64,000 bases of DNA, taken from Dillenia suffruticosa. Taxonomy: Eukaryota > Streptophyta > Magnoliopsida > Dilleniales > Dilleniaceae. Shown piece by piece: positions 1 to 64,000 of the stretch (the first letter of the stretch is position 1; every line of letters starts with the position of its first letter). Under the pieces are notes generated by a model that made no database searches, was not told where the DNA came from, and was given only the letters and a program-made list of their open reading frames with translations. Where the stretch lies: contig JAVTVX010000016.1 in the NCBI GenBank assembly GCA_033439265.1, positions 13,503,201 to 13,567,200 on the forward strand, in the 5' to 3' direction. The translations under genes and the position numbers were made by a program.

Positions 1-3000
1 CCCAGTCGGGTCTTCGAAAAGATCAAACGAGCAACTATACCCTGAAGGCACTGTCTCACTCCCTAGAACTTTGGTGACACCACCCAATCACGCTTCCGCT
101 ATGACTCCTTTCAATGTGGTCAGGCTAACATCTTTGTACAATGCTATCTTGGGCCATCCTGGCCTAAATGATTTAGATGCCTTGCTGAGCACCAAGCACA
201 AGAAAATCAAGTTTAGAACACCTTTAGACATTGCAATGCTTACCTACAATCCAAACCCCTAGAACGTTTCTGTATCAAAGGAGATAAAGAAATGTTTCAG
301 TGTAGACACTATAGAGTTCAGAGACAACATCGAGCAATCCATAAAACCTAAGCCTAGTGACAAGGCAATAAAGGTCTAGATCACCGATGTACCGGGCTAG
401 ACGGTCTAAATTGGAGCTGACCTACAAACTCCCCTTCGGGATACCATAATCAAGTGCTTGCGGCGACATTATAGTGTCTTTGTGTGGAAGCTTGAAAACA
501 TGCCTAGAATATATCTTTCAGTGATCATACACATGCTGATGGCAAATCCTAACTGCAAACCTGTGAAACAAAAGAAGAGAGTATTCATGTTCGAGCACCA
601 GCGAGCGATACAAGAAGAAATACAGAAACTATTTGTGACGAACTTCATCAAAGAGGCTAAATATCCTAAATAGTTAGCAAACGTGATCATGGTGAAGAAA
701 GCGAATGGCAAATAGAGAATGTGCGTTGACTTCATCGACCGTAATAAAGCATGTTCCAAAAATAGTTACCCTCTTCTGATTATTAATAAGCTCATAGATA
801 ATTCATCGGGATATCAACTCATAAGTTTTATGGATGCATATTTGGACCACAATTAGATTTGCATGGCACCCGAAAAAGAAAAAAAAAATCCAGTTTTATT
901 ATAGAATTCAGCATCTACTGCTACAAAGTCGTGTCATTTGGCATTAAGAAAGCATGAGCAACCTTTCAGCAATCAGTCAACAAGGTTTTCAATGAGCAAC
1001 TTAGTAGGAACATCAAGGCCTATGTTGATGACATGCTCGTTAAAAACACCAGCTAGGAGGGCCACGTGGAAGACTTAGAAGAAACAGTCAAAACACTGGA
1101 GTGTTTTAATATAAAACTAAATCCAACCAAATGTGCTTTCAGGATTACTTTTGGCAAGTTTTTAGGCTTCTTGACCACCAGCTGAGGGATCGAGGCCAGC
1201 TCAGAGAAGATTTAGACTATTTTAGCATGTCTCTACCTAGAACACTAAAAGAGATATATCTTATCGGACGAATTGTGGCCTTAGATCGGTTTCTATCGAA
1301 GATAAGAGAAAGATACCAACCATTCTTCGATGCCCTAAAGAAATCATAGAAATTTTTATGGTTGCATGAATGTTAGCTAGCCTTCGACAGGCTTAATGAA
1401 TATCTCTCACCACTGCCTCTTCTCTCTCGGCCCATTTCTAGTGAGAAATTCTATCTTTACTTATCTATATCTGATAAAAATCTAGACTCTGTACTCGTGA
1501 GATAGAAGGCTACTATGCAAAAACCCATGTACTATGTCAGCCAAGTACTCCAAGAGTCAAAAATCAATTACAGAGCCATCGAGAAGGTGGCATTTACTCT
1601 TGACACAACTACCTGTCGCCTCCATCCCTACTTTCAGGCATATACAATTGTGGTGCTGATTGACCAACCCTTAAAGCAAATCTTACAAAAGGGGGACACC
1701 TCAAGCCTCCACATCAAATAGAGCATCGAGCTCAAAGAATTCGACATCAAATATCAACCAACACCCGCCATCAAGGGTCAGACCCTAACAGACTTTATTC
1801 TTGAATGCACCTTCCCAAATACCATCGAGCTAGTTACCGACAGCCTTTTGAAGTATGTTCAACCCTACCAAGGACCTTACACGTAGATAGCTCCTCCAAC
1901 TCTTTGGGGAGCGGAGTGGGACTCATCTTAGTGGGCCCCGAAGATCTTAAGATAGAATATACACTCTGCTTCAACTTTTGAGCCACCAACAATCAAGCCG
2001 AATAAGAAAGCACTACTAATAGGCCTACGAATCATAGCATTATTGGGAAGTCAGGGCATCTGGGTCTTTACTGATAGCCAACTTGTGGTCAAGCAGATCG
2101 AGGGAACTTATAATGCAAAGGAGCCAATAATGGCAAAATACCTCTCCAAGCTCTGGGAAGTAATGACCAAGTTCAACAACGTCGACATGCAACAGATTCT
2201 TAGATTCAAGAATGCAAGAGCAGATATAGTCTCTAAACTTGCAAGTTTGAAATTTGTAGAAACCAGCTAAATCATTGATGTCAAGAGCCTTCCATACTTG
2301 AGCAAAGATAAATCTGAACAGATCGTGGTAGCTGATAACCCACTAAACTAGAAGGACCCAATCTAAGCTTACCTCCGAAGCGGCCAACTGTCGAACTCCC
2401 AACAAGATGTGATAAAGGCCAAGCGCAAAGCTGCGCACCATGCCATTATCGACAGAGAGCTTTACAAGAAATGCTTCACTTACCCTTATCTCGAATGTTT
2501 GACACCAAAAGAAGACAACAATGTACTTATAGAAATACATGAAGGGATATGCGATAACCACTTGTGCGTCTAGAATCTAGCAAACAAAGCCTTACTGCAA
2601 AGGTACCACCGGCCTACTATGAGAGCTGATGCAGAAACTTACGTCAAACGGTATGATAAATGCCAACGCTTCTCCTTGGTCCCTCAACAACCATCCTCCG
2701 AGCTTTGTCCTCTCACAAGCCCATGGTTGTTCATGCAATGGGGAATAAACATACCGGGACTGTTTCCATAGGCAATCGGACAATAGAAATTCCTCATTGT
2801 CGCCATAGACTACTTCATCAACTAGGCAAAAGCTGAACCCTTGACTCAAATAATAGCACACAAAATCCAAGTGTTCGTATAAACAACCATCATTACTAGG
2901 TTCGGTCTACCCCATGTCTTTGTTACTGACAATGGTAAATAGTTCAACAATAAAAAAATTTCAAGAGTTCTACAGCAAACTTGAGATTCAACATTATTTT

Positions 3001-3590
3001 ATCTCTATTGCTTACCCACAAGCAAACGGCCTCATCGAAGTGACCAACTGAACAATCCTCCAAGGACTTAAAACAACATTGGATGGAGCCAAGGGCAAAT
3101 GGGTAGACGAACTCTATGGGATCCTTTGAGGCTGATCGAACCATCCCCAGAACGGCCACAGGAGAGACACCATTCAACCTAACCTAGGGATCTGAAGCAG
3201 CCCTATTGGTAGAAATACGTATCTACTTATTCTGTATCGAAAAATATCAGCAGAGGCAAATGAATCCGCATTACGCGAGAAAATAGACCTGCTACCAGAG
3301 CTACGAGATATTGCATCTGCTCGGATGGCCACCAACCAATGACAGATAACCTGATATTATAACAGGAGAGTAAGTACTAGAATGTTCAAAATGGGAGACC
3401 TAGTTTTCCAGAGGGCAGAAGCAATGGGACAGCCATAGCACGGAGGAAAACCTATACCAAACTGGGAAGGTCTATACCAAGTATACTTAGTAGCTCGACG
3501 AGGAACATATCGGCTCAGCCACCTAGACAGTTTCACTATACCCAGAACTTGGAATTCAGACAACTTGAACATCTATTATCAGTAAACTTT
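1..3590 (+). pseudogene. Tat-1 pol remnant (PR-RT-RH-aRH-IN)
   Basis: The linker after protease is near 120-250 (NAILGHPGLNDL). Reverse transcriptase spans about 550-1190: the KKANGK / MCVDF motif is at 700-735, the substrate-binding MDAY segment near 830, and the YVDDMLVK catalytic box near 1020-1045. Pol RNase H follows at about 1435-1830 (MYYVSQVLQESKINY). The second RNase H is at about 1870-2270 (VDSSSN-like start, then FTDSQLVVKQIEGTYNAKEP). Integrase spans about 2540-3560: the zinc-finger Cys pair is near 2660, the core segment IITRFGLPHVFVTDNG near 2890-2935, and AYPQANG near 3010. At least a dozen in-frame stops and several frameshifts are present, and no piece could make a working enzyme. 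Confidence 0.85.
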
Positions 3591-3689
3591 GTCATTCTTC
3601 CAACTCTGACATATGTTCCAATTAATTAGCAATAACACTATCCTTTTTACATTATGCTGTCAATCGGGTTCCTAATCTCTTATTCTACT

Positions 3690-4155
3690 TGACAGGGCTA
3701 CAAACTCTCGGTTCTACATCTCACATGAGTTCTATACCTATCCTTGCCTTTATATCGGATCTAACTCTTGAACAGATGGCTCCCACAATCTCTCGGCTCT
3801 ACGTCTCTCACGAGTTCTGCACTCATGCTTACCCTCTATATGGGATCTAACTCCCAAGCAAATGGCTCTAACAATTTCTCGACTCTATGCCTCATATGGA
3901 TTCCGTACCTTTCCTTAGCCTCTATACAAGATCTAACTCCCGAGTAGATGACTCCCACAATCTCTCAGCTTTATGTCTTACATGGGTCCCGCACCCATTC
4001 TTAGCCTCTATATGGGATTTTACTCCTGAGTGAGTGGCTCCCACAATCTCTCAACTCTATACCTCATAGGATTCCCTACCCATCCTTAACCAACATACAG
4101 AATTTATCTCCCGAGTTGGTAGCTCCCAACAATTTCTCGACTCTGCATCTTTTAC
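3690..4155 (+). repeat. 86-bp tandem repeat in the Tat-1 3' UTR
   Basis: About five degenerate units share the core 'gggatctaactcccgag', followed by 'tggctcccacaatctctcg'. The core recurs near 3757, 3843, 3929, 4015 and 4100, a spacing of 86 bp (84 in the last). The array lies between the end of integrase and the 3' LTR, where Tat-lineage elements are known to carry fast-changing tandem repeats. Confidence 0.85.
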
Positions 4156-4159
4156 GATA

Positions 4160-5304
4160 TCCTCTAAACTATACACCTTAGCACTCTACCAAACTAATAA
4201 CCTAACGGTATCCTTCTGAGGACACAACTGTTATCAAATTTGACTATCTGGCAAGCAAGTAAAGTTATAATGCTAGCTTTAACACCTTAGTGGACCCATT
4301 CCAACCTCACCATTTGGATTGCTCTCTCGGTTATGCACCTCGAATACAACTCTCTTAAGCTATGAACAGATCAGGCACTCTTCTCTCGATAATAGCAAGA
4401 TTGGCAAGTAATGAAAATTTTATTTCAATGCAATGAACATACATCAGATTACGCAATTAAATACAACAAAATAGGAGAGTTACAGTTTTACATTTGTATA
4501 CTTGTATACATTCTGGCTAGGTTACAACAAAGAAAAATTCCCTCGAAAAGGGGCAGATTCAAAAAGTACAACTTAGAGGGGTGTCCTGATGTACCCCTTC
4601 GCTTTCCCAAGCAAATTAGCTCTTCAAATCCTTGCTTCTTCCTTTTGGCATGCCATCCAATGCCCTCTAAATAGCCTCCCAAGACCAACTACAAGTCGAA
4701 CAACCCCAGTTTAGCACCCAATAAGATATTAAAATTAGAAAAATAGCTAGATGCTAAACAGAAATTGGGAGGGAGAAAAAGTCCTAGCAAGTCATTGAAC
4801 AAAGCCCCAATAATAAAGGAGTGTAAGAGTATTGATGAGCAGCAAGAAGCCAAATGGAACCAGCCGACATGAACCTATCACAGTAACAGGTTATGACTTT
4901 CCTACTGTCATGATAGAACCTTGTACCCATGGTTCCTTCACTAACAGAGCCCTGTACCTGCTACTTTAGCTATCACACCTGCTTTGGATGCCAAACCCAT
5001 AAAAAGATAAATATGTTTTCTACCTTTAAACACTCCTAAGAAGCACAGCTCTTTCTCTAACTCTCAAAAATCCGATCACTCATTGAGATATATATAGCCG
5101 AAAGGGGGAAACTATATCATCAAATCCCTCACAAATTGGAGAAATGTTATACATTTAATAGCACATTCCACCTTTAATGCTCCCCAATTACATCTTTTAT
5201 GCTCAACCATAACACTGCATACCTTTTTTATTTTCATAATTACTACAACATTTACTCAAATCCTAATATCACCTTTTCAAATTAATATTAGGAGTGAAGG
5301 CAAA
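4160..5304 (+). other. Remainder of Tat-1 3' UTR, no gene
   Basis: This is non-coding DNA between the tandem array and the 3' LTR. Open frames of 66-87 codons here (about 4411-4688) have no recognisable motif. The stretch ends in the purine-rich run 'ggagtgaaggcaaa' at 5291-5304, which fits a polypurine tract priming plus-strand synthesis immediately before the LTR. Confidence 0.6.
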
Positions 5305-6063
5305 TGATGATATAAGGCCTGACAACCCATGATCATATAGTTCATAGTTATCGAAACCCAAATCTCACAGGCCTACTAGGTTACAACCAAGCCCATAGAA
5401 AACCAAACTATCTCTAGGCCATCATCGAATGAACCCTTCTACCACTCTGCTTTTTGATCTCTCGATTTTCTCGGTCACTATGGAAATAATTCCTATTATG
5501 CGATGGGTCTGAGTCATAATTAACTGATAAAGAAAGAAATCTTTATTAAATTTAAAACTTTCTTAATCTAATATGAATTTACCATGATCTCTCCTAATTA
5601 GGAACGAAATTTCCTAACAATGGAGACTTTCAAATTGTTCATGACAACAACTATAACTTTCCTATCTCAGAAGACTCCAAATTTACAGAAAGTCTATGGT
5701 TACGATTCCTCCAATCTCAAAAGATTTTCAGCGATCTACCTACAAGATAAGTAGGGTTTCTACACCCCTAAACATATACAACACCTCCCATTCAGGCTAT
5801 ATATGTAAAACTAAGGCAACTTGCCAAATACACATCTCTTTCTCTACACATCGTACACAAAAACTACACAGTGTTCAGACTCTTTTGGCCTTTCCTTCAT
5901 TTACTGCTCTTTCTAACTTGAGAGTTGAAGCCTCCTCCGCCGAAGCCACCTCCAACAAATTTTTTATAGGACTCTTTTATAAAGACAAGCCAGCAAACAT
6001 CGCCTCACCGATTCTCCATTCAGGCCAGAAGGATAATCCACTGTGGATACATTTTTTACTTCA
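5305..6063 (+). repeat. 3' LTR of Tat-1
   Basis: It begins TGATGATATAAGG directly after a polypurine tract, and TGATG is the start shared with the other two Tat LTRs in the window. It contains 'ctaacttgaga...gaagcctcc', the counterpart of a segment in the Tat-2 LTRs (near 55570 and 61655), and 'aagtagggtttctac', which has a counterpart in the Tat-3 LTR. It ends about 'acttca' at 6063, where LINE sequence starts. A 123-codon open frame inside it (5696-6067) is chance. The right edge is accurate to a few bases. Confidence 0.75.
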
Positions 6064-7539
6064 ATAATCACCATAATACAGTACATGTAATGATTCCTGA
6101 ATCACTTAAGAGATAATAAAACATATTTTTAGCACAATTGGTCCCAAACTCAGATAAAGGAGGAGGATCACAGTAAATTGACAGACAGCATAAAAATTTT
6201 ATCAACACCATTAGACACGAAAATAGAAAATTCATTGGGGCATACCCTTCTCAGCGACATGTGAAAAGTTGACAAAGGCAACTAGGGCATTGCCCAGAAG
6301 CAGTGCACCACATTGCAGTATCGATGTGGTGACAAGTAGGTGAGAGTTTCTGCATTTATTTGAATATATACAAGCAAAGAAGTTAGTCCATGATGATAGG
6401 ATTTGTTTGGCCATTAGGAATATAAAATCGCTAACTGGTAAGTTAGGAGAGATATGAGGTGTTGGTATATAGGTAAGAATAAAGCTAAGAATAGGGAATG
6501 AATGATTGTCCATAAAGACTTATGATAGGATGTATTGGAGATCAGAAGAAAAGGAGATAAAATATCGCCTGTGAAACTAGTTATTAGAGAACAAGTAATT
6601 AATATAGTGAGTGTTTGTACATCTCAAATAGATCTAAATGTAACTAGTAAATAATAGTTCTAAAAAGATTTAGATAAATTTATACAAAATATACATAGTG
6701 AGGAGAAATTATTTATTGGAAGAGATCTAAATGGACATGTATGTGAAAATAATAAGGGATTTGACACTGTACATGAGATCTTTGATTTTGGTGGTAAGAA
6801 TGAGGCGAGAGTATTATTTTAGAATTTACCATAGCATTTGACTTGATATTCAAAAACATTTTCTTCAAGAAAAAAAGTCTCATATGATCATATGCAGGAG
6901 TGGGTCGAATGTCAGCCAAATATATTTCTTCATCACTAGAAGAGACAATAGAATGGCATGTAGGGAAAGGTTATACTAGGTGTGAATTAGCAACTCAACA
7001 TAGAGTTTTAGTTTTAATTATACGTGTGGTTTAAAGGCAAAAGAAGGATTATAAATTTATAGAGTTAAGAATTAAGTAATGGAAACTAAAAGAGAAAAGC
7101 ATGACAACCTTTAAAGACAAGATTGTTCGAAAAGCTATCTAGTCTACAAACGATGATTCGAAAATCATGTGGATAGAAATGTCTAATAATATTAAGAAAT
7201 GAAGTGAAGAGGTTCTTAACATATTCAAGAGTTGGGCACTAATAGGCAAGTAATCATGATGATGGAATGAAAAAATCCAAACCGCTATATGAACCAAAAA
7301 AGAATGTTATATGAACCTTCAAAGTAAGGAAGATAGTAATATATTTAAGAAGTACAAGACTTTAAAAAAAAATAAAGAAAAAAAGAAAAAAAGAGGTGAA
7401 AAGTAGTACTCATGAAACAAAGAGTAATGTATATAACGAATTATATAAGAAAGTACAAACCAATAATTGAGAAAAAAGTTTTTCAAAATAGTCAAACTAA
7501 GAGATATGAAAGGAAAAAATCAAAATTGTGAGTGAAATC
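6064..7539 (+). mobile_element. LINE-A, 5' part (RTE-type non-LTR retrotransposon, decayed)
   Basis: This stretch matches LINE-B at 42.9-45.8 kb along its length. The shared 5' leader ('atcaccataatac', then 'agcataaaaattttgtcaac') is at about 6066-6240. It is followed by an APE-type endonuclease remnant whose last part (AKYISSSLEETIEWHVGKG, TQHRVLVL) is near 6910-7020. Many stops are present. It is interrupted at 7540 by a solo LTR and resumes at 11287. The clade (RTE-like) is inferred from the order and wording of endonuclease and RT motifs. Confidence 0.75.
7535..7539. repeat. Target-site duplication AAATC, left copy
   Basis: AAATC immediately precedes the TGTAACACC terminus of the solo LTR. 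The identical AAATC at 11287-11291 follows its GTGTGACA terminus. A 5-bp duplication is the size expected for LTR-retrotransposon integrase. Confidence 0.93.
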
Positions 7540-10500
7540 TGTAACACCGACACCTCAATGTACTCACTATCGTACTTCTCTTCCTTTTATATATACTATT
7601 ACTCATATTCTATGTAGAAAATTCACTACGGAATTTTTTTTCACTAAAACCACTCTGGAAACTTTCAACCAATCGTCGGAAATTCAAAATTTTCCAAAAT
7701 GACCACCGATGATCCAATAATAATGAGGATGACTCTAGAATGTATAGGAATCTCAAATTTGAATAGATTTTAACTCGTAGAGTTAAATCATAAACTTTCT
7801 AAAAAATCATCAATAAAACCCCAGCCAGGTCGAATGTGTCTCGGAAAAGCTAAACGATTACGTTTTGATGCTAGATAAATTAAATTAGGCCTAATACTAG
7901 GTTTTGGATCTAACTTAAAATTTTAAAAATTTTTAGGGTGAAAATGTAATTTTTATAAGTTAAGAGACTTATTTGCAATTAATAAGAATTTAGAAGAAAT
8001 AAACAACTAATAAAGTTATAGTGTGAGTGGGTGATTAGGATTTTTGGTTTATTTGTAATTAGGTTTTAACTATTGGGTTGAAAAAGTGAGAGAAAATAAA
8101 TTATTGTTGGTGTAAAATGATCCAATGTTGAGGAATAAACCTTGAGATGATCAATGGTGGAGATTGAAACAACTTAGCACAAGTGGTCTCCCCAAACCAT
8201 GACCAACAAGAAGAAGAGAGCAGGAAAGTGAGAGAAAACGTGAGAGAGAGTGAGAGAGAGAAGAAAATCTTTGGACTTTGAAGAGTTAATCCAAGAGTGG
8301 AAATTGGGTTGAAGTGAGATGAATTAATTTGAGTTTAGTGGGAGATAAGTGGGAGATAAGAACACTATTCATTGAGTGAAATAATGGGTTTTCTTAAAAA
8401 CCAATCAAGGGTGAGGATTTAACTTGGAATTAGATCAAAATTTTGAGCTTTTAGATCTTGGTAGTTAGGAGACATACAATTAATGAATTACTTGAGTGTA
8501 GTGTAAGAAAGTGTGTTTTGTAGAGGGAGAAGAGCCAAAACCGTGAGAGAGAGAGAGAATGACTTGTTTGTGACCAAGTAATTCTAGGGCTAAGAATTGA
8601 TTTTGAAAATGTTGATTGCTAGGATTGGATGGGGCAAATTAAATAAAGCAAACACTTGGGTAACTTCTTCTTCAAAACTGTGGATGTGTAAAGAAGGAGA
8701 AACCAAGCTCTCTCTAGTGTTCTCTCAAAACGGTGAGCTTCAAGGTAAGGAGATCCAATATTTTTCTACAACAACATCCCAATATTTTTAGATAGATCAA
8801 TTCCTCACAAGTCTAATTACAACATATCCAAAAATTGAAGCAAAAGGAGGAGTCTTGCATAGTTAAGAATCAAAGGGACCCATGAGCTACATCCATAAAG
8901 AAAGGTTTGATTTCTTCAAACACCACTTTGAAATTTTTGTATAGATTCATCCCTCTCAAACCCTAATATAACATACTTTGTTTTGGAGTCAAAGGGAGAC
9001 TAACTTGGTGAACTTAGGTTGGCCGAGAGCCAGGAGCAAAGAGGAGAGAATTGATCTTGTGCAGGGAGGTCTCAGTTAGGCTTGAAGCATCAAAATCGGA
9101 GGTAAAATAAAATTCTACACCTTGCTGAAATTTGAGAACATTGTGTGAATGTTTTAAACATGATGTTTTAGTTTGATTCTATAATGTAGAGCTTAGGAGG
9201 AACCCAACTGAACCATGAGAAATGTGTGCAGAAAATTTGAACCTTATGTGGCCGATAATTGGGATGAAAACACTATGTTTTAGTGAGCTGAAAAATTGTC
9301 CTGTATTGTTGTAACTTTTTTGTGCAGAATTCTAATGCAAAAGTGTTGAATATATATGTATATTTGTTGATTGAAATGATGGGAAAAGGATGTATTAGTG
9401 AGCTGAAAAGTTCTTATAATGTGGTATAATATGTGCAGAATTTTTGGACAAGTGGTGATGAATATGTATGTGTGAGCATGTATAGTTGTATATGTGTGCT
9501 AAGGTGGTGGGACGAAATGTGTATTAAATTGATGAGTTGCCGAGAATGTAAGGATGTATTAGTGAGCTGAAAAGTTCTTATAATGTTTGTAGAATATAAT
9601 AAAGATTGGGAATGAGTTTAATATGTAATTTGGAGACATATATGTATATATGGTGAGTTATATATAGGAAGTTTTAGGGAGAATCCTAAATTGACAATGT
9701 AGATTTTTATTTGCCAACGTTTGTGGTGAAGTTGTAAAGTATATTTATAAATGGGTAATTGAAGTTGTCAGTTTAGTGATAAAAAGGGGACAGTCTATGT
9801 ACACATTAGAAACCTACCTATAATGTCCTAGACTTTGGTTCTAGATGAAGGATTTATTTAAAATATAATTTAACATAGTGATTCCAATTTTATTGATATA
9901 TATTATGTGATGCATTGTAGTGACATGCTTGGTGACCAAACAAGGAGTGTACAATTCTTACACTTCGTGGTACATTTTAGGGAGTGACATACCCTCTCAT
10001 ATATGTGAGTAGGAATTTGACACTATATTTTTGATTGAGCAAAAATACATGTTTTATAGTTTTTTAAAATTACATATTTTATGACATATATGAAAGCATG
10101 AGATTTGGTCTATATTTTATAAATATTTATCTTTGTGATCATTGGAACGTCTCAAATAATTGATTCAAATAATATGCATCCATGAATTGTGTTGAAATGA
10201 TATCGTGCCATTCTTTGAAAACTTGATATGATTTATATGCTTCCATTGCATTGGCACACTGAATTGAAATGGTTTAATTGAAATGTGTGGGTCGAATGCC
10301 TACTTATGATGTGATGATATCCTTGATGGACTACCGTAGCTACGAAGGACGTTTGTAGAGGTACCCATTATATCCGGATACGCTTCTGCAGGAGGTATCC
10401 CCAAACGTCATACGTATAGTTATGGTCAATTGAACCAAATCGGGGAGGATATGTATGACACCACTGTCTAGCACCGAACGGGACTTTATATATGATTGAT

Positions 10501-11286
10501 TATGTGTGTACGCATAGACACAAACTAGCCCTTGGTGAGGCTTGTGGCCAACATTGGGGTATAGAGTTAAATATTTTTATACTTGCATATAAACCCCAAT
10601 GCGTCTGTCATTGGTCGCGGTAGACCATTGCCTGGGATATTTTATTGACAAACTTTAAATGATTTTTGAAATATAAATTGATGCATATGTTGATATTATG
10701 ATATATGATACATAATTTTATGATTTATAGAAATGTCATGCTTGATTTATAATATCATCATGTTTTAAGAATGTGCTTTGACACTCCTTGCTCATACCTT
10801 CTATTGATAACATAATGTTGATCCCCTCACTCACTGAATATTTTTCTTAATACTCACCCCTCACTTTCCATGATGACAAAGATAGATTTGGCTGGGAGAC
10901 ATGTCAAGAGACTTTCGATACACTTGACATACCTTTGGAGACGATAAGTTGTGAGTATAGTACCAACCATTCTTCCATGATGAAGTTGGATAATGTACAT
11001 ACTTGAGATCCATAGAATCACCATGTATATTTTATGGGATGACTATAATTATGTTAATGTAAAATGTAATTTCAAATTCTCGAACTCGTTGTATATTCAT
11101 GCATTGAAATACAGTGTTGCATTTTAAATTTCTCTTATTTGGGAAATTATATTTTGAGAAAAAACAGATTTTAAATAGGTGAAGATGTTAGCCTTACGTT
11201 GCCTCGATATGTGTGTCGTATGATAGGCAGCATATGGGATAATAGGCGGCTGTTTATGGCCTTCGATTGAGGATCGGGGTGTGACA
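7540..11286 (+). mobile_element. Solo LTR, 3.75 kb, of a gypsy family with giant LTRs (copy E1)
   Basis: It starts TGTAACACCGACACC and ends CGGGGTGTGACA, with exact AAATC duplications on both sides. It has no pol or gag. The same termini, and internal blocks such as the segment near 10520-10640 and the 'ctcactcactga...tactcacccctcac' block near 10825-10865, recur in inverse orientation in the solo LTR at 14124-18592 and in both LTRs of the element at 19300-28265. It is therefore an LTR left after recombination between the two LTRs of one element. A short repeat with core 'tagtgagctgaaaa' recurs at 9281, 9396 and 9560. The longest open frame is under 110 codons. Confidence 0.88.
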
Positions 11287-11600
11287 AAATCAATAGTATT
11301 CTTATAAGGAATGAGGACATAAAAAAGCATTGAAAAGACTATCCTGATAACATCTTTAACGTTGAAAGTACAAGAAATATATTCAATATCGCGATATCTA
11401 TAGAAGAGATCAATAGAGATTTTAAACACAATATTCGTTCTCATAAAATAAGGGAGGCCCTAAAGAAAATGATGAATAATAAAGTTATAGAATCCAATGG
11501 TATCCCTATTAAGGTGTGGAACTGTTTAAATAAAATGAGCATAGAAATGTTGACGAATATTTTAAAGAAAATAAAATGCAACTATCAAAATCAGAAAAGA
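11287..11600 (+). mobile_element. LINE-A, RT N-terminal part, 3'-truncated
   Basis: It continues LINE-A after the solo LTR, beginning with the right AAATC copy. The translation reads toward the start of reverse transcriptase (REALKKMMNNKV, then NGIPIKVWNCLNKM near 11450-11540) and parallels LINE-B at about 44200-44440. The match fades near 11565-11600. Beyond 11630 the opposite strand is CCaMK. A LINE ending inside RT, without its 3' end, is not the usual 5' truncation and points to a deletion joining it to the kinase gene. Confidence 0.75.
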
Positions 11601-11629
11601 GGGGAAAAAAGGAGGAAAATTGTTTCGCC

Positions 11630-12066
11630 TCATCACCATTCAGAAAAAGGCAATTTTCTGGCTTCAATTCCCTATGAACAACATTGGCCTTATGAAGAGC
11701 AGCCAAGCCCTCAACTATAGGCTTGACTACTGTACCTGCTCCTACCTCCGAATACCTCTCCTGTGTCATGATCCGATCAAACAACTCACCCCCATAACAC
11801 AATTCCAACACTAGATGGACTCCATTAGAGTCCTCACACGCATCATACAAGTGAACCATATTGTGGTGAGGCGAAACAACCTCAACTATTTCCTCATGAC
11901 AAGTATTTCATTAGTCAACAATGCATCTGACATAGAGACATGTTTCCATGTTGGAAAACATGCAACCCAACTTCTAGGGAATCCAGGTGAGTTCATAGGA
12001 GAGATTCACTTTAAGGTCTTGATGGCAACATGGTTTTTTCGATCTCGGTCGACGATTTTCTTATCC
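11630..12066 (-). pseudogene. CCaMK: CCaMK pseudogene, second fragment (kinase N-lobe to catalytic loop)
   Basis: CCaMK is the plant calcium/calmodulin-dependent kinase that decodes nuclear calcium spiking in mycorrhizal and nodulation signalling. Read on the minus strand, the fragment gives the ATP-lysine motif VAIKT (about 12013-12030) and SDALLTNEILVMRK (about 11896-11938). Next come VHLYDACEDSNGVHLVLEL and GGELFDRI (about 11765-11859), then VHRELKPENCLFLNGDEA (about 11626-11680). These are the order and wording of the CCaMK kinase domain, about residues 30-175 of a roughly 520-residue protein. Defects include a shift in an A-run before VAIK, a stop after TLK, a stop or shift after LVMRK, and HRD changed to HRE in the catalytic loop. 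The rest of the kinase, the calmodulin-binding site and the EF hands are absent. Its upstream end carries the TATCC duplication of the copia insertion. Confidence 0.87.
12062..12066. repeat. Target-site duplication TATCC, left copy
   Basis: TATCC precedes the left copia LTR. The identical pentamer at 33227-33231 follows the right LTR. Read on the minus strand, it lies in the CCaMK codons just after the glycine-rich loop. Confidence 0.9.
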
Positions 12067-12547
12067 TAACCATCTAAACAAACTAAAGAGTATAATTTTT
12101 ATGTATAAAAATTTTAAGATTTAAGTAGGATTAGAATCACTTATCTCTTTCTAAGGATTGGGTATTCTAGCCTTAGAATATGTTACAAATTCAGATAATT
12201 TTCTTTTATTTACATTCCAAATATCTTTTGATGGTAATAATCAATCTTCTTCAACCCATCTCTTTGTTCTTTCTTTTTAATATGAGAAGAATCTATTTTT
12301 CTTTCTCACTTTTCTACATAACCCAAAAGAAAATGCTTTGCCTTTTTCTTCACTTTTCATAAATTCACGTATGCATAAAAAAATAGGCAATTGGCATTTT
12401 GAAAGGAGAGGGGACTTTTTTTTTAAGGAGAGAGAGGGAGTTGAAGGAAGTTTTATCCAAAAAACCATTCTCCCTTTTTTTCTCCCTTTTCAAATTTCAA
12501 ATGGTTCAGGTCTGCCCACATGGGAGGACTCATACCATACTCCAACA
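12067..12547 (-). repeat. Copia 3' LTR (left)
   Basis: It aligns along its length with 32719-33226. Shared blocks include 'atctaaacaaac', 'aatttttatgtataaaaattt', 'tgagaagaatctattttcg' (with changes), the 'gcattttgaaaggagaggg' segment and the terminal 'ccatactccaaca'. Just outside it, on the element strand, is the purine tract 'gagtgggaga' (from 12548-12560). The left terminus is mutated: TA where TG is expected. Confidence 0.9.
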
Positions 12548-14123
12548 TCTCCCACTCACACATAAGAGTTAAACTCACATATAACGTGATCATTACAATC
12601 GAATATCACCGATTTCATATAGGCAAGTGGATCGTCTAACTCGCGAGACTACCAAGAGTTTTAGGGCTATACATTGATTAACGATATATAGTAACTCACT
12701 TTCAATATGGTGATTTGAATGTCATATCTCGTTATACCCCAAATCTCTTTTACTCGACACAATCTATGTATATCTCGTCCCTCAAAACAATGTAAGAATA
12801 CACTTGACTCAAATCCAATCATATATCTACAATTACATCTTTAAATACTAAATCATAGATATAATTGACCAACTTATGAATACAGTGTAATGTGTCAGTC
12901 AAAGATAGTTTTCTTTTGATACTACTAACTTTTAACTTTATCTTAACTATTTTTTTAAACATATACCGTCAAACTTAATCAACCATAGTTTTTTAATGAC
13001 CTATGTAGTAGCAACACAAAAATAAAAATTCAAGAGATTGACGAAAGTCTTAAAAGTATAAATTAAGGTTAAATATGGTCACATAAGCACACATATGAAA
13101 CATGTACTACGATCCCCTTTCTTCCCATTTGGAAGCGTATATCTTCTTTTCTAAAACAACATATTGTATGAGTCTTAGTCCAAGTATACACAGCACTTGA
13201 CCTAGGTTTTCCTCCTTAGAAGTCCTCAAAAATCTCACAACATCAAGGAAAACTCACACCTAGTTATTAGACAAGTCTAATGAATTGTGGGGAATCCATT
13301 TTGATTACCATATATATAGTATATGTAATCAGTAATCGCATTTTCATACTTTACTAAGGCTACATGTATGTTAATTCATCACAAGTTAATATTGTCTCAT
13401 CTTTATATATATCATAAATATTAGAGACGATTGCACATATGAGAGAGTCAATCTCAAAAACTTGATCGACATACCTTCAAAAATAGATACAACAATTTTA
13501 GATAGAAAAATAAAATTCAAATATCAATAAATATGAGTATTACTTCATATATATTTTGTGTATGATTACAATTACAATCATATTCACAAATACTGCGATG
13601 ACTTATACAAATCAAAAGATCTAATATGTCTCACAAATATGTCTCGAGGTATTGATTTCATAAAATAATCAACCACCATCAAATGTATAGGCATATATTT
13701 TAGTATCACTTCCCTCTTTTTAATCATGTCACTGACAATTTTATATCTATATGTTTGCATTTACCATCGTATTTGAAGTCTCTAGTGTAAACAATAGTTA
13801 ACTAATTTTCACAATAAATAGTTACAACTCCAACTGAGTTGCTTACTACTACTAAATATTGCAAAAATTTACTTAACCAAACTTTTTTCTGAATTGCAGA
13901 AACATAGGTCACAAATTTTACTTTCATTATAGAAAGAGATATACAGGTTTTTTTATTACTCCATGAGATAGTGCTATTATTGAGTAAAAAGATATAACCA
14001 AAGATAAATTTTCTCTTATCTACATCAGCTCCCCAATCCACATCCATGTATCATTTTAATATTAGATCATTTCCTTGATAACAAAGGAAATAATATGTTA
14101 TTCCTTTTAGGTATCGCAACATC
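12548..14123 (-). pseudogene. Copia RNase H and 3' region remnant
   Basis: On the minus strand at 13802-14047 the translation contains DVDWGADVDKRKFIFGYIFL, then ISWSNKKTCISLSIMKVKFV, the copia RNase H signature (YTDADWAGD..., SWSSKKQ..., STMEAEY...). At the right edge, joined across the nested solo LTR, the codons read MLRYLKG, the conserved RT/RNase H linker of copia elements. The rest down to 12548 is non-coding, with no other signal. Confidence 0.85.
14119..14123. repeat. Target-site duplication ACATC, left copy
   Basis: ACATC at 14119-14123 is matched exactly by 18593-18597. It flanks the solo LTR and lies within the copia MLRYLKG codons. Confidence 0.92.
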
Positions 14124-17100
14124 TGTCACGCCCCGATCCTCGATCCAAGGCGTGAGCAACCGCCACGCTATCCCTAATTCTGACATTAAATTCTCAACTA
14201 TCAATAAACAAACGGACTGAATCTCCCCATAAATCGGAGGTCCATCCTATATCAAAATCCCATTAATTAATAACATATCAATGTATAAAAGCCAACCTGG
14301 CAAATCATCAACACAACCAACCAATCCACATCTCTATCAACATCCAAAATAACGTAAGGCTAATCCAGTTCTATCCACAGACCTCTACTGTCATACCCCC
14401 ATCAAAGGCATAAACAGTCGCCAGTCACGCTTCTTGTGATTTAGAGGTGGCACCGAGCGAACCTAATAGACAATCCGAGACATGACACGTTTCCCAAAGT
14501 GATTAAATATAAAAGTACATTCACACCTCAATGCAATACAATAAAATGAGAGTTATAATAATATGTACAATTCTTTACATACAATCATCCATTTTATATA
14601 CATGTACAATGGTCTATCTACAATCCCAAATATACAAATATATATATCATCTCATATCTTTAAACATAACCCTGCGGAATAATGGTTAACACCATACCCA
14701 GGTCTGATATCTCCAACAAAATCTCATACGCTGCTATGTCGCAACACTTCCCACTATAACTATCTCTGTGGAACAGAAAGTGAGGGATGAGTATTATGGG
14801 GAATACTCAGTGAGTGAGAGGGTATATATAAGTGTGTTCAATATGTTGGTGAAAAATGAAGTGTCAAAATGATTCAATAAATCCACAAGTCCGCATAATG
14901 TATGAAAGCAGTACATAATGAACAATTCATTATAAATCATTCTTTTTTTTTCATACATTTCAAATACATATGCATCCATATCAACCAAATCGCATAAGTA
15001 TAAAGCATGCCAAAATCAGTTCCTAGCAAAAGTCGACTACGACCAATGACAGGTGCATCGGGAGTTTTTATATGTAAAGTTAGAAAATGCTCTCTATCCC
15101 GACGTTGGCAACGAACCTCATCAGGTGCTAGACCAGGGCATTACCTAGTCCTCCCCCTTTCGGGTTCAACCCAACTAGTACCATGTCGATTCCCAATATC
15201 ATATATGACGTTTGGGGATACCTCGCGTATTCGGGTACCATGGGTGCCTCTGCAAATGCCCTTCGTAGCTACGGCATACCCAACTCATGGGCGTATCTCA
15301 AAAATCATATCATCATGGCAGGCATAAAGGCTCTCGGCCGATAACATAATATCATCATAATGTACGTCTCATGCCAACATTTATCAAACCATATCACACA
15401 CTTCTCATAATTGATTTTATAAAAATCATATGCATATCGATGCAATAGCACGTTTTTCATTTCGCAAATCATTTGGATGCATATTTCACAATAAAATCAT
15501 GTTATGGACATTCCAATGATTCACAAAACATTTCACAAATTCATTCCAAAAATCATAGCACACAATCATAAGTCATGCTTGCATTGAAAAGCATTTTAAA
15601 ACATGTTGTTATGTATTGAACATATAATATAATAAATCTCACTCACCGTATGCGGGAGGATACACCACTCCCGGCACGAATCTTGAGGCACACAAAAAAA
15701 ATGCTACCCTCAATATCACCAACAAAGCTCTATAAACACAATGTAGAATATGTGTCACTTAAGAGATCATATGATGCGTATATAATAACGTAAATGTCAT
15801 GCAACCCTAGTTATAGGCAAACTTAGGGTTTTCAAGTTCTATTCTTGTGCCATTTTAGGGAATTGACCATAAGTTCCTCAACCGGGGTCGGAATTGGGAA
15901 ATTTCAATATCTATGGTTGACTCACATAAAAACACACACTTTTAGTGTTGAACTTATCTCCAAAATCTCGGTGGAAGATTTCTTAAAATCCACATTTTCA
16001 AACCAATCTAAATCTCACTCTCCATTCTGTCCTGTTTTAGTAAATTTCCCCTATCTCACAATATATTCATGCAAAGACTCTAATTGTTGACGATGGAGTA
16101 GTTAAGACACAAGGCTACAACTTCTTAGTTGGGCGCTTTCTCAGATTCCTAGTGAAAGTCCCTGAAATAGCAACATTTTGCTTACATTACATTTTAGAAG
16201 TCTATTCTGACCAATTTTTAGCACAACGATCACAACGATTAACACATAACTCCAAATTATCTGATATTGTTACAGTACCTAGACGACATATAACCTTACA
16301 TTTTTCATGTTTTGGATTTCTTCCAATTATGCCTAGAAGGGGTCTGAAATTGACTACCAAAAGCTCTGTTCAGTTTTGGCCGAGAAACAGAATCATTTCT
16401 CCACAGTTTTGGAAGATTTTGTATAACGTTTGATTCTCATGGCCAGGTTGGCTGTAATTTTCAGAGTAGGTGGATACAAGGGAGCTCTACAATGTTTCTT
16501 CTTTGTGTTTTTGCAAACAAGGGCTGGAAGGGGGTTGTGCAATGCTACTATTTTTAGTGTTGGAAAATGGAGGACCCTCTAACGAGTTTCGGAAGAATGG
16601 CTGTAACGTTTGACATAGGGGTCAGATTAAGGTGATTCTTACCTCGTTGGAATGATAAGACATGGATCTACAATTCTTTCACTATTACAAGATATGAATC
16701 TATCAGGAAGGGGATTGAAAACTTAGGTTAATTTTGCTGCCGAAATCAGGGCAAAAATGCATGACAGAACAGGGAATTAGTGCAGAACATCTAACTTTGA
16801 AAACTCATATAAAATCCATCTCTACTTAGAATGCAACGGTTCTTATCTCATTTTAAAGCGCTGAATGTCTAGTGTCATGTGTAAAAAATTTCACTAAATT
16901 TGCCCTTGTGCAGAAAATGTTATGACCAAAATATCATTACATGGTCAGAATTTATTACCTCTTTGAAACTTTTAGTCTCTCTCTAGATCCACTTGGTTAG
17001 GCTTCTCCTTTCCTCCTAATTTTTGGATATGTTATACTAGGGTTCGTGAGAAATAAATCTACACCAAAATTTCAAAGAAAAGTTTGAAGAAATCTTACCT

Positions 17101-18592
17101 TCCTTCAAGAATGGAGCTCACGGTCCCCTCTCGAATCTCCACCAACAAAACTTCTCCTTTTATTCTAGTTTTTGGATATGTTATAGTTGGACATGAGTGG
17201 AATTGATCTATGAAAAAAAAATTGGGTGGTATTGTAGAAAAATTTTTGGATCTCTCACCTTAAACTCACGGCCATGGAGGAAGACTAGAAAGCATTTGTG
17301 TTCTTGCCTCTTTGCTTAGACATTGAAGTGTTTGGAAGGAGAAGGAAAAGTTAAGTATTTTTAGCTTTGTCAAGATTTTTCCCCAATGAATCTTAGCCAT
17401 CCAATATTTGTGAGGTTAATTCCTAACCCTAGGATTATTTGGCCACACAAGCAAAGCCTATTTTTTAAGTCAATTTCTAACTCTAATTAATTTTAAATAA
17501 TTTAACTCTATTTGGATTTAATCATTGTTAATTAAATAGGGTTAGTTTCTTCCAATCATGTAGTGTCACTTGTCAAGACTACACAAAATCCAATAAAATG
17601 GATTCACACATTCCAATAAAGTGAGTGCACACACTTCAAAAGCATTAAATACTTATCCTTTGTACTTATCCAGTCGTTGACTCGTGATCCAAAACTGGTC
17701 AAAGTTACTATTCATCTCAAAAATCTAAAATCGCACACTGGACCCAAGTTTTCGTGCTGAGTCGAATACCATTAGTTTTGCATTAGTCTAAGGTCGTTTG
17801 ATTGCCCAAACGTCATTCGGAGTGAACGAAATTTTCCATCGGTCAAAATTTGACCTCGACCTCGAAATGCGTGAAATCTCATCACAGACTCCATTTTACG
17901 CATAGATTTCAAAAATATAGGTTTTGAGTGGAAACGAGATCGTTTGCTCGGTCAAATTTTGATTTGACCCACAAATTTAAGATTTATCGGGTGAAAATCT
18001 AGGGTACCAATCACTTTTGTGCTACAACTTAAATTTTGATTTTTTATCTCAGGCATTCAATTTTAAAATGAATTTAGCACGTATAAATCACACGACATCA
18101 ATTTTGCACGCATGGGTTTCATTTTGGCTTGGTAGGGTAAATTTTCATCCTACCGGGCGAGTTTTGGCAAATTTCTCAAAATCTCGTTTTGACTTATGAA
18201 AATCATTAGTTAGCCTAAATTTGATTTCTTGGCAAAATTTCAGCAATTTTGCACGGTAGATTTTGATTTGGCTGGTAGGAGCTCATTTCTCATCCCCCGA
18301 CGAGTAGTCATCGAGCACTTCCGAGCAAACGATGTGGTTTTGCCCAAATTCAAGTTTTGTTAACTTTTTAGGGTGATTTTACACGTGTAATTCATTGGAC
18401 TTGAAATCACACACGTAAATTTCAAAATAGCTCGAAAGGGTCCCTTTTTAGCCCCCGGGGCCAGTCCAAAATTCTTCTAACGCATTTTGTCTCAGAAAAA
18501 TTTTTGAGTGATTTTCTATATGAATAAGAAGATGTATCATTTATGGAGTAATGAGAAGTACAATATATAATACACTGTGTATCGGTGTTACA
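14124..18592 (-). mobile_element. Solo LTR, 4.47 kb (copy E2), nested in copia
   Basis: On the + strand it runs TGTCACGCCCCGATCC ... ATCGGTGTTACA, the inverse of copy E1, with exact ACATC duplications. Blocks shared with the LTRs at 19300-28265 include 'caaaggcata' followed by a 'cgccagtc' segment (near 14400-14460), the 'gagtactcagtgagtgag'-type block near 14790-14820 and the 'ccgacgttggcaacg' block near 15095-15115. No retrotransposon protein domain is visible, and open frames inside it stay near or below 106 codons. Solo LTR status is inferred from the absence of any internal domain. Confidence 0.87.
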
Positions 18593-18597
18593 ACATC

Positions 18598-19299
18598 CTT
18601 TTCACAACAATCCAAAAACTCTTACTTAGATTGAATTGATACCTGCGACCAAACCCATAATATGACAAATATCGGGACAACTACACATCATAGCATACTT
18701 TAAATTCACAATTGTACTAGAATATGGTTTCTAGATATTTCAACTATTTATCAGGAGTTTTTGAGTATATGTTATCGTTTAAACTATCGCCTTTAGTTAC
18801 AAAAGTATCAATGGATTTTTAATTTTCCATTCTGAATCGTTCCACTAGTAATTTTTTGAAACGATCTCCATGGATCTTAACTCTCAATCTACCTCATCCA
18901 TATCCTTCATCTCAAGATTGGAAAATAACCATTTCAAAATTTGAAAGACATATTTCTTATCATTTACGATTAACAATATGTTCTCGATATATAGGGTTAT
19001 AATTACAAACTTATTATCGGATTTCTTTACATAGACACAATGGTCTTCATCCATTATGACGAAATTGTAAGAGATCACACATTCGTGAAATCTCAAATAC
19101 CATCGTCTAAAAAAATGCTGAAGATCATAAATTATATGTTCAATTTGTATACTCTGTCTTCTTGGCCTTTAATGACAAAACCCTTTGATTGTATCACATA
19201 GACTTTTTCCTCAAGTTTTCCATTAAGGAATGTAATCTTCACATCTATGTAACATAATTTTAAATCCAAATTGCCCACTATTACCAATAACATGCAAAT
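18598..19299 (-). pseudogene. Copia reverse transcriptase, C-terminal part
   Basis: On the minus strand from the nested insertion at 19299, the reading is CMLLVIVGNLDLKLCYIDVK, then ITFLNGKLEEKVYV and SKGFVIKGQEDRVYKLN, the copia RT block that normally reads MDVKTAFLNG. It is followed at 18884-19096 by DHCVYVKKS, ITLYIENILLIVND and LEMKDMDEVD. The catalytic YVDD box is degraded to YIEN, so the enzyme is inactive. Confidence 0.87.
19295..19299. repeat. Target-site duplication CAAAT, left copy
   Basis: CAAAT precedes TGTCACGCC at 19300 and is repeated exactly at 28266-28270 after GGTATTACA. Joining across it restores the copia RT reading from ...SRFTSI to CMLLVIVG.... Confidence 0.95.
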
Positions 19300-20839
19300 T
19301 GTCACGCCCCGAATCGGGATCGTGAGCAGCCGCCCGTTGTCTTGAATGCCGGTTGTATTTTTACAGAAAATCAGGCAGAATCTCCCCGCATATCGGAGGT
19401 CTCTCATATAACAATCAACCTGCTACCTATACAATAGGGCCAACCCGGCCTCACAATACATAAATCAAATCTTAATATCAGACCAACACATTCATACCGC
19501 ACAATCCAGGACAACGCAAGACTAACAAAATAAATTTCCGCAGTCCTAACCACAGATCTCTACTGCCATCCCCCGTCAAAGGCATGAACAGCCGCCAGTC
19601 GCCCCTCCTGAGATTTAAAGGTGGCACTGAGCGGTCCTAAAGTACACTTTTAGGACATGACACATTCCCAAGTGACATACACAATGAATAGAAATTGCCT
19701 CAATACAAGTGTTATACAATGACATGAGAGTTCCACAATTTAAATATTCATATTTGTACAGTCATTCCAGAATTATACAATGGTCATCTATAGACTCCAA
19801 AATACATATACATCATCAATACAATTTTTAACTCACAAAATTATAGCAAAAATATATAATAACTCCTCAAATCCAGACCAGATCTCCCAATGATACTAAG
19901 CGTCCTAAAAGCAACGCTCCTTGCCAAATACTACCTCTGAAACAAGAAGGGAAATGAGGGGTGAGTACTCAGAGAAAGAATACTCAGTAAGTGAGTGGGT
20001 CAATGCAATCGTCTAATAAGAATTGTGAAACTGGAATGTCAAAGCGTAAGTATACAAATCATACTTCAAATTATCATGTTTTTCATTTCAACAATATATC
20101 ATTTGCATACATTATCAAGTCAAATATACATTCAAAGCATTGTCATTAAAAATCATAGAGCTGCCAGCCGAAAGTATCCTGGCAGAAGTCTACCTCAACC
20201 TATGACAGGCATACCGGGGGTGTTATATGCAAATTTATTTAAAGTGCTCTCTACCCCGGCGTTGGCGACGGACCTCATCCAGGTGCTACATTTGGAGAGA
20301 GTATCCAAATCCTCCCCCTTTTCGGGTTCAACTTGGCTAGTACCGTATCGTTAACAAACGCATTTAAATAAATCACACTCACTGTATGGGGGAGGATAGC
20401 GCACTATCCAATAATACCACGAAGTGAAGAAAAGTGCTCCTCTAAATCAAGGCACCCAACACCTATGAATGTAAATATATAAAAAAATCAACAAGTTTCA
20501 AACCTATGCAGTTATAGGAAATAGGCTATCACTTCTAATACACGTATGCAAATCAAGTAGTTCGAATCCTTTAGAACGCTTCCCTAATTCCTCATATTTT
20601 GTTCATGCATACAACATATCTACAAGACTCAAGTGTTGATACTCAACCAATCCCGCACAGGGCTCACACCAATCCAATCTCTTGCTCGCACCTAAGGGCC
20701 AGCAAGGCTACAGCCCAGCGCTCCTTTGTGCAGTGCACAGCGCCCATGTGCAGGGCGCGCAATGCCCATGTATAGGGTCCATGTGCAGGGCGTGCAGTGC
20801 CTATGTGCAGGGTCCATGTGCAGGGCGCGTAGTGCTCAT
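19300..20839 (-). repeat. E3 3' LTR, truncated to 1.54 kb
   Basis: It is nearly collinear with 25124-27060. It lacks about 350 bp present in the other LTR (26175-26518, missing at about 20354), and ends abruptly inside the 22-bp minisatellite at 20839. Beyond that point the sequence is integrase. The missing part is the element-sense 5' portion of the LTR (U3 side), so this LTR has lost its promoter half. Confidence 0.9.
20725..20839 (-). repeat. 22-bp LTR minisatellite, short copy
   Basis: GC-rich units of 22 bp ('cgcgcaatgcccatgtataggg'-like, with 'gtgcaggg' ends) alternate with 13-bp short units ('tccatgtgcaggg'). The same array is longer in the other LTR at 26890-27100. Open frames translated from it (repeats such as PAHGP) are artefacts. 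Confidence 0.88.
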
Positions 20840-23175
20840 AACAAAGTCCATAGTCACATGTTCCCACTTCCATACAGGATTGGGAAGAGGCTGTAGTAAA
20901 CTCGCTGGCCTCTGATACTCAGCCATCACCTGGTGACAGACTAAACATCTAGTTACAAACTCCGCAATGTCCTTCTTCATACCTGGCAACCAATAGCTAC
21001 CCCGAATAGTTCAATACATCTTATACTACCCGGGTACAAGGCATAGGCTGAGGAGTGTGCCTCCTCTAATATGGACCTGCAGAGATCCTCATCGGTAGGT
21101 ATAGCCACTCTATCTCGATAAGTTAGAAGTTCATCACTACGGACTCTGAAATCATCTATATCACCTCTGCGGGCTTTCTCAGTAAGAGCCTAGAGCTCGG
21201 TATCAGTGCCCTGAAGCTTCGTAATATGATCCAACAGCGTCAGCCTGATCACAAACCTGTCTAGTAGAGTGTCCCAATCATCACTAGCCAATCTGACTCC
21301 CAAATCCCGGAGTCCCATCAAACAAGTGAGGTATGTCATATTGTTCTCCTAAGACGATGAAGCTGATTTCTAGCTCAAGGCATCAACAACCACATTGGCC
21401 TTGCCTAGATGATAATCAATGACAAGATCATAATCTTTGAAAAGTTCTAACAATCTCCTCTGTCTCAGGTTAAGTTCTCGCTGGGTGAATAAATATTTTA
21501 GACTTTTATGATCTGATACACCCGGCAAGTCACCCCGTACAAGTAATGGCGCCATATCTTCAATGCGAAGACTTTGGCCGCAAGCTCCAGATCGTGTGTT
21601 GGATAATTCACCTCATGTTTCTTCAACTGTCTAGAAGCATAGGCGATCACCCGACCATTTTGCATCAAAACACAATCCAACCCTTGTCGGCTAGCATCAC
21701 TATACACCGTGTACTCCCAACTACTGGTGGGAAGTGCCAAAATCGGAACTGTAGTCAACCGTTGTTTGAGCTCCTGAAAACTCGCCTCACAACGGTTATC
21801 CTATACAAACTTGACACCCTTTCGTGTCAATCTAGACAATGGTGCAGTTATCCGGGAAAACCCCTCAACAAATCTACAGTAATACCCGGCCAGACCAAGA
21901 AAACTCCTGATCTTAATCACTGTCTGTGGCTGCTTCCATCTCATAATGGCATTGACCTTCTGCAAATCGACAAAAATCCCCTCTGCAGAAATGACATGCC
22001 TAAAAAATCCAACCTGTCTTAGCCAAAATTCACATTTTGTGAATTTGGCATACAGCTGCTCATTGCAAAGGATCTGTAAAATGGTGCGAAGATGCTGAAC
22101 ATGATCCTTGTTACTACGCGAATACATCAGTATATCGTCTATGAAGATTATGACAAACTGGTCCAGATAGTCATGAAAAACTCTGTTCATCAAGTCCATG
22201 AACGCAGATGGGGCATTAGTCAGCCCAAACGGCATGACAAGGAATTCATAGTGCTCGTATTAAGTGTGGAAAGCTGTCTTTGGCACATCTTGAGTCTTAA
22301 TCCGCAACTGATGATATCCCGATTAAAGATCAATCTTCGAGAAAACTCTGGCACCTTGTAATTGATCAAACAAATCATCTATGTGAGGCAGTGGATATCT
22401 GTTCTTCATAGTCACCCGATTAAGCTGCCTGTAATCAACACACAATCTCAGTGAGCCATCCTTTTTCTTTACAAACAGTACTCGAGCACCCCAAGGTGAC
22501 GTGCTAGGATAAATAAACCCCTTATCCAGCAACTCCTGCAGCTAGACCTTGAGATCTCTCAGCTCAGCTGACGCCATTCTGTATGGCGGCACGGAGATAG
22601 GGGTAGTCCCTGGAGCTAAATCGATCTCAAAGTCGAACTCCTGAACCAGTGGTAATCCAAGTAGCGCCTCGGGAAAAACATCAGTAAACTCCTGTACTAC
22701 TGGAACATCTTCAAGTTTCAATCCCTAAGCAATGGTATCTATGATGTGAGCCAGATATGCTGCACACTCGCGACAAATCATGCGTTTGGCATCCAAAACT
22801 GAAATGACACAGCGGGGTAAAACCCGCTTCTCGCCCTCAAAAATCAACACTGGCTAATCGGGTTTTCGAAACTCCACCTGCTTTTTAAAGCAGTCAATTA
22901 AAACCCGATGCATATGTAGCCAATCCATCCCCAAGATGGCATCAAAATCAGTCATGGCAAGACGGATTAGATCTACTTTCAGCACTGTATCCCCAACTTT
23001 GATATTATATTCTCTATACACTGTGTCGCGCACAATCTGTTCACCCAGAGGAGTGATGACCAATATCTCCTCGTCCAAAGGTGAGAGCAACCTGTCAAAA
23101 TGTCAGGAGAATTGATCGCTTACATACAAATAGTTAGACCCCGTGTCAATAAAGATACAAGCATCTATTCCGAAA
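20840..23175 (-). pseudogene. E3 pol remnant: protease, RT, RNase H, integrase start
   Basis: On the minus strand, protease begins with FIDTGSNYLYVS near 23130-23165 and continues to FDAILGMDWLHMHRV near 22910-22960. RT runs about 22560-21800: [35 protein letters not shown], the catalytic [15 protein letters not shown] near 22119-22155, and [14 protein letters not shown]. RNase H lies at about 21760-21370 ([16 protein letters not shown], then [19 protein letters not shown]). Integrase keeps CLVCHQVMAEYQRP and WKWEHVTMDFV, then stops at the deletion junction at 20839/20840, so the DDE core is gone. Stops occur at several points. Confidence 0.92.
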
Positions 23176-24800
23176 ATAGATAGAGTACCTATCATTGAAC
23201 AAAATGCACATAGACTTAGAATAATTTCAAATTTGATATATATATATATATATATATATGTCAAAATAGTTGAGCCTCTATGGCTTTTACAATTTCTGTG
23301 TATAAAGATGTCAAAATAGTATCATGTCAATAAAATGGTACACAACATAAAATACCTATACAACTATCATGATACAATGCTGACATCCCCAAAAGAAGTG
23401 GAAATACGAATAAAGATCCTATTTTATAGGATCAAAAGGAGGAATACCCGTGGTGATGTCGAGGTTCGCCTGGGTGTCCTCTTGCGTCATGGCATAAACC
23501 GGGGCCTAAGCCCCAAGCTGCTGTCATACCTGGGTCTGCACTGTGTTACTCCCGGTGGTCACCCTGGGAGTAGAAGATGCTGGTCGAGTAGGCTGCCCCT
23601 GCTGACCCATATGAGAAGTACTAGTGTGACTCTGTGAACTATGTCTTCCGAGTCCTAACTCAGGGCAAGAACTCCTGATATGCCTCGGCTTCCCATAGTA
23701 GAAGCAAGTGACCGACACTAAACAATCTCCTATCGAATGGGACCTATTGCACCTACGGCAATGAGGATGCCGCTGAGTAGTATACTGTGCAAGGTGAGTC
23801 GGAGTGGACTGTCTGAACCCCTGGAAGTACTGTCCCCATCCCAGATTAGAAGATCCAGATCCAAATCTGTCTTTGTACGAACTGGATCCCCTGCCCCTCT
23901 TGGAGCTCTGCATAGAATGAGACTTCTCTTTCTTTCTCTTTAGCTCTCTGTTCTCTCTCTGCCTAGTCTCGGCCTGGACCAAAGCCTCCACGCGGTGAAC
24001 AGAGTCTATCACCTCGACCAGGGTAAACTATGGAGTAACAGTCATATACTTCTTTATGCTGAGGCTAAAACCGTCTTTGAATTTGAAGCGCAAATACTGT
24101 GTGGCCAGATCTGGTACAAATGCGGCAAGTCTCTGCATGTCTACCTCATACTCTGAGATAGAGCCGTCTCAGATCTGACCTCATCCGATCCTACTGGTAG
24201 AGTGGGAAGAATCTGTGGTCAAACTCCCGAAGGAAGTTATCCCACCGCAGTGGCTCTATCACCTCATCAGTAAGGACCTCCCACCATAAGAGGGCCTCTC
24301 CTTCTAATAATCATTATGCCACTTTCAGGCAGAGCTCCTCTCCAATCCCTAGATCAGTCAAGATCCTGAGGGTACGGTTGATCCAATGCTTGGCTACCGC
24401 AGCATCACCAAGCCCTATGAAATCAGTGAACCCCAGCTGACGGGCCTCCTCAACCAACTGAGTCAACTCATGTACCTATCCAAGAGTAGCCGATGTGGTC
24501 TCACTCGGCTCTGACAAGATAGAAGGACCGGCCACCGGCGGTGGAACCGGTGCCGAAGGAACTGGGGCTGCAGCAGGCGCAGGCGCTGCTGTAGGAGGTG
24601 GTGGGGGCGGAATCTGGACCCCATGCGAAGTGTACCACTCGTACACCTACCGAAATGCATCGAGTGTGGATATAGGAGTCTCAGCCTGAGCAGCTGGCTG
24701 AGTAGGTGCTGGTAGTGGCACGCGAGTCGAGTAACGATCCTTCGGCTAGTCTAATTCCTCCGGTGGGGCAAAACAAGTGCTCCGTCAGGTCGTCATACTT
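23176..24800 (-). pseudogene. E3 gag remnant
   Basis: On the minus strand from about 24793 there is a proline/alanine-rich N-terminus (near 24530-24620). The retrotrans-gag core follows near 24200-24450 (LGFTDFIGLGDAAVAKHWI, LLEGEALLWWE). A basic/serine-rich C-terminal part is at 24012-23524. The zinc knuckle reads CFYYGKPRHIRSSC near 23655-23710, so the second cysteine of the CX2CX4HX4C pattern is tyrosine. Stops are scattered through it. A (TA)n run lies between gag and protease at about 23238-23261. Confidence 0.83.
23238..23261. repeat. (TA)n microsatellite within E3
   Basis: An uninterrupted alternating TA run lies between gag and protease remnants, where coding sequence would be expected. 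Confidence 0.9.
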
Positions 24801-25104
24801 CTGCAAGATAAGAATCCTTATTAGGTATCGTTCAAAGAATAGGCATGATTCAAGAAATTTAGACTGGTCATATCTTGACTAACCTCACAAAGAATCGATC
24901 CTTAAAAAAAGCATGTTAGGTTAGATACAACCGTATCTAACCCTCCTAAAATAGATGGACTCATATACCTATGACTATATACTGGGACTTCATGACTGTA
25001 TGAAACTCTCATGCATTGAGGACTTTAAACACAAACACACATGGGAATGTTTTCAAGACTCTCTTCCTACATAGCTCTCTTCCTACATAGCTCTCAACCT
25101 AGAG
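24801..25104 (-). other. E3 leader between primer-binding site and gag
   Basis: About 300 bp of untranslated leader. It contains a short direct duplication ('tcttcctacatagctctc' near 25067-25097). No gene. Confidence 0.6.
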
Positions 25105-25116
25105 CTCTGATACCAA
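25105..25116 (-). other. E3 primer-binding site (initiator tRNA-Met type)
   Basis: On the minus strand the 12 bases read TGGTATCAGAGC, the standard complement of the 3' end of plant initiator tRNA-Met. It lies 7 bp inside the 5' LTR end at 25124 and fixes the element orientation. Confidence 0.93.
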
Positions 25117-26889
25117 GTCAACTGTCACGCCCAAAACCGAAATTGTGAGCAGCCGCCCGTTGTCTTGAATATCGACTGTATTTTTACAAAAAATCAGGCA
25201 GAACCTCCCCACATATCGAAGTTCTCTCATATAGCAATCAACCTGCTACCTGTACAATAGGGCCAACCCAGCCTGACAATACATAAATCAAATCTTAACA
25301 TTAGACCAACACATCCATACCGCACAATCCAGAACAACACAAGGCAAACAAAACAAATTTTCACAGTTCTAACTACAGACCTCTACTACCATGCCCCCGT
25401 TAAAGGCATGAATAGCTACCAGTCGCCCCTCATGTGATTTAGGGGTGGCACCAAGCGATCCTAAAGTATACTTCTAGGACATGACACATTCTCAAGTAAC
25501 ATACACAATGAATAGAAATTGTCTCAATGCAAGTGTTATGTAATGACATGAGAGTTCCACAATTTAAACATCCATATTTGTACAGTCATCCCAGAATTAT
25601 ATAATAGTCATCTATAGACTTCAAAATATATATATATCATCAATATAATTTTTAACTCATGAATTTATAATGAAAATATACAATGACTTCTCAACTCCAT
25701 ATCAGATCTTCCAATGATACTAAGCGTCCTAAAAGCAACGCTCCTTGCTAAATACTATCTCTAAAACAAGAAGAAAAATGAGGGGTGAATATTCAGGGAA
25801 AGAATACTCAGTGGGTGAGTAGGTCAATGCAATCGTCTAATAAGAATTGTGAAACTGGAGTGTTAAAGCGTAAGTATACAAATCATACTTCAAATAATCA
25901 TATTTTTTATTTCAACAATATATCATTTGAATGCATTATCAAGTTAAATATGCATCCAAAGCACTATCATTAAAAATCATAGAGCTGCCAGCCGAAAATG
26001 TCCTGGTAGAGGTCTATCTCGACCTATGGCAGGCGCACCGGGGGTGTTATATGCAAATTTATTTAAAGTGCTCTCTACCCCGACGTTGGTGACGGACTCA
26101 TCCAGGTGCTACACTTGGAAAGAGTATCCAAATCCTCCCCCTTTTCGGGTTGAACCTGGCTAGTAGCGTATCATTAATAAAATCAAGACAACTCGAGGGA
26201 TACCCCAGGCCTAGGCATATCCAAACGCCACCTAAGCGCCTCTCATGGTGTCCTTTGTGGCTACAAAACAATACATACCAAAGCCCTCAAGGCCAAAATC
26301 AATATCGTATCGAGAATGTGTCATAATATGCAATATATAGCGTAAAGAGGTACATTATACATTTCAACCACATGGATGCATAATTTCATAATTCAACCCA
26401 ATTTTTTGACACTCCATCGGTTCACAAAACGTCAGTTCCAAAACCAATCAAAACATTTCAAACACACGACAAATCATACTCATTTATCAAAATGTTATAA
26501 AACAGGATTTACATATTAAACAAACGCATTGAAATAAATCACACTCACTGTATGGGGGAGGGTAGCGTACTCTCCAATAATACCACGAAGTGAAGAAAAG
26601 TGCTCCTCTAAATCAAGGCACCCAACACCTATGAATGTAAATATATAAAAAAATCAACAAGTTTCAAACCTACGCAGTTATGGGAAATAAGCTATCACTT
26701 CTAATACACGTATGCAAATCAAGTCGTTCGAATCCTTTAAAACCCTACCCTAATTCCTTATATTTTGTTCATGTATACAACATGTCTACAAGATTCAAGT
26801 GTTGGTACTCAACCAATCCCGCACAGGGCTCACACCAATCCAATCTCTTGCTCGCACCCAAAGATCAGCAAGGCCACATCCCAACGCTC

Positions 26890-27100
26890 CTTTGTGCAGC
26901 GCGCAGTACCCATGTACAGGACGCGCAATGCCCATGTACAGGGTCCATGTATAGGGCGCACAGCGCCCATGTGCAGGGTTAATGTGCAGGGCGCTCAGCG
27001 CCCATGTGCAGGACGCGCAGTGCCCATGTGCAGAGTACATAGCGCCCATGTGCAGGGCGCACAATGCCCATGTGTGTGGCGTACAGTGCCTGCACGCCAA
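26890..27100 (-). repeat. 22-bp LTR minisatellite, long copy
   Basis: About seven 22-bp units ('cgcgcagtgcccatgtgcaggg' type) are interrupted twice by 13-bp short units ('tccatgtataggg', 'ttaatgtgcaggg'). The 13-mer equals the last part of the 22-mer, so the array has a mixed period. Confidence 0.9.
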
Positions 27101-27189
27101 CCATTTCTCCTCATTTCTAAGCTTAACCCTAACATTCATTCAAATAAATCGAATGGGTAATAAATTTTTTTTTCACTTAGGGTTTTCTC

Positions 27190-27960
27190 GAAGCGCAGAC
27201 CTTCGTCCGAATGTCTTCTCGATCACTCCATAATCTACAATGCTCCTTGCGCAAAGGTTCGTGGGCTCGTGGGCTCGTAGGCTCACGGGCCGTCTCGGGC
27301 TCCGGGATACAGTGGGCTCGAGGGTTCGCGGGTCAGCAAGCTAGCCAGCTTGCGGGCCGTAATGGGCTGGCGGGCCTACGGGCTTGCGGGCTGGGACAGC
27401 AATCGCGGGCTGTTGCACGCTCTGTCGCTCTACGGCTCGCTCGGGAGAGGGCCGCGCACTTGCTAACAATCACGCTCACGGGCTATCGCGCTATTGCGGA
27501 GTTGGTGCGAGCTGGAGGGAGAGGGAACCACTGCAGTCACGCGCTGGCGCGCTCGCGAGAGGTCGAGCTCTGTGGCATGCTCGTACAAGGGAGATCATGC
27601 TGTGGCGCACTCGCGCAGGGGAGTTCGCAATGTGGCCCTCTCGCACGGGGGAGATCTCGCTGTGACACGCTCGCGTAGGGGAGGATCGCGCTCGAGGAGA
27701 GAGAGTGGCGGAGGGTGGCGAATCGCAGTGGAGGGCGAGCCGAAGAGAGGGAGAGCGAGTGACAGTGAGAGGGAGATCGTGAGTGAGGTAGAGAAAGAAG
27801 ACAGAGGGAGAGTGGCGAGGCGACGGTGGTTGGGTACGGTTGCTCGCGGTGGAGAGAGGTGGCGGGGCGAGTGACCGATCGTGGTGGAAGAAGAAGGCAG
27901 CCGCGGGAAGGTGAAGAGTCGGGGAGAGAGAGAAAGAGGAAGAGAGAGAGAGATAGAGAA
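27190..27960 (-). repeat. GC-rich, internally repetitive block in the E3 LTR
   Basis: The block is strikingly GC- and CpG-rich against an otherwise AT-rich window. It consists of imperfect short repeats: 'gggctcgtgggctcgtaggc'-type units at 27265-27400, and about 33-bp units with 'ctcgcgcaggggag' near 27570-27690. It grades into purine-rich GA repeats up to 27960. It has no equivalent in the truncated 3' LTR and none obvious in the two solo LTRs. Confidence 0.8.
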
Positions 27961-27999
27961 ATAAAATTAGGGTTTCCAACCCTAATTGGAAAAAGGGGA

Positions 28000-28034
28000 G
28001 AGATGCTGCGTTTCACTCCAAAACGTAGCATCTC
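28000..28034. other. Hairpin-forming inverted repeat in the E3 5' LTR
   Basis: A 14-nt arm at 28000-28013 (GAGATGCTGCGTTT) pairs with 28021-28034 (AAACGTAGCATCTC) with one mismatch and a 7-nt loop. It sits between a GA/CT-rich strip and the GC-rich block, on the 5' side of the LTR in element sense. Confidence 0.8.
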
Positions 28035-28265
28035 CTCTCTCTCTCTCTCTCTTTTTTATACAAACGGGATTTACTTCGATTCACGGATTCGGCAAATTAA
28101 AATATACCAAAATTTTAATTTAAATACCCCAAAATTAAAAATCAATTTAAATAAATAAAATTCTCTCTCTATATAAATAAATTGAAGAATATCTTCTTTA
28201 TATATATATATATATATATATCGAAAATGGTACAATATTACAGACACCGCAGTATCGGTATTACA

Positions 28266-31200
28266 CAAATAGAGGTAAATCTACTAATGGGAAAAGATTT
28301 CCTCATAATCAGCACTCTTTTACTAAATGTAATCTTTTGCTACAGTCAAGCCTCATATCTCTCAATAGTTCAATCTGCCCTACACTTGGTTTTAAGAACC
28401 AACTTGTTCTCAGTAATCTTGTACCCTAACAGAAGTTCAACCAATTTCTAAAATATGGTTGGATCTCATTGGTTCTAATTCTTTTTTCATTGTTTTTTCC
28501 ATTGATTCTTGGTAGAACTAGATAGAGTTTCATTATGTTCTTAGACTCTTCTTTATCTTCTAAAAAACAATAAATGCGTGCTCTTTAATTTCAAAATAAT
28601 GTTTGGGCACACTTTTCTTAGTACTTTTCTAAATTTGTAACTCAGTTAGATCACTAGTATTTAAATCTCTCTCACTGGAATCAATATCTAACTTATTTCC
28701 TCGTGATTCCTTTGATCCAATATGGACAGAGACATTTTTTGAATTAATTAATTCAATTAAAAGCTCTATGTTCTTTACGTCATCTCTACTAAGAAATTCA
28801 TTTTCAAGAAATGTGACATCTATGATCCAATCTCTCCTACAATACCATACTCTTATTCACCAATGAACACTTAACCTTTAAACCGGTCAAAATATCTTAT
28901 AAAGATACTCATACTTCCACGAGAGCCCAATTTCCAAAGTTATTGAAAAAAATCTAAAATATAGATGGCCAATCCCTAAGATCTGAAGTTTCTCAAACAT
29001 ACATTTCTACCAGTTCAAAGTTCATATAATGTCGTTGGTATTGACTTTGAAGGTGATTTGCTCAGAACATAAGTCGCTATCAATAAGGCATCTTCTCAAA
29101 AGGAAATCGGCAAGTTATTCTATGACATCATGAATCTTATCATATCCAATAATGTCATATTCCTTCTCACCACAACACCATTCTGCTAAAATGTATAAGG
29201 AATAGTCAAATGCCAGATTATGTCTCTTTCATTACACAATTTTTTAATTGATTTGATAGATATTCATACTCCATATTTATTCTAAAGATTTTTTATCGTT
29301 CTATGCATTTGAATCTCTATCTCATTCATATAAGATTTAAACCACTCGAGTGTTTCAGATTTGTGACAAAACAAATAGACATGGCCAAATCCTGTGAATT
29401 CATCTATTAACGTAATGAAACACAGTTCCATATTTAGTCTTCATATTCATTGGATCACAAATGTCTGAATGAACTAGCAATAATGGAAATTCAGCCCATA
29501 TGGCATTTTTAAATGGTTTTTTCATCATTTTACTGATATGACAATGTTCAACTTAATGGTTAAACATTCGTCAATCGCAGTGTAATGCCATGAAACCATT
29601 TATAAGTTATCCAGAACCAATATACATGTTATTCAAATACAAACTAACTCTGTCTATTTGAAAGTTCAAAATATGGTCAAGTTTCAAAAGAATAAGAACA
29701 TATATTAAATTATGTTGAATTCTGGCATATAGAGAATATCATGCAAATGAGAGTTCATCTATTTTGTAACTTGAATTTACAAGTGTCAACTCCTCTAACC
29801 TCTAGTTTTGCATTGTTCCTCACATAAATCTATCTCCTACCAGAAGGCATTTGATGAAAATTTACAAATATCTCTTAGTCTATTCTAATATCCAGAGTTA
29901 TTCTTTTGGGAACTATCAACAATCTCCTTTCCTTTCATTTTTTCGTTCTACTCCCTTTTACGCTTAGAGTCCGAAACTCTCTTGAAACTAGACTTTACAA
30001 TAAAAACATTAGTTGTGGACCTTGAAACACAAAATCATTCATCCTTAAGCTCAACGTGACCAGCAATATCCAAGAAAGACTTTTCATTCCATTGTAAATC
30101 AAATTGACTTTTAAGTGCTCCCACTTGTCAAAAAATGATCAAAACGAAATTTGAACTTTCTTTTCATCGAATAGGACAAGACCAGCTGACTTCACCTCTC
30201 TTATAATGTTAGATATGACCCTTTTTTTATATTGTGACCATTTCATCTTTTGTAGAAATCAAACTTTACAGTTAATTATCTAAGATAAGTCACACTGATA
30301 CATTCATATTTCTCTTTGGGCTACACCCAAATGACATAAGCAATCAAATATTGCTCACTCAAGGATCGTGCCATCAATTATAGAGTTAACCAGGGTTACT
30401 CAAACAGTGGAATCTTTCCTTTTTCATGCATTATGAGCATCTTGTTTTCTTCTCTACAAGGCAGCATTGCCCACATCAGGATGCTACATGACATGCCTGA
30501 TACCTTTTAAGGTATCTTGTTCTTTTAGCGCATTCAACATTTTATGACGTCATATCTCATTATCATTGTCATTCAATTTGTCACCTTTATTTAAATCCGT
30601 AATAATGGACTTTGATACTAGAGTTTGGGTTTCCAAGAGGGTGGATACAAGTACTAATACTCATATCACACATACAATTTTATACTTTAAAACTAATATT
30701 CATGACAGATCAACATTAAATATAAAATCAAAAATTCACTAGATTCTCAATCATCACCTATGGTGATATCACCATCACAAATTAATTTAAAATTACAAAA
30801 TGTAATATGTTTTAGGTGAGAATTATTCAAATTTTTTCAATCAAAAACCTCCCACTTAAATATATAAAGTCTTTAAATAATATTACAATTTTGAATGAAA
30901 ATTACTCAAATTCCACCGATTCAAAATTTTCATTTAAATACATAAAATATTTAAATAATATTTCAATTTTGAATAAAAATTACTCAAATTCTACCAATTC
31001 AAAATTTTTATTCAAGGGATTCTAATTTTCTTTTGCATATATGATCATGTGAAAAACAATAATTATATCCAATCATATTCTCAATAGAAACTTTATATTA
31101 AAAACTTAAAAATTTCACTAGTACACGATTCTAACAGACAGTTCCAATATGCAAAAACAAAATATGAAAATTTATTATTTCAATTCAAGACAAATTTATT

Positions 31201-32718
31201 CGAGATATCATATTTACAATTCGCTTAGATAGTCAATCTCTAAGAGTAAATCTCCTTATAGCACGTGGGGAGCTATATAGACTTTGGAATAACATTTTCT
31301 TCATCTGGATCTTTATATTCTTGACTTCCCCCTTTTCTATTAATGATGGCCTCACATTGTCAAGAATCATGTGCCCATTCTAGCCAATCAACTCATCAAC
31401 CATGTTAACCCGTAAGAAGGTAGAGAATTTCTCAGAATGTGCACATCATCCCCCAAAAGGCATGACCTAATAGAATAAATTCTAAGCATTTCTCTTACAT
31501 CATCTCCAAATGATTAGACAAAGTATGAGATGGATCCATTTTATAAGTCAACATTTGACTCAATTTCATCAAATGCTTTAAAGTTTTCAAATCTCTTTCC
31601 ACTCCCCCAGAGATCCAGAAAAGCTCCAAGAATACATCTGATTATCACGATTTCCCTAAAAATGGGAACTATATTAGGTCGGACATACAACCAACCATAA
31701 TATTATACAAAAAATTCAAAAATACCAATTTCAAATAATATGCTCAATTTTTAATTAATTTTATGTTTTTTAAAAAAATCAAATATAAAAAAGAGTATAA
31801 AATCAAAAAAGTGTAAACAATTTACATTTGGATAGCCAAAATTAAGAAAATAATTTTCTACACTCATACAAAATTTTTCAAAATTTTTTGGGACTAAAAA
31901 ATGATTTTTCTATAATTTTCTAACAATTTATAAGTTTAAAAATCAATAAAAATTATTTTTTAACTCTGAAAAATAAATTTAAAATCATAAAAAATCCAAA
32001 AAGAATAGAAAATTAATTCGGTGAAAATTCCGACCGAAACAAGCTGCTACACGTGCCCCTGCACGCCTTTGTGGTCAATTGTGCAAAACGAAAAAAAAAA
32101 AAAGAAAGTTGCTTCCTCACGCACCAACTTACCGACGGCACGTGAGGCTTACACGCCGCCTTACCGACAACAGACGAGTACTAAAGTTTGGCTACCCTCA
32201 TTTTCAATATCTCTGAGTTCAATGGTGATCTCAATTTTCAAATCGGGCTTCTCTAACCTATTAAGTGGATTTCACATGCCTCTGCTAAGAGTAAGATTGG
32301 AACATATGCACCGTTTATCTTCTCCAATTTTCCTTTATTTTTCTGTAATTTGACTCAAACTTTAAATTGGCATATCTTTCTAAATTCTTAATTATTTTTC
32401 ATATTTTTTATATGGTTGAAAAGTATTTTTCCAAAGAAATTTAACTATATAAATTTCGAATTACAAAATACAGTATTCTAAAAGATACAAATATATTAAA
32501 TTTCGGCTATAATTTGAAATATGTCATAATGTACTTGCATATCAAATTTTACAAATTTAATTCTCATGTCACAAATATGCTACTGTGTTGAATTGAGAAC
32601 ATTTTATTAAATCAATTTCAAGTTGTCATTAATGCACCATAAACAATGTCCATGATATTTTTCATATTTTTAATACCCAAAAGAGGAAGAAAACAATCCA
32701 AGACCACTCTAATACCAA
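28266..32718 (-). pseudogene. Copia gag, integrase and first part of RT, decayed
   Basis: On the minus strand nearest the nested element (28266-28440), the reading ENKLVLKTKCRAD, TIERYEA, KSFPISRFTSI is the copia RT N-terminal block (usually NKWVFKTK...IERYKARLVAKG...SPVS). Integrase is recognisable at about 29350-29500 by LLVHSDICDPMNMKTKYGTV and an eroded FIDDFTRYGYVYLL segment. About 31490-31600 resembles copia gag (HLMKLSQMLTYKMDPSHTLS). Stops and shifts occur throughout, and 30600-31200 and 31700-32700 are AT-rich with no readable domain. Confidence 0.78.
32704..32717 (-). other. Copia primer-binding site
   Basis: On the minus strand, TGGTATTAGAGTGG is a slightly mutated form of the initiator tRNA-Met site TGGTATCAGAGC. 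It lies one base inside the 5' LTR and fixes both element orientation and the LTR edge at 32719. Confidence 0.88.
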
Positions 32719-33226
32719 TGAAGATCTAAACAAACCAATAATCATAATTTTTATGTATAAAAATTTCAGAAACTAAGTTCAATTGGAATCATTTATCTCT
32801 TTTTGATAATTGAGTATTCTATATATAGAAGATATAACAAAATCAGATCACCTTTTTTATTCACAATCTAAATACCTATTGATGGTAATGATCAATTTTC
32901 TTCAAAACCTTTCTCTTTATTCTTTCTTTTCAATGTGAGAAGAATCTATTTTCGCTCTTACTTTTCTACATAACTCAAAAGAAAAATGCTCTGCCTTTTT
33001 CTTTTCTTTTCATAAATTCACGTATGTATGAAAAATGGGCGGTTGGCATTTTGAAAGGAGAGGGGGTGCTTTTTTTTTTTTTTGAGAGAAAGGGAATTGA
33101 GGGAAGTTTTATATCCAAAAAACCATTCTCCCCCTTTTTTCTCCCTTTTTCAAATTTCAAATAAATGGTTATGAAAATTTTGGGTCTGGTCTACCCACAT
33201 GGGAGGACCCGCACCATACTCCAACA
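32719..33226 (-). repeat. Copia 5' LTR (right)
   Basis: This 508-bp LTR starts TGTTGGAGTATGG on the minus strand (33226) and ends GATCTTCA at 32719. It aligns with the left LTR at 12067-12547. The two differ by many substitutions and small indels, so the insertion is not recent. Confidence 0.92.
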
Positions 33227-33231
33227 TATCC
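33227..33231. repeat. Target-site duplication TATCC, right copy
   Basis: Identical to 12062-12066. It overlaps the last codons of the first CCaMK fragment. Confidence 0.9.
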
Positions 33232-33316
33232 CTCTTCTCACTACTGAAAATCCTCCTCTGCCTAATATGTCTTGAACTTCATGGTCTTTACAAAGTCTTC
33301 TTGTTTCCTGACCCAT
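33227..33316 (-). pseudogene. CCaMK: CCaMK pseudogene, first fragment (start codon to glycine-rich loop)
   Basis: The minus-strand ATG at 33314-33316 opens MGQETRRLCKDHEVQDILGR, followed by GGFSVVRRG. This is the CCaMK N-terminus (M-G-x-x-T-R-x-L ... V-L-G-R-G-G-F-S-V-V-R) with an intact GxGxFxxV ATP loop. At 33227 the reading runs into the copia LTR. Removing the copia element and one TATCC copy continues it into 12061 and below as IRKSSTEIEK. This fragment contains no stop; the damage lies in the second fragment. Confidence 0.88.
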
Positions 33317-36300
33317 GAGTCTGTTTGATTGAGAATTTTGAAGGAAACGCAACGAGATGAAGAGAGAAGAAAAGGGTATTATATCATTGATTAGGTGGGA
33401 GAGAGAAATATTCAAGTTGAGCGTAAATTTTGACATCATTTTTTGAACAAATTCTTGATTAGTTTATAGAATAAACCAAGGACAAAGAGATGGTTGCAAT
33501 GGAATAAAATATGAGCAAACGGCTGGGAGGGAGGGGACAAAGACCTAGTCAACTTGAACAAAACTGAGAGGTAAACTTTCATGTTTATCTCTGGAACCCC
33601 ATTTTATTAGTAACTTGGGGAAACTTTTAATCCTCCCAAGGTTGCATCTTTCGAGTGATTCATTCTTCTCGTGACATTTTGCACATTTTTGGGATATGGA
33701 TTCCTTTTGTTGAACCCCAAAAAGGGTTTAAAAAGGCTCAAATGGAGGGGCACAATCACAGGTAGTTAGATTCTGCAATCCCCATATGACATGTGAATGC
33801 AAAACCAACAAGAGTTCTTCGTATACAAAGATTAGAATTGAGATTGGACCCAAAAGGCCCAAGGGCATTGTGATTAAATATTTGAATATGGTTCTCCTAC
33901 CTCCGTCAAAAATACTAATACTAATACTCATACTAATAATAATAATAATAATAAGAGCAGCAGTTTTGTGTGTCTTGATTTTTAGCTTTCGATGGTACCT
34001 GCGTATGGATAACAATTTTTTTTTTTTTTTGTTTATTAGAAGGCGCATAAAATTAAATTAGGGAAACCCTTTTCCAAATAATTACAAACTAAACTAGAGT
34101 CACTCCCATTAGAAGTTAAACCTTCTCCATTAAAAGAAGTTAATGAGTACACAACTGTCAAATTATACTTATTTATAACATTATAATTAACTTATGAATT
34201 CATACGATGGACGCCCATATATTCAAAATTAGTTACCATTTTCAAGTAAAATTGTTATTAAATGGGTGTAGTTACCATTGTATAAAAAGTGGTAATTATA
34301 CTCTCGTATATAAATCAAATATAATTGTTATTAAATAAAAAGTGTTGAGTGTATTCGCCCCCCCCCCCCAAATGAAAGGAGAATTTGGAAGAGTGTGTTT
34401 TACAAAATTTAAAAAGAAAATGGTGAAAAATTTTAGATAAGCTTGATTTGAACTTCTCTGACTTAAGTTATAAATTTGAAAATGGAGAAGTGTTTTCCAT
34501 TTTCCATTTTAGAAAAATATCAAACTTGTTTTTGGGCATCTTTTTTCTCTTTTTTTTTTTTACAAAAACTCAAGTAATAATCTATTTATGAAGCGTCCTT
34601 ATCTTCATTTCATAAGTTTATTTTAGTCCAAAATAATAACAATATAATCAAAAAGTAAAATATTAAGTCACATAGTGATAAGAAGAGAGAGGAAGGGGAA
34701 GGGAGAGCCTCCTCCAACAAAAGGTTTATGTGTCATGTGAGAGGGAGGAGGATGAATTAAGACAAGAGGGTAGGTTTTCCTATATTATTTGCATTATGTT
34801 CCACGAAAGGAAGAAGGTAACATGAAGTAATACTATTTTACATTGTTGAATATGATTAAAGAGGATAATATATTATTAAAGACATCTCTCCTTGAGTCAA
34901 AAGAATGCCTACTTCCTTTCTTTTTTGATATAAATCATGAATATTTTGTAATTAATTGAATTCGATTATATTTGATTCAAATTAAATTAAACTCTTTAAA
35001 GAGAAAACTTTCTTAATAATTATTTTTTTCATATCCAATATTCAAAATCAAAACATTATTATAAGACCAATATCCATCCACTCGACCTACTTCCTTTCTA
35101 GAGGCCGTACTGAGCAAAAGCATCATATTATGGCCTCCACCATTTAAGCACTACAGCAAATGAATTATTCAATTTAAACAAAGAACTAGAAAAAGATGAA
35201 ACAGATTCCAACCAATTACAATAGCTTTTTCAGCATGTGAAAAATTGGTCGAGGGCCTTAAATAAATAAAAGTTACTCGCATCATCGACCACACCTCTCC
35301 TACAACCATTATTTTACCTTTAAAATATACATTATCTGGTGTCACTTGCCCCTACCGTACTCCAACCAATCTCACCATTCCTTGGCAACCGTCATAAATC
35401 CTGCCTCCCATTTGCCTACACTTTTTCTTGTTTAATCAGAAAAAGTACAAAAGTCGGTAACCAACCTAATTATTCTGTTAAATCATTCGATTTAGGTTTA
35501 TTTTATATTATTTTTTATTAAAAAATTTGCCGAACAATATTAATACCTACTAAATCCTTTTAAGAGGAAGTAATTTAAAAATTATTCCAAAATGAGAATT
35601 AATTAAATTTTTAGCCTCCAAAATTAAAATTTTCTGAGCCAAAACAGTATTCACTCTGTGCGAATCTCAGGATTGATAAAGGGAATTATGATCACCGGGT
35701 TATCCCTTTAGAATCATCTTTTATTTATATTATTTTAGTTGTTAGAATACATAGTGTTGGACATGTATCGAATCATATGACATTCCAGCTATGTACATAT
35801 GAGAGCCATGTGTCAATACAAAATAAAATAATAGTTTGGAGGTCAAAATTAAGAAGATAAAATTTAAATGGCATGTAAAAGGGTTTATATGGGATTACTT
35901 GCTTTAGAAGGCAACGACAACAATGAATAAAAAAACATATATAAAGACGATCGAAGCCAAGAGGACTATCTGATGGAGGGTATTGTAAAATTTCAAATGG
36001 AAAACATACTAATTAATCCCGGGGGAAGACGGGGTTTAAGTGCATTTTTGGCCTATGAATTGATCGAAGCGGAATTTTCAACCCCTCGGAGCTTTTATTG
36101 ATCACCCTAACATGGTGTTTAGTGTGATTATGAATAACCAGTGATCTTGCATCTTGCCTTAAGGCTATAAGATGAAGATCAAATTCCTTTAAATTAAGTG
36201 ATCAAATATTCTTACCATTTCAGATCTCAAGTTTAAGCCTTGAAAGTGAAAAAAAATAATTTAAAAGAACTAAGCCCTTCATGTATCCCACGATACTCGT

Positions 36301-36480
36301 ACCGGATTAATCGAATAAAATTCAAATACCAATTAATCCAATACAAAAAAAAAAAAAATGTGGCTGTAAGATGAAGGCTTGAATCTGATTCCACTTATAA
36401 TTCTCGAGTTAAGCCTGCCTTAATTTGGAAGAAGGCATAATTTTGAGCGAGTTTTGAGTGCCATAAATTAAATGTTAATG
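33317..36480. other. Intergenic DNA upstream of CCaMK, no gene seen
   Basis: This would include the former CCaMK 5' UTR and promoter. It is AT-rich and holds an (AAT)n microsatellite near 33905-33957, a T-run at about 34015-34030, a run of about ten C near 34360-34370 and a T-run near 34547-34560. Open frames of up to 106 codons have no motif. Confidence 0.6.
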
Positions 36481-36533
36481 AGAAGATCAAGTGTGGTGAC
36501 CTCTGAAGTGGATATCTTCTCTTTTTTCCCTTT

Positions 36534-36582
36534 TTCTGGTGCCCGGCCCCTGGGGGGCCGCAGGGGGAGGGGCGGGGGGGTA
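36534..36582 (+). other. G-rich patch with G-quadruplex potential
   Basis: Several runs of three to seven G ('ctggggggccgcagggggagg', then 'ggcggggggg') sit in AT-rich surroundings, next to a self-complementary 'ggcccctggggggcc'. Four or more G-tracts within about 30 bases satisfy the usual G4 pattern. Confidence 0.7.
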
Positions 36583-37040
36583 TAAGCGAGAGGAAAAATA
36601 GGGGATACCAATATAATCACTCTCCCTCACATTAACATAAGAGTCTCCACTCCAACCGGATAAAGTATTGTATATCCACATAAAGATGCACAAAAGGAGT
36701 TTGTCCAAAGCTTGTCAGGTGGCCTCCTGAAACAAAACCTTGCTCAAACCTTTTCCATTTATGAAACCAAATCTGCTGCTCCGTTCATCCCCAATGCTTT
36801 GGTGCAGGAACTCCACCACCGATCTGAACAAGTCCAGTTTTGTAGCATTCAAAGTAGTGAAATAATGTGCACCGTATGTAAAAACACACACACAAATGCG
36901 TTCCTAAAAAGGGTTTCTCAGATCAAATAGTGACCATGATGTAAGAGGTATATTGCTTCCAGTTCACATTATTCATATACATCAACCCAGAATACAGATC
37001 CCAAAAAAATAGATAAATGAATAAAAAGGATCATCGTGGA

Positions 37041-37189
37041 GACAAACCAAATTCCGCTTCATTGACTCCAAGAACCGTCCGAGGAATTTTTACAATGGCC
37101 AAATTATACTTGGTGCTTAAATAGGTCATTGAAAAGCCTAGCACTGCGATCAGTAGAATTGCGGGTATAACTTCTAGAATCAAGTCTCT
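37041..37189 (-). CDS. Doubtful terminal exon of an unrecognised membrane protein
   Basis: On the minus strand, after a pyrimidine-rich stretch ending in 'cctttag', an open segment encodes a hydrophobic span (EVIPAILLIAVLGFSMTYLS) followed by a basic tail ending GLSPR and a stop. A second open segment upstream (about 37385-37550, ending at a plausible CAG/GTATTT donor) could be another exon. I do not recognise the family and cannot link the pieces into a gene. It may be a gene remnant or chance. Confidence 0.2.
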
Positions 37190-37599
37190 AAAGGAATAAA
37201 AAAGCTTGTTATTCCTACTCAGCTGAATACATGTACATCTTCTGCATTGACCCATGCGAAAGTTTTTTTTTTTTTTCCCGGGGGATCTCTAAGACTAAAA
37301 TGTACAGGAGTTTCCTGGCAGCTGTTTACATAGAAGCCATGAGTAACTAATCTATGAAAAGGCTATAGATAAGAATGAGAAATACCTGTGACTTTATTAC
37401 ACATAAGACAAGAAACAACATACACAGCTGGTTGTGAGCCCAAAAATAACAGCTTCGCTGCCTCTAACTGCTGCTTTTGCCGAAGATGATAGCAATAATT
37501 TAGGTATGAGCCTGCATTCACTACACCGTAAGTCCATCTTGTAGAACCTGCCACATACAGAGTGCAGTGCTTATATTGCAATCACCTAGTCAAGCATGA

Positions 37600-40500
37600 T
37601 ACCAAAAATTGCACCAATATTGTAGTTATTTTGCATGGTTTCAAGTCAGTTAAATGAAGAATTCTTTTGATAAAACAAGGAAAAATATTATTTAACAAAA
37701 AGGATCAGATAACAAGGGGATCAGAGAACATCACTCAAAAAAAATTAATAAATAAATAAAGAGGGAAATAAAAATAACACCAGACCCTCTTGACTTGACT
37801 TGTCTTTGAGAGATTCCCATGAAAGGTTCTGGCTCCTAAAGATGAGGTTATTAACATGGCAATAGGATGGAATTCCTCTTTGAAGATTTGAATATTCCTC
37901 TTGTATTTGCATACCACAAAGCGAACATAGCAATAACAAATTTAAAATTATGTTGTGGTGGCAGGATGGAACGGATTGGCAGAGTTGTGTTCAAGGTATT
38001 TCATAGGAGTATCAGAGGAGAGAGAACGAGAGACAAATCCTGAGCCATATGTGGCAAGACACATTCTAAATGCTAAATAAGACCCAGATCAAATCCAAAT
38101 TCAAGAGCTTTGATGTCATTACAATTTTGGAAAATTAAAAACACAATCATTATGGAAATATCAGATTTGATAACAGGAGCACTATGGATGGCTAAATTTT
38201 ACAGAATCTGGAAAGATGGCCAAAAGAAGAATTAATATGCAAAACTACACACAAATAGAAGCAAGACGTACTCTCCACCTTAAGTTAGTGAGGGAACAAA
38301 AGATATAACAGACCTTAGAGATGGATTTTCAAGTGCTTTCTAGTTTGTTTACTGGATCAATAAATAAATAATCGAAGCACTTGCTTGGGTGACACTATTA
38401 CACACCTAAACAAGTCATCTATTCTACTAAAGGTAATATTTAATCTCTAATCAAACTAAACGAAATTAAGTTCTAAGTGGAATCTCCAAAATCAGATCTC
38501 CACTAATGCAATTTTCTTGGACACAAGAAAACAAAAACAAAAACCTCCATCGGTCATATACTTATGAACAGCCATTTCAATTGACAAGTTCCTTATTCTC
38601 AAGACTAATCTATTATTAAAATATATCTCTCATCACTTGTTCAATCTAGTTAGCAACCTCCAAAAAGAATCATGATGGGCAATAAATGAGAAGGGGCTAT
38701 AACAGAAGCAAGATCAAACAACAGTGATATGCCTCATTTTCTAAGTAAAGCACCTTTCCATCATTAAGCCTTTTAAAAATATTTGCCCCCACAAATTCCC
38801 AAAAGTAAGACCACCATAAATGATGCACAAATTCAACTCCAATAACCTCCTGTAAAACCAAAGTCAGGGTCACCAAGGATCTCACCTTGCATATTGATAC
38901 CAAGGGTATACATAGGATTTTGACACCAGAAAATTTCTCCACCCTTAACAAGAATTAGAACACTATCAGAATCAACACAAATACAAAAAGTACTGTTAGC
39001 AAACCACTTAGTTTTACCATCCCCATCTACCATCTTCTCAACGCATCCAGCAGTGGTTGGAGGAAAAAAGAGAGAGAGGATCAAAATAAAGGATTCAGTC
39101 TAAGAAAGATTTTCTATTTATAAAATCAAAGAATACTCATTTTCTCTACCTAAAACCAAGCCACCTGCTCCCTGACTTAAAAATAATAATAATAATAATA
39201 ATAATAATTAAAAAAAAATCCTAACTCTGATTTATAAACCTTCTCCAATCCCAACTTGAAAATTTTTCCACCGAGGGGAGCCCACCAGAGGGGGGTATGG
39301 GGAGTTTAGTAACAAAGACAGAAGTCATGCTTCAACTAACTAGAGTATAGAAGTCAGAAATATTAAATTGGAATCATCCAAATATATATTATTTAAGATG
39401 CAAAAAGATGATTACAGCATTATGAAAAGAATATTTCACAGGGGGATAAGAAGTCTACATATAAAAAGAAAGCAGGATAAAGGCACCCTAATCATGCCCA
39501 CTCAAGGCCTCCAAACTAAAATTTTTGAAGGCACCTAAAGCATGAGATACTAAGTGTAAAATACAATCTTCTACTATAAGAGGGTGTGCTAGTAAACTGT
39601 TCTCAAAAAATTGTCGCATTTCTTTTCAATCCAATACACCCGGTGGCTCCATGTTATGACTGATGATTCAGCAGGGGACGTGGCTGGTGACTTGGACCCA
39701 AGAGAGCATGACACGCTGGCTCCCAAGTTGTTGCAAGTATACAACCGCCAGAAGAAGAAGGAATGTGTGTATGCTGAGGTGGAGCAACAACCCAACCGAA
39801 GAATCTAAGAGGGTTAGAGAAGTATAAATGTAAGGTTGGGAATGAGAGGAAAACGGAAGAGAGGGAAAATAGAAATTGTATCGGCTACAATGCTGGGCAG
39901 TCTTGCATTTTGCAGACTGAATTTCCTTTTTGTAACTTGCTGATTGATCCATCAAAGGAAGGGAGCATCTAATGCTCTATTCTTTTCTGAGTATCCTTCC
40001 CCGTTTCTAAGCTCCAGTATAGTTTCTTTCACTTAGTGCATAACACTCCACCACAGTGCTCTTTCACTATGAATATTCAAAATATATGGATAGGAAGGCA
40101 TGGTAAAAGCATCATGAAACAGAGTCAGGTAAAGGCTACAAAAGTTGCAACAAAATCATTGTTAAATTCCAACATGGATTAAATTCGAAATTTGGGTAAT
40201 AGAATTTAATTATAAAATATATTACCTGCCCTGTTGCCATCCATAAGAAAGAATATTAATACAAAATCCATAAGTTGCTTACTTATATGGTAGATGTGAC
40301 CTGCGCAGCTCATGCATGAACCACTCAAGCTAATTAACGATGTTTATAGAAGATCATCGTTGTCAAAGGTTGATCCACATCAATCTAATCTAACCTGATC
40401 TTCATCTTCTTCTTCTTCTTCCTTTTTTTTTTTTTTTTTTTGAAAGAACATCATTTTTTTATCCTCAATTGACCTCCCTAAACTTAACCCCCTAAAGAAT

Positions 40501-42880
40501 TAAGTTCTAATAGTAGCATAAATATCATTGAGACACTGATTATCAAAATGGTAAACATTATGAAAGAGATACAAGCTATTAATATTTCTTCCCATATTAG
40601 AACTATAAAGAGGGATAGTATATTTCTCTGTATCTTCTAAAATAAAAGACTGAAAAAAGGGAATTGTAAGATGGTTTTGAAGTCATTAGCTCAATAGTAT
40701 CAATCAAAAAGTGCATCCTAAATGCAGTTTTTGCAACCATTCAATATCAAACTTAAAATTTCATGCAGTTATAATATCTTTTGCCTCTTTCAAAGAGGTT
40801 AGCTAGGATATAACCTAAATACATAATAAATTACATTTGGAAGTCCTACATAATAGCATTTTTGCCATTACTTATAGTTCATTGAAATGGTCATAGTCAG
40901 GGTAAAGAAGCACTAGAACACCGAGTTAATGTGTCATCAAATAACATCACTAAAGATATGATTCTTGATTAAAATCTCTTAAAACATCCCATCAAAGGAC
41001 TGCATTGCCAAGTGCAACCAACACAATACCTCTCGCTCCACTCACATTGCTGCAACTCTATCTAGTTTTACACCTCTTTTAAGCCATGGATTTGTTAAAT
41101 GATGTAATGAATCAAACTAAGTCTTGCTCTCTTTCTCTAAGGATGGAAAATTTGTTTATATGGAATGAGCAATAAAATGTTATTGTCAAAATTGTAGTTT
41201 CTCCAGCAGTTCTGAATATCTTTCAACTAGGCTTTGCATGAGAGTAGTGAACCCCTTATCCATGGTGAAAGCCTCACAATGATGGAATGGAACTTTGAAA
41301 ATTGTTGTGATAAATATAATTTCTCAAACTTCCTTTCTCTGACCTTCACCTCCTCTCCTCTATAATTGAGAGTGGAGAGGTTTCTTTGGTATTTATGACT
41401 ATAAGTTACGAAGTTATGCTTTATGAAATTAGCATAGTCCAAGGTGAAATCAAAATAGGAGAACCTTGTGTGCCATGGGAGAGAAAGTAATAGAGGTGCT
41501 CTAAGTTAAAATAAATAAATAGAAAAGATTTGGGAGAACACCGAAGTCTACTGCCATAAAGGAAGTAGAAACACCATGGGGAAAAAATAATATAAGTGTG
41601 GCCATCATATTTCAATTACTTTCGGTTCTTAAAAATAAATAAAGAAATTAGTTAATTAATTAATTAATAAGTAACTAAGTAAATAAATAAATAAATAAAT
41701 AAAATGACTATAAATTGGAGTAACTCTAGCACAAATAACATTGGTGTGAGAAGACAGAGAGACTTGTGTAAAGATGTGCAATAATGTGCTCTACAGTCAT
41801 GAGGACAAGCCTATAGTAGAGTTTAAATTAGAGTTCGAGTATTAATTCAATGAAGTTGATTTTTAAAGTAGACAACCCAAAATGCAAAGGATTACTAAAT
41901 TTAGTGAGCTAGAAATTATAGAGCTACAAATCATCTAGACGATGGGATCCACATACACATACATCGTCTCTCTCTTACAAGGATAAAATTTTACTTCCAA
42001 CTTTATCAACTCATAAAATTTTAATCATGTGCCAAAGCTTTTTCTAGGTCGGAGTTCATTGTAGCCTCTCATTTTAAAGCTTATACTTCCGTAATGGATA
42101 AGTGCGATGCAGAAAAAATTGAAAGAATATTATTCCCAGATCTGAAGCAACCCCCTCAGTTCTTAGGGATATTTGTTTATCAAAATACAAATTAATCAAG
42201 AAGGCAAGGGAACAGAGAGAGTTTAAGCAGACAAAGGAACAAGAGAGATATTTGGAGGGGGCTTTGAACAGTTAATTACAATAGATACTCCCTTAGCAAA
42301 TGAGGTATCATTTGTACATATTAAGTAACTTCTGCAGAAAATGGCAAAGAGAATACACATGGGGGTGTGTTAAGCAGTTGCTACCCAGCAACAAAAATAA
42401 CTATATTGTAAATCCTCAATTTAGAACCCAACACCCAGTCAAATTGTGAAAGAATAGCACAACTCAAGGCAGACTGCATGAATAGAGTAAACATGATAGG
42501 ATTCAAATTCCCATCCATAAATTAAATATATTACAGTTAATGCATAATTAATCTTATTTTATACCATGTCTTTCCCATTTTTTCCTGAAATTTTGTTATG
42601 TTATTTAAAATAAGCATTTCAACAGTAGAAAAAAATGAGAGGAAGGCAGGACAAAACATGGATTTCCATGCTTTAGCTTCCAAAAGTAAATACGAACTAC
42701 ACCTTGGTTTAATCCTGCATTCCACAGAACAAGAGCACAACAGAATAGAGATGTACTCTTTTCTGATCTTTAGATTGTATTGCTCTTTCACCATGCCTTA
42801 ATGTTTTATTTATATATATTATCTTTATTTTCAGAATTCAATATAATAAAAAATAAGAGAAAAGAGGTGTAACAACCATC
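37600..42880. other. Intergenic DNA, no supported gene
   Basis: AT-rich sequence with microsatellites: (AAT)n near 39181-39211, a CTT run joined to a T-run at about 40398-40441, and (AATA)n at about 41660-41705. One minus-strand open frame (38833-39084, with VDGDGKTKWFANSTFCICVD) looks less random than its neighbours, but I do not recognise it. Confidence 0.5.
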
Positions 42881-42889
42881 TACAAGTAC

Positions 42890-45800
42890 CAATTATCACC
42901 ATAATACGGTACATATCATGAATCTTGATTCACTCAAGAAAGTAACTCTGCCTATGTTTGATCTTAAAATGTAAACATTTTTTTAACACAGCCAATCTCA
43001 AATGTGGGTAAAGGAGCTAGGTTGCAGTTGGTTGATAGTCAGCATAAAAATTTTGTCAACATCGTGAGAGTCCAAAATAGGAAATTCGTTGGAACGTTCC
43101 TTCTCAACAACGTGCTACATCGAACCCCAGGTGTAGTAAATATTTGACAAGGGCAGCTAGAGCGTTCCCTGGAAGCAAAGCACCACTTCGCCGCCTAGAT
43201 ATGGCGACAAGCAGACAAGGGTCTCACATCTATATCGACAGGTGTGGGTAAAGAAGCTAATCCAGGATGATAAGATTCGCCTAACCACTTGGAACATAAG
43301 AATCCCTAACCAATAAGTTATGAGAGATAAGAAATATAATGACTAAGGATTAATATTATATGTTTCATAGAAATAATTAAGAAGGTGGGAGAGACGGCTA
43401 GAGAACTAGAGTCTTATAGTCATTAGTTTTGGTACACTAGTAAGAATAAAACAAAGAACAGAGTACGAATGATTGTCCATAAGGATTTACGGGAGGATAT
43501 AATAGAGATTAGAAAGAAGGGAGATAGAATCTTTTTTCTCAAACTAGTTAATGAAGAAAACATAATTAATATAATCATTGTTTATACACATCAAATAGAT
43601 GTAAATGTAACTAGTAAACAACAGTTTTGGAAAGATCTAGATGAATTTATACAAATCATATCCAGTGGAGAGACATTATTTATTGGAGGATATCTAAATG
43701 AGAACATAAATGAGAATAATAAAGGATTTGAAGATCTACATGAAAACTTTAGCTTTAGTAATAGGAATGAGATGGAGTACTATTTTAGAGTTTGTCACAA
43801 CATTTAATTTGATATTCGTAAACACTTACATCAAGAAAATAGAGTCGCACGTAGTCACATACCGAAGTGAGTTGAATGTCAATCAAATAGATTTCTTTCT
43901 CACCAGAAGGGACGATAGAATCACATCTAGGAATTGCAAAGTTATACCAAGTGAGAGTATAACTCAACATAGACTTTTAGTTTTAAATATACATGTGTCT
44001 AAAAGGTAAAAGAAGAATTGTCAATTTATGAAATCAAGAATTATTCACGAATTAAAGAGTAAAGCATATAACGAATTATATAAAAAACTAAAAATTAAGA
44101 ATGCAGAAAAAGAGATTTACAAAATTGTCAAATTAAAGGAGAGGAAAGAAAAAGACATAAATGGCATTAGGTGTATTAAAGTGAAAACAATAGTGTTCTT
44201 GTGAGAAATGAAGATATAAGAAAATATTGAAAAAATTATTTTAATAATCTCTTTAACGTTGAGGGTACAAAAGATATCAGCAATATCATGATACTTGTAA
44301 AGGAGATCAATAGAAATTTTAAACACGTGATTCGTCCTCATGGAAAACAAAAAAAAATATATTTAAAAAAATGAAGAATAATAAAACCACAAGACCCGAT
44401 TACATCCCATTGAGCCATGGAAGTGTTTGGATAAAATGGGGATAGGAATGTTAATTTATCTTTTTAACAAAATCCGGCAAACCAAGAAAATGTCCCAATT
44501 ATAGAGGGAGAGTACACTTGTATCACTACAACAACAAAAAAAATTGAATCTTCATCCCAATAAAGCACACTTGTATCACTATATAAGAATAAAAGAGACA
44601 AAATTATTCTAATTACAGAAGAATTAAACTTATAAGTCATGCTATGAAGTTGTGGAATAGAGTGATCGAGCATAAATTGAGATTGAAGGTAAATGTACTA
44701 GAATCAATTTGAATTCATGTCAGGATGATCTACCATTGAACCCATTCACTCGCTAAGATATTTGATGGAAACGTTTAGAGTACAGAAGAAAAACTTACAT
44801 TTGGTATTCATTGATTTAAAAAAAACATACTAAAGATATTGTGGTAGGCGTTGACGAAGAAATAGATTTTCTTGAGATATATTGATCTGATTAAAAATAT
44901 GTATGAAATAGCTGTTATCAATGTAAAAAACTCTTTGGGTTTAAGTGATAGCTTCACAATTAATATTGGATTTCATCAAGATTCAGTATTAAATCCCCTC
45001 TTTTTTTTGCAATAGTGAGGGATGAAATCACAAAGAGTATCTAAAATGAAATACCATAGCATATGCTTTTTGCCGATAATATAGTGCTGATCAATAAAGC
45101 TAGGGAGGGTATTACCACTATAAATTTGAGTTACTACAGCCCACTAGAATCTAAAATATTTAGATTGAATCGGTCAAAAATTGAGTATATGAAATGTATA
45201 ATCGATCACAATCATCAGGATAATGAAAAAATGTTAAGAGGATAGCATGTACCGAAGAGTGAACACTTTAAATATGTTGGATCCATTATTCAAAGTGATA
45301 ACATAGATAAAGATATGAATCATAAGATCCAAGCAAGTTGGATAAAATGGAGAAGTGCATCTAAAGTTCTCTATGATTGCTTAATATCATTGCAGTTAAA
45401 GGGAAGTTTTATAGATCGCGATAACATCTATATTATTATATAGTACCAAGTGTTAGCTACTAAACAACAACAAAAGCATACAATGGTTATAACTGAAATA
45501 AAGATACTCGGATATGTAGTAAAACTAGAAGAAATAGGATTAGAAATGAAAAAATACATACTAAATTAAAAGTGAGTTCAATTGTGAATAAAATACAAGA
45601 GTATCGCCTAAAATGGTTTGAATATATGTAACGAATATCCAAAAACGCACCGGTTAGAAGGAGCAAAACATAAAATGTAGATTTAGTGAAACTATCCGTA
45701 AAAATATAAGTGTTAGAATTTAGTTAAAGAGATAATTTTAGATAGAAATGAATGATGTAAGAAAATCCGAACCAATTGAATTTATACACCATTATACACC
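42890..45800 (+). mobile_element. LINE-B: near full-length but decayed RTE-type LINE
   Basis: It shares its leader with LINE-A ('atcaccataatacgg', then 'agtcagcataaaaattttg'). Endonuclease is at about 43469-43990 (MIVHKDLREDIIEI, FIGGYLNENINENNKGFEDL, QIDFFLTRRDDRI, TQHRLLVLNI). The start of RT is near 44340-44470. The RT catalytic region appears at 45063 as MLFADNIVLI, where FADD has become FADN. The thumb/C-terminal part runs to about 45745 (KSEHFKYVGSIIQSDN, QASWIKWRSASKVL), with an eroded terminal DRNEW motif. Numerous stops are present. It lies about 260 bp beyond the stop codon of the FRS3-like gene, in the opposite orientation. Confidence 0.83.
44510..44590. repeat. Short direct duplication inside LINE-B
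   Basis: 'acacttgtatcacta' occurs at about 44514 and again at about 44567, about 53 bp apart. It lies where LINE-B loses its match to the expected RT sequence, so it may mark an indel scar. Confidence 0.6.
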
Positions 45801-45907
45801 TTTTATCTCTCAGCCCCATCCCAAACCACACACACATACTGACACACACAAAGCATCCCAAAATTCAAAGACTGACTACATCACAAGCAAGCTAATGCAG
45901 TACAAAT

Positions 45908-45928
45908 CATATATATATATATATAGTC
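45908..45928. repeat. (AT)n microsatellite downstream of the FRS3-like gene
   Basis: An alternating AT run lies about 130 bp past the stop codon of the minus-strand gene, probably in its 3' UTR. Confidence 0.8.
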
Positions 45929-46058
45929 CAGCAACTTGCTACTTATCAGTATTTTGCTACTTACAAAGAAAAACTTCAAATAGTAGATGAATTTCTCAAT
46001 GGATTCTCTAATTATGCATGTTTGATGGTTATCATGGAGATAGCAATGCTTACAATTG

Positions 46059-46169
46059 TCAAAGCTGCTCACGGATGTAGGCCATTGATCTTAACATGGA
46101 CCCTAGAGTATCTCTGGACACTTGAAATTTCACCTCCGTTTCTCCTGAAGTTGTCTTAGTATCTTGGAG
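46059..46169 (-). CDS. FRS3: FRS3-like coding exon 4 with stop (36 codons)
   Basis: Acceptor TTCTCAG/CTCCAA. It encodes [20 protein letters not shown] then [16 protein letters not shown] and TGA at 46059-46061. It is a paralogous copy of exon 3 (GETEV-F, L-x-x-M-L/M-RSMAYI-x-x-QL). Confidence 0.86.
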
Positions 46170-49100
46170 CTGAGAAGCATAAAAAGACTTACACCAGAAA
46201 TATGGATAAACAAGAAAGTAAGAGTCAAACTATAGTTTAAGCATAGATTTTAACCCAAAAAAGGGAAGAAAGAGAGAGAGTAGAAGTCCACAAATTTCAG
46301 AATCTTTCATACTAATGGAGCTCAATTTCTTGAGCATTTTAATCAGATCAAGAATTTCACATTATGAAAATAGTCATATAAAGCTGTGCATAAGCTCACT
46401 CACACGAAATATAATGTGTTTGTTACATGAAGAGATCTTCAGGTTTTTGAATGTATTCAAGGCTGCTGATACAATGCTAGGTGGTCGAGATTGTGAGCAG
46501 TTTATCTGGTGTCTGAATAAAGCTATCCGCTACAACAGCACATAGAACAAGTGATATGACAATTATTGGTAGAGTTTTGAGCTCTCTATGTCATTCACCA
46601 ATCCATCTCTTCTTCTTGATCACTATGTACGTGTGTTTTAAATGGGCCCATGAAACTAGGTTTTTCTGTTTGTTGGAGCTAACAATGCATCATCCGCAAA
46701 CAGCTTGGACTAGGCAGGGTAAAGAGTCAAAGGGACATAAGTCATTACAAGTGAATTCCTCTCAAGCCCTTGGTCAGATTTCTGGGTCATTTATCCTCTT
46801 CTTACTCAATTCTATCCCTAATATAATAGCTCTTAAGAAATTAAAAGCAGAAAGGACCACGGAAGATTAGCGTATTAAATTGTAGAAGACAAAATTCCTA
46901 GTCCCAAGCCCAGGCATGCAAGATCCTACCTTTCCAGATTTAACTATAAGTATGACAGAATTTTGTGACAAGTTTCAAGTTATTAATGCCAAAAGCAAAG
47001 GGTGGCTAAGCTTCAGGAGGAGTCATCAGGCAAATATCATCAATATGGGCTTGACTGTGACTACCTGATGACAAAACATTGGCAAGATCTATGGGTAGAT
47101 TAAGGTTAACTTGTATTCTTTTCTGATGATGTTAAGAATTCATGGTCTGGATCGTTTTTTTAGCACCAGGGTCTTGCAGACATGATGAAATACGTAAGGA
47201 TTAATAGATGGTTAATGAAACACGTCAACTCCATTTAAGCTTCTTATTTTAACACGTCTAGCAACCAAACTGTAGTTGTAAACGATTAAGGTAGAAACCT
47301 ATCCTTCCTAATCTCGTAATAAGAATTCCTTGGAAAGAAGAGGAGACCTTTAGAGTTATCTCTCCAGATGTGTGTCATGTGTTACAGCAATTCTAAGAAT
47401 GGAGATCACTTATTGTTTCATCATTTGGTTGCTAAAGATATGGAACCACCTCTTTGACATAGGTGACAATATTTGGGCTTGTCTTAAATGTCTCCATGAT
47501 TTGTTTCTTACCAAATTCAGAGGTTTTGGCAGAAAAAACAAATGCTCACATGCTATGGAGATGTGCTGTTGTGGTCATTCTATACTATATTTGGAGAGAG
47601 CGAAAAACTAGAATTTAAAAAATAATAATAATAATAATAAAATCAGCTCATTAATTCATCTCTTCTTTGGGAAAAGACTGTTCTTTATTCTTCTATGTAC
47701 AACTGTGCCTCAGGGATTTTTAAAGATTATAGTTTAGAATAGTTGGGTAGGGATCGGAGAGCTATCATTCATAGGTGTTTTGGATTGATTTTATTTTATG
47801 TTTTGCCCCTCTTGAGGATTTCTTATCCTTTAAGTTTTTGTACATTCTTACCTCTTTTTAATACAATTTCTTCTACTATAAAAAATGGCATATCAACACA
47901 TCTTGACTTTGGGAGCCAAAGACACACAATAACATGGAAATTTTAGCTGCAGATGGTCTATGTTGTTACATAGTAACAGGGGAATGATGACCAGAAGTAT
48001 TTGTTTGGCATAGCAGTAAAGATAAGAAAGCATACACAAGGTCAGGTTTGAGGCTAAATCACTCTATCCTGATAAACGTTTGCTCAACGCTGGGAAAATG
48101 AGACAAAATAGCATTCAGAAGGCAGCTAGTATCTCACTATATAAGTGCTGACAGAAAGAGACTTTGATTACCACTTTCAGTCTCCACAAAAGGGTACCCA
48201 GTGGGTACATATGTATGTATACCTAGAGCAGAAAAAGGGTCACTGGGCTCATTCAACTGACGAGTAAGATATATGCTTATATTTTATAAGTAAATAATAA
48301 TAATGATGATAATGGTAATGATAATGATGATGATGATGATGATGATAAAAAAAATTGCCATTGTACCTTGAGATTGATCACCGCAACCTTGTTGGCAGGA
48401 GTTGAGAGCTGCTGACTGATGTAAGCCATGGACCTCATCATCGGTTCTAATGTGATCTTCGTAAGCCTAAACTGCACCTCTGTTTCTCCTGTTGGACTCT
48501 TACCATAATCTTGAAGCTGGTGAAAAAATGCAGAAGAAACAACAGAACAATAAGAGAACTGATTTAGGAAAAGATGGCAGGCTTAAATGACTAAAAAAAC
48601 CTGTGGTAGCATGTCTATGATGCTCCAAGATATAATTTTTGGGGGCAAGCAATCAACCAAATTTCTAGAAAGTTTCACAAGAGACAGAACTAATTGAATT
48701 CTTAAAGAACTAAATCTTGAAATAGTAAGATCAATTACATCTTTGACAGTAATCAGATGAAAGCATTATTAACAAGATCAATAGAAAAAGCTAAGTTGAA
48801 CAGCTTCTATCCAAAAAAAAAAAAAGGAGAGAACTATAAACACAAAAATGATGTGTACCTTCAAATTAATAACAGCAATTTTACCGGCTGGTGTTGAATC
48901 TTTAGTTTCTATGACCCAAGTCATGGACTTGAAACAAGTAAGAACCACCTGAGTCAAAAAAATGAACAGAAGTGTCATCAGAAAGTATCCTGAATGTTCA
49001 ACCTGAGAGAATGTTGATGTAGAAAATTGTTTGGCAAACTTCTTAAAGATGAAGTTAAAAGAAAAATAAAAATAAAAAAGCATCCGATTAATAATTCAAA

Positions 49101-51352
49101 GAAAATGTCTTTCCACTTCATACCGAATTATCTGGAGCTCCACCCTCACGATGAATAGATATCGGAGCACCAGCCATGGTAGGCTGATTCAAATCAGTAA
49201 CAGGAACACCAGCATCATTAAGATTAAAGCGATGTGGAGTTGGCTCTTGCCAAGGCCATAATGATTGGATCATTTCAGAACCAGAGGAAGGGTTCCTCTT
49301 GTTACCATCTTCCTGACTATTTCCACTACCCTGTGGACGGGGAGGAGTAACCTTAGCAACATTCTTCTTTACAGCAGCAACCTTCTTCATTCCCTCTGTT
49401 AAAACACAAATTGCTGCATTATAGGTCTCCACGGCAATTGCACCTTCCTCAGCATATTTGATAGCTTCTCGACAGAGACTGTTAAAGCGCAAGGTCAGAG
49501 ACTCAATATCCTGTGAATCGGAATCCTGCTCATCCGGACCAACCCCACTTTTGGCATTCCTTGTCCATCGTTTTAGTATATAATGGGATGGAAGTGTAAG
49601 GACATTTGTAACAGTGAAGACTGTCAAGATATGTCTACACAGAATTCCCGAGTACTCAAACATCTGACAGCTGCAACTTGCTTTCATTTCAGGAAAATTC
49701 AAATTAACAATGTATGCCTTGTCATCGTGTTCATATTTTGCCACCCTGTATTTGCTTATCATCCCATCACCTTCGATCTTATTTGCTGTATAAACAAATG
49801 TTTCGACCAGTTCCTCCTGAAACTTTGCAAAAACCTTTCTAGTATAGAGATTGGCTGCCTGTTGTTCCATTGGTGAAGGTGTCTTTAATATAGGAGTGGT
49901 ACATATGGTATCAAAATCTGCTTCTATTTCCTTCTCCAATGATTGTTCTAGAGCCCTTTCATATTGCTTAAAGAAGAATGGAATGGTAGTCTGTTGGTTT
50001 ACATACCCATCAAAAAAAGAACTAATCCCATGATTGGAAGAAAGGGTGGCAAAGAAAGTGTCCCGGAAATAGACAGGGGCCCACTGTTTACGAGCATTAT
50101 ACACAGCTTGAAGCCACTCATTTCTCTGGAGATCATATCTGTCCATAATAGAGGCCCAAGATGTTTCAAAATCCTCAACTGTCTCAGAAAAATTGATGCA
50201 ACTATACAGCTCTCCATGAAAGGAAGGATGAGCAAGGTATACATGAGCCAACCTCTCCTGTCCTTCTCGCAGAATGTGCCACTTACAAATGCAGTGGCGA
50301 GTTTCCGGAAACACCTGAGCAACTGCTACCTGTATGGCTCTGTCTTGGTCGGTAGTTATAGAAACAGGAGGACAATCATTCATAGCAGATAGCCAGGTTC
50401 TAAAAATCCAAGAAAAAGAAGACTCAGACTCATCTAGAATTAATGCACAGCCAAATAAGACAGTTTGACCATGATGATTTACACCAGTAAATGGAGCAAA
50501 TGGAACCTGAAACTGATTTGGTCGATACATAGTGTCAAAAATAACAGCATCGCCAAAGTAGCTATAAGCTGCCCTTGATCTTGCATCAGCCCAAAAAACA
50601 TTACTTAAGCGGTTATCATCATCAAGTTGTATTGCATAAAAGAAGCCAGGGTTTTCAGCCTGCATTTTCTTGAAATAGTTTAGGATATTATGGGCGTCTC
50701 TTCCAAGAGTTCTCTTTCTACAAGGTCTAACATAATTGAGAGGCCCAACATTTCTACTTGGACGAGTCACTTCTACTGGGGAAGCACTCCTAACTGCTTG
50801 AGTAGATTCGAAAGATACATGGTTTCCTTCAATAGAAACATATATATCACCTGATGCATCAAGTGATTCAGTCGGGTTTTTTGTTGCACCAGCAAAATGC
50901 CTACGAGGTCGAAGGTGGTGCACTTTGCTAGGAGTTGTCATGGAATGATTATGGTCCTCTACAAATTTTGTCACCACCCAATTATCCTGATCCTTTCTTT
51001 CTATCCTAAGCATTGCATTGCAGCTTTCAACATTTTTTCTCTTAAACACCTCTCTTGAACACACAAAATCCCAAGTAACAATTGGCCCATCAGGCTTTGT
51101 TCGGCTGTACTGACCCACATAAGTGCTGAAACCCATTCGCCTGGCATATGAATCATAAAAAGTCTTGGTAGCATCTTCTGATTCAAATTCCATACCAACA
51201 TATGGTTTTGAATCCCCCTCATCATCCTGACTGTGCATCCGTCTACCTGAAGAATTTCCTCTCATGTTTCGCTTTCCCCCCCTATGTTCAGAATTTGCAT
51301 CAGCACTTCTTTCCCTCCTCTCATCACCCGAACTTGTAACTTCAGCATCCAT
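46059..51352 (-). CDS. FRS3: FAR1-RELATED SEQUENCE 3-like protein (four coding exons, about 859 aa)
   Basis: A transcription regulator of the FAR1/FHY3 family, domesticated from Mutator-like transposases and expected in the nucleus. The coding join on the minus strand is 51352-49124, 48948-48859, 48516-48367, 46169-46059. All three introns are GT-AG and phase 0. Domains of exon 1: FAR1-type DNA-binding zinc finger (residues about 50-145; [20 protein letters not shown], ending DHNHSM), MULE transposase-like core (about 245-370; [29 protein letters not shown]) and SWIM zinc finger (about 565-600; CSCQMF...CRH). A FRS3-type tail follows, with repeats ending AVINLK. Total length is close to the roughly 850 residues I recall for Arabidopsis FRS3. 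I chose the ATG at 51352 (MDAEV) because a splice acceptor lies one base upstream and the earlier ATG at 51385 would be in intron. No disabling mutation is seen. The C-terminus stops at REQL, short of the basic tail expected in relatives. Confidence 0.88.
46170..48366 (-). other. FRS3: FRS3-like intron 3 (2.2 kb)
   Basis: GT-AG intron holding (AAT)n near 47612-47640 and a GAT-type microsatellite near 48294-48352 just inside the donor. Small open frames in it show no recognised domain. Confidence 0.75.
48294..48352. repeat. (GAT)n/(AAT)n microsatellite in intron 3
   Basis: Imperfect 'aatgatgat' repeats begin about 15 bp from the exon 3 donor. Confidence 0.85.
48367..48516 (-). CDS. FRS3: FRS3-like coding exon 3 (50 codons)
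   Basis: Acceptor CACCAG/CTTCAA and donor CTCAAG/GTACAA. It encodes [20 protein letters not shown], then [20 protein letters not shown] and [10 protein letters not shown]. It starts and ends on codon boundaries. Confidence 0.88.
48859..48948 (-). CDS. FRS3: FRS3-like coding exon 2 (30 codons)
   Basis: Acceptor CTCAG/GTGGTT and donor TTGAAG/GTACAC. It encodes [20 protein letters not shown] then [10 protein letters not shown], continuing the exon 1 end (APDNS) in the same way as the Arabidopsis protein I recall (APENM ... LKSLTW ... VAVINLK). Confidence 0.87.
49124..51352 (-). CDS. FRS3: FRS3-like coding exon 1 (743 codons)
   Basis: This exon carries all three classical domains. Its 3' edge is the donor TCG/GTATGA at 49124/49123. 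Reading through without splicing adds only one residue before a stop, which makes the open frame look complete at 755 codons when it is not. Confidence 0.9.
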
Positions 51353-51353
51353 T

Positions 51354-53832
51354 CTTATCAAGAAAGAAAAATCAACACAAGTCATATTGTGGCAGAATTA
51401 TGAAGAAACTAAGTCTCCAGGTACAGGGCCATGCGCAAAGGTCTATAAAGAGAAATATAGCAACTCTAAGATGCATGAGAAAAACCAGGGACATGAAAAG
51501 AACATGGATTAGCGTCATAGGGAATTTAGAAGACAGCCAAAAGATTCTCAAAATTCAGATAATTGAAGACATCCCTGAACATGAATGATCAATCAGTCTT
51601 CTAACATACCAAATCCCTTTCTGTGTGTAAACAGAATGTTCATGTGATGTGTTTTATGTTTGTGTATATCTTTAATTAGCAAAAATATACATGTGTATGG
51701 GCTTATTCTAAGCTGTCTTTCCATTTTCTAACATTCCGATGCCTAACTCACTTGGACATCATCTTAGTATCCCAAGGCGCCATTTGTTTTGGGGAAAATC
51801 ATCACATTGAGGAAGATTTTGTTCAGGAAAAATCTTTTCCAAGAAAGCATTCTCCTGAAAAAGATTGTATGTTGTTTGGATAAAATAACATTATTAGTTT
51901 ATAGGCTTTCCACGAAGTCTAACTACGAGCACTGAATGATTAGAAATGTCTTCCATAATTTTATTTTGGAGGCCATTTTCCAAATATTTGGCTGAACTTG
52001 TATGTTGACTAGAAAATGTTTTCAACTGGGAAAAGTTTTAGTTTTGTGGTGATGGCAGCTTAACACGAACTTTCACCAGGAAGTTATTTTCCATGTAACA
52101 AACTGGGCCCAATGTTGCTGCTCTCAGTGTTTTAATATAACCTATTTATAATTTAAATAAAATTTGACATAATAAAAATTCAAGCAAATCAAAACCAAAA
52201 GTTTCCATCTCCTAACTTTTCAAGTTTAATATCTACTATTGTAAAAGGAACACACACCTTCCAGAAAGTGCTAAGTTGTATCAAGAAATTTTAATTAAAC
52301 TGACAACTTCCTCATAGATAACTTCCTTCAAATTTGAATAACAACTCATTATCCCTCTTTTTCATACAATGATCTTTACACATGTTTCCTTTATGTTTTT
52401 CTTTTCTTCCTCCCTCTCTCTTTCACTTAAGTATTATAAAATGCTCTCTATTTTTAAATATCAATTACTTATTCATCATGCATACAGTGTCTCGCAGAAT
52501 TCTAGTTTATCATAAAGTCAATTTCTATCAATTATTCAGTAAAGAACTTATTTAAAATCCTCTGTTGAAGTTCTTATTATATGTTCACTTCCTAGGATAT
52601 GGCTTTAGTCAATGATCTCAATAATTGTGATTCAATATATGAATTTTCTATCATCAAGAAAAAGAAAATTTGCTTTACCCTTGGAAATGGGCATATTTCA
52701 TAAAATCAAAAATTTTGAATTCTTATTAAGATGCAATGCACAAAGGCAAAAACACTTATGTGTATGAAAGTTGTTCAAGGTGTTGGGAGCTCGTCTTAGT
52801 GGAAGGAAGAATTTAAATTAAAAAAAGCTACTTTTGCAAAAATAAGTTAATTAAGACTTGAATAGTTGACAAATCAAGATCTTCAATATGTCTTCTCATA
52901 GTATGTTCCATAAGAATATAAGAACTTCAAGCATTAATTAAAATTTGTCATTCTTCAAACACAAAATAATGGAATTATTAAATCTTGTGAGTCCAAATTC
53001 TGACAAAGTAGAGGATGTCAATTGCCTTCAAAAAGGAAAGGATTTGAGAAATCTTATAGTTTCTACTTTTAGTGGATGAAAAAATAAAAAAGAAACAATT
53101 TTGAGCACTTTCAAAGCTTCTTGCAAAATCCCACACTTAGAACAACATGAAATTTAACAAATCATAGATTCATAGCAAGTTCAGATGACAAAGTCGAAAA
53201 ATAAACATTATCTATGCTTGAAGTGGCAAAATCTCATATTGGGGGTGTAATGACAAGCCGCAATAGCTCCATCCCATTGCTTTGACACCCCCACAAAGTG
53301 GAAAAGCCCGTTTATCATTACACCCCCAATGTGAGATATTGTTACGACCACAATCACAATTCAAATGTATCATAGTTGCTGCAGTAGTTGGCAAGTACCA
53401 GCTAGAAGAAGGTAAATAGGTTCTCAAATAGTTTCTAAAAAGTTGAGTGATGATTTGCACCATAATGTATATACTAATAGGGCCAAATTTTTACCATAAG
53501 GGAAGAGAATCTCAAATGGTTGTTCAACTCTTTTGTGCTTCAAATTCTACCATTTCCTTGAACTCGTGATGATGCCCTCCTACTCTCTTACAAAATTCAT
53601 TTTAACGTAAGTTTACACTACAGATGAAATTCTTGAGCAAACACACGAACCCAAACAAAAAAAAAAAGAAAAAAAAAATTCTTAACCTGAACTCAACCCG
53701 ACAAAAATATATGAACAAATATAAGACAAATGGGTAAAATTTGGTCAAGAAAGCAAAATTGAGGCTTGGATGGAAAATGGGTGATCATCAAATTGTTGTC
53801 CTTTGAGCATGAATTACAACTAGGAGACTTAC
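51354..53832 (-). other. FRS3: Likely 5' UTR intron of the FRS3-like gene (2.5 kb)
   Basis: Inferred intron from donor CG/GTAAGTC at 53833/53832 to acceptor TTGATAAG at 51354, one base before the start codon. It holds an inverted repeat at 53226-53342 and no coding segment. Confidence 0.6.
53226..53342. repeat. Inverted repeat, possible MITE or snapback element, in the 5' UTR intron
   Basis: 'atctcatattgggggtgtaa' near 53230 pairs with 'ttacacccccaatgtgagat' near 53319-53338 with one mismatch. The match extends to about 30 bp per arm, with a loop of about 50 bp. Confidence 0.8.
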
Positions 53833-54113
53833 CGTTGGGTTTTTTGGGGAAGCACTTGGTTGAAACTCACATCTCCACGAAACACTTTCAATTGCTAGAA
53901 ATTGCCCACTTTCCCTCTGCAAGAAAAGAAGAAAACAGAAAAATCAGTGAGATTCACCAATACGAACATCGACGCCCAATTGGAGTGCAGGAAAAAAAGA
54001 GGCAGAAGAATTTCACCAGAAAGAATCTTCTCAAGATTTTCAATTGAGTAGTTACAGCAGTCACGAAGGAGAGCGAGACAGAGAGAAAGTATTCTCTGCG
54101 ATGCAGATTATTT

Positions 54114-54150
<37 letters not shown>
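53833..54150 (-). other. FRS3: Likely 5' UTR exons and start region of the FRS3-like gene
   Basis: Exon 53833-53916 is framed by acceptor TTTTCTTGCAG/AGGG and donor ACG/GTAAGTC. A short intron (53917-53957, donor TTG/GTGAATC) precedes a leader exon running to about 54150. That leader contains a CT-rich strip: (CT)n on the gene strand, 54114-54145. Pyrimidine repeats of this kind are common around plant transcription starts. The leader is not supported by any transcript, only by splice-site quality and spacing. Confidence 0.5.
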
Positions 54151-54151
<1 letters not shown>

Positions 54152-55013
54152 GAGCCCTAGCTTTTTTGAGTGAAAAGTGAAACCATGTGTTTTTTTTTTT
54201 TTTTTCTGTTGGCTGAAGTAATTAATCGGCTCTAGCGTGCCTTTTTTGTGAAACAGTCTGCTCAAAGCTAAGCCGAATTCGGCTTGGTGCTTGCACCATA
54301 GGTTCGGTATTATACAGGGATGGGAAGAATTTTAAGGGTCAAATAAAGCAAAGTTTTCAAGACATGGAAAAAGTATCACCACCCCTTTAACACCCATGGC
54401 TATACCCGCATGGATCAAGTGTATAAAACGTTTTGTTCTCCATTAGAGGGAAGTAAAAGAACAAGTATTGAGGTGAGGCATTCACCCCAAAACGTTGAGC
54501 ACTTAAACCTAATATTTTTCAAACTTATTTCTCAACTGTAGTTTTATCCCATTAATTACATGATAAGTAATGTTATGGGTGAGGGCAGGAGCTTTCAAGC
54601 AAAATTAGAGCCAGGGATTAAAAGTTATGGCAAGGCCAATTTAAGCAAAAGATCAAAAGATAGAAACTAAAGTTCTTTTCCTCCTCTAAGGAGTAAAAAA
54701 CGAATACACTAACATGACGGGACGAGTACTGCACTATTTATCTAGCAAATGGTTATTTTTTTATTCGATTATGTTCTTCTTCTCCTCTTGAGGGTGGGCA
54801 AGGTGAATGCTATAGTTCAATGGGTTTGCTTGTAATACTAGATAACTGAATGAAGGGAGTTTTCATACTAACTGATTTCTTTCTTTGTATTTTTCATGCA
54901 TTTTAATATACCGTGTCATTGCATTCCATATGAGGAAATGGAAAGAAAGAGTAAATGTACCGCTAGCTATGCCATGTTATGCCCTTAAGAAATCGAGAGT
55001 TAAAGGAATGTTC
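54151..55013. other. Probable promoter side of the FRS3-like gene, no gene
   Basis: About 860 bp between the inferred leader exon and the Tat-2 5' LTR. I see no defined promoter element beyond an AT-rich background and a T-run at 54190-54206. Confidence 0.5.
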
Positions 55014-55712
55014 TAATGGTACCTAGCCCAAATCGTGTGGGATCTAGAACTATCAGGCCCGTGAATGATAACAACCCCTCTCGATGCTCACCGACCACTC
55101 CTCTCTCTCAATAACCAACTACTCGATACCTCGACTAGTCGATTCCCAGATTTCTTCAGTGTTCGGTATAAAAACTCAATTTATTAAGAAAATATTCACT
55201 TCACTAAAAAAATGTAGAATTTTATGCAAATGGAAAGAAATCTACAATTGTGACCGATAAAGAAAAGAATCTCGTGACAATTTGAACTTTCTAAACAGAT
55301 AAAATTTCACAAATTTTAAAAATCATATGATCTAATTCTTCGAAATCTCAGAACATTCTCATAAGAAAATTAGAGTTTTATCATCCCGCATGCATACAAC
55401 TCTTACAAGAAAAAATATATAAATTTCAATACGCCTACCGTCCAGATAAGTCCTTTGCACTTACACAGAGTACACAAAGCAAAAACAAATATAGCTCTGC
55501 AAAAACAAATATAGCTCTTGGACTCTCTTTCGATATCAATCTGTGTCTTTTCTTTCAAAATCCAATTTCTAACTTGAGTGTCCGAACCTCCCCCACTATA
55601 ACACTATCCGACGGTCTTTTTGCATATCTCTTCATTTGAGATCATCGACGATCAAACCATCCCGTTTGAGTTAGCAGAGCCACTATCCGTGGAGTTAAAC
55701 TCACCTCTAACA
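55014..55712 (+). repeat. Tat-2 5' LTR
   Basis: It aligns with 61128-61737 from 'atggtacctag' to the terminal 'aaca'. The first bases are mutated (TA for TG). It carries a local direct duplication of 'gcaaaaacaaatatagctct' near 55480-55520. It also keeps about 60 bp near 55595-55655 that are missing from the 3' copy, which explains the length difference of 699 versus 610 bp. Confidence 0.88.
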
Positions 55713-55735
55713 GACGGACGCCGTCCATTGGAACA
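55713..55735 (+). other. Tat-2 primer-binding region (degenerate)
   Basis: 'gacgccgtccattggaac' directly after the LTR corresponds to the TGGCGCCGTCTGTGGGAAC-type site I know from Tat-lineage elements, with several changes. Confidence 0.6.
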
Positions 55736-55859
55736 GTATGATTTCCTAACCAAGTTAGCCCTTGTTGCCATCTTCTTCTTTCCACCATGATGTCAGCCAA
55801 AAGAAAGAGGCCAGCAATTGGCTTCAATGATGATAACATGACGCGGGTTATTGCCACCT

Positions 55860-58800
55860 GAAACGATCCGCTAATCATCACAACAAGAATTAGCTCTTAC
55901 CTCGTAAAGAGAATCTTCGTAGATCAAGAAACGGAATGCAATATCCTCTTCTGGGATACCTTTTAGCAAATGAATTTCATTTCATCTCAATTTCAATCTT
56001 CCGATCAACCCATAAGAGGACTCGCTGGTGAATGTACACAACTAGAAGGCCTTATCTCGCTCGTTGTATCACGAGAAATGTCTCGGCATCATGTTGCTAC
56101 CAGAACCACTTTTTATGTGATAACACTTCAGCCCCCTATAATGCCATAATGGGTTGTCCAAGTCTAAACGATCTCAAAGCACTACCAAACACTAGACACT
56201 TGAAGATCAAATTAAGAATGCACTTGGGGATTGCAATACTACATGGCGACCCTGATCCATCAACCATCCCCATAATAGGAGAAGAAAGCAAAATCTTAAC
56301 AGTGGACACTATAGAACTCAGAAACGACACTAAGCAACAATCGAAACCACAAACCAGGAGAATAAGTAATTGAAGTTCTCGTCACCGATACACCCAGTCA
56401 AATCATCCAGGTCAGTGCCCACTTACCGACATCCCTTCATAAGACAATCATGGATTGTCTGTGATGGCATTCCAAAATCTTTGCATGATCCCCTGAAGAC
56501 ATGTCAGGCATTAGTTTAAAAGTTGATTGTAGATGCCAGTCGCAAGCCCGTCAAGAAAAGGAAAAGAGTGTTCGCACCAGGACGCCAACATGCGATATAG
56601 GAAGATATTCAAAAACTTTTAACAGAAACGTTCATCCGAGAAGTAAAATACCTCGAGTGGCTAGCCAATATGGTCATAGTGAAAAAAACAAATAGAAAGT
56701 GGTGGATGTGTGTAAACTTCACCGATTTCAATAAGCCATATCTAAAGGACAGTTATACACTCTCCAACATCGATAAGTTAGTCGAATATTCATTTAGTCA
56801 CCAACTCTTGAATTTCATGGATGTATATTAAAATAAGGAAAAAACTAGTTTTATTATGAAATTTGATACCTATTGTTACAAAGTGTCACCATTTGGTCTC
56901 AAAAAGGCTGGGACAACCATTCAATGCACGGTCAATAAGATTTTCAGTAAACAACTCGATAGAAACATGGAGGTCTACGTCGACGGCATGCTCGTTAAAA
57001 GTTTTAATACCGACGATCACATCACATACCTAGAAGAGACATTCCAAACGCTACAACAATACAATATGAGGTTGAACCTTATAAAGTGCACTTTCGAGAT
57101 TACATCTGAGAAGTTCTTGGGCTTTTTAATTACCCACTAAGGAATTGAGACGAATCTAGAGAAAATTCAAGCTATACAAGACAGGACACCATCAAAAACA
57201 GTAAAAGATATGCAATATCTCACAAGCAGGATTGCAGTCTTGAATCGATTCATGTCGAAAGTGGGAGAAAAGTATAAATCCTTTTACAATGCTCTGAAGA
57301 AGTCTCAGAAGTTCGTTTGAATGCCTAAATACCAGGCCACATTTTAGAAAGGCTCAAAGAATATTTCATGTCACCCTCCCTGGTAAGAAACTATACTTCT
57401 ACATTTCTATCCTAACCATATGTTCTACTCTGTCCTGGTGAGGTAGGAATCCACCAAAATCGGTATACTATATCAGTCATATACTCTATGAGTATGAAGT
57501 AAATTATTGACCCATCAAAAAGATAGCTTTTGTTTTGGTCATCACCCCCAAGCGTCTTTGACTTTACTTCCAAACCCACACTGAAGCAAATCTTACAGAA
57601 GAGGATATCTCGAGTCGACTCATCAAGTGGAGTATCAAACTAGGTGAGTTCGACATTGGGTATCAGCCAAGACCAACTATTAAGAGCCAAGCCCTCACAG
57701 ACTTTATTTTCAAGTACACATTCTCGACATCCCTTGAGCAAGCCTTTGCTGAAGGTAAAGAAGAACACTCTTTACTCGAATGGACCCTCCTATTGATGAC
57801 TCATCCAATTCTTTAGGAAGAGGAGCCTAACTTATCCTAGTAGGGCTAGACAATTTTAAAATTGAATATACCCTTCGTTTTGACTCTCGAGCGAGCAAAA
57901 TAAGTAGACCAAATATGAAACCCTTCTGAGTGGATTGTGGATCGTAGTATTATTAGGAGCCTGAAGCATACGAGTTTTCACCGACAGCCAGTTGGTCGTC
58001 AAGCATATCAAAGGGGTCTACAAAACTAAAGAGTCAACGATGGCGAAATATCTATCCAAGATATACTAAGCGGTAAATAAATTCGACAAAGTAGATATAC
58101 AACAAATCTCTCAATCCGAGAATGCATGAATCGATATACTCTCGAAGTTGGCTAGCACTAACTCAGTGGTGACCATCCGCACCGTTTACATAAAGAGCCT
58201 ACCATGCACCAACATCGAAGAGCCCGAACAGGTCTTGCTAGCGAATATCTCTCCAAGTTGGAAAGATCTCCATAAAAGTCTATTTGAAATATGAGCAACA
58301 GCCAAACTCACCCTCCAAATCTAACAAATTGAGGCATAAAACCGCCTATTATGCTATCATCAATGGTGACCTCTACAAGAATTCCTAGACCCATCTATAT
58401 CCGAAGTGCCTGACACTTGAAGAAGGGGACTACATCCTCAGAGAAATCCATGAAAGAATATGTAACATTCACTTGAGCACCTAAAATCTGGTGAATAAAG
58501 TCCTTCGACAAAGGTACTACTGGCCAACCATGAAAGTCGATGCAGACAACTACATTAAAAGATGTGACAGGTGTCATCACTTTTCGTCGATGCCACGCCA
58601 ACCGTCTATCGAGTTTTGCCCGGTAGCCTACCCATGACCATTCGCCCGATGGGTAATAGACATCCTAGGACTATTCCCCCTGGTGACCGAACAACGAAAG
58701 TTTTTAATTGTGGTCGTAAACTATTTTACAAAGTGAACCCGAACCATTAGTCTAGATTACTATCGGCAAGATATATCACTTTGTATGGACAACTATCATT

Positions 58801-59480
58801 ACCAGGTTCGGTATACCGCATGTCCTGATCATAGACAATGGTAAGCAGCTTGGCAACAGAAACTTCCAAGACTTTTGCAATAGATTGGAGATGCAACACT
58901 GCTTCACTTCTATCACTTATCCGCAAGCCAATGGTCTCACTGAGATAACCAATCGAATGATCCTACAAGGGCTAAAAGCTACACTAGACGAGGTAAAGAA
59001 CCACTAGGTAGATGAGCTCTACAGCATCCACTGGGCTTATCGAACGATGTCCTGAAAGGCGATAAGAGAGACACCATTCAATCTAACATATGGTTGTGAA
59101 CCAGTCATATCTATCAAAATTAGGATTGATTTACTAAGGGTAGATCAATATGAAGAAAGTTAGAATGAATCCACGCTATGCGAATGCCTAGACCTATTTC
59201 CCTGAGGGAAACCATAACCATCCAAATGGCCACTTATCAGTGGCAACAAGCGAGGTACTACAACTGACGAGTCAGAACTAGAACATTCAAACCAGGCAAC
59301 TTGGTACTCAGGAAGGTAGAAGCCACTAGTCAACTCTAACCAGGGGGCAAGCTAGCGCCTAATTAGGAAGGTCCTTACAAGATATGCCCAGAAATTCGCC
59401 CAGACATTATCATCTCAACAACCTAGACAGCTTGATCGTACCCTAAACATGGAACTCTGAGAACCTACGTATCTATTATC
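55860..59480 (+). pseudogene. Tat-2 pol remnant (PR-RT-RH-aRH-IN)
   Basis: Protease runs from NDPLIITTRISSYLVKRIFV at about 55865 to 56060, with the active DSG/DTG triplet lost (VDQETE). The linker near 56150 is MGCPSLNDLKALPNTRHLKI. RT spans about 56560-57330 (WWMCVNFTDFNK, YCYKVSPFGLKKAG, catalytic YVDGML in place of YVDDML). The second RNase H is near 57850-58150 (FTDSQLVVKHIKGVYKTKES). Integrase spans about 58430-59480: CDRCHHFSSMPRQPSIEFCP, then segments around FLIVVVNYFTK and the chain end RTFKPGNLVLRKVEA. Stops and shifts disable every domain. Confidence 0.88.
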
Positions 59481-59619
59481 AATAAGGATCAATACTTTAT
59501 CATGCGAACATACTCCATTTCACGCATAATTGAATAATCAAGTAAAACCCCTGTAGACCTCTATATTGTTGTGCTAACCTACCGATCTGCTCTTATGCTT
59601 CCTAGGATGTGCCATCAAT

Positions 59620-59985
59620 AAGGGATCCATCTCCCCGAATGGGCTAGTATTGCCTTATCCTCACGAATGGAGTCCGTTATAAGGGATCTATATCCCCAAA
59701 TGGACCAATATTGTCTCGTCCTCTCGAATAGAGTCTATCATAAGGGATCTATTTTCCTGAATGAGTCAGCATCACCCTGTCTTCCCGAATGGAGTCCATT
59801 GTTGGGTATCTATCTCTCTAAATGGGTCAATGTCATGCTGTCCTTCCGAGCGAAGTCTTATCGATAGGATCTACCTCTCGAACGGGCAAGCGTCACCTAA
59901 TCCTCCCAAATGGAATCTATCGTTAGAATCCCTCTCTCTGAATGGATAAGTATCACCCCATTTAACGAACGAATGTATTAAGAAA
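59620..59985 (+). repeat. 61-bp tandem repeat in the Tat-2 3' UTR
   Basis: Six units share 'gggatctatctccccgaatg' followed by a 'cgaatggagtc' segment. The GGGAT core occurs at 59622, 59683, 59744, 59804 and, degenerate, near 59866 and 59924. Apart from the GGGATCT-ATCTCCC-GA core, the unit is unlike the Tat-1 86-bp repeat. Confidence 0.9.
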
Positions 59986-61127
59986 ATAAATCTTCCGAAT
60001 AAAATGTACATGGCCCTCTCACTCAGTTAAATTCTCAAATGAATAGAACCCCCTACTCAACCGAATTCACTCTTTCAATTAAAGGTTACATGAAGGACGA
60101 GAATGTCAAGGAAGCCAGCTGACCATGAAGTCTTCTATTGGTTAAGTCATTTGCGGAACGTTTCAATGGCCATCATACACATCTATGGCTGCTAACAAAT
60201 AGATGATCATTTAAAAGTAAAATCAATAAGTAACAAAAAACTCTTCTTTTATTTTGATATAATGAATAAATATCAGAATGCACAGTCGGACGCAATGCGA
60301 AGAGAATCTACAAGGCTTTAAGTCAGATCAAATCACATCGAAAAAAATATATAAGAAACCTATAGTAGAAAACTAATCAATGAAAGCCAAGAATTGGAAG
60401 AAACTCTATGGCCTATCAACATTACACAATCGAGACCAAAAAACCGTAGAAGCCCCTGCAATCTACCAAACTACCATTGAGTAGTGAAGTTGAGGAGGGT
60501 AAAAATTGCAAACCCTTTCCAGTAAAGCTAAAAAGGACTTTGAGAATGGAGCACCAAGAAGTATCTCAGACAACCTTTGCTATACCGAGTAACCAAACGA
60601 TGGTTCTAACCTTGGGAAGAGAGTTGCCTCCACAAGGCCAAATTCCTACTGAGGGCCCTAACGGGTAGTACTATGACAAATGGACATTGAATGACATGAT
60701 AAAACCTTGCATTAGTAGACCCATCTTTGATAGTACCTCGCATCAACAGAAGTCTCTTAAGCCATTGGATTTTGTGGCTCAAAACCCATAATTGAGATAC
60801 CTCTCAGAAATGCAAACTCTCAATGGTGGGGACTCATATAATAACTCATGAAAGCACACAAAATCTCTCTTGGACAACACAAGGTCATATGACCCCTATT
60901 TATAGTTGTGGAGATGTAATACTCGTGATCTTGAGCCGACAAAATGATACAATGAGCAATGTGTGTGATGAATTGGGGTCTTGATCTCTTCAACTTCCGA
61001 TGAAATATTTATTTTGAGATCATTTACTCGAGTTAAACGTATTAATGCTTTCGCGACTTTCCAACTATCAACCCATGGCTTACTCCTTACACCTTTCCTT
61101 TGAAATGACATAAAGAGTAGGGGCAAG
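59986..61127 (+). other. Remainder of Tat-2 3' UTR and polypurine tract
   Basis: Non-coding sequence ending in the purine-rich 'aaagagtaggggcaag' (61112-61127) immediately before the 3' LTR. Open frames of 63 and 94 codons (60477-60668 +, 60896-61180 -) have no recognised motif. Confidence 0.65.
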
Positions 61128-61737
61128 TGATGGTACCTAGTCCAGGGTCCTAGACCTGCCAGGTTTGCGAACAACAACAAACCCTCTCGGTGCTCACCAA
61201 CGACTCCTCTCTCTTAGTAACCAACTACTTGGTATCTCAACTGGTTGATCCTTAGATTTTCTCGATACTCAGTGTAAGAAGCTCAATTTGCTAAAAAAAT
61301 ATTCACTTCCCTAAAAAGACGGAGAGAATCTTATGTAAATAGAAAGAAGTCTACAATTGTGATCGATAAGTAAAAGAACCCCTGTGGCGATTTGGACTTC
61401 CCAAACGAGTAAAATTTCACAATTTTTTAGAATTCTATGATCTGATTCCCCAAAATTCCATAATACTCTTATAAGAAAACTAGAGTTTTATCATCCCGTA
61501 TGCATACGACCCTTACAAGAAAAAGATATATAAGTTTCAATACGCCTACCGCCTAAATAAGTCCTCTGGACCTACACAGAGCACGCAAAACATACAGAGC
61601 TCTTGAGCTCTCTTTCGATATTAGTCTGCTTCCTTCCTTTCAAAAACTACTTTCTAACTTGAGTACCAGAGCCTTTGCTAGACGACCAAGCCATCCTATT
61701 TAGAGCCACTTTCTATAGAGTCAAACCCACCCCAACA
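61128..61737 (+). repeat. Tat-2 3' LTR
   Basis: It starts TGATGGTACCTAG after a polypurine tract and ends CCCCAACA. It shares 'gtgctcaccaacgactcctc' and many other blocks with the 5' LTR. Confidence 0.88.
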
Positions 61738-61814
61738 GTTTCCTTATATTTATATATATGTCAAGCATCACAATTTTTGCTCTCTGCATGTTGCAGTTTA
61801 TATGTTTAACCATG
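61738..61814. other. Spacer between Tat-2 and Tat-3 copies
   Basis: 77 bp of AT-rich sequence with no recognised feature. Confidence 0.4.
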
Positions 61815-62596
61815 TGTTGGAGTCAATTTTGATTCCACAAAGAACTGTTTTTTTTACTTGAATTGGGAACTGGTGTCAAGATAATCGTCGGATCTTTTCA
61901 GATGGGAAACCTGTAAAAACCCTGCTGAGGGTAGCTCGTTGGGAGATTCCGATACTTAAATCAGAAAAATTAATAAAAGAAAGATGAAGGGTAGCCTATA
62001 GATTTTGCCTTGTATTGCCTCGTGTATATTATGTGTATAGTATTATAGTATTGTGTATGAGAACATATTGTATGTTGCATACATAATACCATGTGATGTA
62101 ATTTGATACTACGTGTATGAAGTCATACCTTTGATCGTGCATAGAATTGAGTACAAAATCATACCTTTGATGGGTACAAAGTTGTACCCACAAACAGTGC
62201 CAATTTGTTGGAGTCAATTTTGGCTCCATAGACAATTGCTTTTTTGACTTGAACAAGGAACTGATGTCGAGGTGCTTGCTGAATCTTCTTGAATGGGAAA
62301 TTTGCAAAAACTTTGTCGGGGGTAGCCCAACAGGGGATTCCAACATTCAAATCAGAAAAAATAACAAAAAAATTGAGAGTGGCCTATAAATTTTGTCTTA
62401 TCTTGCTCTGTGTGAATTGTGCGTAGCGTATTATACAATAAGTACTATCTATGGGAACAAATTGTATGTTATGTATGTAATGCCATACCATATAATTAGA
62501 TAGTATGTGTATGAAATCGTATACCTGATCAGGCATAGAATTGAGTATGAACTCATACCTCATATGGTATAGAATTAGTTATGAAGCCGTACCTCT
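61815..62596 (-). repeat. 391-bp tandem duplication of a Tat LTR end
   Basis: Two diverged copies (61815-62205 and 62206-62596) both start 'tgttggagtcaattttg' on the + strand and run in parallel through 'gatgtaatttgatac'/'atataattagatag'-type blocks. On the minus strand each ends ...GACTCCAACA, the LTR end type of this lineage. Between the copies lies 'aattggcactgtttgtgggt', which resembles the Tat primer-binding site. Confidence 0.85.
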
Positions 62597-63024
62597 CCTA
62601 AGTTGCCTCCATGTACCTCTTTTTTTTTATGGTATATCGAATGGTGTATCTGAAGCCCTCTTTGGTGGTAAGTTATCTTTGCTCTGCATATATAGCCTTC
62701 TGTGTGTCGAGAGACATAGAAAACCCTACTTACCTTGTCTTCCAAAATAGTAAGAATTTGATTTAGAATCACTTAAAACTAAAGAAGGTTTAAAATTTTT
62801 GATAAATTTCTTTACTTATTGAGAGTACAAGAGAAATGGAATCTCAAGGGAATAAGGAAAGTTTCCAATGTCACGAAAATTTATTTCTTTCTTATGTAAA
62901 GGTCTCCTTCTTTATTAAGAGAATTGACATCTTACAGAAATAAGAAAGGTTTAAACTTGTTAGGGAATTCCTTCCTTATTGGATAACCATGAATAATTAT
63001 GGACTATTGAGCTAGGTATCATCA
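62206..63024 (-). repeat. Tat-3 LTR (minus orientation), about 820 bp
   Basis: On the minus strand it starts TGATGATACCTAGCTCAATAG at 63024, just after the purine tract AGTGGGGGCAAA (63025-63036), and runs to CTCCAACA at 62206. Internal blocks such as 'gtaagtagggttttctatg' and 'ggctatatatgcag' match the Tat-1 LTR. A polypurine tract precedes it and a primer-binding-like motif follows it. Confidence 0.8.
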
Positions 63025-64000
63025 TTTGCCCCCACTTCTAATGATATTTTAGAAAAATGACATTAGGAATAGAGTAAGTGGGGGAATTGAAAGAGGCATA
63101 AAATGGAGTATTAAATGTGGAAGTGCTGCTTAGAATTTTGTGTTTTTTTAAAAGGATTTATGTATTTGGTGAATCATATTGTATACATTTTTTGTGATAG
63201 AGTGTGAGAACTGTTTGAGAAAAAGTTTTGATTTTAGGGTTTATGAAATTTATGGGGGTGATTGAAAGGTTAAGAGACTAAGAGGTCAAGTAACCTAGAG
63301 GTTGAATGATCGGGAGGTCAAATATCCAAGAAATCAAGAGATCGAGAGGTTAAGAGACCAAAAGGTCGAGAGACTGAGAAGTTGAATGATCGGGAGATCA
63401 AATGACCAAGAGATTGGGAGACCGAGAGGTTAAGAGACTGAGGAGTCAAATGATTGAGAGATCAAATGACTGGGAGACCGAGAGGGAATCGAACAAAAGA
63501 AGATAACAGATATTGCCTTGAGCGATAAAGATAGAGAGAAAGGGTGTTAAAGACTGACCTTGAGTCTGTGTTTTGCCAGTGCAATAAGACTCTTGATAAG
63601 TGCAAGAGGTTAGAGCTTGGAGTAAACAGAATGAGGAAAGGTTGGTGTGGCTATCTGAGGAGGCTCTTTGAACTTCGTATGTATACAGGGAAGATGTTCG
63701 CTAGTTTCCATTGTGTCCTTCATACATCCCATGCTTGCATAACATATAAAAATTTTATGAATGAGAAAATAGATTGTGTTAAAATAAAATAATCTGAGCA
63801 CTAAGTTGTCCTCAAAGGCATTGTAACTACGAGAGAGTATTAAGCGACAGAGTCAAGAGAATATATACTAAAGCAAATGGTACAACTCCTATAGAGTGGT
63901 GCTGAGAGAAAGGGAGTTAGATCATGTTCAAGTGCTACAACCCATGTATGAATAGAAAAACAAGAGAAAGGGAGTTGAATCTCATCAGACGCCGAGACCT
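63025..64000 (-). mobile_element. Tat-3 3' UTR, continuing beyond the window
   Basis: Reading into the element, this is the polypurine tract (63025-63036), AT-rich sequence, a short-period tandem array (63255-63490) and further sequence with scattered 'gagaaagggagtt' motifs (63905, 63962). No coding domain is reached before the window ends. Confidence 0.65.
63255..63490 (-). repeat. About 10-bp purine-rich tandem array with an 80-bp higher-order unit
   Basis: Short units of the form 'gagaggttaagagaccgaga' repeat throughout. The longer phrase 'gttgaatgatcgggag' recurs at 63301 and 63381, 80 bp apart, and in diverged form near 63444. It is a minisatellite in the Tat-3 3' UTR. Confidence 0.85.

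Follow-up and report, generated by a model that had tools for sequence, protein, structure and literature searches.

The CCaMK fragment in the window, a 64,000-nucleotide stretch of the Dillenia suffruticosa genome (C16:13503201-13567200), is most probably a truncated tandem duplicate that was dead on arrival and received a copia-type element only later, with an intact gene adjoining it; we put the probability of this reading at about 0.8. In the proposed sequence of events, a tandem segmental duplication on contig C16 would have copied a stretch that starts inside CCaMK exon 1 and ends inside a LINE-like repeat. The left copy would have retained the whole gene, and the right copy, which lies in the window, would have obtained only the upstream region and the first ~175 codons. 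The break would have been sealed by a short filler templated by a stretch of the fragment itself, perhaps through microhomology or polymerase-theta-type snap-back end joining. Afterwards, a copia-type element would have landed after codon 30 and in turn have taken up a nested Gypsy-type element. The feature is ordinary in kind, a well-resolved pseudogene or gene relic. All genome searches below were run on the 596-Mb assembly of 37 contigs.

The fragment lies on the minus strand in two pieces. Positions 33316-33227 encode MGQETRRLCKDHEVQDILGRGGFSVVRRGI, which translation and alignment to the intact gene (copy A) identify as codons 1-30, comprising the N-terminus and the glycine-rich loop. Positions 12066-11628 carry on the same exon 1 through about codons 31-175 with broken frames, and are 89% identical to C16:13444064-13444504. 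An earlier reading made from the letters of the window, hereafter the sequence-only reading, had placed the N-terminal piece at 33227-33316 and a kinase segment at 11630-12066, and translation bore out both, the latter reaching 11628. The three lesions it had described are all seen against copy A, namely a 1-base deletion ahead of VAIK, a stop at codon 49 and the replacement of HRD by HRE; at the MRK codons, another 1-base deletion, absent from its list, was seen as well. Homology to CCaMK stops abruptly at 11,628, within exon 1 (about codon 175 of 515), and none was found to the left of this position. Protein comparison of CCaMK with the window gave three matches (codons 1-30, 37-88 and 87-175), and neither DNA nor protein comparison found the rest of the gene in the window. 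The fragment fails as a functional CCaMK because it has no complete open coding region for the kinase, CaM-binding and EF-hand parts. It represents the frameshifted 5' end of a CCaMK/DMI3-type gene, without the activation segment or the CaM-binding and EF-hand parts.

When the second half of the fragment was searched against the genome as DNA, four matches were returned: itself, C16:13444064-13444504 (89%) and two pieces on contig C34 (84-86%). As a peptide, it was 83% identical to copy A and 71-73% to the two C34 pieces, and the other 69 of 73 rows reached at most 51% identity, with 150 of 248 candidates scored. A better match to a CDPK or CRK, which would have spoken against a CCaMK, was looked for and did not appear, and we rejected a CDPK/CRK origin because the peptide is closest to copy A. 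PDB sequence searches (E up to 0.001) listed chains named as CDPKs, CaMKs and other kinases among the best 60 of 749 and the best 60 of 2937; these rows carry no organism and only such names, so the PDB matches leave the subfamily to be settled by the intron phases, the CaM-binding spacing and the within-genome comparison.

Exon 1 is split by a 21.2-kb insert of the copia type. As the sequence-only reading had stated, an exact TATCC stands on each side of it, at 12062-12066 and 33227-33231. The 3' LTR (12067-12547, minus-strand reading) and the 5' LTR (32719-33226, minus) are 84.1% identical, with a K2P distance of 0.182 over 478 sites. A purine-rich stretch (12548-12557, minus strand) adjoins the 3' LTR, and beside the 5' LTR is what we take to be an initiator-Met-like primer-binding site (32707-32717). 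Nine pieces of the insert were compared with Pfam and six matched. Two of them are copia-type reverse transcriptase pieces (RVT_2, E 3.1e-8 and 7.3e-9) at 18887-19308 on the minus strand. The other four are of Gypsy type (protease, RT or RNase H), one of them an RVT_1 match at 22326-22541 below the Pfam cut-off; the pieces at 13805-14050, 23527-24027 and 28632-28856 had no Pfam match. The Gypsy-type protease, RT and RNase H pieces lie between the LTRs (about 19297-20839 and 25120-27005) of a nested element at 19297-27005 on the minus strand. The pieces at 14366-15188 resemble the LTR of this nested element and are perhaps a further solo or broken LTR. Paired LTRs, the target-site duplication and the RVT_2 pieces identify the insert as a copia-type LTR retrotransposon and uphold the claim that such an insertion splits the gene. 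The arrangement resembles known copia elements with a nested Gypsy in its LTRs, 5-base target duplication and RVT_2, and in the RVT_1 and RNase H of the nested element; it is old and degraded, and nothing unusual was seen in it. Querying the genome with the copia LTR gave 44 matches with 40 of 400 candidates scored. Beyond the two LTRs themselves, the best-scoring of these covered about four fifths of the query at 68% identity, so that nothing closely related to the element came to light. Both copy A and the C34 copy lack the copia insertion, and these empty sites show that the two halves were once contiguous, as the sequence-only reading had claimed.

The broken end of the fragment at 11,628 coincides with the seam of a larger duplication. 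When C16:13430001-13503200 was compared with the window, 21 rows of at least 60 bases resulted, 17 of them collinear and four off-diagonal repeats that were set aside, and comparison of the junction and the right flank added four more collinear blocks to give 21 in total. These blocks share one order and orientation, with unit A running from C16:13444064 to window 11572 and unit B from 11628 to 44473. Apart from the copia insert, unit B consists of 11628-12066 and 33228-44473, including the region upstream of CCaMK (33317-34244, minus), which is 83-90% identical to C16:13444501-13445422. Unit A ends on the right in a plus-strand fragment (11287-11572) that is 72.6% identical to the one with which unit B ends (44184-44473, plus); we call it LINE-like by eye, and Pfam matched none of four reading-frame pieces from the region at E up to 0.01. 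In unit B the repeat runs on past 44,473 into sequence for which unit A gave no match; the remainder of CCaMK was found only in A and had no match in unit B. Since the LINE-like fragment on the left and CCaMK exon 1 on the right are both cut off at 11,573-11,627, the site has the pattern of a tandem-duplication junction, and the collinear direct copies, joined at a novel junction where both partners are truncated, identify a tandem segmental duplication. Read in gene sense, the sequence departs from copy A after GATGAGG and continues as CGAAACAA, an 8-base filler at 11620-11627. Together with flanking bases, the filler matches 11867-11879 within the fragment itself over 13 bases in inverted orientation; none of 1000 shuffles reached 13, the longest match being 12. 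This suggests that the junction was sealed by templated end joining. Further to the right in the window, an open 759-codon frame on the minus strand (49118-51397) has FAR1, MULE and SWIM domains in Pfam and represents an apparently intact FAR1/FHY3-related gene.

The junction bears directly on the view of the sequence-only reading that a copia insertion had killed a whole second CCaMK gene. An exon split by the insert and a clean TATCC duplication speak for this view. Against it, the comparisons recovered no part of CCaMK past about codon 175 from the window copy, and the fragment breaks off at a rearrangement junction that carries a templated filler, so that we regard this view as very unlikely. 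Because the breakpoint lies inside exon 1, with both partners cut and a filler between them, the fragment is probably a 5' piece that never encoded a kinase, and the copia would have hit a piece already dead. It is also unlikely, if less strikingly so, that a larger tandem duplication produced two whole CCaMK genes and that a junction deletion, before or after the copia insertion, later took the 3' part of the second. The window copy might then once have been whole, the ends would look the same, and the uneven divergence of the blocks described below leaves room for more than one event; however, this history needs two rearrangements where one suffices. A truncating tandem duplication, probably as a single event, thus stays the preferred explanation. 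A degraded CCaMK duplicate that lost coding parts while the other copy was kept is likewise described for poplar PtCCaMK1 in PMC4672059. That duplicate is ascribed there to genome duplication, whereas the present case involves a segment duplicated locally in tandem and broken in exon 1, and a separate relic on C34.

The divergence between the units is uneven. Left of window 42,900, K ranged from 0.041 to 0.272 over 17 blocks (median 0.117); in the four right-end blocks it ranged from 0.252 to 0.367, some two to three times that median. The right-end blocks lie at window 42890-44473 and at C16:13509262 to window 11572. They may consist of faster-changing repeat DNA or represent an older stretch. 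Their higher divergence, and a LINE name that Pfam does not support, slightly lower our confidence in the preferred explanation. An assembly duplicate, or two haplotypes left uncollapsed, has a negligible probability as the source of copies A and B: both sit on one contig, but their median block K of 0.117 left of window 42,900, their many unit-specific insertions and the discrete junction speak against it.

A second LTR element is present in unit A only, from C16:13502170 to about 13509263, its right LTR occupying window 5305 to about 6063. Its LTRs are 76.7% identical (K 0.292), and the corresponding site in unit B, at about window 42899, is empty. As each of the two LTR elements is absent from the sister unit, both are probably younger than the duplication. 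Their LTR K values (0.182 and 0.292) nevertheless exceed the median of the 17 blocks left of 42,900, which supports faster change of repeats in this region. Such faster change would explain why the copia LTRs seem to predate the divergence of most low-copy blocks even though the site is empty in copy A. LTR dating therefore calls for caution here, since gene-like rates would put both insertions before the duplication. Over the 171 codons common to the three CCaMK copies, synonymous and nonsynonymous changes on each lineage numbered 9 and 4 for A, 11 and 22 for the window copy (B), and 15 and 19 for the C34 copy (C), with Fisher tests giving p=0.046 for A vs B and p=0.066 for A vs B and C combined. 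Small as they are, these counts lean towards constraint on A and towards decay in the other two copies.

Searching the genome for other CCaMK loci, as the sequence-only reading had proposed, yielded a complete gene and a broken one. The complete gene, copy A, lies about 70 kb to the left of the fragment on the minus strand (C16:13444589-13441125). Its seven exons (704, 55, 111, 233, 208, 60 and 177 nt) are separated by six introns, all GT-AG, and its 1548-nt coding sequence translates into 515 aa with no internal stop. The intron phases derived from the exon lengths are 2,0,0,2,0,0, matching the usual CCaMK pattern 200200 given in a survey (PMC4672059), in which 23 of 34 CCaMK genes have six introns (one of the 23 with a different phase pattern) and newly found members measure 499-550 aa. 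The kinase domain (PF00069, E 4.8e-62) has HRD at 160 and DFG at 183, and three visinin-like EF hands were detected (PF13405, three stretches). In the CaM-binding segment, which has the conserved FN, residues F318, L324, I329 and W333 keep the spacing of the CaM-binding residues F327, L333, I338 and W342 of MtCCaMK, as listed in PMC5696362. T262 stands 71 residues before W333, as T271 does before W342 in Mt, and by this spacing, which assumes no indel between, it is the main autophosphorylation Thr (Lj T265/Mt T271). Residue 9 is Cys rather than the Ser found in 56% of 51 CCaMK proteins according to the survey in PMC4672059. With six introns, phase 200200, and kinase, CaM-binding and three EF-hand parts, copy A is like the land-plant CCaMK/DMI3 genes described in that survey. 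A literature text search for its CaM-binding peptide together with CCaMK found no occurrence. When the peptide of exons 3-7 was searched against the genome, five of the 19 matches were copy A itself (70-97%), one was a C34 exon-7 remnant (90%) and 13 were at most 37% identical. Within intron 1, an 80-base unit spanning the exon-2 acceptor and the first exon-2 codons is tandemly repeated (C16:13443367-13443532); the repeat, an 86-base match with 97.7% identity, yields a decoy acceptor and could disturb splicing. Judged by its sequence, copy A is presumably active.

The broken copy, on C34 (16422255-16466938), extends over about 44 kb and is collinear with the window in inverted orientation. Stops interrupt it at codons 33, 71 and 223. 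Its start codon and exon 7 lie about 40 kb apart, and the 60 kb examined yielded none of exons 3-6. Its exon 1 carries a separate LTR insertion of about 7.2 kb with ACTTG on either side, independent of the window copia, and by eye we take its pol to be of copia type. In a 1017-site block, K was 0.241 for A-C, 0.272 for B-C and 0.135 for A-B, and in a 311-site block the values were 0.130, 0.153 and 0.089, respectively. By these distances, the C34 copy branched off before the split of A and B. One could imagine that CCaMK twice returned to a single working copy, once with the C34 copy and once after the tandem duplication, with independent LTR insertions in the spare exon 1s, because an extra dose is harmful, but we hold this to be quite improbable. 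Among the matches listed in literature searches on CCaMK duplicates, pseudogenes and retrotransposons, no title concerned this locus.

The sequence-only reading had asked whether the lineage has a functional CCaMK elsewhere or has lost the symbiosis pathway. The first part is answered by a gene that is complete by sequence, and the second finds no indication. A genome search with the CASTOR/POLLUX mid-domain (PF06241) gave five matches at four places, with CASTOR/POLLUX-type exons, and a CYCLOPS C-terminal probe gave five matches of 83-86% identity, with CYCLOPS-like two-exon pairs on C2 and C5. With a complete CCaMK about 70 kb away and exons of both these kinds in the genome, loss of the pathway is not indicated. 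A false lead is thereby removed: with the complete gene next door, finding a symbiosis gene broken in a single window does not amount to a lost pathway.
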